From assembly GCA_026390595.1 (NCBI GenBank), contig JAPLFQ010000012.1, forward strand, positions 1 through 64,000: a stretch of DNA of 64,000 bases, given 5' to 3'. Each line of letters starts with the position of its first letter. The stretch's first letter is position 1. A model generated the notes under the pieces. It saw only the letters and a program-made list of their open reading frames with translations, made no database searches and was not told the origin of the DNA. This DNA comes from Ignavibacteriales bacterium (GTDB taxonomy: Bacteria; Bacteroidota; Ignavibacteria; UBA10030). Of the stretch, positions 1 through 64,000 are shown one piece after another. Position numbers and translations under genes: made by a program.

Positions 1-395
1 GGAGCGTAGCAGGACATGCTGTTCTTCCAGGTCCCGAACCAGAGAAAAACCAGCCTGATGTTGTGTTTCCTCGCACCGTTGATTGCACCATCAACAAGAG
101 AGAAGTCGAACGTTCCCTCAGCCGGTTCAATCAAGCCCCAATAGACCGGAACAAGCAAGGTGTTGAGGTTCATCTTCACGATCTTGGGCCAGATCTCGTC
201 AAGATACTTCAGGTCTGAGGCACTGGAGTTCCCCGTCTCGCCGGCGAGCATCAGAAATGGTCTGCCGTCAACAATGATATGCTTCGTATCCCCGTGATTT
301 TCCAAACGGGGAGTAGGCACAAGTTTGTTCGTCTGGGCGTTCAGAGAACATGTCAGGAAGACGAAAGTGAAAAAAACTTTACCCGCGTTTGACAT
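1..395 (-). CDS. GH35/GH42-like beta-galactosidase-type hydrolase, N-terminal part (cut by window edge)
   Basis: Reading the minus strand from the ATG at 395 gives an open frame to the window edge, about 131 residues. It starts with a signal peptide (VFFTFVFLTCSLNAQ), followed by HIIVDGRPFLMLAGETGNSS, then LDEIWPKIVKMNLNTLLVPV and a WGLIEPAEGTFDFS segment. That is the beginning of a TIM-barrel beta-galactosidase-like domain of the GH35/GH42 type (the pattern seen in DUF5597-containing proteins). The catalytic region lies outside the window, so substrate is unknown. It is the last visible gene of the minus-strand xylan locus, 47 bases downstream of the first GH10 xylanase stop. A role in trimming xylan or galactose side chains is inference. 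Confidence 0.7.
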   Translation of the reverse strand, partial: MSNAGKVFFTFVFLTCSLNAQTNKLVPTPRLENHGDTKHIIVDGRPFLMLAGETGNSSASDLKYLDEIWPKIVKMNLNTLLVPVYWGLIEPAEGTFDFSLVDGAINGARKHNIRLVFLWFGTWKNSMSCYA

Positions 396-442
396 ACGAT
401 ATCCTTTCGAAAATCGGTAGAAGTTCGACTTCTACCTTGATA

Positions 443-2104
443 CTATTTCATCAAGGTCATTTTTCTCGATTCGATGAAGACCGGTTCCTGACCGTTCACG
501 GGTCGTGCCTGGAGTCGATAGTAGTATACTCCGCTGGGAAGGGTTGAGCCATCCCAATCCACTGTGTGACTCCCCGCTGAACGGGCTTCGTTCACCAGAG
601 TGCAGATTCCTCGACCGAGAACGTCGAACACCTCCAGTTTCACGAAGCTAATAGCTAATAACTGATAGCCAATAGCTGTTTTTGGATTAAACGGATTTGG
701 GTAGTTCTGCGACAAGGAGTACTCGGACGGAATGGCTCCTGTCTGTTCAACATCCGACATGACCTCCCCCGTAAGGAAATTCCCCAGCACCGAGTAATCA
801 CTGGTGCCGACCGAATTCGCGGCAGTGACACGCCAGTAGTACCGCACATTTGCGGCAAGCGGACGCAGGTTCAGCGTTGTGTCGGCAAGCGTGGTATCTA
901 CGACGAGAGGACTGAATGACCTGTTGTCAGCCAACTGCACATGGTAAGACGTGGCAAGAGTAGAAGATTGCCAGACCAGCTGAGGATCGCGCGGCGTGCC
1001 GTTCACACTCACTGGCGACATGAGCGCCGGAGGCACCGGAATGGTGATATATGTTTGGAGCCACTGAAAGGCAGGACGCGACCTGCCGTTCGCGTACAGC
1101 AGATAAGTGTCCGGGTACGAAGTCCAGACGTCATCATCGACGTAACCCCAGAATGTAATTCCCTTTACACTTGGATTGGTCCAGAAGATGGGGAAGTAGA
1201 TCATGTACTGTGCGAGCTGATCGGAATCAACGGGTTCATCGACATCAAATTCGGTAATATAGACAGGGAGGCCGGTGGCGGTCAGTCTGTTCAGGTTGCT
1301 TTTGATATCGGCGAGATTATAGACATAGCCGGTGGTCCCGACGCGGCTCCTGAACTCGAAGTAGTGTCCCTGCACACCGATGCCGTCGATGAGTTTCCGA
1401 TCCTTCAGCAGATTGATGATCGTCAGGTAGTTGGTCGTCGACGTCGTGTTGCCGAGGATATTGTAGTCATTCAAGATCAGCTTGACACCTGGTGCACAGT
1501 ATTGCCGCGCCCACGTGAACGCTGTGATCACCCAGTCCCATCCGGTAGCGCCATCACCTCCCAGCCCATTCTTGTACGAGGGGAGAGGTGTATGGAGCGG
1601 TTCGTTGACGACATCGACGAAATTCATCTTTGGATACCGCTGGCCGACGAGGCGAATCCAGTTTTCCACTTCCCTGCGTTGAGTGGCGGTATCAAGACCT
1701 GCGATCCACCCGGGTTGCTGGCTTCCCCAGACCAGTGTATGATGCTTGTAGATCATTCCATTTTGGAGCGCGTAATTGTACAGCGAATCAAGGTAGGTCC
1801 AGTTATATTGCCCCTGCGAAAACGAAACCGAACCCCATTTCCCTGCATTGCCGGGCGTCATCTGGTTCCAGTAGCGGGTCAGATGTCGGGAGATGGAGGA
1901 GCCCACGCTGCCACCAAGAAACCTTCCTTTGCCGTCGGCGAGCCGTTGCGCAGACAGCGGGACCGGCAAAAGACACATGACAGCAAGGACGAGACTCAGC
2001 GCACCGATCACACGAGGACTCACAATCGCCAGGTGGAATCGCATATGGAAATGAGACCAGGCGGAAAACCTGGATGCAAACCAACTCCACATGAGCTCGA
2101 TCAT
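443..2104 (-). CDS. Secreted GH10 endo-1,4-beta-xylanase with T9SS C-terminal domain
   Basis: Endo-xylanase that should hydrolyse internal beta-1,4 bonds of xylan outside the cell. Residue numbers are for the ATG at 2104, which has GGGAGAG a short distance upstream; an open frame reaches 2182 but crosses a palindrome, and an ATG at 2044 would give a more usual signal peptide length (MRFHLAIV...VPLSAQ). The GH10 barrel covers about residues 55-350: WNQMTPGNAGKWGS, acid/base Glu168 in VDVVNEP and nucleophile Glu285 in VYITEFD. A fibronectin-III-like domain follows (SYHVQLADNRSFS, YYWRVTAANS), then the T9SS tail with SQNYPNPFNPKTAIGY and GVYYYRLQ. The neighbouring gene encodes a paralogue. Confidence 0.93.
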   Translation of the reverse strand: MIELMWSWFASRFSAWSHFHMRFHLAIVSPRVIGALSLVLAVMCLLPVPLSAQRLADGKGRFLGGSVGSSISRHLTRYWNQMTPGNAGKWGSVSFSQGQYNWTYLDSLYNYALQNGMIYKHHTLVWGSQQPGWIAGLDTATQRREVENWIRLVGQRYPKMNFVDVVNEPLHTPLPSYKNGLGGDGATGWDWVITAFTWARQYCAPGVKLILNDYNILGNTTSTTNYLTIINLLKDRKLIDGIGVQGHYFEFRSRVGTTGYVYNLADIKSNLNRLTATGLPVYITEFDVDEPVDSDQLAQYMIYFPIFWTNPSVKGITFWGYVDDDVWTSYPDTYLLYANGRSRPAFQWLQTYITIPVPPALMSPVSVNGTPRDPQLVWQSSTLATSYHVQLADNRSFSPLVVDTTLADTTLNLRPLAANVRYYWRVTAANSVGTSDYSVLGNFLTGEVMSDVEQTGAIPSEYSLSQNYPNPFNPKTAIGYQLLAISFVKLEVFDVLGRGICTLVNEARSAGSHTVDWDGSTLPSGVYYYRLQARPVNGQEPVFIESRKMTLMK

Positions 2105-2138
2105 ACGAATTCTCTCTCCCGGACGTACACATTTCACC

Positions 2139-2162
2139 CATCCCGATCTTCCGGTCGGGATG
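2139..2162. repeat. Interspersed palindrome (CATCCCGAT-type hairpin) between the two GH10 genes
   Basis: An inverted repeat CCATCCCGATC / GTCGGGATGG with a 4-5 base loop. It lies between the stop of the upstream GH10 gene and the start of the downstream one. No T-run follows, so it is more like an intergenic palindromic (REP-like) element than an intrinsic terminator. A related hairpin, TCCCGAT / ATCGGGA, occurs near 18830-18852. Confidence 0.5.
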
Positions 2163-2184
2163 GCGTATTGACCAAAGTACACTG

Positions 2185-3900
2185 CTACTTCATCAGCAGC
2201 ATCTTCTTGCTGTCGACGTGATCGCCGGCCACGATTCGGTAAATATAGACACCCGAGGGCACGTTTTTGGCGTTCCAGACAACGGTGTGGGAACCCGCCG
2301 GTTTCTCCCCGTCGACGAGTGTCGCGACTTCACGCCCAAGTGCATCATATACGATCAGCTTTACAGAGCTGAGTTGTGAAAGGCCCGCCAGACCAGACTG
2401 CCCCTTCGTCAGGTCGGTAGGCAGGTGAAAGCTGATGGATGTTGTCGGATTTCCGCCAAAGGCGGATCCGCCTCCGGCGGAGAACGGATTCGGATAGTTC
2501 TGGTGCAGCGCAAACTCTTCCGGAATATGACCGCTCTCTTCTACGCCGACGACAGTCGAGTTAGTCACAAAACTACGTGTAAGCGAGTAGTCGCTCGTGC
2601 CGTAAGTGTTCGTCGCATTCACCTGCCAGTAGTGCGTAGTGTTTGGGCGAAGCGGGCTGAGCTGGAGAACAGTATCGCTCACCGTGGCATCCACAAGAGC
2701 AGTCGCAAGCGTGCTGTCGTCGGAGACCCGGACACGATATGAACTGGCCGATGATGAGGAACGCCAGATCAATTTCGGGTTACGCGGAACTGCTGATGCC
2801 CCGGTCGGAGAAATGATTGCGGGGATAGCAGGGCCCGCAACATATCCTTTGAGCCACTGAAGGGCAGGTCGGGGGGCATTTCTGTAGTCGATCAAGAACG
2901 CGTACGGCTTCCATATTGAGTTCTCCGCGTAACCCCACAGCGTAATACCTTTCACAGACGGATGGTCCCAGAACAAAGGGAAGTAGATCTGATAGTTTTG
3001 CAGCTGAATGCCGTCATCAATTTCGTTGATATCGAACTCGGTGATGTAGATTGGCAGTCCTCGCGTTGCCAGCCTGTCCAGATTGCTCTTCAAGGTGCTG
3101 ACCGGATAGGAGTAGGATGGACTCGAGCCTGCAGAACTCTTGAACTCAAAGTAATGTCCCTGGATGCCAAGGCCATCAATCAGGCCCCTCGCCTTCAGCG
3201 TGTCAATCAATGCAATGTATCTGTCTGTGACGGTGTTGCTTTGCAGGACATTGTACTCATTGATGTGAAGTTTTGCCCCGGGGAGATGTTTCCGCGCCCA
3301 CTGAAATACCGTGATCACCCAGTCCCAGCCGGTTGTACCGTTCCCTCCCAGGGCGTTTCTGTATGCAGCAGGTCCGTTCAACGGTTCGTTCACTACATCC
3401 ACGAAGGTCGTCTTCGGATACCGTTCTCCAACGAGCCGGATCCATTCTTCCACCTGGGCTCGCTGACTGGCTGAATCGAGCGATGTGATCCATGAAGGTT
3501 GCTGATTTCCCCACACCAGATTGTGATGCTTGTAAGGGAATCCATTCGTGATGGCAAAATTGTAGATGTTATCCAGAGGGGTCCAGGTGTACGCGTCCTG
3601 AGTCCCTTCAACGCTTCCCCATTTTCCCGCGTCGTCCGCTGTAACCTGGTTCCAATACTTCGTGAAATCGGAACGGACAGACTTCACACTGCTGCCGAGG
3701 AACTTGCCTTTGCCGGTCGCCAGTGGTTGAGACGACACAGTGTAAGGGAGGTACGCCAACGCTGCGATAAGAATCATAACGACTGTTTTGAACCACCGTG
3801 TGCAATCCGCGAGGCTTCGCGGTGACGACACGCCTGGTCGAAAATAATCGTCTGGATTCCTGGATAATCTAGTGTAGCGAACCTTGTGAAAAAGAAGCAT
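2185..3900 (-). CDS. Secreted GH10 endo-1,4-beta-xylanase with T9SS C-terminal domain (paralogue)
   Basis: Second GH10 xylanase. The ATG at 3900 has AGGAAG about 11 bases upstream; a GTG at 3912 sits right against the same AGGAAG and is less likely. After an N-terminal hydrophobic segment (VVMILIAALAYLPYTVSSQ) the GH10 barrel shows WNQVTADDAGKWGS, acid/base Glu172 in VDVVNEP and nucleophile Glu288 in IYITEFD. A fibronectin-like domain (SYRVRVSDDSTLA) leads to the T9SS domain, with HQNYPNPF and GVYIYRI. The T9SS domain is interrupted right after NYPNPF by a glycine-rich insert (SAGGGSAFGGNP) encoded by tandem palindromes at 2454-2482. Two adjacent GH10 paralogues suggest duplication for different xylan types. 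Confidence 0.93.
   Translation of the reverse strand: MLLFHKVRYTRLSRNPDDYFRPGVSSPRSLADCTRWFKTVVMILIAALAYLPYTVSSQPLATGKGKFLGSSVKSVRSDFTKYWNQVTADDAGKWGSVEGTQDAYTWTPLDNIYNFAITNGFPYKHHNLVWGNQQPSWITSLDSASQRAQVEEWIRLVGERYPKTTFVDVVNEPLNGPAAYRNALGGNGTTGWDWVITVFQWARKHLPGAKLHINEYNVLQSNTVTDRYIALIDTLKARGLIDGLGIQGHYFEFKSSAGSSPSYSYPVSTLKSNLDRLATRGLPIYITEFDINEIDDGIQLQNYQIYFPLFWDHPSVKGITLWGYAENSIWKPYAFLIDYRNAPRPALQWLKGYVAGPAIPAIISPTGASAVPRNPKLIWRSSSSASSYRVRVSDDSTLATALVDATVSDTVLQLSPLRPNTTHYWQVNATNTYGTSDYSLTRSFVTNSTVVGVEESGHIPEEFALHQNYPNPFSAGGGSAFGGNPTTSISFHLPTDLTKGQSGLAGLSQLSSVKLIVYDALGREVATLVDGEKPAGSHTVVWNAKNVPSGVYIYRIVAGDHVDSKKMLLMK
2454..2482. repeat. Tandem short palindromes inserted in frame in a T9SS domain
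   Basis: Two adjacent hairpin units, CCGCCAAAGGCGG and CCGCCTCCGGCGG, joined by AT. They lie inside the second GH10 gene and encode the glycine-rich stretch that splits the otherwise conserved NYPNPFNP motif. The reading frame stays open, so this looks like a small palindromic element accommodated in coding sequence. Confidence 0.6.
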
Positions 3901-3940
3901 CGGGGTACTCACTTCCTGATATCATCAACGATGGTCGTGA

Positions 3941-3977
3941 AATAAAAACGGCCCGCCCGTTGCTCACGGACGGGCCG
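3941..3977 (-). terminator. Intrinsic terminator after the three-repeat T9SS gene
   Basis: On the minus strand a 12-bp stem, CGGCCCGTCCGT / ACGGGCGGGCCG with one G-U pair and a 5-base loop, is followed by TTTTTATTT. It lies just past the stop codon at 3997 and separates the upstream transcription unit (receptor, beta-helix and repeat protein) from the GH10 genes. Confidence 0.85.
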
Positions 3978-3996
3978 CATATATCTGGTACAAACG

Positions 3997-6714
3997 TTAC
4001 TTCACCAACATCAGTTTCTTCACCGAGGTGAACGTGCCTGAACCATCCTGGCTCTGGGCATCGATCCGGTAGAGATAGGTACCGCTGCTCAGACCTGCAG
4101 CGTTCCAATGAATGGTGTACCTGCTCGGTGACTGGACTCCGTCCACAAGCTGCGCAACCACACGACCCAGCAAGTCATACACACGGATGGACACGCGTGC
4201 GGACTTTGCGACGTCATACGAGATTGCCGTCGAGGGATTGAACGGGTTCGGGTAGTTTTGAGCGAGTCCGAATTCCGCCGGAATCACGTTGGTATTCTGC
4301 TCGACATCGGTTGCCGCTCCCTGAGGTGCAACCAGAGGAAGTGTGCCGACATCCACGTAATCGATCTTGACATCGGTCAGCTTCATGCCGGTGGTCGCCT
4401 GACCGCCTGCAATGGCGAACGCAATAGAATTGAACTTGGTTGTTGCGACCGGGACATTGGTGTCTGTCAGCTTTCCGGTGATCGCGTAGCTGTTGTCGGC
4501 CTTGGCCAGTTTGAATCGTACATCAGCCCCGCCGGCTGTTGCTGCAACCGAAATAGCGAAGTTATAGATGCCCGCTTTGGCATCCGCATTCGCCGGAGTC
4601 TGGACCTGTGTTCCGAGTGTGTAATTCGACGTCAGGATTCCAGCACCCGCGGCCGGATAATCATTGTGCAGCCACGCACCGTTGACAACGGCGCCTGAGC
4701 TTGCTGTCTTGCTCAAGCCCGGCCAGCTGGCGAGACCGTTCGTTCCGCTTGGCGGGATGAACAGGTATCCGGTATGAGCTGTCTCCACTCCATCCCAGCG
4801 TGAGGAATCTGGAAGCGTGGCTTTCGAAGAGTCAACGATAACCTTTCCTGCCGCGTCGCTGTAGAAGACACCAAACCGGAAAGAGTTCGGTGCCTGGAAG
4901 CCGCCATTCACAAACTCCGTTTTTCCTGTAATAAGAAGCGCTTTCGTTGCGGTGGGTGTAACAGGGTCAAAGCCGCCACGGATTGCAGCCCATTTCCCGT
5001 TCGGAGCGGTGCCGCCGATTCCGGCATTTCCGACGATACGATCGGGATCTGGAATAAAGTTCCATCCGTACATTCGGCCACCAATGAAGCCCCACTGGTC
5101 AACGTAATATGCTTGCCATGGAGGTGCAGTGACAGTAATCGGAGCTCCTTTGTCAACCTTGACGTTGGTGAGTTTGAACGCCGATGTGGCGGCTTCTATG
5201 TCGTTGTTGATCCAGAAATGAACAAAATTGAATTTTCTGGATACTGCTCCTGCGTCAATGCCAATTCCACCCGTCCAGTATGTCGTTTGTTGATTTGCGG
5301 CATGCTGTTTTTCTATATAGAATCGTACCTCGTTTGTACCATTACTTAAGGCCTGAACGGAGATGGACCAATTATAGACGCCCATCGAAATTTCCGCAAG
5401 ACGGGGAGATTGAAGGATTGAGAAAATAGGCCCGCCGCCATTGCTAAACGTACTATTCCAGTTGCCGTTAATAACCGTCCAGATCACACCTGATCCACCT
5501 GAACCATTTGCCAGGTCGGTACCGCCTGACCTTGGTGTGAACTCGTATCCATAAGATCCTTTTGTGGTGCCGCTGGGAGCGCTCGTGACCCACAAGGCGG
5601 AGTCTTTCAGCCTATTGTTCAGTTTCATACTGTCCTGAAATGTCAAAGCGTAGCGAAGGCCAGTATAGGCCGGACCTGCACCACCTCCAACATACTCAAG
5701 CGATCCACTGACAATGATCGCCTCGCCTACTGCTACTGGAATCGTCTCGCCAAAACCTCCACTCAGGCTGGCCCCGGATGGTTTTGAGGCTCCGGACATC
5801 ATGGCATCTCCGACGAGGTAGGTAGAGTCGTTCTTGATCTTCCAGGCTGTTCCGCGACTCGCACCCCAATTGTCGACATAGAATGCTGCCCACGGTGCTG
5901 CAGTAACAGTAATCGGGGCTCCCTTCTGGACTGTGACGCCAGTCAGGTTCATCCCGGTTACGGAGGCGTCTATGTCGTTGTTGGTCCAGAACGAAATGAA
6001 ATTAAACTTCCTGGACACTGCGCCCGCGTCAATGCCGGTCCCGCCAGTCCAGTATGCAGATTGTCCACCGGCAGCGAATTGTTTCTGTATATAGAATCGA
6101 ACCTCGTTCGTGCCATTAGCCAATGCTGTGACCGAAATGCCCCAATCATAAACGCCCTTTGTGATTACCGCAAGGCGAGGAGCCTGAAGGATTGAGAATA
6201 TAGGACCGCCATTATTGCTGTAGGTACTATTCCAATTGCCGTTAGCAACTGTCCAGATCACACCTGATCCGCCCCCACCATTTGCCATGTCAGTACCGCC
6301 TGAGCGTGGTGTGAACTGGTAACCAGAGTGTGATTTTGTGCTGGTCCACATAGCGTCTACGGTATTTCGACCGCTCAATGACGCACTGTCCTGAAAATGC
6401 AGGGCATAGCGAAGCGCAGTATAGGCTGCACCTGGATCACCCCCAACAAATTCCATCTTGCCGTTGACGACGATCGTCTCGCCTGCGTTTAATGTGATTG
6501 TATTGAAACCACCGCTGAGTGAAGCCCCTGATGGTTTTGAGGCTCCGCCCATGCTGCCGTTTCCGGCAGGGGTAGTGGAAGTATTGAGTATCGGCCAGGC
6601 CGATCCGCGAGCGGTCTTACCCCATTGATCGACAAGGGTCTGAGCCTGCAACGCAGTTCCCATCAAACCGAGAACGACCGTTGCCAAGACCATTAACACG
6701 AAGAGTTTCTTCAT
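3997..6714 (-). CDS. Large secreted protein with three tandem approx. 270-residue repeats and T9SS tail, function unknown
   Basis: 905 residues; the ATG at 6714 follows AAAGGAG. A signal peptide ends at ALQAQ. Three homologous segments begin at LVDQWGKTARGSAW (about residue 27), YVDNWGASRGTAWK (about 290) and YVDQWGFIGGRMYGW (about 560). Repeats 1 and 2 share long stretches such as NGNWNST, GTNEVRFYI and AGAVSRKFNF; repeat 3 is more divergent. The end is a T9SS domain (AQNYPNPFNPSTAIS, SGTYLYRI). No catalytic motif is recognised. The beta-rich, aromatic-rich repeats and the position between a beta-helix protein and xylanases suggest a cell-surface carbohydrate-binding protein, but this is inference. 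It probably shares a transcript with the two upstream genes (gap 45 bases). Confidence 0.8.
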   Translation of the reverse strand: MKKLFVLMVLATVVLGLMGTALQAQTLVDQWGKTARGSAWPILNTSTTPAGNGSMGGASKPSGASLSGGFNTITLNAGETIVVNGKMEFVGGDPGAAYTALRYALHFQDSASLSGRNTVDAMWTSTKSHSGYQFTPRSGGTDMANGGGGSGVIWTVANGNWNSTYSNNGGPIFSILQAPRLAVITKGVYDWGISVTALANGTNEVRFYIQKQFAAGGQSAYWTGGTGIDAGAVSRKFNFISFWTNNDIDASVTGMNLTGVTVQKGAPITVTAAPWAAFYVDNWGASRGTAWKIKNDSTYLVGDAMMSGASKPSGASLSGGFGETIPVAVGEAIIVSGSLEYVGGGAGPAYTGLRYALTFQDSMKLNNRLKDSALWVTSAPSGTTKGSYGYEFTPRSGGTDLANGSGGSGVIWTVINGNWNSTFSNGGGPIFSILQSPRLAEISMGVYNWSISVQALSNGTNEVRFYIEKQHAANQQTTYWTGGIGIDAGAVSRKFNFVHFWINNDIEAATSAFKLTNVKVDKGAPITVTAPPWQAYYVDQWGFIGGRMYGWNFIPDPDRIVGNAGIGGTAPNGKWAAIRGGFDPVTPTATKALLITGKTEFVNGGFQAPNSFRFGVFYSDAAGKVIVDSSKATLPDSSRWDGVETAHTGYLFIPPSGTNGLASWPGLSKTASSGAVVNGAWLHNDYPAAGAGILTSNYTLGTQVQTPANADAKAGIYNFAISVAATAGGADVRFKLAKADNSYAITGKLTDTNVPVATTKFNSIAFAIAGGQATTGMKLTDVKIDYVDVGTLPLVAPQGAATDVEQNTNVIPAEFGLAQNYPNPFNPSTAISYDVAKSARVSIRVYDLLGRVVAQLVDGVQSPSRYTIHWNAAGLSSGTYLYRIDAQSQDGSGTFTSVKKLMLVK

Positions 6715-6759
6715 GATAATCCTACTCCTTTAGAAGGTTAACGAATTGTGGGTTAGTTA

Positions 6760-8535
6760 TTATTTCATGAGAATCAGTTTTTGTGTAAGTGAAGCCGTTC
6801 CGGATTGCAGACGATAGAAATAGACACCGCTTGTAAGCCCTTTGGCGTCGAACGTCGCCACATACTTACCGGGGTTTTGCTCTCCATCGACGAGTGTTGC
6901 TACTTCCTGACCAAGCTCGTTGAAGACCTTCAACGAAACATGGCCCGTCTTCGGGACAGAGTATTCGATTTGTGTCGACGGGTTGAAGGGATTTGGATAA
7001 TTCTGACTGAGCGCGTACTCCTGAGGAACAACGCTGCCCAGCTTCTCTACGCTTGAGGCCAGGGGATCCTTGCCCGTCGTCAACCACGTATTGATTCTTG
7101 TGTTTTCTGCAGCCGATTGTGCCGCCCACGCCGTGTACTGCGTTGGCCACCAATGATAGAGATCGCCCTTCGGGAACCCACCCATTGCACCGGTCTTCAG
7201 CTTGGTATTTGTATAAGACATGTTCTCCTTGACAGGCCATGTTTGCGTGTATGAATTCCACGACGCCCATTCCCACGGGTGATCGGAGTTGTCATTCCAC
7301 TTTTTATACAGGAATGTCTTCAAAGAATCTATGTTCACTGGCGGATTGACAAAACCAGGATTAATGCTGTCATTCTGGGCTCTGTTCATATACGGCCAGA
7401 CTTTCTTTCCCGCGGACGTTGAATCAAAAAATGTCAAGGTCTGACCATTGAACATTGGCATCGGAAGTGGTATGTCGGTATCAAGTCTGGTTCTATGCTT
7501 GTCCTGGCTGTAGGGGTTGCCATTGGGGCCCCATCCCATCCAATCGACGAGCCATGGGTCAAGAGCGTAGTTGTTGTATGCGAACAGTATGCGGCGATCC
7601 TGTTCGCTGAAGGGGACGGTGAATCCGAAGCCTCCTCCCATGGCACCGCTATCGATAGGAGCGATTGTAATAGTACCGCCATTGATGCCGCCCGGCGCCG
7701 ACGGGATGTAACCGTACATGAACGTGTTTATGAACAGGGAATTTGTAACATACATCTTCCACCACCATCCGCTCTCCAGCGGGAACTGGACAACGTTATA
7801 GAAGGTACAGTGGTTGAAGAAGACGTTATCTCCATAATTCGCTGCTTCTTGCATATAGACATATCCTATATTTGCGAAAGTGCAATTCTCGAATTGCAGA
7901 CTATCTGTATGTATTCCTTGAGCCGCATAGGGGACTGAGACTGCCCTGCTGTAGTATCTGAAATGATTGTCAGTGCAGTTTCTGAAATAACAGTTCTTGA
8001 TAAACCCTTTGAAATGAGTGGCAAACGGTTGTATGGCACCGCTGGAAGCTTGCTGCACATAATCGAACATGACGTTCGTAAATTCGCAGCGGCCGCCGAC
8101 TGAAGATGAATCGCCGACACGGATTGTTGAGGTAAATCGTGTCCCGTCAAGGCTGGCCCATAAGAGCCATGTGTTCGACATTTTGATTGTCCCGGCGATA
8201 TCGAACATGTATGTCTTGGAGGGAGCCGTACTGGCGGTCCAACAAATCATAGGCGGGGAAGTCGTCTGCGTGGTCCCGGGAGCATCTGCAGTAATTTCGA
8301 GCGTTTGTCCCGGAGGAGTAATGATAGATCCGGTAAGAACGTATGTGCCGTACGGCTTTAATTTGAAAATAGTATTTGACAATCTGCCACCAGTGATTGC
8401 TGCAGTCACGGCATCATTAAGCGTTCCTTCCTTACTTGTTTCCCAGTAATCGCTGACTACAACCACTTGTTTCTGTGCATAGAGTGATGTGCACATCATC
8501 GCTGCAAGGAATAGCGTGCGTAAAAGATGTTTCAT
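6760..8535 (-). CDS. Secreted right-handed beta-helix (pectate-lyase-like) protein with T9SS tail
   Basis: 591 residues from the ATG at 8535, chosen because GGAGGAAC precedes it and it gives a clean signal peptide (MKHLLRTLFLAAMMCTSLYAQ); an open frame extends upstream to 8877 but overlaps the receptor gene. The body resembles a parallel beta-helix of the polysaccharide-lyase type: ANTIFKLKPYGTY-like start (NTIFKLKPYGTYVLTG), then repeated turns FKGFIKNCYFRNCTDNHF, LQFENCTFANIGYVY and VFFNHCTFYNV. The T9SS domain ends it (SQNYPNPFNPSTQIEY, GVYFYRLQ). The fold class is fairly safe, the activity is not: it could be a lyase, a hydrolase or a binding protein. The locus suggests a plant-wall polysaccharide substrate. 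Confidence 0.82.
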   Translation of the reverse strand: MKHLLRTLFLAAMMCTSLYAQKQVVVVSDYWETSKEGTLNDAVTAAITGGRLSNTIFKLKPYGTYVLTGSIITPPGQTLEITADAPGTTQTTSPPMICWTASTAPSKTYMFDIAGTIKMSNTWLLWASLDGTRFTSTIRVGDSSSVGGRCEFTNVMFDYVQQASSGAIQPFATHFKGFIKNCYFRNCTDNHFRYYSRAVSVPYAAQGIHTDSLQFENCTFANIGYVYMQEAANYGDNVFFNHCTFYNVVQFPLESGWWWKMYVTNSLFINTFMYGYIPSAPGGINGGTITIAPIDSGAMGGGFGFTVPFSEQDRRILFAYNNYALDPWLVDWMGWGPNGNPYSQDKHRTRLDTDIPLPMPMFNGQTLTFFDSTSAGKKVWPYMNRAQNDSINPGFVNPPVNIDSLKTFLYKKWNDNSDHPWEWASWNSYTQTWPVKENMSYTNTKLKTGAMGGFPKGDLYHWWPTQYTAWAAQSAAENTRINTWLTTGKDPLASSVEKLGSVVPQEYALSQNYPNPFNPSTQIEYSVPKTGHVSLKVFNELGQEVATLVDGEQNPGKYVATFDAKGLTSGVYFYRLQSGTASLTQKLILMK

Positions 8536-8581
8536 AGTTGTTCCTCCACCTGTTTTGTTGGAGAATGAATGATTAGGTATT

Positions 8582-11500
8582 TCATAGCCGGTATCTGAGT
8601 CCCAAATTGCCCGTAAGGCCATAGTTCTGTTGACTCGTGAAGCCGTTGATTGATTGCTGAGCCGAGGCGTTGTTCCTGTTGTTGAGATTGAATATATCCA
8701 GGAAGACTTCGATGCCAAACCATGGAAGAATCTGTCGTACCGAAGCATCCATCCTGAAATAGTCTCTGGTGAAGCCGTCCTGCTCGGGGAAATTGCCAAT
8801 GTTGCTGACTGAATTACCCTGGAAGACAATCGACAAACGGGCGGAAAAGTTTTTGTAGTCGTAGCCGAGAGAAGCATTGACGATGTCGTTGGGCTGGTTC
8901 ACGAGACGCCCTGCACGAGTACTATCAAAGACTTCCGTGAGCGTCTGCCTGGGACCGATGATCGTTGTCCTGGCGTTTCTCCAGGGATACGTGGCATTCG
9001 AGGAAATCCGCGTGTAGTTGATACCGAGCAGCACTCCGTTGAGTGGCGACGGCAAATACCAGAACCGTGTCTGAAAATCCACTTCAATACCTCTGACGAA
9101 GGCAATATAAGGAGTATTCATATACGTGAAGAGGGTTGCTCCTTTTACAGGAGCCGTTCCTCCAATGCTGAAGGAATTGACCGTGGCAACGCCCGCGGGC
9201 GCTGTGGTGTAGAGCGAATATTGCGTTGAGTACGTGAAGTCCTTTATTTCCTTGTAGAAACCGGCGATGGAGAGAAGTCCCAGTTCATTGGTGTGGAACG
9301 TCAATATGAGATCATGGTTATAGGCATGGGCCGTTCTGAGATCGGGATTGCCGGACCGCACTGTGCCCTGGCCATAGCTGATGGTGTAGGATGGTGAAAG
9401 CTGATGATAATCCGGACGGGCCAACGTCTGTGTATATCCGGCACGGACATCACACCAATCCGTTACATCATATTTCGCCTGGACCATCGGAAGGAAGAAT
9501 TCATTTGTCGGAGTTGCATTCACATCGAAATATTTCTGGCTCTTGTCGTCACGTCCGTCCATCAGAACGTACGCATCGTACACTCCTTTGTCCTTTTCAT
9601 ATCGCGCACCGCCGATAACCATCAGATTTCCATACTTCAATTCAGACATCACGAATGCGGCAGTATAGTCCTCGACGTATTTGTAGGTATTAGGAAGAGT
9701 CTGGAAGTAGCCGTTGAACCAACCGCCGGGTTCCACCGCCGTCGCATTGTACGAACTGAATGCAGGATTGCCTGCAACATAATGGATGATGCCGGTAAGC
9801 AAACTGGGATCGTTGGCCCAAATGATGCCTCCGAAACGGTCGTCAAGAAAACTCTTAAGGATGTCACTGTCATGAGATGTAAAGCCGGTCGATGTGAAAA
9901 TGTTTAAACCGCTGTTGAACGTCATCCCCGGAAATTGTCCTCGGATCCCGTTCGAAATTGCCGACTGGATCGTGTTTGTTCCTGATATTGTTGCATAAGG
10001 CGTACGTTGAGAGTTTTGGTGGCGAGTGGTATTGAATTCACCGCCAAACTTCAGGTAGCCGGCCAGGTCGGAACCCAAACGAAACGGAACTTTGAAATCC
10101 GCCTTGTATGTCTGCCCGTTTTCCTTGTAGCTGGAGCTGAACAAAGTCAGCGTGTTGAGATACGTCGTCTCCGTGCCCCCATAGCGAATAAGGGAGGTCA
10201 GGTTCTCCGGAGTTGTGTTGGGTGTCGAAGTCCCGACACCGCGGGTCTGATAAAACTCGGATTGCGGCGCCTCGGGCAGATTGTTCCTTGAATAGTTGTT
10301 CGCCGCCCTGAGGTCGAACGTCATGAATCCCAGGTCATAACTGAAGACGAGCGAATTCATGGCCAGGTCAACGTTGTTCTCACCCTCCTGATACCTGAAA
10401 ATCAGATCCGATGTGAGCGAGGAATAGTTCAGTATTGTCCGATAGTCCCTGTAATCTGAATTCAGCCGGCTGAACATATTGACAAGTTTGATGGAGCCCG
10501 AGGGCAAAATATAATCAACTATCAGATTTCCGCCGAAACGTTTCCTGGTTTCAAAATGGCGGTTCAGCTGGACGTTCGTGACCCTTACAGGAAGATAGCC
10601 GTTATCACCCTTCGTGTCTGACGTGATTTCATAGCCGGCATTCATGTTGTCGGCATCACGGTCATACTGTTCAATATTCCCCAGGAGATACACGCCGAGC
10701 TTGTCATTCAAGAAACGAGTGCTTGCAGATGCGACTGCTCTGAAATTTCCATACTGATTGCTCTTCTGAGTATAGCCCGATTGGAAAAGAAAGTCGGAAT
10801 GGAAATCTGATGGGGCTTCGCGCAGCTCCATGTTCACGGTGCCGCCTATGGAATTGGCATTCATATCCGGCGTCAACGACTTGTAGACGGAGATAGATTT
10901 TATCATGTAGGGAGACATCATGGATAGATCTACACTTCTGTCATTGTTGATTGACCCGGCAGTTCCGCCCTGGGAGCTTACTCCGATCTGTGTGCTGCCA
11001 GTCGTTGCAAGCGAAACTCCGCCAATCGTAATTTGGTTGAACTTTGGAGCCAAACCTCTGATCACGACCTTGTTCGCTTCGCCGGAACTCTGGAGCGTGG
11101 ATACGCCCGGCAGACGGCTTATTGCCTGCGCTGCGTTGAAGTCCGGCAATTCCTGAATCCTTGCTTCAGAGACAATGCTCACAATCTTGTCTGATGCCAG
11201 CTGCTGGTTGATCGCCTGCATCTGGCCCTGGGCCTGCCCGGTGACGACGAACTCCTGTCCCTGGATCGCCACTGGCGCCAGGGAAAAGTCGTGAACAACT
11301 GTCTCGTCGTTCGAGATTTTCACCTCAGCGCTTACGGAGCGATACCCGATATAGGAGGCCTGAAGTGTGTAGGTTCCCGGAGGAACGTTGGGGATGGAAA
11401 ACCCGCCGTTCAGATCCGTCGAGGCTCCCAGGCTTGTTCCCTTGATCGTCACGTTGGCTCCAGGGAGCAGATCCTTCGTGTCCTTGTCGTACACTTTTCC

Positions 11501-11647
11501 TTTCAGCACCCCCCCCGCAAGGACCGTCTGAGCGACCAGAAGGAAAGATATTCCCGCCAGGAGAACGACCTTTGACCAGGAATGCCGTCCGACACGAAGG
11601 CCGGCCGACCACGTCATTGCTGCAATCAGACCCAATGATTTTTTCAC
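8582..11647 (-). CDS. TonB-dependent outer-membrane receptor with carboxypeptidase-like N-terminal domain
   Basis: 1021 residues. The start is GTG at 11647, with AAGGAGA 8 bases upstream. An extended signal region (VVLLAGISFLLVAQTVLAG) precedes a CarboxypepD_reg-like domain (GKVYDKDTKDLLPGANVTI, PPGTYTLQASYIGY). A plug domain follows (QAISRLPGVSTLQSSGEANK, VVIRGLAPKFNQITIGGV), then a long beta-barrel. It should import ligands across the outer membrane using TonB energy. Position upstream of the xylanase genes and downstream of xylA suggests xylo-oligosaccharides as the ligand, which is inference. No SusD partner is encoded next to it, so this is not a classic SusCD pair. Confidence 0.92.
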   Translation of the reverse strand: MKKSLGLIAAMTWSAGLRVGRHSWSKVVLLAGISFLLVAQTVLAGGVLKGKVYDKDTKDLLPGANVTIKGTSLGASTDLNGGFSIPNVPPGTYTLQASYIGYRSVSAEVKISNDETVVHDFSLAPVAIQGQEFVVTGQAQGQMQAINQQLASDKIVSIVSEARIQELPDFNAAQAISRLPGVSTLQSSGEANKVVIRGLAPKFNQITIGGVSLATTGSTQIGVSSQGGTAGSINNDRSVDLSMMSPYMIKSISVYKSLTPDMNANSIGGTVNMELREAPSDFHSDFLFQSGYTQKSNQYGNFRAVASASTRFLNDKLGVYLLGNIEQYDRDADNMNAGYEITSDTKGDNGYLPVRVTNVQLNRHFETRKRFGGNLIVDYILPSGSIKLVNMFSRLNSDYRDYRTILNYSSLTSDLIFRYQEGENNVDLAMNSLVFSYDLGFMTFDLRAANNYSRNNLPEAPQSEFYQTRGVGTSTPNTTPENLTSLIRYGGTETTYLNTLTLFSSSYKENGQTYKADFKVPFRLGSDLAGYLKFGGEFNTTRHQNSQRTPYATISGTNTIQSAISNGIRGQFPGMTFNSGLNIFTSTGFTSHDSDILKSFLDDRFGGIIWANDPSLLTGIIHYVAGNPAFSSYNATAVEPGGWFNGYFQTLPNTYKYVEDYTAAFVMSELKYGNLMVIGGARYEKDKGVYDAYVLMDGRDDKSQKYFDVNATPTNEFFLPMVQAKYDVTDWCDVRAGYTQTLARPDYHQLSPSYTISYGQGTVRSGNPDLRTAHAYNHDLILTFHTNELGLLSIAGFYKEIKDFTYSTQYSLYTTAPAGVATVNSFSIGGTAPVKGATLFTYMNTPYIAFVRGIEVDFQTRFWYLPSPLNGVLLGINYTRISSNATYPWRNARTTIIGPRQTLTEVFDSTRAGRLVNQPNDIVNASLGYDYKNFSARLSIVFQGNSVSNIGNFPEQDGFTRDYFRMDASVRQILPWFGIEVFLDIFNLNNRNNASAQQSINGFTSQQNYGLTGNLGLRYRL

Positions 11648-11730
11648 AACAGTGTCTCCTTATATTAATGCTGTGCTTTACCGGACGAGACGGTTGACCG
11701 GCAATGTTGATAGTTCCAGATTCGGATGAC

Positions 11731-13053
11731 TTACCGCAGAATGTATGAGTTCAGAATATTCTCGAGCATTTCCTGCCGGCCCCCTGCGGGTTCGGGCTTG
11801 CCTTGCCTGCGGGCCCATTGGTCGAGCTCTGCGAGTCCGACTTTTCCAGCCATAATCTTCGCGCCGATACCTGACTTGAAGCTGCCGTAGCGCTCATCAA
11901 TGAACTTTGAAAACACTTTGTCCTTGATGATCTCGTGCGCAATCAGCAGCCCCTTCGCAAATGCATCCATGCCGCCAATATGCGCATGGAACAGGTCGTA
12001 GGGGTCGGTTGAACTCCGCCGTACCTTCGCGTCGAAATTGAGTCCCCCTTTGCCCAAACCATCCTGCTTGAGGATGACAAGCATCGCCAGGGTTGTCGCA
12101 TAGATGTCTGTCGGGAATTGATCAGTATCCCAGCCGAGAAGAAGATCGCCGCGGTTTGCATCGACGCTTCCGAGCTTGCCCGCTGCCGAAGCAACTGCGA
12201 GTTCGTGCTCAAACGTGTGCCCAGCGAGCGTGGCGTGGTTGGCTTCAATGTTGAGTTTGAAATGGTCGATCAGATCATATTCCTGCAAGAACGAAAGGGT
12301 CGTAGCGGCGTCGGTATCGTACTGGTGTTTTGAAGGCTCAGCGGGCTTCGGTTCGATGAGGAATTGTCCTTTGAAGCCGATTTTCTTCTTGTAGTCGACG
12401 GCCATGTGGAAGAATCGCGCCATCTGCTCCTGCTCTCGCTTGAGATCAGTATTCAGCAGCGTCTCGTATCCTTCGCGTCCCCCCCAGAAAACGTAGTTCT
12501 CACCGCCAAGCTCCTTCGTGGCGTCCATCGCATTCTTGACCTGTGCGGCAGCGTGCGCCATGACGTGGGCATTGGGGCTTGTACCTGCGCCCTGCGAATA
12601 AATCGGATCGCTGAACAAATTGGCCGTTCCCCACAACAGCTTGACGCCGGTTGCTTTCTGCATCTGCTTTGCAATCCGGACAATCTCCTGCAGGTTCTTC
12701 ACCGATTCAGAAAAGTTCTCACCTTGAGGAGCGATGTCGCGGTCATGGAAGCAGTAGTAATCGACACCAAGTTTCTGCAGGAACTCAAACGCGGCATCCA
12801 GCGTCTCTTTGGCGCGATCCATCGGGTCGCTCGCCTGGCGCCAGGCTCGTGCGAAACTGGCACCTCCGAACATATCGGCGCCGCTTCCCAGCATGGTATG
12901 CCAATAAGCGACGGCGAAGCGAAGATGCTCGCCCATCGTTTTGGAGCCGACGCGTTGATCTCTATTGTAGTACTTGAAAGAAAGGGGATTCCTGGAATCT
13001 TTCCCCTCGAATGGGATGGGTTTCTGGATTTTCGGGAAGTACGTTTTCGACAT
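11731..13053 (-). CDS. xylA: Xylose isomerase
   Basis: 440 residues, normal length for the long-form (class II) family. It interconverts D-xylose and D-xylulose in the cytoplasm. Family motifs include [29 protein letters not shown], the metal-binding stretch [20 protein letters not shown] and [20 protein letters not shown], and [11 protein letters not shown]. The ATG at 13053 has AAAGAA before it. It lies 27 bases after the sugar symporter gene, in one operon with symporter and GH3, fitting uptake of xylose released from xylan. No xylulokinase is in the window. Confidence 0.97.
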
Positions 13054-13080
13054 TATGGTTCTTTCAATTGTGATTCAACG

Positions 13081-14586
13081 TCACGGGGTCACGGTTGAAA
13101 AACTCTTTCGCCTTTCCGCGAGCTCGTCCTGGATCTGAATATTCAGTTTCTTGTTGATCCCGTAATACGAAAGCGCTATCACACCGATGAGGAACGTGGT
13201 AGCAGGGAAGATACTTGCCGTCATGCGGATGCCCAGGAGGGCCCCTTCCGACTGCACGATGTTCGGAATGTATCCGTACGCCGCAAGCAGCCAGCCGCAA
13301 ATTGCCCCGCCGAATCCGAGTCCTGCCTTCAATGCAAACACAATCCCTGCAAACACAACGCCCGTAGCGCGGCGCCTGGTTTTCCATTCCGCATAATCGG
13401 CAACATCAGCCATCATGGCCCACAGCAACGGGATCGTCGGACCGTACGCGAGAGATTTCAGAAGATTCAGGATAAACGTGAGTCCCACGGCGTCGGATGG
13501 CAGCATGATGAACAGGGCAGTGAACAGGGTCGTCAGCGCCAGCCCCACGAGGAATACGGTCTTCTTCCCGAAACGTATCGAAAGAGGTTTGGACGCAATC
13601 ACGCCGAGGATCATCACAAACTGTCCGGACATGTTGAAGAGGCTGAATCCGACGGACGTAACGTTGGTCCGATCCGTCGTCGCGATGAGCCCGAATGCGT
13701 TCAGGATGTCATGCCACCAACTCGTGGCCACCAGAGTGCCGCCGGATGTGGTCGTCACGAGTCCCCACGATTGGAGGAAACCAAACAACTGGTTCTTGTC
13801 CACAAAGTAGGTAAAGTAGTAGAACATCGCGCTTCCCCACAGAGCGAGCGTGATGAAAAGAAACAACGTCAGCACGAACATCGAAATCCACGGGGTGTTC
13901 TTCAAAAGATCGGCGAAATCCTGCTTGGGGGATGATTTCTGGTTGGGATCCGGCTTGATGCGTTCGCGTACGCTGAAGAAGGTGATGACGAAGAAAACGA
14001 TACTCAGGAGAGCGAACACTCCGATCGTCATCGACCATCCCTTGGCGGCATCACCCTGCCCGAACTTGCTGACCATGGGGAGCGTCAATCCCTGTACGAC
14101 GAGCGCTGCGGCCATGGCAAAGAAGAAGCGGTAGGACGACAGGCTTGTGCGGTCGTTCACGTCACCGGTCATGACACCGTTGAGTGCCGAGTACGGCAGG
14201 TTGTTGACCGAATACACCGTCATCAGAAGGATGTAGGTGATGTACGCGTACACGAGTTTCCCGGTGCTGCCAAAATCCGGAGTGGTGAACGCAAGGAAGA
14301 ACATGACTGCGAATGGTACTGCTGACCAGAGGACCCAGGGCCGAAACTTACCCCATCTGGTGTTCGTGCGGTCTGCAACAACGCCCATGAAAGGATCAAA
14401 CGCTGCATCCCAGAATCGCCCCACAAGAAGTAAGGTGCCTGCAGCAACTGCGGAAAGGCCGAACACGTCGGTGTAGAAGCCCAGCTGAAAGATGAGCATC
14501 GTCTGGAAGACGAAATTGGCCGCGCCGTCTCCAAACCCGTAGCCGATTTTTTCCCTGACCGACAGCTTTTCAGTGCTTGATTGCAC
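13081..14586 (-). CDS. GPH-family sugar:cation symporter (MFS), probably for xylosides
   Basis: 501 residues with about 12 hydrophobic segments. The opening KLSVREKIGYGFGDGAANF-type start (EKIGYGFGDGAANFVFQTML) and DAAFDPFMGVVADRTNTRWG, RPWVLW are hallmarks of the glycoside-pentoside-hexuronide:cation symporter family (XynB/YicJ/MelB type). The start is GTG at 14586 with only a weak ribosome site. The last residues (ERRKSFSTVTP) are cytoplasmic. The gene sits between GH3 and xylA on the same strand with short gaps, so the likely cargo is xylose or short xylo-oligosaccharides taken up across the inner membrane, which the cytoplasmic GH3 then splits. Substrate is inference from context. Confidence 0.9.
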   Translation of the reverse strand: MQSSTEKLSVREKIGYGFGDGAANFVFQTMLIFQLGFYTDVFGLSAVAAGTLLLVGRFWDAAFDPFMGVVADRTNTRWGKFRPWVLWSAVPFAVMFFLAFTTPDFGSTGKLVYAYITYILLMTVYSVNNLPYSALNGVMTGDVNDRTSLSSYRFFFAMAAALVVQGLTLPMVSKFGQGDAAKGWSMTIGVFALLSIVFFVITFFSVRERIKPDPNQKSSPKQDFADLLKNTPWISMFVLTLFLFITLALWGSAMFYYFTYFVDKNQLFGFLQSWGLVTTTSGGTLVATSWWHDILNAFGLIATTDRTNVTSVGFSLFNMSGQFVMILGVIASKPLSIRFGKKTVFLVGLALTTLFTALFIMLPSDAVGLTFILNLLKSLAYGPTIPLLWAMMADVADYAEWKTRRRATGVVFAGIVFALKAGLGFGGAICGWLLAAYGYIPNIVQSEGALLGIRMTASIFPATTFLIGVIALSYYGINKKLNIQIQDELAERRKSFSTVTP

Positions 14587-14662
14587 GTATCACCCGAAGA
14601 GTAAGTGTGTGGTTGCGTAATTGAACATCGTGACTTCCGCCCCCTCGTCCGTTTGTCCGCCC

Positions 14663-16981
14663 CTATTTCACATGAAGCACCGTTTTTTCGAGGTCCCGGT
14701 CAAGCGAAGAACTCCCTACCATAATTTCGAAATCGCCGGGCTCGACAACATAGTGCTTTTCAATATTCGTAAACGCCAAGTGTTCCGGCAGAATGTCCAG
14801 GGCTACCGTCTTCGATTCCTTCGGTCCAAGCCAGACTTTCCTGAATCCCTTCAATTCCTTCACCGGGCGGGTCACGGAGCTGAACATATCACGTATATAC
14901 ATCTGAACGACCTCGGATCCGGCACGATTGCCGGTGTTCGTCACATCGATCAGGACCTTGGTCGATCCGTCCTTTTGAATCGTCTGATTCTCCAACCGGA
15001 GGTTGCTGAAGCTGAAGGTCGTGTAGCTCAGACCGAACCCGAAGGGATATAACGGTGTGATGTCGTCGAACAGATACCCGCGCCGCGCTGATGGCTTGTG
15101 ATTGTAGAAACAGGGAATGTGCCCTGCGGATCTTGGAATCGATACCGGGAGTTTGCCACCGGGATTGACATTCCCGAACAGCACATCTGCCACTGCCGAT
15201 CCGGTTTCCTGTCCCAGGTACCAGCATTCAAGTATCGCTGGAATGCGGGCGTGAATCTGGCTGAGACTGTTTGGACGTCCGTTGAACAGTACGAGGATCA
15301 CAAGTTTGCCTGTATCCAGAACGGCCTTTGCAAGCTCGTTTTGCATACCGAAAAGGTCCAGATCCGGCCTGTCACCCATGTGCACCTTGCTCCACGCTTC
15401 TCTGGACGTTTGTTCGTTGTCCCCGAGGACAAGCACTACTGCATCCGATTTCTGTGCTGCTGCGACGGCGAGGCCGATCAGCTTCCGGTTCTCTTCGGGA
15501 TCGGGAAGGGTGACGAGATCATCGCTCCATGAGCCGCCAATCGTGGTTTTGCATCCTTCACTATAGACCACATTCACACCTTCTCCCGCTTTTTCCTTGA
15601 TGCCCTGCAACACAGATTTGAAATGCGGGGGAGTGCCGCTGTACCCCCCAAGCAGCAACCGGTCCGCGTTTGGCCCGATGACCGCTATGGTGCTGTTCTT
15701 CCTGGGAGCGAGCGGGAGCAGGTTCGCTTCATTCTTCAGCAGCGTAATCGTTTCTCGCGCTGCCTGCAAAGCGATCGTACTGTCCCGTTCCAGGTTACGC
15801 TTGTGGCGTTGTTCGTCGAACTGAACGTAAGGGTCTTCAAAAAGACCAAGCTGGAATTTCAATCGGAGAAGCGGGGAGATCAGATTGTCGAGCGCTGACT
15901 CTTTCAGCTTTCCCTCGTTGATCAACCGCGTCAGAGCGGGATAACAGTCCGGGTCCGGGGTTTCGACATTGATTCCAGCCTCGCAGGCGAGGCGGGCGGC
16001 TTCGTCTTTGTCTTTCGCAACACGGAAACTTGACGCTTCTTCACGTTCATGGAGTTCCGTGATTGCGAAGTAGTCGGAGACGATGACACCGCGAAAACCC
16101 CACTCTCCCCGAAGAACATCCTGCAGGAGCCACCGGTTTGCGTGAGAGGGGACCCCATCAATTTCGTTGTAGGAGGGCATTACCGAGAGAGCGTTTGCTT
16201 TCCGAATGACTTCCCTGAACGGGAAGAAGAAGGTATCGCGCAGGAGGCGTTCTGAGAAATCGCCGGGACCGCAGTTGGAGCCGGACTCTGGCTGGCCATG
16301 TGCGGCAAAATGTTTGATGGTCGCGATGATCCGCTCCTTGTCCTTGAGCGAGCCGTCTCCCTGCATGCCGCGGACGGCGGCAATTCCCATCTGACTCACA
16401 AGGTAGGGGTCTTCGCCATACGTTTCCTCGAACCGTCCCCAACGAGCGTCACGGGCAAGGTCGAGATCCGGTGCCAGAGTCTGATGTGCTCCCCGCGCTC
16501 TTGTAGCTTCGGCGATGGAAGCGTGGATATTCTCGACAAGTTCAGGATTGAACGTCGAGGCCAGCCCTATCGGCTGCGGGTAGCTGGTAGCATCCCGCGC
16601 GACCAGTCCGTGAAGCGATTCTTCGTGGAAGATGGCGGGAATTCCGAGTCGGGTCTTTTCAACAAGGAACTTCTGAAGCGTATTCGTCAACTCCGCCATC
16701 TGCGCTGGTGACTGTCCTCCAGCCCTGTCGCTGATGCGCGCTATCTGTCCAATGCCGTTGCAGAGGTTTCGCTGAACGCTTGTATGGTCGAGTTTCCCCG
16801 TATCATCGAACAGGGAGGTGTGCGGCAGGCGCCAGATGCATAGTGCTTGCGCAGCCTTTTCTTCGACGGTCATGCGTGCCAGGAGATCGGCCAGGCGGGC
16901 GTCGACGGGCAGCCCGCAATCTTTGTACGCGGGCACTTCCTGACGGCTTTCCTGTTCCCTGAGAAGCGGTTTTTCTATCAT
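14663..16981 (-). CDS. Cytoplasmic GH3 beta-glucosidase/beta-xylosidase
   Basis: 772 residues from the ATG at 16981, preceded by GAAAGAA; an in-frame GTG at 17017 is also possible. There is no signal peptide, so the enzyme should act in the cytoplasm. The GH3 N-terminal barrel shows IPAIFHEESLHG, DARWGRFEETYGEDPYLV, KHFAAHGQPESG and the catalytic nucleophile Asp303 in VIVSDYFAI. The second domain has ITLLKNEANLLPL and a GDNEQTSREAW segment; the C-terminus is a fibronectin-III-like domain (VTNTGNRAGSEVVQMYIRD). The locus argues for beta-xylosidase action on imported xylo-oligosaccharides, but beta-glucosidase cannot be excluded from sequence alone. First gene of the minus-strand operon with the symporter and xylA. 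Confidence 0.93.
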   Translation of the reverse strand: MIEKPLLREQESRQEVPAYKDCGLPVDARLADLLARMTVEEKAAQALCIWRLPHTSLFDDTGKLDHTSVQRNLCNGIGQIARISDRAGGQSPAQMAELTNTLQKFLVEKTRLGIPAIFHEESLHGLVARDATSYPQPIGLASTFNPELVENIHASIAEATRARGAHQTLAPDLDLARDARWGRFEETYGEDPYLVSQMGIAAVRGMQGDGSLKDKERIIATIKHFAAHGQPESGSNCGPGDFSERLLRDTFFFPFREVIRKANALSVMPSYNEIDGVPSHANRWLLQDVLRGEWGFRGVIVSDYFAITELHEREEASSFRVAKDKDEAARLACEAGINVETPDPDCYPALTRLINEGKLKESALDNLISPLLRLKFQLGLFEDPYVQFDEQRHKRNLERDSTIALQAARETITLLKNEANLLPLAPRKNSTIAVIGPNADRLLLGGYSGTPPHFKSVLQGIKEKAGEGVNVVYSEGCKTTIGGSWSDDLVTLPDPEENRKLIGLAVAAAQKSDAVVLVLGDNEQTSREAWSKVHMGDRPDLDLFGMQNELAKAVLDTGKLVILVLFNGRPNSLSQIHARIPAILECWYLGQETGSAVADVLFGNVNPGGKLPVSIPRSAGHIPCFYNHKPSARRGYLFDDITPLYPFGFGLSYTTFSFSNLRLENQTIQKDGSTKVLIDVTNTGNRAGSEVVQMYIRDMFSSVTRPVKELKGFRKVWLGPKESKTVALDILPEHLAFTNIEKHYVVEPGDFEIMVGSSSLDRDLEKTVLHVK

Positions 16982-17059
16982 TGTTTTCTTTCGTGGCGAG
17001 TTCCAAAGCAGGCTCACGGTTAGAGCGCCATACTTCAGATGGAAGCGAATGCAGGTACA

Positions 17060-17110
17060 CCGGCATAGGCGGAGGCTTTGCGGAGGCCATGCCTCAGCTC
17101 ATTATGCCGG
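17060..17110. repeat. Nested inverted/direct repeat in the GH3-uxuA divergent region
   Basis: CCGGCATA at 17060-17067 is mirrored by TATGCCGG at 17103-17110. The interior carries GCGGAGGC twice, separated by TTT. It lies in the spacer between divergent genes. Either a structured leader for the GH3 transcript or an intergenic palindromic element; no T-run supports a terminator. Confidence 0.4.
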
Positions 17111-17227
17111 CTTGAACCCATTCATCCGCAGTCATCTCGGTCTCATTGATGTGGGACCCCTGTTCCGTGGGAATTGCTTCTATCGGAAGGCAGGAACTGC
17201 GGTACTATTTAATGGGTTAAACAATAA

Positions 17228-17241
17228 TTGAACCGTTTCAA
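17228..17241. promoter_or_regulatory. LacI-type operator candidate between GH3 and uxuA
   Basis: TTGAACCGTTTCAA is a near-perfect palindrome centred on CG (one mismatch between half-sites), flanked on both sides by A/T-rich ATAAT runs. The central CG and half-site form are typical of LacI-family operators. Its place in the 471-base spacer of divergent sugar genes suggests coordinate control of the operon and uxuA. No LacI-family gene is in the window. Confidence 0.5.
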
Positions 17242-17452
17242 TAATAATTAGGGAGTTTCAAGAAGTCAAGAAAAAAAACACTATTTTGGTCAATGGGGGC
17301 GTCCCATTTTCGAGAGAATTCATTGAATCCCCCGGAAATCAGTCCGTTCTCTCGCCGCCGATGTGGCGATCGTCATGTTTGAGGTCTGCAAGCTCGTTTC
17401 TGACCTGATGGCATTCAAATGAGCACCAAATACTTAGAAAAGGAAACAACTC

Positions 17453-18643
17453 ATGTCGATGGAACAGACCTGGAGATGGTTCGGTCCTCAAGATCCCATC
17501 AAGCTTGACGAAGTGAAGCAGACAGGGGCTACTGGGATCGTGACAGCGCTGCATCATGTCCCCGCCGGTGAACAATGGACAGTTGAAGAGATCATGAAAA
17601 GAAAACGGGAAATAGAATCGGCGGGTTTGCGATGGTCCGTGGCGGAAAGTCTGCCTGTCCATGAGGGAATCAAGACGAACAACATGAACTGCGGGCGCCT
17701 TGTCGAAAACTACAAGATCTCGCTATCGAATCTGGGCCGGTGCGGCGTCGAAACGGTGTGCTACAATTTCATGCCGGTCCTTGATTGGTCGCGGACTGAT
17801 CTGGGTGTTGAATTCAAAGATGGGTCTATCACGTCGAAATTTGAATCGAGAGTCTTTGCAGCCTTCGATCTGCATATTCTGAAGCGGGAAGGGGCGGAGG
17901 CCGACTACACGGAGGATGAGGCGAGAAACGCCCGGCAATACTTCGACACATTGAGCGAGCGCCAACGCGATGCGTTGGTGCAGACGGTGCTCCTTGGATT
18001 TCCTGGCTCGGGAGAGGCGTACACGCTTGCGCAATTGAAAGATGCTCTACACATGTATGATTCGATCGGGGAAAATGAACTCCGGCACAACCTGACTCGA
18101 TTCCTGAAGGAGATAGTCCCGGTTGCTGAAGAGTCCGGCGTGCGTCTTGCAATCCATCCTGATGATCCGCCGTTTCCACTGCTGGGACTGCCAAGGATCG
18201 TGAGCAATAAGAGGGATGTGGAACAGATACTCGCCGCATATGATTCAACGTCGAACGGCATCACGCTGTGCACCGGGTCCTTTGGTGCCGGGATGAAGAA
18301 CGACCTTCAGGAACTCACGGAGCTGTTCGCGCCGCGTATCAATTTTATACACCTGCGCAACGTCACCAAAGACCCTCAAGGTGATTTTGTGGAAGACAAT
18401 CACCTGGAAGGCGATGTCGACATGTACGGAGTCATCAGGACCCTGCTCCTGGAGCAAAAGCGGCGTACCGAAGATGGAAGGAAAGACATCAGAATCCCGA
18501 TGCGGCCGGATCATGGCCATCTCATGAAGGCCGATCAGGAACGTGCGAAGGTGTATCCCGGCTATTCACTCTTTGGGAGAATGAGAGGATTGGCTGAGCT
18601 GCGCGGGGTGGAATTGGGGATCCGGCGTTCGCTGGGGTTGTAA
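17453..18643 (+). CDS. uxuA: D-mannonate dehydratase
   Basis: 396 residues, full length for UxuA. It dehydrates D-mannonate to 2-keto-3-deoxygluconate in hexuronate catabolism. Family sequence is clear: MEQTWRWFGPQDPI, TGATGIVTALHHVPAGE, ESLPVHEGIK, VCYNFMPVLDWSRTDL, LAIHPDDPPFPLLGLPRIVS, FIHLRNV and PMRPDHGHLM. The ATG at 17453 has AAGGA 8 bases upstream. It is divergent from the xylan operon; glucuronoxylan carries 4-O-methyl-glucuronate side chains, so the gene fits disposal of glucuronate from xylan. The isomerase and reductase steps that would precede it are not in the window. Confidence 0.97.
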   Translation: MSMEQTWRWFGPQDPIKLDEVKQTGATGIVTALHHVPAGEQWTVEEIMKRKREIESAGLRWSVAESLPVHEGIKTNNMNCGRLVENYKISLSNLGRCGVETVCYNFMPVLDWSRTDLGVEFKDGSITSKFESRVFAAFDLHILKREGAEADYTEDEARNARQYFDTLSERQRDALVQTVLLGFPGSGEAYTLAQLKDALHMYDSIGENELRHNLTRFLKEIVPVAEESGVRLAIHPDDPPFPLLGLPRIVSNKRDVEQILAAYDSTSNGITLCTGSFGAGMKNDLQELTELFAPRINFIHLRNVTKDPQGDFVEDNHLEGDVDMYGVIRTLLLEQKRRTEDGRKDIRIPMRPDHGHLMKADQERAKVYPGYSLFGRMRGLAELRGVELGIRRSLGL

Positions 18644-18755
18644 CCCCGCTGAGAAGCGGAGGGGCAGGCCCTTCGACTCGGTCCGCGAATAACGTAGACC
18701 TCGCTCGGGACTTCGCACAAAGCGCTCAGCTTGACCTTCAACCTGCGTCAGGGAG

Positions 18756-18818
18756 ATGCTGAAACAGGAAACGCCACCTGAAGAAAGGGTGGCGTTTCTG
18801 TTTCGGAGTGCCCGGAAC
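18756..18818 (-). repeat. tRNA-Leu 3'-end remnant with terminator hairpin (copy A)
   Basis: On the minus strand GTTCCGGGCAC, the last bases of the tRNA-Leu at 40753-40836, is followed by a long hairpin (GAAACAGAAACGCCACC / GGTGGCGTTTCCTGTTTC). The 63-base unit matches 20182-20244 with four mismatches, so the two were once one sequence. The rest of the tRNA is missing. Confidence 0.6.
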
Positions 18819-18963
18819 CCTTCGCCTCGTCCCGATAGAAGTCATCGGGACTCGCTCAGGGCGGGGCCCGAATTTTACAGAACTCACACATCTGTACCGG
18901 GTATTTGAAATGGCATTGAATTCAAGGGAATAGTCGATCCATCTATTTGCATTGGCGATATCT

Positions 18964-19233
18964 GTGAAAGCGACGAAGATAACATCTTGGCATTTCATCC
19001 TCATTCTGGCGGCCGTCGTTCCCTTTTTGACTGGCCGGAACACTCCCTCTCCTCCCCAGACAGAATCCCCGACTACGACATTGCAGGCCTACTTCTCTCC
19101 ACTGGGTGGAGCCACCGAAGCCATCGTTCAGACCCTCACAAATGCAAATGCATCCGGGGCAACCGCCACAGAAGCCGCTTGTCGAGTTCTCCCGTCTCGC
19201 CAACCACCAACAGTGACAAGACATTCCACTTGA
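18964..19233 (+). pseudogene. Truncated phospholipase-D-like nuclease, N-terminal remnant
   Basis: From a GTG at 18964 the frame encodes a signal peptide (ITSWHFILILAAVVPFLTG) and then QAYFSPLGGATEAIVQTL followed by NANAS. That is the conserved start of secreted PLD-family nucleases (Nuc/EndA type: ...FSPxGGATEAIVxxLxxA). After about 19155 similarity stops and the frame reads unrelated residues to a TGA at 19231-19233. Both HKD catalytic motifs are absent, so it cannot be functional. It lies in the tRNA-Leu scar zone, next to a decayed toxin-antitoxin pair, consistent with debris of an older mobile element. Confidence 0.55.
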
Positions 19234-19258
19234 CAACTATACGCCAATGGCGTATATT
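19230..19258 (+). promoter_or_regulatory. Sigma-70 promoter with operator palindrome for the toxin-antitoxin pair
   Basis: TTGACA (19230-19235), a 17-base spacer and TATATT (19253-19258) form a near-consensus promoter. The spacer and -10 contain the perfect palindrome TATACGCC-AAT-GGCGTATA (19238-19256), ideal for autorepression by the XRE-type antitoxin. The toxin ATG at 19264 lies only 5 bases past the -10, so the transcript is predicted to be leaderless. Confidence 0.75.
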
Positions 19259-19263
19259 GACTT

Positions 19264-19581
19264 ATGCTCATTGTAGAGACCCCAGTGTTCACAAAACGAG
19301 TGCTCGAGACCCTGTCCGATGATGAATATCGGGAGCTACAGCATTTCTTGTCAGAACACCCGGATGCTGGCAACGACATTCCGGGCAGCCACGGACTGCG
19401 GAAGCTGCGATGGACGATCTCAGGCAAGGGAAAGCAGGGAGGAACGAGAATCATCTAGTATTGGCTGAAGTCAAGGGACACAATACTGATGCTTTTCGTA
19501 TTTAAGAAGAATGAACGGAGCGATCTGAGCAAAGATCAGCTCAAGATACTAAGATCAATCGCCGCAAAGGAGTTGAAATGA
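19264..19581 (+). pseudogene. RelE/HigB-type toxin interrupted by an in-frame TAG
   Basis: The frame encodes a RelE/ParE-superfamily mRNA-interferase-like toxin of about 105 residues: MLIVETPVFTKRVLETLSDD, LQHFLSEHPDAGNDIPG, GLRKLRWTISGKGKQGGTRI, then a TAG at 19456-19458 (codon 65), after which the same frame continues YWLKSRDTILMLFVFKKNER through to KELK and a TGA. The position usually holds Tyr (family pattern RVIYYW), one base from TAG. The product would be truncated before the C-terminal strand and is probably inactive. The TGA overlaps the antitoxin ATG by 4 bases (ATGA), so coupling was intact before the mutation. A sequencing error at this base is the main alternative. Confidence 0.8.
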
Positions 19582-19868
19582 AGAAGGAAACATTCGATGA
19601 GTTGGTGACAAGTATTGAGCAAGGTGGAGCCATTGTGCGAGGCAAGAAAGCCTCGAGCAGGACATTTCGCATTCAGAGTCCGAATGTATCGGCAATTCGC
19701 CGGCACCTGGGACTCACTCAACAGAAGTTTGCAGAGCTGCTTGGAATCAGCCCGGCAACGCTCCGCAACTGGGAACAAGGAAGAAGAAGACCCGAAGGCG
19801 CCGCCCGTGTACTTCTCTGCGTTGCGGCAAAATATCCAAGAGCGGTCCTGGATACCGTTGGAGCATGA
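19578..19868 (+). CDS. XRE-family antitoxin (HigA/NadS-like)
   Basis: 96 residues. MKKETFDELVTSIEQGGAIV is the typical start of NadS/HigA-like antitoxins paired with RelE/HigB toxins; a helix-turn-helix follows (IRRHLGLTQQKFAELLGISP, then LRNWEQGRRRPEGAARVLL). It should neutralise the toxin and, as a DNA-binding protein, repress the promoter at 19230-19258. The gene itself has no visible damage, in contrast to its toxin, so it may persist as a solitary repressor. It overlaps the toxin frame by four bases, the usual translational coupling. Confidence 0.88.
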   Translation: MKKETFDELVTSIEQGGAIVRGKKASSRTFRIQSPNVSAIRRHLGLTQQKFAELLGISPATLRNWEQGRRRPEGAARVLLCVAAKYPRAVLDTVGA

Positions 19869-19927
19869 TCCACTCTCCGCAAATCACTTCTGCCCCCTAA
19901 CCACAAGACAGGTTCTATGGAAGCACA

Positions 19928-19968
19928 GAAGCCCGACTGGCTATTGCCAATCGGGCTTCTTGTTTTGT
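19928..19968 (+). terminator. Intrinsic terminator after the antitoxin
   Basis: AGAAGCCCGA-TGGC pairs with GCCA-TCGGGCTTCT across TATT, a 15-bp stem with one mismatch, followed by TGTTTTGT. It ends the toxin-antitoxin transcript; the stem is stronger on the minus strand, so it may work both ways. Confidence 0.7.
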
Positions 19969-20051
19969 ACAACTCCAGCCTGACACTTGAGACATCACCC
20001 GATGCTCTTACGCGATGCAGAACTTTCTCGCACCGCTTTCAAGTTGCTCAC

Positions 20052-20131
20052 TCCAAAGTTGCAGGTTCAACTCCGGGTCATAAAACAAAGAGGCCAAATC
20101 TTTTCAGATTTGGCCATCTGGTGCCCGGAAC
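20052..20131. repeat. Decayed tRNA 3'-end remnants around a terminator hairpin (copy B)
   Basis: TTGCAGGTTCAACTCCGGGTC at 20059-20079 reads like a damaged T-arm on the plus strand. A 10-bp hairpin GGCCAAATCT / AGATTTGGCC follows (20092-20115), with a T-rich run on the minus-strand side. Then comes the minus-strand tRNA-Leu end GTTCCGGGCAC at 20121-20131, abutting a GC palindrome (CCCCGCC / GGCGGGG) at 20131-20152. None of it can fold into a tRNA. Confidence 0.5.
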
Positions 20132-20181
20132 CCCGCCCAAAAAAAGGCGGGGCGGGCAGGACATAAGCCCATTGCGATGAC

Positions 20182-20249
20182 ATGCTGAAACAAGAAACGC
20201 CACCCGAAGAAAGAGTGGCGTTTCTGTTTCAGAGTGCCCGGAACAGGAC
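20182..20249 (-). repeat. tRNA-Leu 3'-end remnant with terminator hairpin (copy C)
   Basis: Near-identical to copy A (59 of 63 bases), and matching the intact tRNA-Leu 3' end for 16 bases before diverging at 20250 into a CCCTTCGGCTC-type interspersed repeat. Indicates that this tRNA end plus its terminator was duplicated. Confidence 0.6.
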
Positions 20250-20357
20250 CCTTCGGCTCTCCCTCGACTCGCTCACTCCATTCGCTTGGGTTCGCTCAGG
20301 AGCTCGTCTCGCCTGCGGCGAGACTCGGCTTGACTCAATAACGTTCGAATGAGATAG

Positions 20358-20394
20358 AAAACGAACGCCCCACCAGAAGGTGGGGCGTCGTTTT
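20358..20394 (-). terminator. Terminator hairpin downstream of tRNA-Leu fragment D
   Basis: AAAACGA-CGCCCCACC pairs with GGTGGGGCG-CGTTTT over an AGAA loop. It lies directly past the 3' end of the tRNA fragment on the minus strand, so it is probably the original terminator of the tRNA gene before the island inserted. Confidence 0.7.
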
Positions 20395-20395
20395 C

Positions 20396-20449
20396 TGTGC
20401 CCGGAACAAGACTTGAACCTGCACGTCCTCGCGAACACTAGCTCCTGAA
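20396..20449 (-). pseudogene. tRNA-Leu(CAG) 3' half: left attachment-site repeat of the island
   Basis: 54 bases identical at 53 positions to 40751-40804, which is the part of the intact tRNA-Leu from the anticodon loop through the variable arm and T-arm to the 3' end. Identity stops abruptly at the anticodon loop (TTCAGGA), a favoured crossover point for tRNA-targeting tyrosine recombinases. The single difference (G to A in the T-stem) keeps a wobble pair. This is the expected displaced 3' half after integration. Confidence 0.85.
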
Positions 20450-20477
20450 TCACATCAAGTCGTTTTCATCGAGTCGG

Positions 20478-20516
20478 AAGTGCCCAGTTCGATTTGAATT
20501 GGGCACTTTTCTTTTT
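20478..20516 (+). terminator. Intrinsic terminator at the island left end
   Basis: AAGTGCCCAGTTC pairs with GAATTGGGCACTT across GATTT and is followed by TTCTTTTT. It stands between the tRNA fragment and the first island gene and may insulate the island. Confidence 0.7.
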
Positions 20517-21164
20517 CCGTTTCGAGTCACCAACCCTCTTTTAGAGACAAAATGGTTACGATTTGGTTACACGATTTCTGGATGTCATAGAGTGTGACAC
20601 AGTGTGGTGACAATTTGGTTACTCGGGTCACGGGTAACAGTTACACTTTGCTATGGAGTTTTCGTCCTGCAACTCAATCCTCTTGAGAGCCCATTCGAAA
20701 AGTCTCTTCGAATAACCGAGACAAGCATGCACGAAATCGGTAAAACTGATTTGAGATCTATGAGAGAAGCCCCGAAACATGGGGTTTGTTTCTTCAAGCG
20801 ATCGGACCAATTGTCTGATGCAACGGAATATGAGGATGAGCCCAAAACCAGATGCTGACTGAGATCTCTTGTGCGATGACCTCATGATTCGTCGTGCGGG
20901 CTCTTGATGCCGCCGGGTGGGGGCTACTCGCGAGGCTACACGGAAAGACGTTCATCTTGCCGGATGTTCCCATTTTCAGCACTCTCGAGCATCTGTGAGG
21001 ATGTGCCTACAACATTTTGTCCGTACTTTTGCACCGGACATTTGTCGGCACTTCCCTGACGTTGACAATCTCCACACATTCCATTACGTTCCTTCATTAG
21101 TTCCCTCCAAATGTCGTGCGTCAGGGGTCTCCCAAAACCTGTCTTCCTTCGTGAATAGCACCGC
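20517..21164. other. Non-coding left end of the island
   Basis: About 650 bases with no credible gene on either strand. It contains the 22-base end repeat (20553-20574) and further TTTGGTTAC copies (for example at 20610-20618) that could be recombinase arm sites. No clear promoter or ribosome site for the kinase gene was found. Confidence 0.5.
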
Positions 21165-24101
21165 ATGATTGGTACGACTGTTTCTCACTATCGCATTCTC
21201 GACAAGCTTGGCGGCGGAGGAATGGGCATTGTCTACAAAGCCCATGACCTCAGGCTGGATCGTGACGTCGCGCTAAAATTTCTCCCGCCCGAGCCCGCTC
21301 TCGATCCGAAGTTAAAAGAACGTTTTGCTCTTGAGGCAAAGGCCGCGTCATCCATCGACCATCCGAACATTTGCACTGTCTTTGATGTGGAAGAATCGTC
21401 TGACGGACGAATGTTCATTGTGATGCCCCACTATGAAGGGGAAACTCTCAAGAAGAAGATCGAACGAGGTCCTCTTCAGCCGGCGGAAGCGATCAACGTT
21501 GCGATTCAAATTGCGCAAGGCCTTTCTGAGGCCCATCGGCATGGGATTGTGCATCGGGATATCAAGCCGGCGAACATCTTCATTACCGGCAGCAGGGTTG
21601 TGAAGATCCTCGATTTTGGTTTGGCGAAACTCGACGGGTCCTTTGACATCACCAAAAGCGGAAGCAGGCTCGGCACAACCACCTACATGGCGCCGGAGCA
21701 AGTGAGGGCGGAACAAGTTGATTACCGGGCAGATATCTGGTCGCTCGGAGCCGTGCTCTACGAGATGTTGACGGGGACAACGCCTTTTGGCGGCGACAAT
21801 GAAGCAGCTGTCATGTATTCGATCGTGAACGACATGCCGCCGTCAATTCACATACGGCGCCCGGAAATCTCTCGACAGATTGATATGGTGGTTAACCATG
21901 CCATCTCGAAATCGAAGGCTGACCGCTATCAGACAATGCTCGAATTTGCCAGCGATCTTGAGGCCTTGAAAAACAGTTCGTCCATCTCAGGAGTGACCAT
22001 TGCGCAGGCAGCAGCTGCAAAAAGATCCAGAAGTCGGTTTATGAAGGCAATGGTTGCCGTTGGAACGTTGTTGCTGGCGTTGGCTGTCGGTTACTATTTC
22101 CTTCAGCCCATCCTTGGTGATGACGCGCTCGCGTCCCACCCGGAGCGCGTGTTGACCATTTCGTTTGAAAACCTAAGCGGTGACACGACTCTCAACTACC
22201 TACAGAAGGCAATTCCGACGCTATTGGAGACGCGGCTCGAGCAGTCACGATACCTTCAAGTGGTCACGCAGGAACGAATGCGGGACATTGTCCGGAACAT
22301 GGGGAAAGGCACGCCAAAGTATGTCGATGCCGAGCTCGGCACTGAGATCTGTCTGAAAGAAGGGATCCGCGCACTTATTATGGGCAGCTTCACCCGTGCA
22401 GGCGACTTGTTTGTCTCAAACATGAAGGTCCTTGACCCTACGACGAAAAAAGTACTGAGAGCAGCCGAATCAAAAGGAAAAGGTGTAGAGAGCCTTCTCG
22501 CAAGTCAGATCGATGAACTGAGTAAAGCCGCTGAGAGTGGAATCGGCCTGTCACAGCGCAGGATTCAAGAATACGATCGTCCCGTGGCACAGTTGACAAC
22601 AGAGTCGCCTCAAGCACTTGCCTGGTACTTGAAAGGAAAAGAGGCCGAAGGCAACTACGAGTGGCAGGAGGCAGCAAAGTGCTACCGGGAGGCCGTGAGA
22701 TGTGATTCATCGTTTGCCGCAGCGTATTGGAGTATCTATACGTGCGAGGACAACGCGGATAATCCCACGATGGCCTTCGAAGCTTTGAGGAAGGCGAACG
22801 ACTGGCAATGGCGAGCCTCCGACAAAATGCGTCTGCTAATTGAAGCCGATTACGCCGGTTTCCTTGAGAACAACAAAGAGAAAAGATTCTCCATCCTAAG
22901 TGAAATCGTGAAGCGCTACCCATACGAACGAGAAGCGTACAAATCGCTCTTCTACGTGTACGTGGCAAAAAGAGACGCAGTTCAAAAACGAGCCATGTTA
23001 AACAAAATCGTCGAGCTCGATCCTACGAACGAGATGGCGCTAAACGAATTGGCAGCTCAGACAAGCGATACCACTCTTGCGTTTTCCTACCTCCGAACAG
23101 TCGTGGAGACTCATCCAAAGAACACCAATGCCCTTGATACGTGGGCTATGACGTATTTCATGGTCGGCAAGTACGACGATGCGCTTAACAAATTGAGGGA
23201 ACTTGCTCAGCGAAGCAAGCAAGGCGAACGCCCTCTCTGGGGAATTGCGTATATCACAGCCTGCAAGGAAGATCTTGATGGAGCTGTTTCCGCGCTTGAA
23301 CCTGGCCCAAGCCTCTCGCGCGGACTCTTTGAGTACTTCCGAGGGCGGGAAGAAACAGCACTCCAGAATTTTCGACAAACGAGGGGCACAAACGAGGCGA
23401 AGCAGGTCGAAGATATTGCCCGTCTCGTTACCGGATGGATTCATCTCGAAAAGGGACGATTCAAGGAAGCCCGAAAGCAGTTCGAAGTCTATGCGGATTC
23501 TGCAGACAGGCACGGAGCGCTAGCGAAAACACCGTTCGGACGAGATAAGAACCCGTTTTATCATTTCTCATTGGGGTATTTGGATCTTGCAAGTGGAAAC
23601 CTCAAGGGCGCTAACGAACATCTCGACGCACTGCGAATGGACACGCTCAACCGCCGCATAGATCACAACACCCGAGTTGTGAAGCAATACCTGAAAGGGG
23701 AAATCCTGTTGGCGGAGGGAAGCACGCGCGAAGCACTGGACAAAACTCAGGGACTCGAGCCCGGCATTGATGGAAACATCAGCTACGAATCGGACATGAT
23801 TCGCCACAATATCCCGCTTTCATTCCGGGATCTTCGAGCCCGTGCCTGGTTCAACGTCGGAGTCATTGATTCCGCGATTGCCACATATGAGCTGCTCATG
23901 TCGACACACTCCGGAGGAGGCAGAGTGAATATCACTTCCCCGGTATTCCATCTGCGACTTGGAGCGCTCTACGAACAAAAGGGAGAACTGGAGAAGGCCA
24001 GAGGTCAGTATCAGACTCTTCTGCGGATTTGGAACAATCCTGAAAAGAACCTGCCGGAACTTGCCGAAGCGAAGTCCCGTTTGGCGAACTTGCGGAAGTA
24101 A
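21165..24101 (+). CDS. Membrane-anchored Hanks-type Ser/Thr protein kinase with TPR-rich sensor region
   Basis: 978 residues. The kinase domain (about 8-270) is complete: glycine loop GGGGMGIVYKA, Lys38 in VALKFL, catalytic Asp132 in HRDIKPAN, DFG at 150-152, activation-loop end TYMAPEQV and DIWSLGAVLYEML. A single transmembrane helix lies near 293-313 (MVAVGTLLLALAVGYYFL). The C-terminal part, outside the membrane, starts with a segment like those in TolB-N/FlgO-type regions (LSFENLSGDTT-like ISFENLSGDTTLNYLQKAI) and continues with TPR-like helices (AAKCYREAVRCDSSFAAAYW, LGALYEQKGELEKARGQY). It should phosphorylate protein partners in response to an external cue. The start has no clear ribosome site. 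The sigma-54 activator follows after 29 bases, so the two are probably co-transcribed and functionally linked. Confidence 0.92.
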   Translation: MIGTTVSHYRILDKLGGGGMGIVYKAHDLRLDRDVALKFLPPEPALDPKLKERFALEAKAASSIDHPNICTVFDVEESSDGRMFIVMPHYEGETLKKKIERGPLQPAEAINVAIQIAQGLSEAHRHGIVHRDIKPANIFITGSRVVKILDFGLAKLDGSFDITKSGSRLGTTTYMAPEQVRAEQVDYRADIWSLGAVLYEMLTGTTPFGGDNEAAVMYSIVNDMPPSIHIRRPEISRQIDMVVNHAISKSKADRYQTMLEFASDLEALKNSSSISGVTIAQAAAAKRSRSRFMKAMVAVGTLLLALAVGYYFLQPILGDDALASHPERVLTISFENLSGDTTLNYLQKAIPTLLETRLEQSRYLQVVTQERMRDIVRNMGKGTPKYVDAELGTEICLKEGIRALIMGSFTRAGDLFVSNMKVLDPTTKKVLRAAESKGKGVESLLASQIDELSKAAESGIGLSQRRIQEYDRPVAQLTTESPQALAWYLKGKEAEGNYEWQEAAKCYREAVRCDSSFAAAYWSIYTCEDNADNPTMAFEALRKANDWQWRASDKMRLLIEADYAGFLENNKEKRFSILSEIVKRYPYEREAYKSLFYVYVAKRDAVQKRAMLNKIVELDPTNEMALNELAAQTSDTTLAFSYLRTVVETHPKNTNALDTWAMTYFMVGKYDDALNKLRELAQRSKQGERPLWGIAYITACKEDLDGAVSALEPGPSLSRGLFEYFRGREETALQNFRQTRGTNEAKQVEDIARLVTGWIHLEKGRFKEARKQFEVYADSADRHGALAKTPFGRDKNPFYHFSLGYLDLASGNLKGANEHLDALRMDTLNRRIDHNTRVVKQYLKGEILLAEGSTREALDKTQGLEPGIDGNISYESDMIRHNIPLSFRDLRARAWFNVGVIDSAIATYELLMSTHSGGGRVNITSPVFHLRLGALYEQKGELEKARGQYQTLLRIWNNPEKNLPELAEAKSRLANLRK

Positions 24102-24130
24102 GTGAACTCTTCGAGTTTTCTGGAGTGACT

Positions 24131-25663
24131 ATGACTGTAACAGCTGACCCCGCTTCGCTCCTTGAACGCGTCCGCGAACTCGAGCAACTGAACCAACTTG
24201 CTCAGGCGCTGAGTTCAACCCTCAGCGTTGAAGAATCGCTCGACACAATTGTTCGTTCGTGCCTGACGCTCTGCAGCGCTGAGCGGGCGGCAGTTGTCCT
24301 TTTTGACAATGGGACGAAGAAGCCTGAGACTCTTGTTCGTTGTGCAAATACAGCTGCGGACGGGATTGATCATATGATCAACGATCTGGTCGCAGGGTGG
24401 GTTCAACGACACAAGGAGCCGCTTGTCACGAACGATGTCCTTCTGGAATTTCGATTCCAGGAACCCTCGGCGCGCATTCGGAGACTTGGTCCGGCTCTGG
24501 CCGTCCCCCTCATGGACCAGGGAACAGTTTTCGGAATGATCAACCTCATTAATTCGCGGGATGGAAACTCATTCTCATCGAATCACCTGAGGGTGGCTGG
24601 TATCATCAGCACGATCGCAGCCCAATATATTCACCGCGCGGAAGTACATGAATTCCAGAGTGAGCATATTCAGCAGCTGAAATCAACCCTTACCCGAGAG
24701 CGAGGTGTTCATTCGATCCTCGGCAACAGCAGGGAAATCAAGGCAGTCATCGAGACGATTGGTCTGGTTGCTCCCTCGTCAGCGAATGTTCTTCTAATAG
24801 GGGAGACTGGAACAGGCAAGGAGCTTGTTGCGAAGGCGATTCACTATGAGGGGCAGCGTGCGGACAAACCGTTCATCGCCGTAAATTGTGCTGCAATTCC
24901 ACATGATTTGTTCGAGTCGGAGCTCTTTGGTCACGTGCGTGGCGCATTTACGGGGGCAACGGATGCGCGTGCAGGAAGATTCGAGCTGGCAAATGGCGGG
25001 ACGTTGTTCCTGGACGAAATATCGGAGATGCCGCCGGCGCTGCAACCGAAGCTGCTGCGCGTCCTCGAAGAGAAGAAGTTTCAGCGAATCGGATCGTCCG
25101 ACCAGATTACCGTCGATGTCCGGGTCATCGCCGCGAGCAGCAAAGACCTCGCCCGGGCCAGCCAGGCTGGAGAATTCCGGGAAGCATTGTTCCATCGGCT
25201 CAATGTTGTCCCCATCACGCTTCCCACGCTTCGGGAGCGCGTTGAGGATATCCCCCTTCTTGCAGAAGCATTTTTAGGAGAAATCAGTGAGGGTTCCAAG
25301 CGCTTCACTGCGGAGGCGCTTGCACTGCTGAAGACTTTCGAGTGGAAAGGAAACGTGCGGGAGCTACGAAACGTTGTCGAACGCATCTCCATTCTTGCCA
25401 GGGAGCGTGAAGTTGGCACTTCAAGCGTTCGGCTGTTTTCGTTTGGCGCTGATGCAGGAATCACGCCTCGCCTTACATCTGCTTTCCGCGAAATGCTCCA
25501 CGTGTCGGATCGAGAAACAAATATCCCTGATCGCGTGGAGAAGGAACTCATCCAACTTGCCCTCAGAGAGTGCTCGGAAAACGTTAGCCAGGCTGCGCGT
25601 TTGCTGGGCATCGACCGGATGGCGCTTCAACGGCGCATCGAGAAATTCGAACTGAACACGTAA
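24131..25663 (+). CDS. GAF-domain sigma-54-dependent transcriptional activator
   Basis: 510 residues from the ATG at 24131, which has GGAG five bases upstream (a GTG at 24125 is an alternative). The GAF domain spans about 30-165. The AAA+ domain has Walker A GETGTGK (224-230), the sigma-54-contacting GAFTGA (271-276), Walker B TLFLDE (291-296) and [15 protein letters not shown] Fis-type helix-turn-helix ends the protein ([20 protein letters not shown]). There is no receiver domain with a phospho-acceptor Asp, so it is not a classical response regulator; signal input is through GAF or through the kinase encoded just upstream. Likely targets are the exported-protein genes downstream, judged from the inverted repeat and candidate promoter at 25726-25825. 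Confidence 0.94.
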
Positions 25664-25725
25664 ACATCGACTTCATTCCGCCTCTTTTAGCTTTCATTCT
25701 CTTCCCGTCAACAGATTGTTTCGAT

Positions 25726-25756
25726 CGATTCTGAGCACCCCCTTTGCTCGGAATCG
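25726..25756. promoter_or_regulatory. Inverted repeat, possible enhancer site for the sigma-54 activator
   Basis: CGATTCTGAGCA at 25726-25737 is mirrored by TGCTCGGAATCG at 25745-25756 (11 of 12 paired, 7-base spacer). No T-run follows on either strand, which speaks against a terminator. It lies about 70 bases upstream of a possible sigma-54 promoter, a normal distance for an activator binding site. Confidence 0.45.
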
Positions 25757-25809
25757 TTCACTGTCGATACCCCGGCCTCAAAAACCAGTCGTTTTGCCCC
25801 ATTGAAGAG

Positions 25810-25825
25810 TGGCACCCGCCTTGAG
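25810..25825 (+). promoter_or_regulatory. Weak sigma-54 promoter candidate
   Basis: TGGCACCCGCCTTGAG matches the -24 element TGGCAC exactly with correct spacing to TTG, but the -12 element reads TTGAG instead of TTGC. It lies in the 386-base gap before the exported-protein genes. The missing C makes this a tentative call. Confidence 0.3.
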
Positions 25826-26049
25826 AAGTCTTGGAGCACTATCTAGGATTCTTCTCTGAGTTCTTTCGTGATGTGTCAATTACTCGCACCGTCGCCGGGC
25901 ATTCCCTATATCATAACCTTTGTCGAATAACCGTCGGGGGCGATGTGTAGTAGTTCACCGGGGGGGAGTCCGCTGTGCCCCGTTATGCACGCATACCAGC
26001 AAAATGTCAACTAGCATTCCGATCAGTTCCCAAAAATGGAGGGCTGTAA

Positions 26050-26652
26050 ATGAAACAGATAGCATTGCCTCTTCTCATTCTTGTTCTCCTGGGACCTTTG
26101 TCTCTCATTGCGCAACAAGAGATGCAGGATGTAGTGTATCTGAAGGACGGATCGGTGATCCGTGGCATCATTGTCGAGCAGGTTCCTGGAGTAAGCCTCA
26201 AGATCAAAACGCGTGACAGTAACGTTTTTGTCTACAAGATCGCGGACGTTCAGAAAATGACAAAAGAAACCTCTACGGATGCGAGGGAACTCAGAGGGCG
26301 GGGCGAAAAATCGCCCATCCTTGCACTCGGTCTCTCTTTGCTCGTTCCCGGAGGTGGACAGTACTACAATGGCCAGAATGTCAAAGGGGCGATTATGACA
26401 ATCGTGTCCGCGGGCGGGGCTGTTGTGATGGTGACAGGAGATCACCATGAAGCACCATACGGACTTCTGGTCTATGCAGTGGCGGCTGTCTGGTCGCTCA
26501 TCGATGCGCCGATCGCGACAAACCTCATCAATCAAGAAAGGGAGAATTCCTATGGGCACCTCCTTGAACTCAAGACGAGGGTGGGACTAGCCGGTATGGA
26601 TCTGGCTGTGAGTTCCAGTGGGGTTGGAGCCAAGATCGTGCTGCATTTCTGA
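26050..26652 (+). CDS. Exported small membrane-associated protein, function unknown
   Basis: 200 residues. A signal peptide (MKQIALPLLILVLLGPLSLI) precedes a small beta domain, VVYLKDGSVIRGIIVEQVPG and VFVYKIADVQKMTKE, a pattern common in Bacteroidota-type exported proteins. The second half is hydrophobic and glycine-rich (ILALGLSLLVPGGGQYYNGQ, then VKGAIMTIVSAGGAVVMV), resembling small DUF5683/TM2-like membrane modules. No enzymatic motif is seen. It is the first gene after the regulator pair, with a possible ribosome site GGAGGG at 26038-26043. Confidence 0.7.
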   Translation: MKQIALPLLILVLLGPLSLIAQQEMQDVVYLKDGSVIRGIIVEQVPGVSLKIKTRDSNVFVYKIADVQKMTKETSTDARELRGRGEKSPILALGLSLLVPGGGQYYNGQNVKGAIMTIVSAGGAVVMVTGDHHEAPYGLLVYAVAAVWSLIDAPIATNLINQERENSYGHLLELKTRVGLAGMDLAVSSSGVGAKIVLHF

Positions 26653-26744
26653 CGAACCCGTTAGTCAGAATTCCATCGAGATCACTACATAGTTGAGATC
26701 AATTCTGCTCGTTGTGTACCCTGGCAATTCTAAAGGAGAATGCT

Positions 26745-28538
26745 ATGCATACCGCATGGAGAAGTATCGTAATTGGTTTCCTTCTGATTCTCGTCGTCGC
26801 CCTGTCCAATGCCCAGGTTCCAAAGACCATGAGCTATCAGGGTATGCTCTCAGACGGAACCGGCAAAACTGTAGGCGATGGTACGTACAGTCTCACATTC
26901 AAGCTGTATGATGTGATCACTGGAGGCACCGCGCTCTGGACAGAGACGCAAAGCGCCGCCGTGAGCAAAGGTGTCTTCAGTGTGATACTCGGCAGCAGTA
27001 CCGCATTGAACCTCGCCTTCGACAAACCGTACTTCCTTGGGGTCTCGATAAATGGAGCAGCCGAACTCGTGCCGAGAATGCAGTTGACGAGTTCTGCGTA
27101 CGCGCTCAATGCGGACAAAGTGAAGGGAACAACCAACGTGTTTCCTTCTGAAGGAAACGTTGGTATCGGAACAACGACTCCCATGGGAAGGATGGAAGTG
27201 AAAGACTCCCTTGTCATCTCCGGCAATGGAATAGAAGGAGGTCAATTGAGTTTGCTTGACGGCGACCGTCAAGGAGGATGGGAATTTGACAACTATGGCA
27301 CCAGTGGAAATGAGCAGTTGAGGATCTTCCGCGGGAGGGGGTTCAATGACATCTTTGATGCATTTGTTCTAAGGCCGACTGGGAACATAGGAATCGGGGT
27401 TTCTGACCCGGAGACGAGGCTTGAAGTGGCTGGCATCATCAAGTCGAAAACCGGAGGTTTCAAGTTCCCGGATGGCACCGTTCAGACCTCAGCGGCCACA
27501 GATGTTTCGGTGCCCCTGAGACTCGCGGGCGCGCTTGCCTATACCTCCATCATATCCCCTCCCCCACCCAAAGCAATCTTGACGGCATTGAACAATGGCT
27601 TTTACTACGGGGTCGAAGGATCTATTACTTCAACGAATGGGAGAGCTGGATTGCACGGCTATTCTGATGCGGCCACAGGCAGCGGCCTAGGTGTGTTGGG
27701 TGAAAGCGACGCTGATCAGGGCGTTGGAGTTAGGGGAAATGCGGGTAACACGGCGATTGCCGCCTTGAATTATGGAGGTTACTTTCAGTCGTCTGGTGGA
27801 AAGGGAATCGGTGTGCTTGGGATTGCTGCTTCCGCCGGGCCTGGTGCCTCCAATTATGGGGGCTACTTCGCGGCATCTGGTGGTAAGGGAATCGGTGTGT
27901 TCGGAACGGCTACGGGTGTCGCGACGGGGGCAACATACGGTGGATACTTCGAGGCCACCAAAGGTGATTCTGGAATCGGTGTGTATGGACATGGGAGCAT
28001 TTGGGGAGCGAAGTTCTTCGGCGAGCAAGTTGGTATCTATGCGAATTCATATGTAGCAGGCAGTTTCCAGGGCAAGGTGCAGATTCTAGGGCGCCAGAGT
28101 GGTGGTTTGGTCATGGAACTTGGTGAGGGGCTCGACTATGCCGAAGGGTTTGACGTCACTGAGAATTCAGCTCTTCCACCGGGAACTGTCCTCGTGATCG
28201 ATACCGAGAAGCCGGGAAATTTGAAAACGAGTGAACAAGAATATGACACGCGCGTTGCTGGAATCGTGTCAGGGGCGAAAGGGCTTGGAACTGCAATTCG
28301 TGTCGGTGGGAATGATTTTGACGTTGATGTCGCACTCGCCGGGCGGGTGTACTGTAACGTCGATGCAACTGAGCAAGCAGTCGCACCCGGGGACTTGCTT
28401 ACGACGTCATCCGTCGCAGGATACGCGATGAAGGTCACCGATCATCAGAGGGGTCAAGGTGCGATCCTCGGGAAAGCCATGCAACCTTTGGAGCGGGGGA
28501 AGAAGGGGCAGATCCTTGTTCTGGTAACGCTGCAATAG
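26745..28538 (+). CDS. Secreted tail-fibre-like repeat protein
   Basis: 597 residues from the ATG at 26745, which follows AAAGGAGAA; the frame opens at 26712. A signal peptide ends at ALSNAQ. The N-terminal domain (VPKTMSYQGMLSDGTGKTV, TYSLTFKLYD, ALWTETQSAAV, LTSSAYALNADKV) and the motif VGIGTTTPMGRMEV are typical of phage-tail-fibre-like secreted proteins. In the middle, units of the kind YGGYFQSSGGKGIGVLG repeat three times (27770-28000). The C-terminal domain (LDYAEGFDVTE, ALPPGTVLVID, DTRVAGIVSG, GDLLTTSSVAGYAM) resembles the conserved, possibly self-cleaving trimerisation tail of such fibres. It probably forms a surface fibre or adhesin. No T9SS tail is present. Confidence 0.75.
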   Translation: MHTAWRSIVIGFLLILVVALSNAQVPKTMSYQGMLSDGTGKTVGDGTYSLTFKLYDVITGGTALWTETQSAAVSKGVFSVILGSSTALNLAFDKPYFLGVSINGAAELVPRMQLTSSAYALNADKVKGTTNVFPSEGNVGIGTTTPMGRMEVKDSLVISGNGIEGGQLSLLDGDRQGGWEFDNYGTSGNEQLRIFRGRGFNDIFDAFVLRPTGNIGIGVSDPETRLEVAGIIKSKTGGFKFPDGTVQTSAATDVSVPLRLAGALAYTSIISPPPPKAILTALNNGFYYGVEGSITSTNGRAGLHGYSDAATGSGLGVLGESDADQGVGVRGNAGNTAIAALNYGGYFQSSGGKGIGVLGIAASAGPGASNYGGYFAASGGKGIGVFGTATGVATGATYGGYFEATKGDSGIGVYGHGSIWGAKFFGEQVGIYANSYVAGSFQGKVQILGRQSGGLVMELGEGLDYAEGFDVTENSALPPGTVLVIDTEKPGNLKTSEQEYDTRVAGIVSGAKGLGTAIRVGGNDFDVDVALAGRVYCNVDATEQAVAPGDLLTTSSVAGYAMKVTDHQRGQGAILGKAMQPLERGKKGQILVLVTLQ

Positions 28539-28553
28539 TGCCGTGGAGGACCT

Positions 28554-30080
28554 ATGAAAAACAAATACGTGATTGCCTTGGTTGTTTTGAATCTCCTTAT
28601 CGGCGCAAACGAACAACTCAATGCTCAGATCGCGAGCAAGGATGAAGCGACCATCGTCGCTCGAACCTGGATCGCTGTTATCATTAGAAAATTCGGCGAC
28701 TGGGGTGGGAACAAACAAGCTTCTGTACAATCCGTACGGGAATTCACGAGAGGCTCGAGACAGCTTGGCTATTTGATCGACGTGAATCCATCAGGCCACA
28801 TTGTTGTGTCGCTTCGGAAAGAGTTTCTTCCCATCGCGGAATACTCGGCAACGAGCCGATTGGATCCGACGTCAGATGTCGGCTGGGTTGATTTTATCAA
28901 ACTGAGCGCCGAAAGGGATCTCAACGCGGTGGAAACAAATGTGGGCTCGGTCAAGACAGCCTCAACGCAAAGCGTCACCCAACTATTTGAAGCCGACAAC
29001 AAGCCGCTCTGGAATGCGTTGCTGACGGGGACGATTCTGGAAGACCAACATATGACGCATCGCCAAAAAGTTGAAGACTACACCGAGGGCGAATCGCTCG
29101 TAACGTCAACATGGAATCAGGGCTGGCCCTACAACGCGGAGTGTCCGGACAAAGGTTGTTCGAGCTCATCCAATAATGGACACGCTGTTGTGGGTTGTAT
29201 TGCCACCGCTGCTGCTCAAATAATGCGTTACTTCTGCTGGCCGCCGTACAAGACCCGCAGCGCCGGACTGGGCCTGATCGAGTGGACGGGTACGCCATAT
29301 GATTGGGCTAATATGCCCGACAATCTCATTTACAATGCTCCAGGCGACCAAGTGATGGCCGTTGCCACCCTGTGCGCAGATATTGGCAAAGCTGCCGACA
29401 TGGACTATGGTTGTGATGGATCAGAAGCCTGGCTTTACAACACTACCTCGTTCACGAATTACACCACCATGCTCGACGCCTACAAAGCTTTCGGCTATAA
29501 TCCCGATGTGGAAGGAGAGCTTCGGGGGTTCAGGAGCAGCTCTGATTGGAGCAGTATGCTCAAGAACAACATCAATGCGAACCGTCCTTTGCAGTATAGT
29601 ATTGAAATGGATGAGGGGGGACACTCGATGGTATGCGATGGGTGGCTTGAAGGTCCCGGCGAAACCCTCTTTCATATGAACTACGGTGGGAGTGTTGCTG
29701 CCGATGGTTTTTGTCCAATTGGCAACATATCTGGTAGATCATCGACAGAAACGGAAAGAGTCCTGATAAATATCCGGCCGATAAACCCTGTTGGAACTTG
29801 GGTCCAGGGAACGTTCGACGTTCCGTACTACAAGTATCGCAATTTCGATCGCTCCGCCACAGGGCATGCGGCGGAATTCTCAGCCGGCCAGAAACTGCAT
29901 TTCATTCCCGGCGTCAGTCTCAAGAACTCATCCCAAGGGACAGATATGATAAAGTTTTATGGCTGGAGCGATCGACCGACAATAATATTCACCCAAGGCA
30001 CTGAGTCTCGGGGTATTCACCTGATGAGTGGTCATATCTACTTGTACCCAGATGGTAGTTTCAGATTTCCGAAGAGGTGA
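28554..30080 (+). CDS. Secreted C10-family (streptopain-like) cysteine protease
   Basis: 508 residues; ATG at 28554 with GGAGGA upstream, 15 bases after the previous gene. A signal peptide (VIALVVLNLLIGANEQLNAQ) is followed by an inhibitory propeptide-like region (about 26-175; LGYLIDVNPSGHIVVS, LPIAEYS). The mature domain has TSTWNQGWPYNAECP, the catalytic Cys215 in VGCIATAAAQIMRYF and His357 in GGHSMVCDGW, the standard C10 pair. A roughly 100-residue C-terminal extension without the NYPNPFNP signature follows, so its export route beyond the periplasm is unclear. Its likely job is processing or degrading proteins outside the inner membrane, perhaps maturing the other island exoproteins; that last point is inference. 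Confidence 0.9.
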   Translation: MKNKYVIALVVLNLLIGANEQLNAQIASKDEATIVARTWIAVIIRKFGDWGGNKQASVQSVREFTRGSRQLGYLIDVNPSGHIVVSLRKEFLPIAEYSATSRLDPTSDVGWVDFIKLSAERDLNAVETNVGSVKTASTQSVTQLFEADNKPLWNALLTGTILEDQHMTHRQKVEDYTEGESLVTSTWNQGWPYNAECPDKGCSSSSNNGHAVVGCIATAAAQIMRYFCWPPYKTRSAGLGLIEWTGTPYDWANMPDNLIYNAPGDQVMAVATLCADIGKAADMDYGCDGSEAWLYNTTSFTNYTTMLDAYKAFGYNPDVEGELRGFRSSSDWSSMLKNNINANRPLQYSIEMDEGGHSMVCDGWLEGPGETLFHMNYGGSVAADGFCPIGNISGRSSTETERVLINIRPINPVGTWVQGTFDVPYYKYRNFDRSATGHAAEFSAGQKLHFIPGVSLKNSSQGTDMIKFYGWSDRPTIIFTQGTESRGIHLMSGHIYLYPDGSFRFPKR

Positions 30081-30185
30081 AACATAAGGTCGCAGCAGAA
30101 ATCTCGCGGTTCATGGAATTCAAGCAATCCCGGAAATTGTGTCTGGGCTCTAATACGGGTATAGCTATGACAGAGGACTATTGAG

Positions 30186-32267
30186 ATGAAAAACTCTAGA
30201 GCATTTATCAGCGCACTTAGTCTCGCTTTCGTAATCGTTAGCTGGTCGCAGGCGCAAACACAGTATGCGCTCGATCGGTCCACGTTTGGCACTGCAGGGG
30301 GCGAAATCTTGGGGGGCGGGTATCGGCTTGCTGGAACGGTCGGGCAACCGGCAGTGGGATTGGCAAGCCAATCCGCCATGACTCATATGGCAGGATTTTG
30401 GTGCCAAGCTGGTTCGACGGTTATCACACCGCCTTCGCCGCCAACACTTTCTTATCCCGCTGACCGCTCTCAAAGTGTCCCTGTCACAAACACTTTGTCC
30501 TGGTTCAAATCGGCTGGGGCAACGTCATACAGGCTGCAAGTTTCAATCGCTGCCGATTTCTCGAGTACTGTAGTGGATAATGCAACGATCACAGACACAC
30601 TGAAGACCATCGGGCTACTCCTCAATTCGACAACGTACTACTGGCGGGTGAGCGCAACGAGTGGAACGGGTACGAGCGCGTACTCAATCGCCTGGGCATT
30701 CACTACAGTTGGAGGTGCCACCCTGGGCGGGTCGCTGGCTGTGAGTGATGGTGCTGGTGGAACACAGATACTTCAGTTCGGAATCGATCCCTCGGCGTCG
30801 GATGGGATCGATGTGTCGTTGGGAGAGGTGGAACAAGCACCGATTCCTCCTTCAGGTATCTTCGATGCGAGGTTTGTCGGAGATGACATTGGAGTGAACC
30901 TTGGTCAAGGGCTGCGAAAGGACTATCGGCAAGGCTCACTGACAGCCACTGCTGTCAAGATTCATGAAATCCGGTATCAGGTCGGCAGTGGGACGAGCAT
31001 CACAATAAATTGGAACTTCACTGGATCGGCGCTCACCATCAGCGGCACACTTCAGGATCTGGTTACAGGTTCGATCGTGAATGTGTCTATGAGTGGAACG
31101 GGTAGCTATACAGTGACGAACCCCGGGAGCATCTCGAAGCTCAAGATGACGGTCAGTTATGGAATAACAACGAAGGATGTGACTGTCAACTCCGGTTGGA
31201 ACATTGTTTCTGTTCCGTACCAGGCAACAGACATGAGCGTTTCGGCCCTTTTCCCGGACGCATCGCCGCCGGCATACGGGTTCAACAATGGATATTCCTC
31301 GGCCACAACTCTTTCTCCCGGCAAAGGCTACTGGTTGAAGTTCCCCGCACCGAGAACCTATAGGTTGGTGGGAACGACCATCCGGCCATCTACCATAGCG
31401 GTCAATGCTGGATGGAACATGATCGGCGCTCTGGATTGTGAAGCTACAACATCATCCGTCACGAGCACACCGTTGGGGATTGTTTCTTCTCCCTATTACG
31501 GTTACAGCAACGGCTACACCACTGCGACGATGCTCAACTCTGGAAAGGGGTACTGGGTGAAAGCTTCGCAGGCCGGGACACTCAACCTGCAATCTGCGGG
31601 CGCAAATGTCGAAGGCGATCGCATCGCATCAACGTCCTCCTCTGCGGTTAGTAGAATCGCGATACAGATCGAGGACAACAGCGGGCGAACTGGAACGCTC
31701 TATCTGTCGGAGGGGAGAGGTGGGGAGGAGCTTCCTCCTGCCCCACCGGTTGGTGTTTTCGATGTGAGGTTCAGCAGCAACGCGATCATGGAAGCGCTTG
31801 GATTGGACCATCACAAGATTAGGTTGAACTCAGTTGACTATCCGATCACACTGACCGCTAAGGGAGTCGAAGGGCAAGAGATGTGGATTAATGACGACAT
31901 GGGAGGTTCAATTGTGAATGAAAGATTGCAGGAGGGGAAGACGATTGTGATACACCAGAAACTGTCTGCGTTGGTATTGAGTGAGAGAAGAGATGCATTG
32001 CCAGAGAAGTTCGAGTTGTTCCAAAACCATCCCAATCCGTTCAATCCGAGCACAACCATCCGTTATGCGCTGCCGGAAGGGGGGAAGGTCCGACTGGTAG
32101 TATATAACGTGCTTGGAGAAGTTGTCGCAGAGCTGGTCCATGGCGAACAGGAAGCGGGGCAACACCAGGTTCAATTCAATGCGGTGAACCTTTCATCAGG
32201 TGTGTATCTCTACAGGCTTGAAACAGGAACCTTTGTGTCTGTAAGAAAACTCGTCGTAATAAGGTAG
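30186..32267 (+). CDS. Modular T9SS-secreted protein, function unknown
   Basis: 693 residues, ATG at 30186. After a signal peptide (FVIVSWSQAQ) comes YALDRSTFGTAGGEILGGGY, seen at the start of many secreted proteins of this group, then a fibronectin-like domain (SYRLQVSIAADFSS, YYWRVSAT). Next is a module of about 140 residues (SDGAGGTQILQFGIDPSASD, PPSGIFDARFVGDDIG), a duplicated module VNSGWNIVSVPYQA / NAGWNMIGALDCEA with GKGYWLKFP and GKGYWVKAS, a divergent second copy of the 140-residue module (LPPAPPVGVFDVRF), and a T9SS tail (FQNHPNPFNPSTTIRY). No catalytic site is recognised. The same modules occur in the next two T9SS genes of the island. Confidence 0.75.
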   Translation: MKNSRAFISALSLAFVIVSWSQAQTQYALDRSTFGTAGGEILGGGYRLAGTVGQPAVGLASQSAMTHMAGFWCQAGSTVITPPSPPTLSYPADRSQSVPVTNTLSWFKSAGATSYRLQVSIAADFSSTVVDNATITDTLKTIGLLLNSTTYYWRVSATSGTGTSAYSIAWAFTTVGGATLGGSLAVSDGAGGTQILQFGIDPSASDGIDVSLGEVEQAPIPPSGIFDARFVGDDIGVNLGQGLRKDYRQGSLTATAVKIHEIRYQVGSGTSITINWNFTGSALTISGTLQDLVTGSIVNVSMSGTGSYTVTNPGSISKLKMTVSYGITTKDVTVNSGWNIVSVPYQATDMSVSALFPDASPPAYGFNNGYSSATTLSPGKGYWLKFPAPRTYRLVGTTIRPSTIAVNAGWNMIGALDCEATTSSVTSTPLGIVSSPYYGYSNGYTTATMLNSGKGYWVKASQAGTLNLQSAGANVEGDRIASTSSSAVSRIAIQIEDNSGRTGTLYLSEGRGGEELPPAPPVGVFDVRFSSNAIMEALGLDHHKIRLNSVDYPITLTAKGVEGQEMWINDDMGGSIVNERLQEGKTIVIHQKLSALVLSERRDALPEKFELFQNHPNPFNPSTTIRYALPEGGKVRLVVYNVLGEVVAELVHGEQEAGQHQVQFNAVNLSSGVYLYRLETGTFVSVRKLVVIR

Positions 32268-32292
32268 CTCTACAACAGGGAGGAACCATCCT

Positions 32293-35200
32293 ATGCGTCA
32301 CACAATCGCGCTCCTGACAATGCTATTCCTGGTTGCAGTGCCCGTGCTGGCACAAACGCCTGCCGTTGAAGTCATCCTCACCGTCGCTGACGGAGCAGGA
32401 GGAACCCAGCAGCTCAGATTCGGACTCGATCCTTCTGCAACAGATGGGATCGATGCCGGCCTGGGGGAACTTGAACTCCCGCCGACACCGCCGACAGGGG
32501 TGTTCGATGCCCGGTTCATTGGTGGCGATATCGGATTGAGTCTCGGGCAAGGACTGGTGAAGGATTTTCGATTGGGCTCGACGTCGACTTCAGGAATCAG
32601 AACACATGAACTACAATACCAGGTTGGCGGTGGAACAAGCATCACGTTGACCTGGAACCTGCCGTCAGGTGCAACCGGAAGACTGCAGGATGTCATACTT
32701 GGGTCGCTGATTGATCAGCCGATGAGTGGCAGTGGGAGCTATACCGTGACGAACCCCGGAGCGTTTTCGAAACTCAAGATGACGGTGACCTATGCCTTCG
32801 TAGCGACCAATCCGCCCACGGCAACGACGGGATCAGCCTCCAGTCTCACGACAACCGACGCGCAATTGAGCGGGACGGTCAACCCGAACGGTGCGAACAC
32901 CACGTACTATTTTGAGTACGGCACAACGACGAATTACGGTTCGCAAACCAGCAATGCAAATGCGGGGACGGGGACAGCTACAAGCAACGTCACCGCCACA
33001 CTTACCGGTTTAAGTTCAAATACGCTCTACCACTATCGCCTTGTAGCGACGAATACCTCAGGGACAAGTCGTGGGGGCGACATGTTCTTTACTACAGCAC
33101 AAGTAGTCCTCGCTCCAACGGTGACAACGGGTCCCGCCACAAATGTCACTGTCTCGGGGGCACAACTGACTGGATCAGTAAACCCGAATGGTGTGAGCAC
33201 GACGTATTACTTCGAATATGGTGCGACGACAAGCTACGGATCGCAGGCCACCACCACCGATGGAGGCTCAGGATCAAGTGCATCGAATGTTGCTTTTACA
33301 CTTGCCGGTCTAAGCGCAAGCACCGTGTATCACTATCGCATTGTAGCAACGAACAGTGCGGGAACGAGCCGCGGGAACGATATGCTGTTCACAACGTCAC
33401 AACTCATCTTGGCACCCACGGTCACAACCGGCTCTCCGTCGAGCATCACGGCAAGCGGGGTACAAGTGAGCGGCACAGTCAATCCGAATGGAGCGAGCAC
33501 TACCTACTACTTTGAGTATGGAACTTCGGCAACGTACGGTTCCCAGACTGCCAGTACGACTGCGGGATCTGGTGCAACGGTGACGAACGTCAGTGCGACG
33601 CTCTCCGGCCTCAGCGCAAACACGTTCTATCACTACCGGATCGTGGGTGCAAACAGTGCCGGTACGAGTCGTGGGAACGATATGACATTTACGACGGCGC
33701 AAGCTTCCACACAAATTGCGGCTGTTGATGTGCTCCTAATCGTGAGTGATGGTGCCGGAGGAAGCCAGCAACTGAGATTCGGCGTTGATCCCGCAGCAAC
33801 CGATGGGGTGGATGCTTCTTTTGGGGAGTTGGAACTCCCGCCAACACCGCCGGCCGGAGTGTTTGATGCGCGGTTTGTTGGCGATGATATCGGCATGAAT
33901 CTTGGTCAGGGGATGGCAAAAGACTATCGCCAGGGTACTGCTACGATGGCTGGAGTGCGCACACACGAGCTGCGCTATCAGCTTGGTACCGGAACAAGCA
34001 TCACGATCACATGGACTCTTCCCACCGGAGTGACCGGTCGTTTGCAGGATGTCATCCTTGGAACGCTGATTGATCAAGCAATGAGCGGAAGCGGTAGTTA
34101 CACAGTCACAAATCCAAGCGGATTCTCAAAGCTCAAGATGACGGCAACCTACGTTCTGAACCCGGTGACGGCGCCGACGGTCACGACGGGATCTGCGACA
34201 AATACCACGGCCAGCGGAGCGCTGGTAAGTGGATTCATTGATCCAAAGGGGGCAACCACCTCCTACTATTTTGAGTATGGTCCGACTGTCAACTACGGTT
34301 CCCAGACGAACGCGGCAAATCTTGTGTCCGGGTTGGCGGCGAGCAATGTGAGTACTGCGCTTGTCGGCTTGAATTCAAACACGCTCTATCATTACCGCTT
34401 GGTAGCCACGAACAGTGCCGGGACGAGCCGTGGAAACGATATGACGTTTACGACCGGCATCATAGCTCCGCAGCGTGTTGCACTCGCCTTGCCTTCAAAT
34501 GGGACGATGAATCTTTCAACAAGTCCTGTGCTGAGCTGGAATGCCTCCGCAGGCGCAACCGGATACAGGCTAGAAGTCTCCACGGCGCCAGATTTTTCTG
34601 CTCTCGCCTACAGCCGCGTCCTTGCTGCCACGTCGCAACAAGTATCCGGACTGGATTTCTTTTCGACCTACTACTGGAGAGTGACTGCATCGAACTCAGC
34701 AGGTGCGAGCGCCGCCTCTGACGCATGGCTCTTCACAACGAGTGGAACGACGAATATTGTCCCAAAACGGGTCTGGACGAGCCAGACTTCAGGAACTACG
34801 CAACATCTCCAGGGCGTCTGTGCGGTCAACGAACTGGCTGCATGGGGATGTGGACTCAACGCGACTATTCTCAAGACGACTGACGGAGGTTCGCATTGGA
34901 CTTCGATCCAGGGTCCCGACCCGTCTATGTCGTACTACGCTCTCACTGCCATCGATGAGAATACGATTCTTCTGAGTGCCGAAGTAATGCATGGTAGTGC
35001 TTACACTGCAAACATCGTGAGGACGAGCGACGGAGGCGCAACGTGGTCAAAGACTTTCGAACAAGAAGGCGGATGGATCAACACGATTGACATGTTCGAT
35101 TCGCAAAATGGCATCGCCATAGGAGATCCACTCGGAGGAGCGTGGACGATCATGAAAACCGGTGACGGCGGTAGGTCGTGGCAGTCCATCGCGGTACCGC

Positions 35201-35985
35201 CAACAGCGATCACTGCAGAATATGGCGCTGCTGTCAACAACACGTTTTGGATTGGTGGACAACTTGGTTGGTTTGGGACATCCAAGAACCGCATCCTCTC
35301 TACGACAGATGGGGGTGCTTCCTGGTCGAGCATCTCGGTGCCTCAATTGGCTGTAGTCGGGAGTATTGGTATCGTTCCCTCCGGCGCTATGATTGTCTGT
35401 GGACCGAGGACAGTCCTGCGAAGTTCCAATCAGGGGCAGGCGTGGGAGTCTCTTGCGTTTCCAGGAACACCATCACTAAGTCAGTTCGCAAGAGTCTCTG
35501 CGGGGACGCTCTGGCTTTCAGTCGGTAATTCACTCTTTAGCAGCAGCGACGCGGGCACAAATTGGCAGGCAGCGGGATCGCTCCCCACAGCGATCAAAGC
35601 CCTTGCAGTCAAGGTCCAGGGATCAAAGGAATACGGCTGGGTGGTTGGGGAAAGCGGTGCGATCATGAAGTATCAGGTCGTATACACGGGTATTTCCGAT
35701 CCGAAAGTGGATCAAGTCCCGATCGGGTTTACTCTTGACCAGAACTATCCGAATCCGTTTAATCCAAGCACAGCGATCAGCTATCAGCTCTCAGCGCTTG
35801 GCTCGGTAAAGCTCAAAGTGCTTGACATGCTCGGTCGAGAAGTCGCAACTCTTGTCAACGAGACAGAGTCAGCTGGACATCACATCGTGCAGTGGGACGC
35901 TTCGGGAATGGCGAGCGGTGTGTACTTGTATCAACTCACGGCCAGCGAGTTCGTGGCGACCAAGAGAATGATCTTGCTCCGGTGA
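32293..35985 (+). CDS. Large multidomain T9SS-secreted protein with BNR/YCF48-like propeller
   Basis: 1230 residues, ATG at 32293 after GGGAGGAACC. Domains in order: signal peptide; 140-residue module (about 24-172; ADGAGGTQQLRFGLDPSATD, PTGVFDARFIGGDIG); three tandem approx. 100-residue fibronectin-like repeats (PTVTTG..., STTYYFEYGTTTNYGSQ-like, LYHYRLVATNTSGTSRG); a second copy of the module (about 478-625); a fourth fibronectin-like repeat; another fibronectin domain; a beta-propeller with sialidase/YCF48-like turns (ILKTTDGGSHWTSI, IVRTSDGGATWSKTF, ILSTTDGGASWSSI); and a T9SS domain (DQNYPNPFNPSTAISY). The propeller lacks an obvious catalytic set, so binding or adhesion is more likely than hydrolysis. 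The gene starts 25 bases after the previous one. Confidence 0.78.
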   Translation: MRHTIALLTMLFLVAVPVLAQTPAVEVILTVADGAGGTQQLRFGLDPSATDGIDAGLGELELPPTPPTGVFDARFIGGDIGLSLGQGLVKDFRLGSTSTSGIRTHELQYQVGGGTSITLTWNLPSGATGRLQDVILGSLIDQPMSGSGSYTVTNPGAFSKLKMTVTYAFVATNPPTATTGSASSLTTTDAQLSGTVNPNGANTTYYFEYGTTTNYGSQTSNANAGTGTATSNVTATLTGLSSNTLYHYRLVATNTSGTSRGGDMFFTTAQVVLAPTVTTGPATNVTVSGAQLTGSVNPNGVSTTYYFEYGATTSYGSQATTTDGGSGSSASNVAFTLAGLSASTVYHYRIVATNSAGTSRGNDMLFTTSQLILAPTVTTGSPSSITASGVQVSGTVNPNGASTTYYFEYGTSATYGSQTASTTAGSGATVTNVSATLSGLSANTFYHYRIVGANSAGTSRGNDMTFTTAQASTQIAAVDVLLIVSDGAGGSQQLRFGVDPAATDGVDASFGELELPPTPPAGVFDARFVGDDIGMNLGQGMAKDYRQGTATMAGVRTHELRYQLGTGTSITITWTLPTGVTGRLQDVILGTLIDQAMSGSGSYTVTNPSGFSKLKMTATYVLNPVTAPTVTTGSATNTTASGALVSGFIDPKGATTSYYFEYGPTVNYGSQTNAANLVSGLAASNVSTALVGLNSNTLYHYRLVATNSAGTSRGNDMTFTTGIIAPQRVALALPSNGTMNLSTSPVLSWNASAGATGYRLEVSTAPDFSALAYSRVLAATSQQVSGLDFFSTYYWRVTASNSAGASAASDAWLFTTSGTTNIVPKRVWTSQTSGTTQHLQGVCAVNELAAWGCGLNATILKTTDGGSHWTSIQGPDPSMSYYALTAIDENTILLSAEVMHGSAYTANIVRTSDGGATWSKTFEQEGGWINTIDMFDSQNGIAIGDPLGGAWTIMKTGDGGRSWQSIAVPPTAITAEYGAAVNNTFWIGGQLGWFGTSKNRILSTTDGGASWSSISVPQLAVVGSIGIVPSGAMIVCGPRTVLRSSNQGQAWESLAFPGTPSLSQFARVSAGTLWLSVGNSLFSSSDAGTNWQAAGSLPTAIKALAVKVQGSKEYGWVVGESGAIMKYQVVYTGISDPKVDQVPIGFTLDQNYPNPFNPSTAISYQLSALGSVKLKVLDMLGREVATLVNETESAGHHIVQWDASGMASGVYLYQLTASEFVATKRMILLR

Positions 35986-36176
35986 AATCTAAAACGGTAG
36001 CTTGTCCGCGGTTCATCCTGCGGGCACCGAAGGGAGGTCGACCTGCCGCCGTTTCTGTTCCTCAACGTCAGGCGGGACTTTAAGTTCAACCTACTTGCGA
36101 GCGGGAAGAGTCTTTCATACTTCTGCCAGATGTGGAGAGAACGCGAAGAATCGCGCCTATTTCTAGAGAGGAAATT

Positions 36177-39100
36177 ATGCGCAGATCATCATTCCTAATG
36201 CTCCTGCTCTCTGCGGGGCTTTTCCAGAATTCAATGTTGGCTCAGAGTGGATCGGCCACGGTGGTCGCATTCGAATTCAGCAAAACGGTAACGAGCCTCT
36301 CAGATTCACGTGCCCGAGCGGTAGCGTTCCACTCGTTCTATTTCGTCGATTCGTATGGGAGCATTTTGGGTGATACGCTGCTCTTCGGCACACCTGTTGT
36401 GGACCAAATGCTCGGCGAAGGATGGTTCACCAAAGAGAGTGACAACACGATCGGTTCATATCAATGGGCGGGTGGGAGTGGAAAGAAAGCGGTTCTCAGC
36501 ATACAGGTGCCGAATGGTGCCGAAGGTCTTGTGGTCAAGGTTCTGTCTATTCAAGACAGTCTGCGAATGGATGTCAGGATTGGCGGAAGCATTGTCTCCT
36601 CGCTGTTGGTCGATACGTACTGGCATTCGGGCTACATACCCGTCGGACTGGTGATGCCGGAACCGCGTCCAAACAAAGAGCCGGTCTGGACACAAGGTCT
36701 CTACTTCCCGAAGTTCCCGCGCACGGATAGCGTCTACGTGATTCACGTCCACACTACATGGGGAAACGGCAGCGGCTGGAATCTGAGTGAAGACGTGAAC
36801 TGGCGCCTGCGCAACTACAATGACATGACTGCACTCACGTTAGTGGGGATGCAGGGGATCATCAACCGCTATGGGGCGAGAGTGCATTTCGAATGGGAGG
36901 ATCCGTTCCACATTAACTCATCATGGATTCCCACAATCAAGGAGAACATCAAGACGAAGGTCTTTGATTTCGACGGTCTGAGTGCCATCAATTTTCTCTA
37001 CCGGCGGTTTGCATCGTACTTTTCCGGAGCGGTGATCTACGAACCGGAAGTGCCAGAGACAATTAACTTGGCGACGATGTTTGCTGGCGTGGACAATGCG
37101 ATCATAGTTGCCCCGGGAGAGATTGGCCTTCCCGGAGTTCCACAATTGGCGACAGTGAATGATCTCAGGACCCTTGTTCAGCAGTATGGTTGGAAAGCAA
37201 CCAATGATGATCAAACCAGGATCTATCAATGGGTCTATGACAACCTGTGGTCCAGGCTTGACCATCGGATATTTGGACTGATCAGCCCTGGTCCACCAAC
37301 GTCCAGGGCGTTCGAACCGGGGTCAAGCCAATACTTTTCCCTGGAGACTATCGCTCGTGACTATCTCATCGCTCTGAAACTTCCCTGCGTATACCTTCAC
37401 CCACAGGAAGAACCGCAAAAATCTCTTCTTGCGAGATTTCTCGATGCTTCTCCGTCGCCTATTGCCATCACTGGTTCGTTTGCCGGTTGGGAAGATGAAA
37501 CTGAGCAAATCGGGAGTACGCATGGTGACATGAATTTCGGGCTGACATGGCCGGAACAGATTTTCAACTGTGGCAACTTCTCCGTATTCGCGAGCATCGA
37601 TACACCACCTGCAAAATATGTCCCCAAAATGGATCCACAAAAGATCCTGAAATTCTGCAGCGGCGCACCGGCAGCCACGATGTTCCCGACAGACGGTGAT
37701 GCTACGAATTATACCATGCAGCATGGGTATGATGTCTTTGATTGGAGAAATGTCCAGGGTCAGAATTCCGGTTGGACCATTGCCTCGTATTTGTGGAACC
37801 TTGCACCACCCGTTTGGAACTATTACGTAAAGACCGCCGTCCAAATCAGTTTGCTCTCCGACGTCAATGGCGCAGGCTACATGAACAACTGGTGCATGAA
37901 TGACACCGAAATCGTAAACTACCTTCGATATACTGCCAGGTATTTGGAAGTGTCGGGCCTTGATGTTATTCATATTTTTGAGGGACATAACACCAGCTTC
38001 TGGACGGGTTCTCACGCAGCAAAATACTACACCTATCTTCATACCGCCGGCTACAAAGGTTCAATCCTCGGATACAACAATAACTACTATCGGGGATTTG
38101 GCCTTTTCTATGCCGGTTCGCCCGCTCCTACCGTGAGGACCGGTTACAGGATGCACAGCCATAATCTCGATTGGGTTGTGAACGAACTCACCGCAAGAAA
38201 GCCCGGGGAAGAGCTTTATTACGTCTCTGAAATTCGCAACATCCAGGGAGACCTGGTTAACCCAAATAGTCAGTATGTAAGTGACTCGTCTTCCTCCAAC
38301 GGAACGTCAACCTGTATTTCAAAAGCAAATCAGAATGCGATCTTCTTCACGATGGACAATATGATCCTGGCACCGGGGCGATACGAAGCGACATTCAGAC
38401 TGAAGGTGAGCCAGAACACATCACCAACAACTATTGTGAGAGTCTCTCTTTTCGATGACGGTCAGCAGAGTCAGCATGCGATCTTCAATCGATCGATCCT
38501 GGCATCTGAGTTTACCGCTCCGGGAAAATATCAGGACTTCGTGGTGAAGTTTACACTGAATGATATCACGACGGATCTCAGGTGGGTCATCGTTTGTGGC
38601 GATGGATCAACTGATCTCTATGCCGACAATGTCCGTACCAAGAATCTCGACGGAGCAAACCTACCGATCACAGGGACGATCGTCATAGACAATCTCAACA
38701 TCAACGAACGGGGTCTCCTCGCCAGAGTGCCGGAGATGTTCACGTCGAAGTTTGAATTGAAGGGGGGGGTGGTCCTGAATCCTTCTGAGTATGTCGCAGC
38801 TTTGAATCCAGAGTATATGATCGAGTTTGCCAAACCGATCCTCGGATCTGGCCACCCTGCCATAGCCGATGCACAAAGCAAATTTTCAGCAGGCAAGTAT
38901 TTCGAAAGTATGATGGCTATCCGCATAGCCCTAGGGCAGAAGGTATCGACGAGTCCGCTTGCCCCCGTTCTGCTCTCGCCGGCTCATCAATCACCCAATC
39001 TTCCGGTGATTTTAACACTCGGGTGGTCAACATCCGTCGGAGCAACGAAGTACCATCTGCAGGTCTCAAAGGACTCGCTGTTCTCTCAACTCATCACCAA

Positions 39101-40343
39101 TGACTCGACGATCACCACGACGTCATATCAGATGAATTCGTTGACGAATAGTACAACCTACTACTGGCGTGTGAAGGGAAAGACCGCAACTGGTTCCGGC
39201 GATTGGTCAACGGTGTGGAGCTTCACCACGACTCGTGGTACGATGAGTCTGAGTGTAAACTCAGGGTGGAACATCATCTCTGTCCCACTTCAGGCATTGG
39301 ATATGAATCTAGGCGTGCTCTTTCCAGATGCGACATCGCAAGCATTTGGCTTCAGCAATGGCTATGTCCTTGCCCCGTCTCTCATTCCCGGAAAGGGATA
39401 CTGGCTCAAGTTCCCGACAGGGAAAAACTGCACGGTCGACGGCACATCAGTCAGACCGGCCAGTATTGCACTGACTGCGGGATGGAATATGGTGGGGCCG
39501 TTTGATTTCGATGTCCCAACATCATCTGTCACGTCTACACCGGCCGGAATTGTTGCGTCGGCGTATTTTGGATTCAACAACGGCTACACCACGGCCACGA
39601 CGCTGACTGTCGGCAAGGGGTACTGGGTCAAGGTGTCGCAAGCGGGAACGTTGACTCTCCAGCCGCCGAGCGGAACAACGGCTGGAGGATCTGTTGCGTC
39701 AACCTCGACTGAATCACAAGAAACTAATAAGGTAGTCGTATTTACGTTCGAAGACAACGCGGGCAGAAGGGGAACGATACGTTTGGCAGAAGGAAGGAGC
39801 GGAGAAGAACTGCCGCCGGTTCCACCCGAGGGGATCTTAGATATCAGGTTCCGTAGCAACACGACCACAGAGTCGATGGGTTCAAACAATCACGAGGTGA
39901 TGCTGAGTTCGGTAGAGTATCCGGTGACCATCATTGCTCATGGAGTTGACGAAATGGAATTGTGGATGTTGGATGGGGTGGGTGGGACAGTATTAAAAGA
40001 GAAGTTGGAAGAGGGGAAGAAAATCACGATAGCGCAGAAGCTGTCGAAGCTAATACTGACGGAACGCAAGGAAGAGTTGCCGACGCAGTATGAGCTCAGT
40101 CAGAACTATCCTAATCCATTCAATCCAACGACAACGATCGGGTATGCATTGCCGAAGCAGAGTCTGGTGACGCTCACGATATATGATTTGTTGGGTCGGG
40201 AGATCGAGACGCTCGTGTCGAAGGAATTGCCACCCGGATACTACACTGCGAAGTGGGCCGCAAACGTTCCGAGTGGGGTCTACATCTACAGGATTCGGGC
40301 TGGAGAATATGTGGCGTCAAAGAAAATGATTCTGCTGCATTGA
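36177..40343 (+). CDS. GxGYxYP-like putative glycoside hydrolase with T9SS tail
   Basis: 1388 residues from the ATG at 36177, with GAGAGGA upstream; the frame opens at 36132. Signal peptide (MLLLSAGLFQNSMLAQ). Residues about 200-670 match the GxGYxYP putative glycoside-hydrolase family in layout: MTALTLVGMQGIINRYGARV, a NLATMFAGVDNAIIVAPGEI segment, CVYLHPQEEP, a FASIDTPP stretch and the region around SDVNGAGYMNNWCMND, where the name-giving motif is degenerate (GAGYMN in place of GxGYxYP). Then come a carbohydrate-binding-like beta domain, a fibronectin-like domain (KYHLQVSKDSLFSQL), the VNSGWNIISVPLQA module pair shared with the gene at 30186, the ELPPVPPEGILDIRF module and the T9SS domain (SQNYPNPFNPTTTIGY). 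Enzymatic activity is unproven for this family. Confidence 0.75.
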   Translation: MRRSSFLMLLLSAGLFQNSMLAQSGSATVVAFEFSKTVTSLSDSRARAVAFHSFYFVDSYGSILGDTLLFGTPVVDQMLGEGWFTKESDNTIGSYQWAGGSGKKAVLSIQVPNGAEGLVVKVLSIQDSLRMDVRIGGSIVSSLLVDTYWHSGYIPVGLVMPEPRPNKEPVWTQGLYFPKFPRTDSVYVIHVHTTWGNGSGWNLSEDVNWRLRNYNDMTALTLVGMQGIINRYGARVHFEWEDPFHINSSWIPTIKENIKTKVFDFDGLSAINFLYRRFASYFSGAVIYEPEVPETINLATMFAGVDNAIIVAPGEIGLPGVPQLATVNDLRTLVQQYGWKATNDDQTRIYQWVYDNLWSRLDHRIFGLISPGPPTSRAFEPGSSQYFSLETIARDYLIALKLPCVYLHPQEEPQKSLLARFLDASPSPIAITGSFAGWEDETEQIGSTHGDMNFGLTWPEQIFNCGNFSVFASIDTPPAKYVPKMDPQKILKFCSGAPAATMFPTDGDATNYTMQHGYDVFDWRNVQGQNSGWTIASYLWNLAPPVWNYYVKTAVQISLLSDVNGAGYMNNWCMNDTEIVNYLRYTARYLEVSGLDVIHIFEGHNTSFWTGSHAAKYYTYLHTAGYKGSILGYNNNYYRGFGLFYAGSPAPTVRTGYRMHSHNLDWVVNELTARKPGEELYYVSEIRNIQGDLVNPNSQYVSDSSSSNGTSTCISKANQNAIFFTMDNMILAPGRYEATFRLKVSQNTSPTTIVRVSLFDDGQQSQHAIFNRSILASEFTAPGKYQDFVVKFTLNDITTDLRWVIVCGDGSTDLYADNVRTKNLDGANLPITGTIVIDNLNINERGLLARVPEMFTSKFELKGGVVLNPSEYVAALNPEYMIEFAKPILGSGHPAIADAQSKFSAGKYFESMMAIRIALGQKVSTSPLAPVLLSPAHQSPNLPVILTLGWSTSVGATKYHLQVSKDSLFSQLITNDSTITTTSYQMNSLTNSTTYYWRVKGKTATGSGDWSTVWSFTTTRGTMSLSVNSGWNIISVPLQALDMNLGVLFPDATSQAFGFSNGYVLAPSLIPGKGYWLKFPTGKNCTVDGTSVRPASIALTAGWNMVGPFDFDVPTSSVTSTPAGIVASAYFGFNNGYTTATTLTVGKGYWVKVSQAGTLTLQPPSGTTAGGSVASTSTESQETNKVVVFTFEDNAGRRGTIRLAEGRSGEELPPVPPEGILDIRFRSNTTTESMGSNNHEVMLSSVEYPVTIIAHGVDEMELWMLDGVGGTVLKEKLEEGKKITIAQKLSKLILTERKEELPTQYELSQNYPNPFNPTTTIGYALPKQSLVTLTIYDLLGREIETLVSKELPPGYYTAKWAANVPSGVYIYRIRAGEYVASKKMILLH

Positions 40344-40409
40344 ATCTTACTAAATGCATGGTCTACGCAGAGACCAATTTCACCAAGGCAAGTTCTTCTG
40401 TAGTCAATA

Positions 40410-40456
40410 GATCGGGCCCCGGACTTGAACCTGCAACTTATCCTAGGACGTACCCG
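40410..40456 (-). repeat. Decayed tRNA T-arm remnant near the island right end
   Basis: On the minus strand GTTGCAGGTTCAAGTCCGGG resembles the tRNA-Leu T-arm and acceptor strand with an internal deletion. It is close in sequence to the plus-strand remnant at 20059-20079. It cannot fold as a tRNA and probably marks an older integration event. Confidence 0.4.
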
Positions 40457-40652
40457 AGAATAGTTCAGGGGAGACGTCGAGGACACTGAACGGACCGTGT
40501 AAGACCTTGGCAAGAATGGCATGGTCTTCTCTCGTACACTAGATCCCGAGTAGAGAATCATTTTCTTCATGAAGATCAAACCGGCCGATTTGGATCGAAT
40601 TGCACACTTTCCATTTCCGTTTCAGCGAAGGATCCCATCTTTCACACATAAC

Positions 40653-40675
40653 GTGGTTACGATTTGGTTACACGA
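40653..40675. repeat. Right copy of the island end repeat
   Basis: 22 bases (beginning TGGTTACGATTTGGTTAC) identical to 20553-20574 and in the same orientation. Weaker similarity extends leftwards for some 50 bases on both copies (shared TTTCCGTTTC). Internal GGTTAC is doubled, as expected of recombinase arm-type sites. Confidence 0.6.
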
Positions 40676-40721
40676 GGTGATTTCTCGGAGGGCGCTCGAA
40701 GGCTTCAAGCTTACAAAAATG

Positions 40722-40750
40722 AAAAACCCCCGATCACTCGGGGGTTTTTT
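40722..40750 (-). terminator. Intrinsic terminator of the tRNA-Leu gene
   Basis: AAAAACCCCCGA pairs with TCGGGGGTTTTT over a 4-base loop, right after the tRNA 3' end on the minus strand; A/T runs on both sides make it potentially bidirectional, which would also stop island transcripts. Confidence 0.8.
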
Positions 40751-40752
40751 TG

Positions 40753-40836
40753 TGCCCGGAACAGGACTTGAACCTGCACGTCCTCGCGAACACTAGCTCC
40801 TGAAGCTAGCGCGTCTGCCAGTTCCGCCATCCGGGC
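40753..40836 (-). tRNA. tRNA-Leu (anticodon CAG)
   Basis: 84 bases on the minus strand fold as a type II tRNA: acceptor stem GCCCGGA / TCCGGGC, discriminator A, anticodon stem CTAGC / GCTAG around the loop TTCAGGA (anticodon CAG), a long variable arm as in leucine tRNAs, and the T-arm CAGG-TTCAAGT-CCTG. The full CCA is not encoded. The half from the anticodon loop to the 3' end is duplicated at 20396-20449, so this gene is the rebuilt integration target of the island. Confidence 0.95.
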
Positions 40837-41090
40837 GTGGAAAACAATATACAAAAAGATTCTCAAAAATCCGCAACCATTCAGCAGAGTCCACATGATC
40901 TTTTCAGTCTTTTGCAGCAATTCGATGATTCTGGTCCGGAAAGCCCGCCCCAGCTCAATCCCTTCATTGTTTATCGGACTTGTGAGAATGGCTTGATGAT
41001 TGATCTATTCTTCTTTACCCTTGTTCAGATTGGTTCAACAGCTGTTCGGATGTCAGCGGTGTTTTTGCGTTCGTCCATTTCAGGCTCTTC
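40837..41090. other. Intergenic spacer between tRNA-Leu and the GH5-like gene
   Basis: No gene is supported. It must hold the promoter of the tRNA (minus strand) and of the plus-strand GH5-like gene, but no consensus box stands out. Confidence 0.4.
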
Positions 41091-43325
41091 ATGCTTCTCG
41101 ACACTCTAAAGACCGATCACCCCCTCCTCGCGAGAATCTCTGTCCTCGTACTGAGCTGCCTGCTTCCATGGCAAGTTGGCTTTTCGCAGAGCAGCGTCAA
41201 ATACAACAACCAGCAGCTCTTTCTCAGCGGATCGAATCTGGCTTGGCTGAGCTTTGCAAATGACATTGGGCCGGGCACCAGAGATTTCACCGCATTCGGA
41301 GACGTTCTGCTGCAAATGCACAACCATGGCGGTAATGCGCTTCGATGGTGGCTGCACACCAATGGAACGGTGAGCCCGGCATTCAACGACACTGGGGCTG
41401 TCATCGGACCGGGAGATGGAACAATAGAGAGTCTGAGGAAGGCGCTGGATATCGCCTGGCAGAGGGAGATAGGGATGAACCTTTGTCTCTGGTCGTTTGA
41501 TATGCTTCGGTCAACAAACAGCTCCTCAGTTGTAGCTCGCAATCTGAAACTGCTCAGCGACACCACATACATCAGCGCGTATATCAACAACTGCCTCATT
41601 CCAATGGTGGACTCGCTCAAACGCCACCCTGCCATCATTGCGTGGGAAATATTCAATGAGCCGGAAGGAATGAGCAACGAATTCTACTTCCATTCCGTCG
41701 ATCCTCATGTGCCGATGTCGACAATTCAACGGTTTGTGAACCTTTGCGCGGGTGCCATCCATCGGAGAGATTCCACCGCGCAGGTGACCAACGGAGCATG
41801 GAGTTTCAAAGCGCTCACAGATGTTCCTCTTGGCTCTCTTGCGAAGTCCGGTTCCGGAGTGAGCCAAGTCAATGCCGCCGACCGTCAGCAGATGCTGAGG
41901 GATTTCAACAAGAAATACGGATTCTCTTTCAGCTCCGGAGAATTCGATGTATACCTGCAGCGTATCGCGGCCTCCGACAATTACAATTACTACTCGGACA
42001 ACCGGTTGATCGCAGCGGGTGGAGACCAGAAAGGAACACTTGATTTCTATTCCGTGCACTACTATGACTGGGGCGGAACGCCGATCTCGCCGCTTCATCA
42101 TCCATCCGGCACCTGGCTCTTGACCAAACCGATTGTCGTGGCAGAGTTTGCTCTCAAAGATACATATGGCGTTATGAAGCAGGATATCTACAAGACCCTT
42201 TTTCGGCATGGATATGCCGGCGCGCTTGCGTGGTCATGGACGGATGCAGCGTTTTCGTCGCCGGAGGACATGCTCGCGGGGATGCGATCACTCTGGGATA
42301 ACTACAAGAGCGCGGTGGACGTTCATGGCGTCGGCGGAGACTGGGCGAACGTTACCATCACGCGGCCGGCCAACGATACTGTTCTTGCAGCTTCGGCGCC
42401 AATTACCATTGAGGCAAGCGCCGCCGTGACTGATGATGGGCGTGTTGTCAAGGTTGAGTTCTTCGCCGATGATACATTGAAGATTGGCGACCGAACAACA
42501 GCTCCATACTCTGCTGTCTGGAACAATCCCCCGAGCGGGTACCACACGCTGACGGCCCTTGCAACAGGAAACCTGGGGCACAAAAGCAGTTCAAACAGGG
42601 TGCGTATTCAGGTTGGGACACCGTCGACCATCAGGTTGGAAGCAGAGGCGGCAGCGAAAGAAGGCGATCTCGCAAACATGTTCGTCAGGAGTCTTCAGAC
42701 GGCAAGCGGAGGGGCGTATATTGAATTGCGAACACAGACGGGGAAGATTACATGGACGCTTCCTCCCGTTTCGACAGCCGGGACGTATGATATTACATTT
42801 GGATTTCGAATGTCATTCGCCGCACCGAAGACTCAAGTTCTCAATGTCAACGATACTCGTATCGCTGATGTCGTATTTGATGGAGCGATGAGCGAGTGGT
42901 TAGAGAAGAAGCAATCCGTCACCCTGGTCAAGGGGAGCAATACAATCCAATTGGAACTCTCGTGGGGCTGGATGGATCTCGATTACCTGGCTGTGCCGAG
43001 AGGCCTTTCAACCGTTGTCGAAAACGATCCCGCAGTCTTGCCTCAGAGATTTCTGCTGGAACAAAACTATCCCAATCCATTCAATCCATCGACAACTGTG
43101 AAATTCGCGCTTCCCGTCCGGAGCCATGTTTCCCTTGTCGTGTATGATGTCCTTGGTCGTCGTGTCGCAGAGCTGTTACGAGGAGAACTGGCAGCCGGCC
43201 ATCACGCGGCCGTGTGGACCGCCGGGGAATCTTCGGGGGTCTACTATTGTGTAATGGAAGCGGAACCAGTCATCGCGCCGTATCAACGCGCACGCGGCGT
43301 CATCAAACTACTGCTGATCAGGTGA
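41091..43325 (+). CDS. GH5-like secreted glycanase with Ig-like, CBM-like and T9SS domains
   Basis: 744 residues. Signal region VLVLSCLLPWQVGFSQ, then a TIM-barrel of the GH5/cellulase clan (about 40-420): GSNLAWLSFANDIGPG, GGNALRWWLHTNG, acid/base Glu in IIAWEIFNEPEG, VHYYDWGG and the nucleophile Glu in PIVVAEFALKD. A bacterial Ig-like domain follows (ITRPANDTVLAAS, VVKVEFFADDTLKIGD), then a CBM6/35-like domain (IRLEAEAAAKEGD, GSNTIQLELSWGWMDLDYL) and the T9SS tail (EQNYPNPFNPSTTVKF). It should hydrolyse a beta-glycan, perhaps mannan or glucan, outside the cell; the exact family and substrate are uncertain. The ATG at 41091 lacks an obvious ribosome site, so the start is tentative. Confidence 0.82.
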   Translation: MLLDTLKTDHPLLARISVLVLSCLLPWQVGFSQSSVKYNNQQLFLSGSNLAWLSFANDIGPGTRDFTAFGDVLLQMHNHGGNALRWWLHTNGTVSPAFNDTGAVIGPGDGTIESLRKALDIAWQREIGMNLCLWSFDMLRSTNSSSVVARNLKLLSDTTYISAYINNCLIPMVDSLKRHPAIIAWEIFNEPEGMSNEFYFHSVDPHVPMSTIQRFVNLCAGAIHRRDSTAQVTNGAWSFKALTDVPLGSLAKSGSGVSQVNAADRQQMLRDFNKKYGFSFSSGEFDVYLQRIAASDNYNYYSDNRLIAAGGDQKGTLDFYSVHYYDWGGTPISPLHHPSGTWLLTKPIVVAEFALKDTYGVMKQDIYKTLFRHGYAGALAWSWTDAAFSSPEDMLAGMRSLWDNYKSAVDVHGVGGDWANVTITRPANDTVLAASAPITIEASAAVTDDGRVVKVEFFADDTLKIGDRTTAPYSAVWNNPPSGYHTLTALATGNLGHKSSSNRVRIQVGTPSTIRLEAEAAAKEGDLANMFVRSLQTASGGAYIELRTQTGKITWTLPPVSTAGTYDITFGFRMSFAAPKTQVLNVNDTRIADVVFDGAMSEWLEKKQSVTLVKGSNTIQLELSWGWMDLDYLAVPRGLSTVVENDPAVLPQRFLLEQNYPNPFNPSTTVKFALPVRSHVSLVVYDVLGRRVAELLRGELAAGHHAAVWTAGESSGVYYCVMEAEPVIAPYQRARGVIKLLLIR

Positions 43326-43382
43326 ACTTCTGATTGCTTTGACGGATCTTCGGAGAACACAGCACGGCATGGCGGTCCCGTG

Positions 43383-44693
43383 CTATCGGGCGCTGCCTGT
43401 CGCGATCAGTGGTGGAGAGTAGTCCACGCTGGTTTGCGGAAGTTCCCAGGCCAGCAAGAGAAATACCGGCAGATATTCCACGATCAGCACCCACGGTGCC
43501 TGTTCCCAGACGCCATAGAGTTTGTAGGAAAGAATTGTTACACTCGTCAGGCAGGCCGCGGCCGCATAGAATATTCCGGACCATTGCCGCGTCAATGGCA
43601 GGAGAACTGCCAGCCAGGCGACATACCAGGGATGCACAACGGGCGAGAAAAGCAGCAGCAGAATCACCGAGAGATGAACTTTTCTGAGCAGGTCTTTCCT
43701 GCTGAGATATACCATCAACAGAGCGAGTGAAAGAAGACCCAGGCACACGAGCCTCGTCGATTGGTTGTCGGCGAGAAGAGCGTACAAAGCCTCGAACACG
43801 ATGCCGTTGAACGTCCAGTTCCTCGCGAATGTTGTGAGTGCCTCGAACGGATTGGAAGACGCTATGTACGGAAGGAATTGGATCAGGACCGTACATGCCG
43901 GGATGACGATCGTCGCGAGCCGCTGTTTCCACGATCGCTCGAGGAAGAACAGAATCGGGAGCAGCACGAGTGCGACAGGTTTGATTGACATCGAAAGGCC
44001 GATCAGCACCAATGCCGGTATCATCCTTCCGCGAAAGTAGAAGAGTAGTCCGAAGAGGAGGAATGGAAATCCGAGCGCATCGAGATGTCCGTCGAGCCCG
44101 AATTGCAGGATGGGGAGAGGACAGAAAGCGTAGAGAAGCACAAATTTCTTCTGAATGCCGAATGCTGTAAGCAGTTGAAACAACGCCAGAAGCGAAGCTC
44201 CCTCGGCTGCAAGAAGCAGCAGCTTGTACCCCAAAACGGCTTCGCCGCTTAGCTGGTAGCAGGCGAAGAAGATCCACTCACTGAATGGGAAATACAGCGT
44301 CTTCATGTCGGGATGATTGACGGCGGCCGGGAGGAGGGTGGAGTGCAGTGCCTTGAGCGCGCTGGTGTCAGGTGCGTACAAATACGGATCGATCTGCGCA
44401 CTCTGCACCCTGCCATCCCACATGTACCGGTAGATATCGTCGGACCCGATGGGAGCAGATGTGACGAAGCTCAGACGGATCAGCAATGAGATGCCGATGC
44501 CGATCATCAGCCAGTTGCCGGGGACCTCGATCCGTTTGATAACCAGGCACATCCAACAAAAGAGAAGAGATGTTCCGGTGAAAGCGAGCGTATACATCCA
44601 GGCCGGATGGAGAAACGGAAAATGCACAAGCAGCAGCCCGATCGAGATGAGTGCTGTGACGATTGAGAGTCGAAGAAGTGGACGCGTTTTCAA
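43383..44693 (-). CDS. GT-C fold (GT87/DUF2029-like) membrane glycosyltransferase
   Basis: 436 residues with about ten hydrophobic helices. The first extracytoplasmic loop has the acidic GT-C signature (SAPIGSDDIYRYMWDGRVQS), followed by DPYLYAPDT and HPDMKTLYFPFSEWIF, as in polyprenyl-phosphate-dependent mannosyl/arabinosyl-type transferases of the GT87 kind. It would move a sugar from a lipid-linked donor onto an acceptor on the periplasmic side. The start appears to be TTG at 44693; no strong ribosome site is visible. It lies tail-to-tail with the GH5-like gene and divergent from the mannanase lipoprotein gene; any functional link to these is unclear. Confidence 0.8.
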   Translation of the reverse strand: MKTRPLLRLSIVTALISIGLLLVHFPFLHPAWMYTLAFTGTSLLFCWMCLVIKRIEVPGNWLMIGIGISLLIRLSFVTSAPIGSDDIYRYMWDGRVQSAQIDPYLYAPDTSALKALHSTLLPAAVNHPDMKTLYFPFSEWIFFACYQLSGEAVLGYKLLLLAAEGASLLALFQLLTAFGIQKKFVLLYAFCPLPILQFGLDGHLDALGFPFLLFGLLFYFRGRMIPALVLIGLSMSIKPVALVLLPILFFLERSWKQRLATIVIPACTVLIQFLPYIASSNPFEALTTFARNWTFNGIVFEALYALLADNQSTRLVCLGLLSLALLMVYLSRKDLLRKVHLSVILLLLFSPVVHPWYVAWLAVLLPLTRQWSGIFYAAAACLTSVTILSYKLYGVWEQAPWVLIVEYLPVFLLLAWELPQTSVDYSPPLIATGSAR

Positions 44694-44830
44694 GGTGTCG
44701 AGGTTTTCTGGTGCCCAATAGTACTACTCGGTCGTAAGAAAAGCAAAGCAGCCTGGAAGAGCTAACAACGTGAAGACATACATCGTACATGTTGTGTCTC
44801 CATAGAAAGTCAATACAACCAGGGATACCT

Positions 44831-46192
44831 ATGTTCTTCAGAATCCTCCTCCTCTGTTGTTTCGTTTCGCTCCTGTTGGATTCCTGCTCCTTCCTGCCGT
44901 TCCTGCGTCAGCGGGAGGATTTTGTGCGGGTGAAGGGGACGCACCTCATGCTCAATGGGAAACCATACTACTTCACCGGTGCCAACATGTGGTACGGATG
45001 CTATATCGGCTCACCGGGGGAGACGGGTGATCGGCCGCGCCTCCTGCGCGAGCTTGACTCATTGCGGGCAAACCACGTCGTCAATGTAAGGATTCTTGCA
45101 GCGTCGGAAGAAGGGTATATCAAGCGCTCCGTGAGACCTGTCATTCAACGCAAGCCGGGTGAAGTCGATGAACATCTCTTGCAGGGTCTCGACTTTCTTC
45201 TCGCCGAGATGGCAAAACGCAGGATGCACGCGGTACTCTATCTCAACAACTACTGGGAATGGTCCGGAGGAATGACGCAGTATAACGTCTGGACCGGAGC
45301 CAAGCCGGTCGACCCTGATGACACAACGCAAGGATGGGGGGCTTTCATGGATTTCTCCGCATCCTTCTACGCGAACGCGCCGGCCCAGAAACTGTTCCGT
45401 GAATATGCTCAGCGCATTATCACGAGGACAAATTCCTGCAACGAAAGAAAATACTCCGAGGACCCGACGATCATGGCCTGGCAGCTTGCCAATGAACCTC
45501 GCCCCGGGAGAGTTGGGATCACGTCGGAGAAAAATCTTCCCGATTTCTATCACTGGATCGATCAGACCGCTCTCTTCATTCACTCACTGGACACCATCCA
45601 CCTTGTCTCATCCGGATGTGAAGGAACGATTGGGACGCTCCAATCATCGGCATTTTTCCTCAGGTCACACAAGACACCACACATCGACTATCTTACCTTC
45701 CACCTGTGGCCGTTGAATTGGGGATGGTTCGACCCGAAGCGCATCGGCGAAACGCTTCCCGTCACAGAATCGAAAGCGCTCGATTACATCGCCGCTCATC
45801 TCGCGCTCGCCCGGCAGCTTGACAAACCCATCGTCATGGAGGAGTTCGGCCTTGATCGGGATGGAGGAGAAATACTGCAAGGCACTCCCGTGACGGCGCG
45901 CGACCGTTATTTCCGGGTAATCCTAGACGCAGTCCGCGACTCCGCGCAGGCCGGCTCCCCCATCGCAGGATGCAACTTCTGGGGATGGGGAGGAGAGGCC
46001 GCGGCGAAACATCCGGATGGGATCTGGAGAATAGGTGATCCATTCATGTGCGATCCGCCGCATGAACCACAGGGGCGGAATTCAGTTTTCATAGGCGACC
46101 GATCGACAATCCGGATCATCAGAGAAAGCGGAGACAGCATGCTCCGATTGACTGACCGCAAACCGAGCGCTCCTCCCGCGGCGGATAGATGA
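44831..46192 (+). CDS. GH5-type endo-beta-mannanase lipoprotein
   Basis: 453 residues from the ATG at 44831. The N-terminus is a lipoprotein signal (FRILLLCCFVSLLLDSC) with the lipidated Cys at residue 19, so the enzyme is membrane-anchored. The barrel is typical of GH5 subfamily 7 mannanases: LNGKPYYFTGANMWYGCYIG, VVNVRILAASEEG, LNNYWEWSGGMTQY, acid/base Glu in IMAWQLANEPRPG, FHLWPLNWGWFD and nucleophile Glu in PIVMEEFGLDRDG. It should cut beta-1,4-mannan backbones. No T9SS tail. It may act with the GH5-like T9SS enzyme encoded nearby. Confidence 0.9.
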   Translation: MFFRILLLCCFVSLLLDSCSFLPFLRQREDFVRVKGTHLMLNGKPYYFTGANMWYGCYIGSPGETGDRPRLLRELDSLRANHVVNVRILAASEEGYIKRSVRPVIQRKPGEVDEHLLQGLDFLLAEMAKRRMHAVLYLNNYWEWSGGMTQYNVWTGAKPVDPDDTTQGWGAFMDFSASFYANAPAQKLFREYAQRIITRTNSCNERKYSEDPTIMAWQLANEPRPGRVGITSEKNLPDFYHWIDQTALFIHSLDTIHLVSSGCEGTIGTLQSSAFFLRSHKTPHIDYLTFHLWPLNWGWFDPKRIGETLPVTESKALDYIAAHLALARQLDKPIVMEEFGLDRDGGEILQGTPVTARDRYFRVILDAVRDSAQAGSPIAGCNFWGWGGEAAAKHPDGIWRIGDPFMCDPPHEPQGRNSVFIGDRSTIRIIRESGDSMLRLTDRKPSAPPAADR

Positions 46193-46338
46193 TGAGATGC
46201 GGTTCCAGAGATCGGCCATGAAACACCCCTGCTGGCACACCCCGCTCTTGAGTTAATTCTCGTCAATATCTAACTACAATGAGGGATCGCCGCGGCTAGT
46301 CCGCTATTCAGACTGTTCTGTCGGCCGTCCAGCTTACC

Positions 46339-46367
46339 TTGCTTGTCCTTCGTTTTCTGGGTATATT
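46339..46367 (+). promoter_or_regulatory. Sigma-70-like promoter for the rfaE genes
   Basis: TTGCTT (46339-46344), a 17-base spacer and TATATT (46362-46367). The -10 equals those of the toxin-antitoxin and TPP-riboswitch promoters; the -35 matches four of six consensus bases. The start codon of rfaE1 is 34 bases downstream. Confidence 0.5.
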
Positions 46368-46400
46368 GGCTGAAAATCCAGCATAAATAGAGGTACGATT

Positions 46401-47390
46401 TTGGTAACCTTTACAAACTCCCGTTTACAAACCCTTTTTGAAAATCTCGCGGGAAAGCGCGTTGCGGTGATCGGGGACTTGATGCTCGACCGCTATTTCT
46501 GGGGATCTGTCACCAGGATGTCTCCGGAGGCCCCCGTTCCGGTGGTCGAGGTAGAATCTGAATCGACCCGGCTGGGTGGAGCAGCGAATGTCGCGAACAA
46601 TATAGCCTCCCTTGGCGGGATACCGTTCATGGTAGGTGTGGTTGGCGGCGACGATTCAGGTAAGGCGCTGACCTCTATTGTGGCGGAAAGCGGATTTCGA
46701 ACCGAGGGCATTCTCGTTGATCTGGCCCGTCCGACGACGGTAAAAACTAGAGTGATCGCCCACCATCAGCACGTCGTTCGGGTGGACAGGGAGGTCAAGA
46801 ACGATATTGACGAAAGCGTCCAGAGCCGACTGATTGATGTGCTCCGTCGCAATGCGGGATCGCTCGATGCGATCATCATCGAAGACTACAACAAGGGGGT
46901 CGTTGTCAAGAACTTCATCAGAGAAGTGATCGACTTCGCCGTCCAGAATCGGATCATTATTACGGTTGACCCGAAGTTTCATAACTTCTTCGAATTCAAA
47001 CACGTCACGGTGTTCAAACCGAACCGCAAAGAAACTGAAGAAGCGCTTGGTGTCCGGCTGAACGATCAGGCAAGCGTCGAGCAAGCTGGACGAACGCTGG
47101 TCGAGCGGCTCAACGCGCAGAACGTGCTCCTCACGCTTGGCGAACGGGGAATGACGCTGGTCGAAGGGGATGGCCGGATGACGCACGTGCCTACCGCGGC
47201 CCGGAAGGTCTCTGATGTCTCGGGCGCCGGCGATACGGTGATATCGACCCTGACCATGGTGCTCGCTGCCGGAGGGTCAATTCGAGAAGCGTCGATGCTC
47301 GCCAACATTGCAGGGGGGATCGTATGCGGAGAAGTGGGCATTGTGCCCATCGACCCATCAGTGTTGCGTACCAGTGTAACAAGTTCCTGA
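46401..47390 (+). CDS. rfaE1: D-glycero-beta-D-manno-heptose-7-phosphate kinase
   Basis: 329 residues, PfkB/ribokinase fold. It phosphorylates heptose-7-phosphate at C1 in ADP-heptose synthesis for the lipopolysaccharide inner core. Motifs: RVAVIGDLMLDRYFWGSVTR, SPEAPVPVVE, LGGAANVANNIASLGG and the catalytic/ATP motif SDVSGAGDTVIST. The start is TTG at 46401 with AGAGGT upstream. The cytidylyltransferase partner follows 20 bases later as a separate gene, rather than fused as in E. coli HldE. Confidence 0.94.
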   Translation: MVTFTNSRLQTLFENLAGKRVAVIGDLMLDRYFWGSVTRMSPEAPVPVVEVESESTRLGGAANVANNIASLGGIPFMVGVVGGDDSGKALTSIVAESGFRTEGILVDLARPTTVKTRVIAHHQHVVRVDREVKNDIDESVQSRLIDVLRRNAGSLDAIIIEDYNKGVVVKNFIREVIDFAVQNRIIITVDPKFHNFFEFKHVTVFKPNRKETEEALGVRLNDQASVEQAGRTLVERLNAQNVLLTLGERGMTLVEGDGRMTHVPTAARKVSDVSGAGDTVISTLTMVLAAGGSIREASMLANIAGGIVCGEVGIVPIDPSVLRTSVTSS

Positions 47391-47410
47391 TTTCAAACCA
47401 GACCACGCCA

Positions 47411-47899
47411 ATGGGCAAAATTCTTTCTCGCAATGAACTCGTTCAAGTCCGCCGGCAGATCAAGGCGGAGGGCAAACGCGTCGTATTTACGAACGGGTGT
47501 TTCGACATCCTTCATCGGGGTCATGTCGACTACCTTACCAGGGCCAAAGGTCAGGGGGACATACTCATTGTTGGGCTCAACACGGACAGTTCTGTTCAGC
47601 GCTTGAAAGGCCCTTCGCGGCCTGTCGTCGAAGAGGCGGACAGGGCAGTGGTCATTGCGGCCCTTGCCGTCGTTGACTATGTCTGTCTGTTTGATGAAGA
47701 CACGCCCTATGAGTTGATCAGCGCGCTCGTCCCCGATATCCTCGTGAAGGGGGCCGATTGGTCCGTGAATGATATTGTCGGAAAGGACGTTGTAGAGGCC
47801 GCAGGCGGAGCAGTCCACACCATCGAATTCCTCCCCAATCGTTCCACCAGCAAGATCATTCAGAAGATTGCTCAGACTGTGCACCCGCAGCCGAAATGA
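47411..47899 (+). CDS. rfaE2: D-glycero-beta-D-manno-heptose-1-phosphate adenylyltransferase
   Basis: 162 residues from the ATG at 47411; an open frame continues upstream to 47324 but overlaps rfaE1. The nucleotidyltransferase motif is clear: VVFTNGCFDILHRGHVDYL, then VGLNTDSSVQRLKGPSRPV, DRAVVIAAL and PNRSTSKIIQKI. It transfers AMP to heptose-1-phosphate, completing ADP-heptose formation after RfaE1. The pair supports a Gram-negative envelope with heptose-containing LPS. Confidence 0.94.
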   Translation: MGKILSRNELVQVRRQIKAEGKRVVFTNGCFDILHRGHVDYLTRAKGQGDILIVGLNTDSSVQRLKGPSRPVVEEADRAVVIAALAVVDYVCLFDEDTPYELISALVPDILVKGADWSVNDIVGKDVVEAAGGAVHTIEFLPNRSTSKIIQKIAQTVHPQPK

Positions 47900-47961
47900 G
47901 TCGTTTCAATTCCCGGGGTGCTCGAGAGCGATACGCATCAACATGAACAAGCCGGAATTCC

Positions 47962-50900
47962 GTGCGAAAATTCTTCCGAACAACATATGCTCTCGCTGTC
48001 ATCGTACTATTCGTCGTCGTGGCGGTTCTCGGTTTCACGCAGACGAAGGTGTTCCGTTCCTACTTGCGTACCCGTCTGATCGAGACGGTCGCTTCCGGGA
48101 TCCACGCCGACCTCACACTGGGAGAAATTGAAGGCAACCTTTTCACGGGGTTCCACGCAGAGAATGTCGTTCTCAGTCGTGATGGGGACTCACTCCTCAC
48201 TGTGAAAAGGGTCGACGCGAAGTACGATCCGTTGAGCCTGCTTGCCAAGAACGTCTCTGTTTCACGTATTACCCTGACGAGCCCTGTTATCGATCTGAAG
48301 CGCTCCAAACAGGGCATGTGGAATGTCGAGCCCCTTTTTCGGTCTTCTTCGAAGGACAGCACCTCTTCATCCTGGACAATCAATCTCAAGCAAATACAGA
48401 TTCTGCAGGGCAAAGTGCACCTTTTCGATTCGCTCGATCTGGCCGCCCGGGAAGCCGATAGCTCGCTGCAGATCTGGCCGGGGAGAATTGACTACGCGAA
48501 TCTCGACCTCGATTCCCTTCATCTTGATGCGGGTTTGCATATTCACTCACGCCGGATTCAACTCGCCCTTCGATCGTTTGCCTGCAATCTGCTTCAACCC
48601 CGGTTTCAGATCAGGGAGCTCACGGGTGATTTTCTTCTTGCCCCGGCGACTGTCGCGGTCCAGAAGCTCAGCCTCCTGACTGGAAGATCACACGTCAAAC
48701 TGGATGCGCGACTGGACAGCGTCGACATCACAGGCGTCAAGGACCTCGCGCAGCTTGAGTTGGCACCACTCTCTGCGCATCTCAGCATCGGACGACTCGA
48801 TTTCGGAGAATTGAAGCAATTTGTCGGAAGACCGGTCGCATTCCTCGAACAGGAAGTTGCAGGTCAGGTCGACATTGAAGGGCGATTTGGATCGATGGAT
48901 GTGCGCAATGTGACCTTGCACACCGGTGCTACATCGGTAAGGATCGCAGGCACGCTGACCAACTCTCATCATCCTCAGGATCTCGAGCTTGACCTCGCCT
49001 GTGTCAGGAACAGGATCGACCCCGACGATATCCATCGCTTGATGCCCACGCTTCGCCTGCCCGATCTCTCTGCCTTCGGGCCGGTGGAATATGACCTTCG
49101 GTTCAAAGGCAAGCCCCTCGCTTTCAATGTCCGCGTCGCAAGCAGCTCGCGGGTGGGGAACATTGATGTCGATGGGACCCTTGATCTCCGTGAGCCTCTG
49201 ATCTCGTATGACGGTGTTCTGAGAACTTCCGATTTCAATCTTGCCCGGCTGGCAGGCGACAGCTCGCTCGTGAGCAGAATCAGATCAACAATCACATTCC
49301 AGGGAAGAGGTGTCCGTCTCTCCGAGATGACGGGAGTTGTACGTGCGGAAATTGATTCATCGGATTTCTACGGACTCCCACTGACCCGTTCGATCGTCGT
49401 TGTCGACGTCGTTGATCGTACGGTGCGTCCACGTGTATCTCTCCATCTTGGTTCAGCCAGAATTGATCTCGGCGGGACGCTCCAGATGAAGCCGAAGGAT
49501 CTGGTGGGATATGACATCTCCGGTCGCATCAACTCACTGAACCTGGCCGACATTACGAAGAACGACGACCATACGAGCGACATATCGTTTGACGTGCAGG
49601 CACAAGGGGACTTAAAGTCGTTGCGGGCAATCTCGGGGCGCGGCGCGTTAAATGTGTTCCGTTCGTCGATTGATACCGTACAATTTGCCGGAGGACCTGC
49701 AGCCATCCGGATCAACACGCTTGATGCGAGTCCGCAGACCCTTTCCGTCACCTCGGATATCTTTGATCTCGACGTGAATGGGCGGTTCACCCCGGCCACA
49801 GTGGCGACCGCTCTTGTACGAGGTGGCACGCTGATTGGCGAAGCGATAGCATACCGTATCAACTCCCTCGACGCGTTGCGCAATGCTGCGGGCGATCAAC
49901 AGGCGGTGAAGGATTTCCACACGATGGTCTCGTCCATTCGCGATACCGTGGATTATTCATTTTCAGTGAATCTCAAGGACTGTTACCCCATTGGTATAGC
50001 ACTCGGAAGAGAACTAGAAGGAAGCCTCGGAATCAACGGCCGCGTTCGCGAGGAAGCACAGGGAATACAACTCAGTGCGAAGGCGAAGGTTGAGGTATTT
50101 CGTTACGGCGATGAGAAATTGAACCTCGGGATGGAGATGGGGACGGTCTCATTCAGCGCCGATGGACTTTCGACGAGGGATCTGCTTCATTCGATGAAAT
50201 TGTCGTTGGGGGCGAAGGCGAAACGATTCGATGTTCAGGGCCTTCAAACCGCGAACCTCGCAATTGACCTGAATATGCTCGCAGATTCGAGCCATTTTGC
50301 AGTTGAGGCGATGCTTGATTCCGTGGTGACAGTGCGGGGGCGTGGGTCGGCTCACTACGTCGATCGACTCTTCGCGTTCACTTTAGACCGACTCCAGGCG
50401 CAGTTCACTTCTCATGACTTTATAAACTCGGGGCCAGTCATTTTCAAAGTGGGAAAAGACGGGCTTCAGATCTCGAATTTCCTTCTGCACCATGAAGACG
50501 AGGAAGTGAGCGTTGCAGGGCTATTCAATTCCGGGGGAACGTCGAATCTCGCCGCTTCGGTCCACAACGTTTTAGTCAACAACATACCGAAAGTGGTTCG
50601 ACGGACTGCCTCCATTGAATCACTGCCGCCGATGAGTGGCATTGTGAATGCAAATGCCACGTTCGATGGAAGTCTTGAGAAGCCGAGGTTCTCCCTCGAC
50701 ATGAATGCGACAGGCGTTCACTATCAACAGCGGCCATTTGGTACGGTGCAGATCCGCTCTTCATACGCTGATCGTCTTCTGACAATTTTCGCTCAGCTCC
50801 AAAGTCAGCCAGACAGCATGACATCGACGCCCGAATTGCTCGTGAACGGCACCGTCCCTTATGATCTCTCTCTCACGGGAGAATCCAATGGAAAGCTCGA

Positions 50901-52479
50901 AGGGGAGATGAACCTTGATGTTCAATCCAAAGACTTCCGGCTCGAATTTCTTGATCCGTTCATACCCGAGCTAAGCAATCTCAGCGGCCATCTGGTCTGT
51001 GATGTGAAATTGCGCGGAACGGTTGAATCTCCTGCGTATGCAGGATCCATGGTTATTCAGAATGCACGATTTCTCTTCGATCCGCTTGGAATCCAATATC
51101 TCGTGGATGGTAGACTTGTTCCGAACGGAAGGCAAATCGCGTTCGAGAATGCGACCGTTCGAAACATTCCTGAAGATCGGCCGGATGGGAAGCTGAATCT
51201 TTCAGGGAGTTTTTCGCTCGAGGGGCTCAAGATCAAGGATTTTGACCTCGTGGCAAACGGGCAGTTGCTTGTGATGAAGGAGAGCGCGAGGCGGTCAAAC
51301 CAGGGACTCTATGGAGATCTCGTTCCCGGCACTGGCCCCCTTGGCATCACCTGGAAAGGAAGCCCATCCCGTTCCTTTGTCAGCGGCGAGGTTTTCACCA
51401 AGTACGCAAACCTCACATTGCCTCCGGCGGTGCAAACGCAGGATCTCCCCAACAGGAGCATCGAAGTCAAGGTGATTGACGACCTGAAAAAGGATTCTGC
51501 CTCGACCCAGATGAAGGAGGGCCAATCGGGACCCGCCGTAAAAACTGCGACTCTTCGCTCAGCCAAAGCGCTGGCCGCCGTCCAGGAGGAACCGGCTCCC
51601 TCTCAGAAGTCGTTTCTTGATAATATCGTCTACAACCTGGCGATCGAAACCCAGGGTGTTACGCAGCTCAGGTTCGTCTTCAGCAATTTCACAAACGAGC
51701 AATTGCTGGCCGAGCTGAAGGGGAGAACCGTTTTTACCCGGGATGGCGATCAAATGCATTTGACTGGAGAGCTCGAGCTGGGGAATAGGTCGTACTATAA
51801 CAACTTCAAGAAACTGGACGCGACGGGGCGAGTCAATTTCACAGGCGATCCCGTCAACCCTGAGCTTGATGTGGTGGCAACGTATGAAGGAGTTGGTACG
51901 AGGGGTCCCAGTGGATCCTCCAAAGTCGTCGTCAAAGTCTTCATCACCGGCACAAGGGACCAACCCAAAGTGAAAATGGGGCTTGCTGAATATGATCAGC
52001 TTGGCAACCTGATGAAGGAAAGGCCCGATAAGGAAGGAGATGCAATCGCGTTCCTCGTCACCGGATCGTTCCGTGATGAACTTACGCAACAGGACAAACT
52101 ATCCCTCGCCGGATCATCAGTGTTGGGCGGAGTCGCCTCATCAATTCTCTCTGGTCCATTGACCGACCTTCTGCGCAAGGAATTCGGTATTGTCCGGTCT
52201 GTAGATGTTCTCTACTATGGGGGTGGCACGCTCCAGGAATCAGCCGATGTGCGGTTGACAGGAGAACTGGGTGATGCCGTGTTCCGGTTGGGGGGGCGGG
52301 TCCTGAGCGATCTGAACAACACGAATATCAGCATGCAGCTTCCCATGAGCGCCATCGTGGGCTCCGAAAAATGGCGTAATCTTGTGCTGGAAGCCGAACG
52401 GACCGTGCAGGGCATCGAAACCGTTGACCAGCGCAGAGAATCAAAAGGTGTCCGGCTCCTGTACAGAATTATTTTCTGA
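47962..52479 (+). CDS. TamB/AsmA-like giant envelope protein (DUF490)
   Basis: 1505 residues. One N-terminal membrane anchor (TYALAVIVLFVVVAVLGFTQ) is followed by a very long, repetitive beta-rich region: LTLGEIEGNLFTGFHAENVV, VKRVDAKYDPLSLLAKNVSV, ITLTSPVIDLKRSKQGMW are the standard opening of TamB/AsmA-like proteins. The C-terminal TamB domain is recognisable from NPELDVVATYEGVGTRG, VVKVFITGTRDQPKVKM, AIAFLVTGSFRDEL and the final barrel-like strand VRLLYRIIF. Family members bridge inner and outer membranes, with roles in phospholipid transport or outer-membrane protein assembly. The start is GTG at 47962. No Omp85/TamA gene adjoins it. Confidence 0.87.
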   Translation: MRKFFRTTYALAVIVLFVVVAVLGFTQTKVFRSYLRTRLIETVASGIHADLTLGEIEGNLFTGFHAENVVLSRDGDSLLTVKRVDAKYDPLSLLAKNVSVSRITLTSPVIDLKRSKQGMWNVEPLFRSSSKDSTSSSWTINLKQIQILQGKVHLFDSLDLAAREADSSLQIWPGRIDYANLDLDSLHLDAGLHIHSRRIQLALRSFACNLLQPRFQIRELTGDFLLAPATVAVQKLSLLTGRSHVKLDARLDSVDITGVKDLAQLELAPLSAHLSIGRLDFGELKQFVGRPVAFLEQEVAGQVDIEGRFGSMDVRNVTLHTGATSVRIAGTLTNSHHPQDLELDLACVRNRIDPDDIHRLMPTLRLPDLSAFGPVEYDLRFKGKPLAFNVRVASSSRVGNIDVDGTLDLREPLISYDGVLRTSDFNLARLAGDSSLVSRIRSTITFQGRGVRLSEMTGVVRAEIDSSDFYGLPLTRSIVVVDVVDRTVRPRVSLHLGSARIDLGGTLQMKPKDLVGYDISGRINSLNLADITKNDDHTSDISFDVQAQGDLKSLRAISGRGALNVFRSSIDTVQFAGGPAAIRINTLDASPQTLSVTSDIFDLDVNGRFTPATVATALVRGGTLIGEAIAYRINSLDALRNAAGDQQAVKDFHTMVSSIRDTVDYSFSVNLKDCYPIGIALGRELEGSLGINGRVREEAQGIQLSAKAKVEVFRYGDEKLNLGMEMGTVSFSADGLSTRDLLHSMKLSLGAKAKRFDVQGLQTANLAIDLNMLADSSHFAVEAMLDSVVTVRGRGSAHYVDRLFAFTLDRLQAQFTSHDFINSGPVIFKVGKDGLQISNFLLHHEDEEVSVAGLFNSGGTSNLAASVHNVLVNNIPKVVRRTASIESLPPMSGIVNANATFDGSLEKPRFSLDMNATGVHYQQRPFGTVQIRSSYADRLLTIFAQLQSQPDSMTSTPELLVNGTVPYDLSLTGESNGKLEGEMNLDVQSKDFRLEFLDPFIPELSNLSGHLVCDVKLRGTVESPAYAGSMVIQNARFLFDPLGIQYLVDGRLVPNGRQIAFENATVRNIPEDRPDGKLNLSGSFSLEGLKIKDFDLVANGQLLVMKESARRSNQGLYGDLVPGTGPLGITWKGSPSRSFVSGEVFTKYANLTLPPAVQTQDLPNRSIEVKVIDDLKKDSASTQMKEGQSGPAVKTATLRSAKALAAVQEEPAPSQKSFLDNIVYNLAIETQGVTQLRFVFSNFTNEQLLAELKGRTVFTRDGDQMHLTGELELGNRSYYNNFKKLDATGRVNFTGDPVNPELDVVATYEGVGTRGPSGSSKVVVKVFITGTRDQPKVKMGLAEYDQLGNLMKERPDKEGDAIAFLVTGSFRDELTQQDKLSLAGSSVLGGVASSILSGPLTDLLRKEFGIVRSVDVLYYGGGTLQESADVRLTGELGDAVFRLGGRVLSDLNNTNISMQLPMSAIVGSEKWRNLVLEAERTVQGIETVDQRRESKGVRLLYRIIF

Positions 52480-52534
52480 TTGTCAAACTATTTGACGTAC
52501 CCAAGCGTCTAATCTCATATCAACCGAGGCTCAT

Positions 52535-54730
52535 ATCATCGAAACCGTTGAGAACAAAATCCTGGCCTTTCTGGCGCGGTATCCAAACGAGGCTTTCAAA
52601 TCGAAAGAACTTGCCCGTCGTCTCAGCTTCAAGTCGCAGCAGGACTACCAGATATTCAAAGAGGCGCTTCGCGTGCTGGTGAATGCGAACAAAGTGAAGC
52701 GAATCAAAGGGGGAAGGTTCGGTCATTTTGAAATCCCCCAGAGTGTCGCGGGGATTTTCAAGATGACGAAACAGGGATTCGGTACTGTGCTCGCGGAAGG
52801 GAGCGGCGATGTCGTTTCCATCGCTCCCCGAGACAGGGGTATGGCCGTCCACGGAGACACGGTGGAGGTTTCTCTGTTCGCTCAGTCGTCCAAGCGCTTG
52901 GAGAAGGGACAGCCGCGCGAAGGTGAAGTCATCAAGATCGTTCAACGCGGAAGAACCGAACTTGTCGGTACACTGGAGCGCAGCAAAAACTTCTTCATCG
53001 TCATACCCGATGACCGCAAGATCGCGCGCGATGTTTTTGTCGACAAGGAGTTTCTCAACAAGGCGGTACCCGGCGACAAGGTCGTCGTCAAGATCGAGGA
53101 GTGGGGAGTCGGTCATTTAAATCCCGAGGGACGCGTCGTCGAGGTCCTCGGAAAGGCGGGGGAGGTATCCGCCGAGCTGAAGTCAGTTATCCGCGAGTTC
53201 AAGCTCCCGCTTCATTTTCCGCCCGAGGTCATGCGAGAGGCGGAGTCCCTGCCGGCAGCGATTCCGGATTCGGAGATCATGGAGCGGCTCGATCTTCGAG
53301 GCGAATTGTGTTTCACCATCGATCCGGAGGACGCCAAGGATTTCGATGACGCGGTGTCGTTAACCGAGCTTCCGGGAGGTGATTGCCGTTTGGGCGTTCA
53401 CATCGCCGATGTGTCGTTCTATGTGAAAGAAGGGGGTGAGGTGGACCGTGAAGCGCTCAAGCGGGGAACGAGCGTATACTTTCCGAATATGGTGGTCCCC
53501 ATGATTCCCGAACGTTTGTCCAACATGCTCTGCAGTCTTCGGCCAGACGAGGACCGGCTTACGTATTCTGTCCTCATGACCGTCACGGCGAAGGGGACGG
53601 TGAAGGACTATGACATCGTCGAATCGATCATTCGGAGCAAGCGGCGGTTTTCGTATGAAGAAGTCGAGAAGCTCCTCGATGTCCCGGCAGGCCAGACATC
53701 CGGCGCCGGAGTAGACGAAAAGACGCTCGCGTCGGTGCATGCAATGCAGAAGCTCAGCACGATGTTGACGAAGAAGAGGCTTAAGGAGGGAAGCATAGAT
53801 TTCGAAACGGCGGAAGCGAAGTTCTATTTTGACGCGGAGGGAAAACCTTCGGAGATTCACAAGAAAGCCCGATTGCGCAGCCACCGGTTGGTGGAGGAAT
53901 TCATGCTTCTGGCCAACCAGGTCGTGGCCCGGCATATTGGCCTTGCGAAGAAGGAAGACCATCGGAAGCCGTTTCTTTATCGTATTCATGATTCACCCGA
54001 TCCTGACCGGATCCGTGAGCTTGCGGCGTTCGTCGAGCCGTTCGGGTACAAGCTCCGTGTCGATGTCGGCGTTCCGTCGAAGGATTTGCAGAAACTGCTT
54101 GACCAGGTTCAGGGTACCGAGGTGGAAAACGTGATCAACAAGGTCGCGTTGCGCGCGATGGCGAAAGCCATCTATTCCGAGCAGAACATCGGTCACTATG
54201 GACTCGGGTTTGAGTACTATTCACATTTTACGTCTCCGATTCGTCGCTATCCGGATCTCGTCATTCACAGGCTCCTGAAAGACTATGCCAGGTCTGCGTC
54301 GGTCGAGCGTCGGAATGAGATTGCGAAACGTCTGCCGTTCATTGCGAAGCAATCGTCGGCGATGGAGCGGGTGGCGATGGAGGCAGAACGGGCGGGGGTG
54401 AAAGTGATGCAGGTGGAGTTCATGAAGCGGCACGTCGGCGACGAGTTTCATGGGGTCATCTCGGGCGTGATGCGTTTTGGCATCTTCATCGAAATCACCG
54501 ATCTCCTTGTCGAAGGGCTCGTCCATGTCAGGGATCTCAATGATGACTACTATGAATACGACGAGAAAAAGTACGCTCTCATCGGAAGCAGGACGGGGAA
54601 ACGGTACCGCCTTGGCGACGCAGTGCAGGTGAAGGTGCTACGGGTCAATCCCGAGGAACGGGAGATAGACTTCGCTATCCTCGGATCTGAACAGGATGAG
54701 GCGCCCCCTCAACGCAGGCGCCGCAGGTAA
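52535..54730 (+). CDS. rnr: Ribonuclease R (RNB-domain 3'-5' exoribonuclease)
   Basis: Processive 3'-5' exoribonuclease of the RNase II/R family. The frame encodes an N-terminal winged-helix (ENKILAFLARYPNEAFKSKE, LARRLSF), OB cold-shock domains (TKQGFGTVLAEG, DRGMAVHGDTVEV), the RNB domain with metal-binding Asp residues in TIDPEDAKDFDDAVSL and HIADVSFYV, SNMLCSLRPDEDRLTYSV, YSHFTSPIRRYPDLVIHR, and a C-terminal S1 domain (FHGVISGVMRFGIFIEI). The start is odd: the winged-helix frame is open from 52496 but has no ATG, GTG or TTG before a GTG at 52673, which lies inside that domain. The coordinate used here is an ATC at 52535, five bases after a GAGG; start at 52673 would drop the helix domain. 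Confidence 0.88.
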   Translation: MIETVENKILAFLARYPNEAFKSKELARRLSFKSQQDYQIFKEALRVLVNANKVKRIKGGRFGHFEIPQSVAGIFKMTKQGFGTVLAEGSGDVVSIAPRDRGMAVHGDTVEVSLFAQSSKRLEKGQPREGEVIKIVQRGRTELVGTLERSKNFFIVIPDDRKIARDVFVDKEFLNKAVPGDKVVVKIEEWGVGHLNPEGRVVEVLGKAGEVSAELKSVIREFKLPLHFPPEVMREAESLPAAIPDSEIMERLDLRGELCFTIDPEDAKDFDDAVSLTELPGGDCRLGVHIADVSFYVKEGGEVDREALKRGTSVYFPNMVVPMIPERLSNMLCSLRPDEDRLTYSVLMTVTAKGTVKDYDIVESIIRSKRRFSYEEVEKLLDVPAGQTSGAGVDEKTLASVHAMQKLSTMLTKKRLKEGSIDFETAEAKFYFDAEGKPSEIHKKARLRSHRLVEEFMLLANQVVARHIGLAKKEDHRKPFLYRIHDSPDPDRIRELAAFVEPFGYKLRVDVGVPSKDLQKLLDQVQGTEVENVINKVALRAMAKAIYSEQNIGHYGLGFEYYSHFTSPIRRYPDLVIHRLLKDYARSASVERRNEIAKRLPFIAKQSSAMERVAMEAERAGVKVMQVEFMKRHVGDEFHGVISGVMRFGIFIEITDLLVEGLVHVRDLNDDYYEYDEKKYALIGSRTGKRYRLGDAVQVKVLRVNPEEREIDFAILGSEQDEAPPQRRRRR

Positions 54731-54852
54731 TCCGGTGGAACCGATAGAGCCGCTGCTGTTGTTGAAGAGAAGGGGGCTGAATTGTATCTCGGGGTGATGT
54801 TCTCTACAATCCATTCAATCTGAAAGACCGGAGTATCACAGTGGGAGTGTGT

Positions 54853-57800
54853 ATGAAAAGGATCGCAGTTGTTGGTGCCCTGATGCTGATTGCGTCGAGC
54901 CTGGCGGTGAGCCAAAATTCCGTGTACGGCAAGAACAAGGTGCAGTACAAGGATTTCCAATGGGAATACATCCAGACGAGCCACTTCGACATCTACTACT
55001 CCCAGAACGGGTATGAGCTCGCCGAGTTCACCGCGGACGCGGCTGAGGATGCGTACGAATCCATCCGGAAGATTCTTCGGTACGACATCAACAACCGTAT
55101 TCCCATGGTGGTCTACAACTCTCATAACGAGTTTCAGCAGACGAATGTCATTGATGAGTACCTGGAGGAGGGGATCGGGGGAGTCACAGAGCTCTTCAAG
55201 AATCGGGTCGTTATCCCGTTCGAAGGCAACTACAGTCAGTTCCGGCACGTGATTCACCATGAGCTGGTGCATGCGGTCCTGAACGACATGTTCTACGGCG
55301 GATCGATACAGTCCATCATCTCGAGCCGTTCGCCATTCCAGCTTCCGCTCTGGATGAACGAAGGATTCGCGGAGTATGCGTCGATGAAATGGGAAACAAA
55401 CTCCGATATGTTCATCCGCGATGCGACGATTCAGAACTATCTTCCCCCCATTGATTTTCTGAACGGCTATTTCGCATATCGGGGCGGCCAGTCTGTTTGG
55501 TACTACATTGCGAACAAGTACGGTGAGCAGAAGATCAGCGAAATCATGAACCGCATGAAGAGCACCCGGAGCGTCGAGCAGGGGCTCAAAAGCACCATCG
55601 GATTGACGCTCAAAGAGCTTTCTGAGCGGTGGCAGAAGGAGCAGAAGGTCATCTACTGGCCCGACATCGCCAAGCGGGAAGAAGCGGCTGATTTTGCCCG
55701 CCGGCTCACCGACCACACGAAAGACGGCAGCTTTTACAATACGAGTCCGGCGATTTCGCCGCAGGGGGACAAGATTGCGTTCATTTCCGACCGCAATGAC
55801 TTTTTCGATGTCTTCCTCATGTCCGCAATCGACGGCCAGATCCTTGACAAAGTCGTGAGCGGTCAACGGACAAGTGATTTTGAAGAACTCCACCTGTTGA
55901 CACCGGGAATCGCGTGGTCACCGGACGGCAAGAAAATCGCCTTCGGTGTCAAGGCCGGTGGATCGGATGCCATTGCGATCGTCGATGTGAACTCCGGAAG
56001 CAAAGAGAAGCTCGAGCTCGGGCTCGACGGGATCTTTTCTGTGAACTGGTCCAGTGACGGCACGATGCTGGCCTTCCAGGGAATGAAGGGACCCCGTTCT
56101 GACATTTATGTGTATGAGTTCGGGACAAAGAAACTGACCAACCTCACGGGGGACGTGTTCACGGATCTCGACCCGGCTTTTTCCCCCGACGGCAAGACGG
56201 TCTATTTCACATCGGACAGACGCGATTTTACTTCGCCCGGGAAGATCGTGCCGGGATTAAAGATGTCGCAGATCGACTATAGCCAGCTTGATATCTACGC
56301 CGTCGATGTCCAGACTCGCGTGATCCGACGCATCACTGACCTGCCGAATTCTCATGAGACGTCGCCGGTTGTTTCGCCGGACGGAAAGAAGCTGCTCTAT
56401 ATCTCGGACCGGAGCGGCATCAACAATGTGTACGAGAGGAACCTTGAAACGGGAACCGACCGGCCGATCACAAACTCGCTGTCGGGCATCTACCAGTTGA
56501 CACTTTCGCATGACGGCTCTAAGCTTGTCTTCTCGTCGCTGCATCAGGCCGGGTTCGATGTGTTCCTGATGCGTTCGCCATTGGAACGCAAGCTCAGTGT
56601 GGCGGAGCTGGAACCAACGGAATTCATCAAACGGAAACTTGAACTTCCGCGCGCGGAAAAACCTCACGAGGTTTTCGCCACTGCCACGCCGAAGGACACA
56701 GTCGCGATCCGTGACAACATCGTCATCGTGCAGGACACGACACAGGAACCAACGAAGTATCAGGCAAACTCGAAGGTTGACCTCAAAAACTATGTATTCT
56801 CGCCGGAGACAATGCGCGACACGATTGTGTCTGCAAAGCCGGCAATGCGGCTTGAGATTGCCAACAACCGGGATGCGGAGGGCAACTATGTGCCGCGAAA
56901 GTACAAGCTCAACTTCACGCCCGATCTCGTCTATGGAACCGCCGGCTACAGTACATTCTACGGCATCGAAGGACAAACGGTCTTCGCCTTCAGTGACATG
57001 CTCGGCGATCATCAGATTGTCCTCCAGACGAACCTGCTGCTCGACCTGAAGAACAGCGACTACGGATTGACCTATCTCTATCTGCCAAACCGCATCGACT
57101 ATGGGTTCCAGGGCTTCCACACGGCGCGGTTCCTGTACCTTGATGATCAGTATGGGAATGTGTTCCTCTATCGTTTCCGCTCGTGGGCGGTGGGCGGGGT
57201 TGCATCATATCCTCTCGATCGGTTCAACAGGCTCGATCTTTCCGTCAACTGGCTGAATCTCTCGCGGGACAACCTTGACGACCCTACGGAACCATCCCAG
57301 ATACGGTCATTAATCATGCCGTCGTTGAGCTATGTCAATGACAATTCGATCTGGCAGGGCGGATGGTTTGCTCCCAACAACGGGTCCAGGTTCCATGCGA
57401 CAGTCTATGGAAGTGCGAAAATCAGCGACGAGGCGTTGGATGTTCAGACCTTTACATTCGACTACCGGAGCTACAACAAGCTTGGCAAAGAGCTTCTCTT
57501 TGTGTACAGGCTTGCGGGGGGTGCGAGCTACGGCAAGGATCGTCAGGCGTTTTTCATTGGCGGGACGGAAGGTTGGATCAACCGACGGTTCGATCAGGGG
57601 GGGCAGGTACCAATTGTGAATGTTGAGGACTACGCGTTCTTGACCCCGGTTCTCCCCGTGCGGGGGTTCGATTACAATGCGCTGAACGGGACCCGGTTTG
57701 GTGTGGCAAACCTTGAGTTGCGCTTTCCGCTCGTTCGCTATTTGATCTTTGGGGCGCTTCCGATCGGCTTCCAGAACATGCTGGGTGCCGCTTTTGTGGA

Positions 57801-58011
57801 CGTTGGATCGGCCTGGAGCAATACGAAGTCGTGGCGCGCATTTCAATCGACACCGGACGGAGTTCAGCGCAAGGACCTGCTCATCGGCACCGGCTTCGGT
57901 GCCCGGTTCTTCTTTTTCGGATTCCCGCTCCGGATCGATTGCGCGTGGAGCTACAACGGATCAGGATTCTCGGAGCCAATGTGGTATTTCTCCCTCGGTC
58001 CGGAATTCTGA
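54853..58011 (+). CDS. Zinc-peptidase / TolB-like propeller / outer-membrane barrel fusion protein
   Basis: 1052 residues from the ATG at 54853 (GGGAG upstream; a GTG at 54841 is possible). Signal peptide (VVGALMLIASSLAVS). Residues about 35-270 look like a gluzincin peptidase of the MA-like type: HHELVHAV gives ligands His136 and His140, and WMNEGFAEYAS gives Glu170. Next, TolB/PD40-type propeller repeats (NTSPAISPQGDKIAFISDRN, PGIAWSPDGKKIAFGV, DPAFSPDGKTVYFTSDRRD, TSPVVSPDGKKLLYISDRS). The last 350 residues form an outer-membrane beta-barrel (YGTAGYSTFYGIEGQTVFAF, SYVNDNSIWQGGWF, LPVRGFDYNALNGTRFG) ending in Phe. Such fusions occur in this bacterial group; substrate and role are unknown. 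Confidence 0.8.
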   Translation: MKRIAVVGALMLIASSLAVSQNSVYGKNKVQYKDFQWEYIQTSHFDIYYSQNGYELAEFTADAAEDAYESIRKILRYDINNRIPMVVYNSHNEFQQTNVIDEYLEEGIGGVTELFKNRVVIPFEGNYSQFRHVIHHELVHAVLNDMFYGGSIQSIISSRSPFQLPLWMNEGFAEYASMKWETNSDMFIRDATIQNYLPPIDFLNGYFAYRGGQSVWYYIANKYGEQKISEIMNRMKSTRSVEQGLKSTIGLTLKELSERWQKEQKVIYWPDIAKREEAADFARRLTDHTKDGSFYNTSPAISPQGDKIAFISDRNDFFDVFLMSAIDGQILDKVVSGQRTSDFEELHLLTPGIAWSPDGKKIAFGVKAGGSDAIAIVDVNSGSKEKLELGLDGIFSVNWSSDGTMLAFQGMKGPRSDIYVYEFGTKKLTNLTGDVFTDLDPAFSPDGKTVYFTSDRRDFTSPGKIVPGLKMSQIDYSQLDIYAVDVQTRVIRRITDLPNSHETSPVVSPDGKKLLYISDRSGINNVYERNLETGTDRPITNSLSGIYQLTLSHDGSKLVFSSLHQAGFDVFLMRSPLERKLSVAELEPTEFIKRKLELPRAEKPHEVFATATPKDTVAIRDNIVIVQDTTQEPTKYQANSKVDLKNYVFSPETMRDTIVSAKPAMRLEIANNRDAEGNYVPRKYKLNFTPDLVYGTAGYSTFYGIEGQTVFAFSDMLGDHQIVLQTNLLLDLKNSDYGLTYLYLPNRIDYGFQGFHTARFLYLDDQYGNVFLYRFRSWAVGGVASYPLDRFNRLDLSVNWLNLSRDNLDDPTEPSQIRSLIMPSLSYVNDNSIWQGGWFAPNNGSRFHATVYGSAKISDEALDVQTFTFDYRSYNKLGKELLFVYRLAGGASYGKDRQAFFIGGTEGWINRRFDQGGQVPIVNVEDYAFLTPVLPVRGFDYNALNGTRFGVANLELRFPLVRYLIFGALPIGFQNMLGAAFVDVGSAWSNTKSWRAFQSTPDGVQRKDLLIGTGFGARFFFFGFPLRIDCAWSYNGSGFSEPMWYFSLGPEF

Positions 58012-58032
58012 GAGATCTCATCACCGCAATAG

Positions 58033-58162
58033 AAAAGGGCTGTCCCAAATGTGGGTCGAAATGCTATTTCGACCACGTTGAGGATCCTGAAATCTCCGAA
58101 ACTAAAGAAATCTTGACTTACTCGAAGAGGTCGAAAGTACTTTTGGGACAGCCCCTTTTTTT
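58033..58162. repeat. Inverted-repeat element with nested hairpin, possible MITE or terminator
   Basis: AAAAGGGCTGTCCCAAA at 58033-58049 is mirrored by TTTGGGACAGCCCCTTTT at 58142-58159 (one bulged G), enclosing about 95 bases that contain a second hairpin (GTGGGTCGAAAT / ATTTCGACCAC at 58051-58076). A T-run ends the right arm. Short terminal inverted repeats with a non-coding interior suggest a miniature mobile element; it may also terminate the upstream gene. Confidence 0.55.
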
Positions 58163-58195
58163 GCCTTCGGTTGCATCATTCCGTCTGCGTCTCGC

Positions 58196-59131
58196 CTATT
58201 CAACCCCCCTCAGTTTGATTCGCTGAGTCCCCGGCACGAGGTTTCTCTTCAGGAACAGCCGTTGACCGTCTGCATGTGAAACAAAAGACCCGAATCCCGA
58301 GGCGAGGCTTCCCAGCGGGGCGTACCAGTATGCGTAGTTCGCCCGCTTCAGTGGATAGTACGAACGATGGATGTTTGCCGGATGGGGGGAGTAGAATTTC
58401 CCGAATGCTTCGGTTGGAACACGAAATGTGGTGTCTCCTGCCTGCCGGGTCTCGGCAATATCGAGAATCTTGGCTGCGACGCGGGCTGAGTCAACCCACG
58501 TGATACCGACAAGACCAACGGCAAGCGGCTGCGCGGCGACCAGTTGAAGGGTCGCCATGCTCGAACTTGTCAGCCGTGCGCCTTTTCGCAGGGGCTGGCC
58601 CTGAAGGATGCGGGCGTCTGCAAACGAGGTGATGTCGGAAGAGTCCTGCAGAACAAGTTCAATGGTCCCCCTCATCGCACCTGCCTTCGACAGCTGCTCC
58701 CATCGATTAAACTCGCCGGAAAGTATCTTCGTCAGCTCCGTGGTTGTCACTTTGGTGACGAGGTTCTTCTCGTGTACCACGACAGCAACAGCGTCATACG
58801 CGATCAGTACTTCACTCAACTCGAAGCCTTCAGTCTGAGGGAGCTGTTGTCGTTCGGTTGCAGTCATTGGCCGGGTGGAAAACACGAAGCGTATGGAGTC
58901 GCGCCCGAGGCGCTGAAGAGCATGTCCGGATGATACAATCTGGTACTCGATCTTCGCTCCGTCGCTTGCATGCTGGTTGAGAAACTCTCTGATCTCATCG
59001 AGGGCCGCCGGGACGGTCGACTCCGGCACAAGGACATGCAGGTTCCCGCGTGTGCTTGTCTCGCTCTTTTCCCGTGTGCAACCGGTGAAGAGTATCAGAA
59101 GCACAATGGCGGATGTGAACATGGCTTTCAT
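58196..59131 (-). CDS. PstS-like phosphate-type substrate-binding lipoprotein
   Basis: 311 residues from the ATG at 59131, with GGGAGG upstream; the frame opens at 59212. Lipoprotein signal MKAMFTSAIVLLILFTGC, lipidation site Cys18. The body follows the PstS-like periplasmic-binding fold: LHVLVPESTVPAALDEIREF, SGHALQRLGRDSIRFVFSTR, FELSEVLIAYDAVAVVVHEK, TTTELTKILSGEFNRWEQL, RLTSSSMATLQLVAAQPLAV and YPLKRANYAYWY. It probably binds phosphate or a similar anion. No PstC, PstA or PstB gene is nearby, so it is an orphan binding protein here. Confidence 0.82.
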   Translation of the reverse strand: MKAMFTSAIVLLILFTGCTREKSETSTRGNLHVLVPESTVPAALDEIREFLNQHASDGAKIEYQIVSSGHALQRLGRDSIRFVFSTRPMTATERQQLPQTEGFELSEVLIAYDAVAVVVHEKNLVTKVTTTELTKILSGEFNRWEQLSKAGAMRGTIELVLQDSSDITSFADARILQGQPLRKGARLTSSSMATLQLVAAQPLAVGLVGITWVDSARVAAKILDIAETRQAGDTTFRVPTEAFGKFYSPHPANIHRSYYPLKRANYAYWYAPLGSLASGFGSFVSHADGQRLFLKRNLVPGTQRIKLRGVE

Positions 59132-59147
59132 GGTATGGTCCTCCCGG

Positions 59148-60437
59148 TTAGGAAGAAAAGGCGTTCTTCCGCTCAGGTTCGGAAACTCCCTGGAGCAGAA
59201 CAAGTCCGGCAATAAAGAAGAGGCTGATGAACAGCACCGCGACGCGCTGGTCTGTCAAGCGGGCAATGACACCATACACAAAGGGGCCCACAACAGCGGA
59301 TGCCTTGCCGCAAAGGCCATCGTAGAATCCGAAGAACTCCGCCTCCCGCTCTTTCGGTGTCAGGAGTGCCATGAGGCTTCTGCTGGCTGATTGTGATGAA
59401 CCTATGGCTGCGCCGGCGCCGAGTGCCACGATGTAAAACGCGGAGACCGTAGTCACGAAATAGGCTCCGACAGTAATAATAATCCAGAGGACGAGTGTTA
59501 CCGAGATCGTTTTCTTCGGGCCGAATTTGTCTGTCAGGAAACCAAAGAGAAATGAACCGATCACTGCGCTCGTCTGAACGATGGCGAAGAAGACGATGGT
59601 GTCTTTGTCGCTCATAGAGAGCATCTTCTTTGCAAAGATTGCAGCGAATGCGATGATGGTCAGAATGGCGTCGTTGTAGAGAAAGAAGGCGATGAGGAAA
59701 CGCGCGATTGATGGATGTTTCCGTTCGATGAAGAGCTCGCGAAATGTCTGTGCAGCCTGACGAAATCCGGTACGAATGATGGCGGGAGGTTTCTCCCCCT
59801 TGACGAAAGGTTCAGGCACCCAGATGAACATCGGGAGCGAGAACAGGAAGAAAAACGCCGCCGCAGTGACAAAGGACAGACGAACATAGAACAAATAATC
59901 GGGATCGAGAGCGTCCGGAAGCATGAGGTTCACGATGAAGAGAACCACGAGCGCTCCCAGGTAGCCCATCGCAAATCCATACCCGGACACTCGGCCGTAC
60001 GAGCGGCGTGACGTGATACTGGGCAGAAATGCGTCGTAGAAAACAATCCCCCCCTCGAACCCCACGTTGGCGATGATGAAGAGAACCATGCCGAGAAGAA
60101 TCATCCCGGGCTTGACGAAGAACATCAACGCGGTGCTGACGACACACGCGAGAGTGAAGAGGAGGAGAAACTGCTTCTTGTTCCGAAGAAAATCAGCCGC
60201 CACGCCGAGGGGCGGCGCAATCGCCGCAGCAAGAATCATGGAGAGGCTGACGGTAAGACCCCACAGCAGTTCGTTGCCCCCGGCAACCTGACTCGTGAAG
60301 TAGGTCGAATAGATAACGGTAACGATGATGACGGAATACGCCGTGTTCCCAAAATCAAACAACGTCCAGGCAAAAATCCTGGGACGTGAATAGTGAGGAG
60401 TCTTCAACCCGGAGTCCGAAACGGGAGAAATGGACAT
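59148..60437 (-). CDS. UMF1-family MFS transporter
   Basis: 429 residues, about 12 membrane helices. The N-terminus (PRIFAWTLFDFGNTAYSVII) and GFEGGIVFYDAFLPSITS with YGRVSGYGFAMGYLGAL are characteristic of the UMF1 (Atg22-like) branch of the major facilitator superfamily. Bacterial substrates are not established. The ATG at 60437 lies 9 bases after the nusB stop and the stop lies 16 bases before the PstS-like gene, so nusB, this gene and the binding protein probably form one transcript. Confidence 0.88.
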   Translation of the reverse strand: MSISPVSDSGLKTPHYSRPRIFAWTLFDFGNTAYSVIIVTVIYSTYFTSQVAGGNELLWGLTVSLSMILAAAIAPPLGVAADFLRNKKQFLLLFTLACVVSTALMFFVKPGMILLGMVLFIIANVGFEGGIVFYDAFLPSITSRRSYGRVSGYGFAMGYLGALVVLFIVNLMLPDALDPDYLFYVRLSFVTAAAFFFLFSLPMFIWVPEPFVKGEKPPAIIRTGFRQAAQTFRELFIERKHPSIARFLIAFFLYNDAILTIIAFAAIFAKKMLSMSDKDTIVFFAIVQTSAVIGSFLFGFLTDKFGPKKTISVTLVLWIIITVGAYFVTTVSAFYIVALGAGAAIGSSQSASRSLMALLTPKEREAEFFGFYDGLCGKASAVVGPFVYGVIARLTDQRVAVLFISLFFIAGLVLLQGVSEPERKNAFSS

Positions 60438-60446
60438 CGCAGCCGT

Positions 60447-60923
60447 CTAGTGTGCAGGTTTTGTCTTTGATGAAGTCTCGAGAAGTCCGCGCCCGGTTTT
60501 CCTCATCCGGCCTGACTTCTTCAGGTCGTCCAGTATCGAATCCAGGACGCCGTTGACGAATTTGTCACTTTTCTCAGTGCTGTACCGTCGCGCGATTTCG
60601 ATCGCCTCATTGATGGAAACTTTCGGCGGGATGTCATCGAAGTACAGGAGTTCGCAGATGCTGATCCTGAGGATAATCCTGTCGATTACAGCGATGCGGC
60701 TGAATTCCCAGTTGGCCACGCGGCTCATGATGAGCTTGTCAATTTCGTCCTTCGTCGCAAGCACCTTGAGGAACAGGATCTTCGCAGCGTCAAACAGATC
60801 AGGTTCCTTCTTGAGGCCGCCAACGATGGTCTCCAGAATCAGCTCGACCGGCTCTTGGGAAAGCTCATGAGCATACAATCCCTGCAGGACTTTCTCACGT
60901 ATTTGTCGGCGTCGGGTGGACAT
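60447..60923 (-). CDS. nusB: Transcription antitermination/rRNA processing factor NusB
   Basis: 158 residues. STRRRQIREKVLQGLYAHEL at the start, then VANWEFSRIAVIDRIILRIS and ICELLYFDDIPPKVSINEAI, EIARRYSTEKSDKFVNGVLD are the conserved NusB helices. It binds NusE/S10 and boxA RNA during rRNA operon transcription. ATG at 60923. First gene of the short minus-strand cluster with the UMF1 transporter. Confidence 0.95.
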   Translation of the reverse strand: MSTRRRQIREKVLQGLYAHELSQEPVELILETIVGGLKKEPDLFDAAKILFLKVLATKDEIDKLIMSRVANWEFSRIAVIDRIILRISICELLYFDDIPPKVSINEAIEIARRYSTEKSDKFVNGVLDSILDDLKKSGRMRKTGRGLLETSSKTKPAH

Positions 60924-60981
60924 AGGTTGCTCGATCCGGGAGAGACAGTGTTCCTTTATTCTTTGCTTTCTTGTGGACTAT

Positions 60982-61806
60982 TTAGATCTTCGCCTGTCTG
61001 GAAACCCTTCGGGAGGCCATCGGCAGCAATGAAATCCGGAGCGCCGAAGAAGAAGGGACAAGATCAACAAGCACAGGGGTTCGATAAACCAGTTCAATGT
61101 TCAATTCGGTCAGGACTTCGCGCGGTTCGCCGATTGCGAAGATGCCTGATCCGCCGGCGTCCGGTTGGCCGAGCAGCAGCGTTCGTTTGCTGAATGCCGC
61201 AGCGAGATTAAGATCGTGCGAAACGGAAATGATGGTCAGGTGGTGCTGTTCATTTTGTTCCTGCAGGATCTGAAAGATCTCGACCTGGTGGTTGATGTCG
61301 AGATGTGCGTTCGGCTCGTCAAGCAGAAGAATTTCCGGCTGCTGGCTGAGTGCACGTGCAATCAACACACGCTGTCGTTCACCCCCTGAAATAGCAGTGA
61401 TGAGCTTGTCGGCCAGATGATCGATGTCGGTGAGCCGCATCATTTCCCATGCAACGTCCAGGTCATGTTGATTCTCAAATCCTGACCGGGCAACATGTGG
61501 TGAGCGGCCCATGAGCACAACTTCGAGGACTGTGTAAGGAAACACCCAGAGCGTGTCCTGAGGAACATACGCCATGATTCTCGCGAGATCACGACGATTG
61601 AACGACGCTAGAGGCCGGCCGTCGAGAGTGATACTCCCCCCCTGGGGAAGGAGGATTCGATCGAGCAGGCGAAGAAGCGTTGATTTTCCAGAGCCATTGG
61701 GGCCCAGCAAGCTGAGGAAATCGCCAGCCGGGACATTGAAGGAGATATCGCGGAGAACCGGGACGCCGGGATAACGAAATTGAAGGTTCTCAACTGACAG
61801 ATTCAT
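60982..61806 (-). CDS. FecE/BtuD-type ABC transporter ATP-binding protein
   Basis: 274 residues from the ATG at 61806 (MNLSVENLQFRYPGVPVL); an open frame goes up to 61890. ABC ATPase motifs are complete: Walker A LLGPNGSGKSTLL, Q-loop AYVPQDT, signature ISGGERQRVLIARALSQQ, Walker B ILLLDEPNAHLD and switch His in SVSHDLNLAAAF. The sequence type (TVLEVVLMGRSPH) belongs to the iron-siderophore/cobalamin/haem importer ATPases. The permease and binding protein are not adjacent in the window. The divergent neighbour is a TPP-riboswitch-controlled receptor, so a link to vitamin import is possible but not shown. Confidence 0.9.
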   Translation of the reverse strand: MNLSVENLQFRYPGVPVLRDISFNVPAGDFLSLLGPNGSGKSTLLRLLDRILLPQGGSITLDGRPLASFNRRDLARIMAYVPQDTLWVFPYTVLEVVLMGRSPHVARSGFENQHDLDVAWEMMRLTDIDHLADKLITAISGGERQRVLIARALSQQPEILLLDEPNAHLDINHQVEIFQILQEQNEQHHLTIISVSHDLNLAAAFSKRTLLLGQPDAGGSGIFAIGEPREVLTELNIELVYRTPVLVDLVPSSSALRISLLPMASRRVSRQAKI

Positions 61807-61919
61807 AGAAGGAACAGTCTGCTCGGGATGGTTCGACAGATCGCGTTTACTCGTGCTGAAGAAAATAGACAAAAAATAGCTGGCAGGCAAGGAGTTCAGG
61901 CAGATTCAATTCCGCCTGC

Positions 61920-61948
61920 TTGACAAGTTCTACGAGAGCATGTATATT
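61920..61948 (+). promoter_or_regulatory. Sigma-70 promoter of the TPP-riboswitch transcript
   Basis: TTGACA (61920-61925), a 17-base spacer and TATATT (61943-61948): the same two hexamers and spacing as the toxin-antitoxin promoter. Transcription should start near 61955, shortly before the aptamer. Confidence 0.75.
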
Positions 61949-61981
61949 GAAGCAGTTCTTTTCCAACAGTGATATTGTACG

Positions 61982-62080
61982 TTCCGTTAGGGGTGCATCC
62001 CGTCTCAAGTCATCGGGGCCGGACGCTGAGAGCAGACCCTCCGAACCTGAACTGGGTAATACCAGCGAAGGAAAACGGGA
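61982..62080 (+). ncRNA. TPP riboswitch (THI element)
   Basis: Conserved thiamin-pyrophosphate aptamer features in order: P1 5' strand TTCCGTT, AGGGGTGC (61989-61996), CGCTGAGA (62024-62031), ACCCTCCGAACCTGAACTGG (62036-62055), GTAATACCAGCGAAGGAAA and the P1 3' strand AACGGGA (62074-62080). It senses TPP and, through the terminator just downstream, should switch off the following TonB receptor gene when TPP is plentiful. Confidence 0.95.
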
Positions 62081-62100
62081 AACTGGTTTCTTCTACGGCG

Positions 62101-62145
62101 GCCGTTTTCCATTCTTGCTCTCGAATGGAAAATGGCTTTTTTTTT
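62101..62145 (+). terminator. Riboswitch-controlled intrinsic terminator
   Basis: GCCGTTTTCCATTC pairs with GAATGGAAAATGGC (one G-U) over an 8-base loop and runs into nine Ts. Its 5' arm CCGTTTTCC (62102-62110) can instead pair with GGAAAACGG (62070-62078) in the aptamer's closing stem, giving a textbook antiterminator that TPP binding would prevent. Confidence 0.9.
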
Positions 62146-62157
62146 GCGGGGACTCGT

Positions 62158-64000
62158 ATGCAATACCGAATGGTTCTGGTTGCACTGGCATTGGCACATG
62201 CGTGTGCCATTGGACAGGAGACTGGAACAATTCAAGGCTTGGTGCGCGATGCGGAAACGCTGAGACCGCTCGAGGCAGCGAACATTCTGCTTCAGGGAAC
62301 AAATGCGGGCGTGAGCGCTGGCAAGGACGGTTCTTTTCGGCTGCCTCGAATCCCGGCCGGTTCCTACACCGTGAGAGTCAGCTTCATCGGGTATTCGCCG
62401 CAAACACTGCTGGTCGCGGTGCGCCAGGGCGAAACATCAACTCTTGACGTGTCGCTCGTCCAAACGGTACTCCCGGGGCAATCGATTGTGGTTTCGGCAA
62501 CACGCGCCCGGGAGCGCTCCAGCCCGGTTGCTTTTTCAACGTTGAGCCCCCGTGATCTCACGGAGCGCTATTCGACTCAGGATATTCCGTTGCTTCTTTC
62601 CGAACTCCCATCCACAACCTTCTACTCGGAAAGCGGAAACGGTATCGGGTACAACTACCTCAGCATCCGCGGCTTCGATCAGCGACGCATCTCAGTGATG
62701 GTCAATGGCATTCCGCAGAATGATCCGGAAGATCATGACGTGTACTGGCTGGATTTCCCCGACCTTGCCGCGAACCTCCAGGATATCCAGGTCCAACGCG
62801 GAGCAGGCAGCGCGTTCTACGGTCCCCCCGCCATCGGAGGATCGGTCAACCTCATCACCTCGAGTTACTCAAGAACACCCGGCATTTCTGTCTACACGGG
62901 ATTTGGGTCATACAATACACGGAGATACTCTGTCTCGGTCAATTCGGGGCTCGTGGGGGAGAAATACCAGTTCTACGGCCGGCTGTCACGCATCCTGAGC
63001 GACGGATACCGTATGAACTCCTGGACAGATTTTTCAAGCTATTTTCTGGGGGCGACCCGGTACGACGAAACGATGACGACACAGTTGAACTTCTACGGCG
63101 GACCGGTCGCAGATCATCTTGCATACTATGGCATAGCCCGGGAGGACGCGTACTCTTCGGACTCACAAAAGAGGCGGCAGAATCCGATTCGGCGCGCGGA
63201 AGAAATCGAGAATTTCAGCCAGCCACACTATGAACTTCTGCACGAATGGCGCCCCTCGGAACACATCACGGTGAACAACGCCCTGTTTCTCGTCACCGGT
63301 GACGGCTTCTTTGACTACGACGGATCGTGGGCTCCATATTCGTATTTTCGCATTACTCCGAGAAACGGATTCGCGGTTTCCGGTGATCCTGACGAATTGT
63401 ACATCCCCAACGCCCTGATACGCGCCTGGGTGGGGAATAGACAATACGGCTGGCTGCCGCGAGCGAGCATCCGGCATGACGGCGGAGAGGTGACAGTCGG
63501 TGCCGAGTTCCGTATTCACCGGTCAACGCACTGGGGCGCACTCCGCTGGGGAGAAAGCCTTCCGGCGGGGATCACTCCTGACTATCACTACTATGAGTAT
63601 CAGGGTGGAAAGGACATGATTTCTCTGTATGTCCACGAACTCTACGAGCTTCGTCCCGATCTGACTCTGCAGCTCGACTTGCAGTATGCCGACAGCCGGT
63701 ACCGTTTTCACGATGAAAAATATCTGAATACGGATTTTTCAGTTCCGTATCGGTTCCTCAATCCGCGCGCTGGACTGAACTACAATATCAGCGAGAAGTT
63801 GAATATCTACACGCAGATCTCCCGAACTTCGCGGGAGCCGCGGCTGAAGAACCTGTACGATGCTGCGGAGGCGAGTACGCCGCAATCCTGGGGCCCGGTC
63901 ACTCCGCAATTCAGGACTCAGGCGTCCGGCGCTTATGATTTTTCGAGTCCCCTCGTCAGACCGGAAGCTCTTGTCGATGTCGAACTCGGAAGCGGGTACA
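62158..64000 (+). CDS. TonB-dependent receptor under TPP control, probable thiamin importer (cut by window edge)
   Basis: Open frame from the ATG at 62158 to the window end, about 614 residues visible. Signal peptide MQYRMVLVALALAHACAIGQ; CarboxypepD_reg-like domain (GTIQGLVRDAETLRPLEAAN, AGSYTVRVSFIGYSP); plug domain (IPLLLSELPSTTFYSESGNG, YLSIRGFDQRRISVMVNGIP, VQRGAGSAFYGPPAIGGSVN); then barrel strands of TonB-receptor type. The riboswitch directly upstream marks its ligand as thiamin or a derivative. The rest of the barrel lies beyond the window. Confidence 0.92.
   Translation, partial: MQYRMVLVALALAHACAIGQETGTIQGLVRDAETLRPLEAANILLQGTNAGVSAGKDGSFRLPRIPAGSYTVRVSFIGYSPQTLLVAVRQGETSTLDVSLVQTVLPGQSIVVSATRARERSSPVAFSTLSPRDLTERYSTQDIPLLLSELPSTTFYSESGNGIGYNYLSIRGFDQRRISVMVNGIPQNDPEDHDVYWLDFPDLAANLQDIQVQRGAGSAFYGPPAIGGSVNLITSSYSRTPGISVYTGFGSYNTRRYSVSVNSGLVGEKYQFYGRLSRILSDGYRMNSWTDFSSYFLGATRYDETMTTQLNFYGGPVADHLAYYGIAREDAYSSDSQKRRQNPIRRAEEIENFSQPHYELLHEWRPSEHITVNNALFLVTGDGFFDYDGSWAPYSYFRITPRNGFAVSGDPDELYIPNALIRAWVGNRQYGWLPRASIRHDGGEVTVGAEFRIHRSTHWGALRWGESLPAGITPDYHYYEYQGGKDMISLYVHELYELRPDLTLQLDLQYADSRYRFHDEKYLNTDFSVPYRFLNPRAGLNYNISEKLNIYTQISRTSREPRLKNLYDAAEASTPQSWGPVTPQFRTQASGAYDFSSPLVRPEALVDVELGSGY

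Follow-up and report, generated by a model that had tools for sequence, protein, structure and literature searches.

The open reading frame at positions 3997-6714 on the minus strand of an Ignavibacteriales contig probably encodes a non-catalytic, multivalent, SGBP-like surface xylan binder, which belongs to a locally SusD-less uptake module. The window, i.e. the whole stretch of DNA analysed, is 64,000 nucleotides long. For plant-glycan uptake by Ignavibacteria and their kin, which have few SusCD pairs in their gene clusters, the protein family offers a candidate for the missing capture component that can be put to the test. It is possibly a new family of xylan-binding modules, and it is also present in a cultured organism (inferred to be Melioribacter roseus).

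Repeats, sorting domain and predicted fold

The reading frame is a genuine ORF of 905 amino acids, starting at an ATG that is preceded by a Shine-Dalgarno-like AAAGGAG. It is divided as follows:

6640..6714 (-), signal peptide, residues 1-25; hydrophobic, with no lipobox cysteine; read from the translation
5887..6642 (-), repeat 1, N-type, residues 25-276; profile match; pairs with repeat 2 in the tree (100/100)
5113..5886 (-), repeat 2, N-type, residues 277-534; profile match; modelled as a ConA-like jelly roll
4321..5112 (-), repeat 3, C-type, residues 535-798; profile match; orthologous family-wide
3997..4320 (-), linker, then sorting domain of T9SS type A; Por_Secre_tail at residues 821-889 (Pfam 4.7e-8, NCBIfam TIGR04183 5.1e-9)

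Three repeats of about 270 residues had been proposed in a sequence-only reading of the same DNA. The repetition was recovered at a slightly shorter length of about 255 residues, and the three repeats are real, chance being excluded because the repeat profile scores E 1e-78 to 1e-98 on each of them. Repeats 1 and 2 are 67% identical, and repeats 3 and 2 are 32% identical. The same reading rightly called this a T9SS protein: Por_Secre_tail scores 33.7 bits against a Pfam gathering score of 27, and its type-A tail, found in both Pfam and NCBIfam, provides the surface export signal expected of an SGBP. The usual SGBPs have a lipoprotein cysteine, whereas this protein is without one.

Apart from its tail, the whole protein is matched by nothing in Pfam and NCBIfam. 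No convincing Pfam, NCBIfam or PHROGs family was found for the repeats, either as single repeats or with 52 of them scanned individually, and profiles of 10 and of 52 repeats found no PDB chain better than E 0.05. The absence of a recognised sequence family, as first claimed, was thus borne out, none of the four collections giving an explanatory match. Membership of a ConA-like fold family was likewise not detected by sequence in Pfam, NCBIfam or the PDB sequences, where remote homology may lie below detection. The repeat sequence family and its arrangement also appear to be undescribed in the literature searched, which was open-licence PMC by text queries and not by repeat sequence.

One of the 52 repeats gave a weak match to NF058548 (DUF4627, E 0.0012), which is its likeness to BT4411/DUF4627, described as hyaluronan-associated in the excerpted text of PMC12877422. 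This kinship was rejected: profile comparison by hhalign with the single DUF4627 protein obtained (from 1 of 345 genomes) gave a probability of 0.3%, so that the two are unrelated on this test.

The window protein matches 131 places in its own genome, one of them being the gene itself. Judging by the part of the query that they match, we took the others to be T9SS tails, a few of which extend upstream of the tail. Since nearly all of the 131 matches come via the tail, this genome has a large T9SS secretome. The repeat profile matches only the three repeats of this gene in the same genome, giving one gene copy, and a plasmid search with the window protein found T9SS tails only.

The fold had been called unknown, and structure prediction of one repeat had been named as a check. 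When run on repeat 2, it made the fold recognisable as ConA-like. AlphaFold2, given a ten-row alignment, produced an all-beta model with a mean pLDDT of 85.5 and a pTM of 0.87, weakest at 124-131. The top PDB matches to this model in Foldseek are domains of legume lectins, calreticulin, Emp46p and ERGIC-53, with a best E-value of 2.6e-5, modest TM-scores of 0.3-0.55 and identities of 15% or less. VIA-align gave Z 12.7 to the thrombospondin C-terminal domain and 12.2 to Bacillus 1oq1; the 50 matches listed have Z 10.6-12.7 over 173-192 residues, are mostly legume lectins and span residues 1-251. A viral fold library returned only weak ConA-like matches and unnamed phage proteins. From the model and these matches, the repeat domain is predicted to be a concanavalin-A-like jelly roll with the two-sheet topology. 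A shared fold reveals no function.

Repeat types and conserved residues

A repeat tree was built from 12 proteins taken as complete, having a total of 41 repeats. All 12 C-terminal repeats form a single clade (100/98), which is recovered in 99% of bootstrap trees. The first and middle repeats are intermingled, with pairs formed inside one protein, e.g. repeat 1 with repeat 2 of the window protein. The tree indicates that N-terminal repeats have multiplied in place within lineages and that the C-terminal repeat is one orthologous clade.

Gly337, Trp375, Gly389, Pro437, Tyr447, Tyr479 and Asn496 are invariant over 67 repeats, and Arg354 is kept in 97% of them. The aromatic-rich blocks noticed in the sequence-only reading correspond to columns that are kept across the 67 repeats. 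Aromatic residues at positions 350, 423, 466 and 480 occur in 89-98% of the 46 N-type repeats versus 5-37% of the 21 C-type repeats, making Tyr350, Phe423, Tyr466 and Trp480 of repeat 2 candidates for a glycan-binding platform.

The acidic residues bear on another reading, in which the jelly roll would belong to an undescribed hydrolase or lyase family, ConA-like folds often being enzymes of these kinds. The fold matches include the GH16-type VvEG16 as well as alginate and ulvan lyases. Three acidic positions are kept in the C-type repeats (Asp556 1.00, Asp751 0.95 and Glu644 0.86, n=21), and the near-invariant Arg354 and invariant Asn496 would also suit an enzyme. The invariant carboxylates that a GH or PL would carry in all its domains were not seen: the top acidic column reaches 84% across the 67 repeats, and none exceeds 80% in the 46 N-type repeats. 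Moreover, it would be unusual for catalytic domains to stand in tandem arrays of three to five or more with no known catalytic partner. We consider an enzyme improbable, and the repeats are read as non-catalytic because no acidic column exceeds 84% while Trp375, Tyr447, Tyr479 and Asn496 are invariant. Given its three kept acidic positions, a different, even catalytic, role is possible for the C-type repeat.

Family, locus and xylan context

Family members were detected in 27 genomes, of which four lie outside the class of the window. Within that class, 23 of 391 genomes gave a match to the repeat profile, one of them weak and dropped; in the phylum set 9 of 395 did so, four of the nine lying outside the class. 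The count of 27 includes L011, whose genome is absent from both searched genome sets. The dropped genome (G128), matched over 75 residues at E 2e-4 and 5e-5, was regarded as an unproven member. Its locus L144 carries at 6134-9967 (-) a 1278-aa T9SS protein adjoining a receptor-like gene, perhaps a remote relative.

Family proteins carry three to five or more repeats. Five members have an N-terminal CBM_4_9 domain above the Pfam gathering score, and a sixth, in L122, is CBM_4_9-like by phmmer and below the gathering score. One four-repeat homolog with an N-terminal CBM_4_9 (L121, 8200-12009) comes from a genome (G153) inferred to be that of Melioribacter roseus P3M-2, a cultured xylan user, and lies close upstream of GH10, GH30, GH43 and GH115 genes. 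According to the excerpted text of PMC3534657, this organism grows on xylan and has a xylan enzyme cluster, Mros2087-2093.

The repeat gene of the window has the following neighbours:

443..2182 (-), GH10 xylanase with a T9SS-like tail (Pfam GH10 7.3e-63)
2185..3912 (-), GH10 xylanase with a T9SS-like tail (Pfam GH10 1.3e-59)
3948..3978 (-), terminator-like hairpin downstream of the repeat gene; its 13-bp stem has 10 G-C pairs and is followed by TTTTATTT
6760..8535 (-), T9SS beta-helix-like protein, from the translation; Por_Secre_tail 6e-10, Beta_helix only 0.076
8582..11647 (-), TonB-dependent receptor with CarbopepD_reg_2 (Pfam)
11731..13053 (-), xylose isomerase-like TIM barrel (Pfam PF01261 5.4e-10)
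13081..14586 (-), MFS_2 (GPH-type) sugar transporter (Pfam PF13347 3e-91)
14663..17017 (-), GH3 of beta-xylosidase or beta-glucosidase type (Pfam GH3 N and C domains)

Because the window begins at the contig end, the left part of the locus is missing. At 3-395 (-) lies the start of a glycosidase-like gene, truncated there; a relative of it in L134 matches DUF5597 and GH42/GH35.

The receptor gene is followed after 46 nt by the beta-helix gene and after a further 45 nt by the repeat gene, all on one strand, an apparent operon that agrees with the shared transcript proposed earlier. The fetched loci hold 36 repeat ORFs, seven of which run off the contig upstream and one of which is the rear part of a gene split in two. 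The remaining 28 all have a same-strand beta-helix gene as their immediate upstream neighbour, at a distance of 16-332 nt that includes the stop codon. Beyond it comes the TonB receptor in 26 of the 27 cases where this gene is visible. Only a second copy in G535 departs from this order, having two beta-helix genes before it; in L194 of this genome, a TonB receptor is spread over two ORFs (15521-18666), a possible frameshift or assembly error. A terminator-like hairpin comes after 23 of 27 repeat genes, as against 4 of 30 beta-helix genes and 1 of 30 receptor genes. Therefore, the repeat gene usually closes the unit, and transcription of the GH10 genes may be separate or depend on read-through.

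Xylan-degrading enzymes were labelled by phmmer at a cut-off of E 1e-15, with one or two example sequences per family as references. In the fetched regions GH10 was found in 23 of the 27 genomes, GH30 in 15, GH43 in nine, GH115 in eight and GH8 in six. Pfam confirms the GH115, GH8 and GH43 examples and GH10 in the window, with modest support for the GH30 example (GH30 8.6e-7, GH59 7.3e-7). As controls we used loci brought in by the T9SS tail. At least one of GH10, GH30, GH43, GH115 and GH8 lies near the family gene in 26 of 27 genomes versus 0 of 77 control loci, a contrast that is partly inflated because the controls average 14 kb against about 26 kb for the family regions and come from other genomes. 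The beta-helix gene is absent from all 77 control loci at the same cut-off. The sole genome without these glycoside hydrolases is L011, an 11-kb contig end with a GH3 and a transporter.

The assignment to a xylan locus consequently stands, with two GH10 genes in the window, and the profile search for relatives in xylan loci, which had also been suggested, extends it to the 26 genomes. As for an SGBP, the gene shares its locus with a TonB transporter and glycan-degrading enzymes. The original proposal left xylan binder and surface scaffold side by side. Because receptor, beta-helix gene and xylan enzymes co-occur across the 27 genomes, xylan binding is favoured over a generic scaffold or S-layer protein, and we infer from the sequence data that the repeats bind xylan.

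A scaffold, in which the repeats would bind no glycan but keep the T9SS xylanases assembled, or link the beta-helix protein to the receptor, would account for the constant partners and for the C-terminal repeat being kept as a single ortholog, and GH10 and GH30 neighbours bear T9SS tails too. It is nevertheless unlikely, as the repeats stay while the hydrolases vary between loci, and as CBM_4_9 is fused in five members. There is a small probability that the ligand of the repeats is a different plant glycan encountered alongside xylan (cellulose, mixed-linkage glucan or xyloglucan). VvEG16, among the fold matches, binds mixed-linkage glucan and xyloglucan, and GH2, GH3 and GH116 genes occur in some loci, but the recurring neighbours are GH115, GH8, GH43, GH30 and GH10. 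T9SS tandem beta-sandwich repeats also resemble adhesins, and lectin domains of SasG and SraP are in the fold list. Still, a general adhesin or surface-layer protein unrelated to feeding is hardly credible when the gene is single-copy in the window's genome and receptor, beta-helix gene and xylan enzymes accompany the family in 26 of 27 genomes.

Beta-helix partner, SusD and known systems

The beta-helix protein at 6760-8535 is a constant partner of the TonB receptor and is without a firm Pfam family; the Pfam and NCBIfam scans included about 23 residues before its likely start. AlphaFold2 gave it a pLDDT of 44 from three sequences, the first again with the roughly 23 extra residues. It is more widespread than the repeat protein, being found in 49 of 391 genomes of the class at E 1e-10. 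In 18 of 29 further beta-helix loci, the beta-helix gene is followed by a gene for a protein of 880-1247 aa. These slot proteins were picked by position and size, and the other 11 loci have no such protein or run off the contig:

loci L157-L161, L163-L165, L167-L174, L179 and L181, FG-GAP/UnbV_ASPIC/fn3 slot proteins

All 18 have FG-GAP, UnbV_ASPIC and fn3 domains, and 15 have a T9SS tail (Pfam). They were rejected as distant family members, since the iterated repeat profile matched 0 of 18 at E-values up to 1. Several of these loci also have GH10 genes, and therefore the repeat family is not required for xylan use. The third slot thus has two alternative occupants, surface proteins unrelated to each other, which supports an accessory role in capture.

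No SusD_RagB match was found inside any fetched family region. Elsewhere, PF07980 is present in 12 of the 22 family genomes that belong to the class and in three of the five others, i.e. in 15 of 27; the search with PF14322 covered 22 genomes. G603 has fifteen SusD matches, with SusD on the same contig about 90 kb from the family locus. SusD is on the same chromosome as the family locus in G153, at about 1.5 Mb, and in G535, at 0.2 Mb or more, and several SusD matches are on contigs other than that of the family locus. The locus is therefore SusD-less locally, and most of the family's bacteria are not SusD-less overall. In the excerpted text of a paddy-soil study, susCD is scarce in Ignavibacteriales clusters (PMC10576277).

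With the repeat protein taken as a xylan binder, the module would work as follows. The protein would be exported by the T9SS and held at the cell surface, where the N-terminal repeats would bind xylan chains through their conserved aromatics and gain avidity from being present in several successive copies. A separate task would fall to the C-terminal repeat beside the anchor, possibly that of docking to the beta-helix protein or the receptor. Surface-held xylan would be cut by the T9SS GH10 and GH30 enzymes and the pieces would enter via the receptor. The repeat protein would thereby take the place of SGBPs and, jointly with the beta-helix protein, that of SusD. More tentatively, and with rather less than even confidence, we propose that TonB receptor, T9SS beta-helix protein and lectin array form an uptake complex in which T9SS-delivered proteins replace SusD and SGBPs. 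The beta-helix protein would be the fixed partner of the receptor, and the third slot an exchangeable capture arm, either a ConA-like array or an FG-GAP/ASPIC propeller.

The repeat protein does not belong with SusD/SGBP-A, as there is no Pfam SusD match and the model is all-beta, not of the helical TPR type. Legume-type lectins and the thrombospondin C-terminal L-lectin domain share the predicted jelly roll, aligned over the whole domain, but identity is 15% or less in the matches listed and no PDB profile match was found. CBM4/CBM9 (PF02018), fused N-terminally in the five members, is a separate domain that the repeats do not match. The X122 domains of Teredinibacter turnerae (8q2a, ranked 14th in the Foldseek list at 10% identity to the repeat 2 model) are likewise ConA-like beta-jelly rolls of polysaccharide-related surface or extracellular proteins. 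In the excerpted text of PMC10916295 they show neither activity nor significant plant-wall binding, a point against the binding reading; they differ from the repeat protein in sitting in redox proteins and in having shown no clear binding.

A further likeness is to Cytophaga hutchinsonii, where, according to the excerpted text of PMC12016534, an SGBP-B-like protein is essential in a cluster without SGBP-A. CHU_1279 of this bacterium is also a multi-domain beta-sandwich surface protein in a polysaccharide locus, in a cluster without a SusD homolog; as described there, it is set apart by two CBM-like domains resembling CBM22 and binds cellulose (PMC12016534, same excerpts). Proteins of the repeat family differ from it: their ConA-like repeats number three to five or more, they carry a T9SS tail, and a beta-helix protein is their partner.
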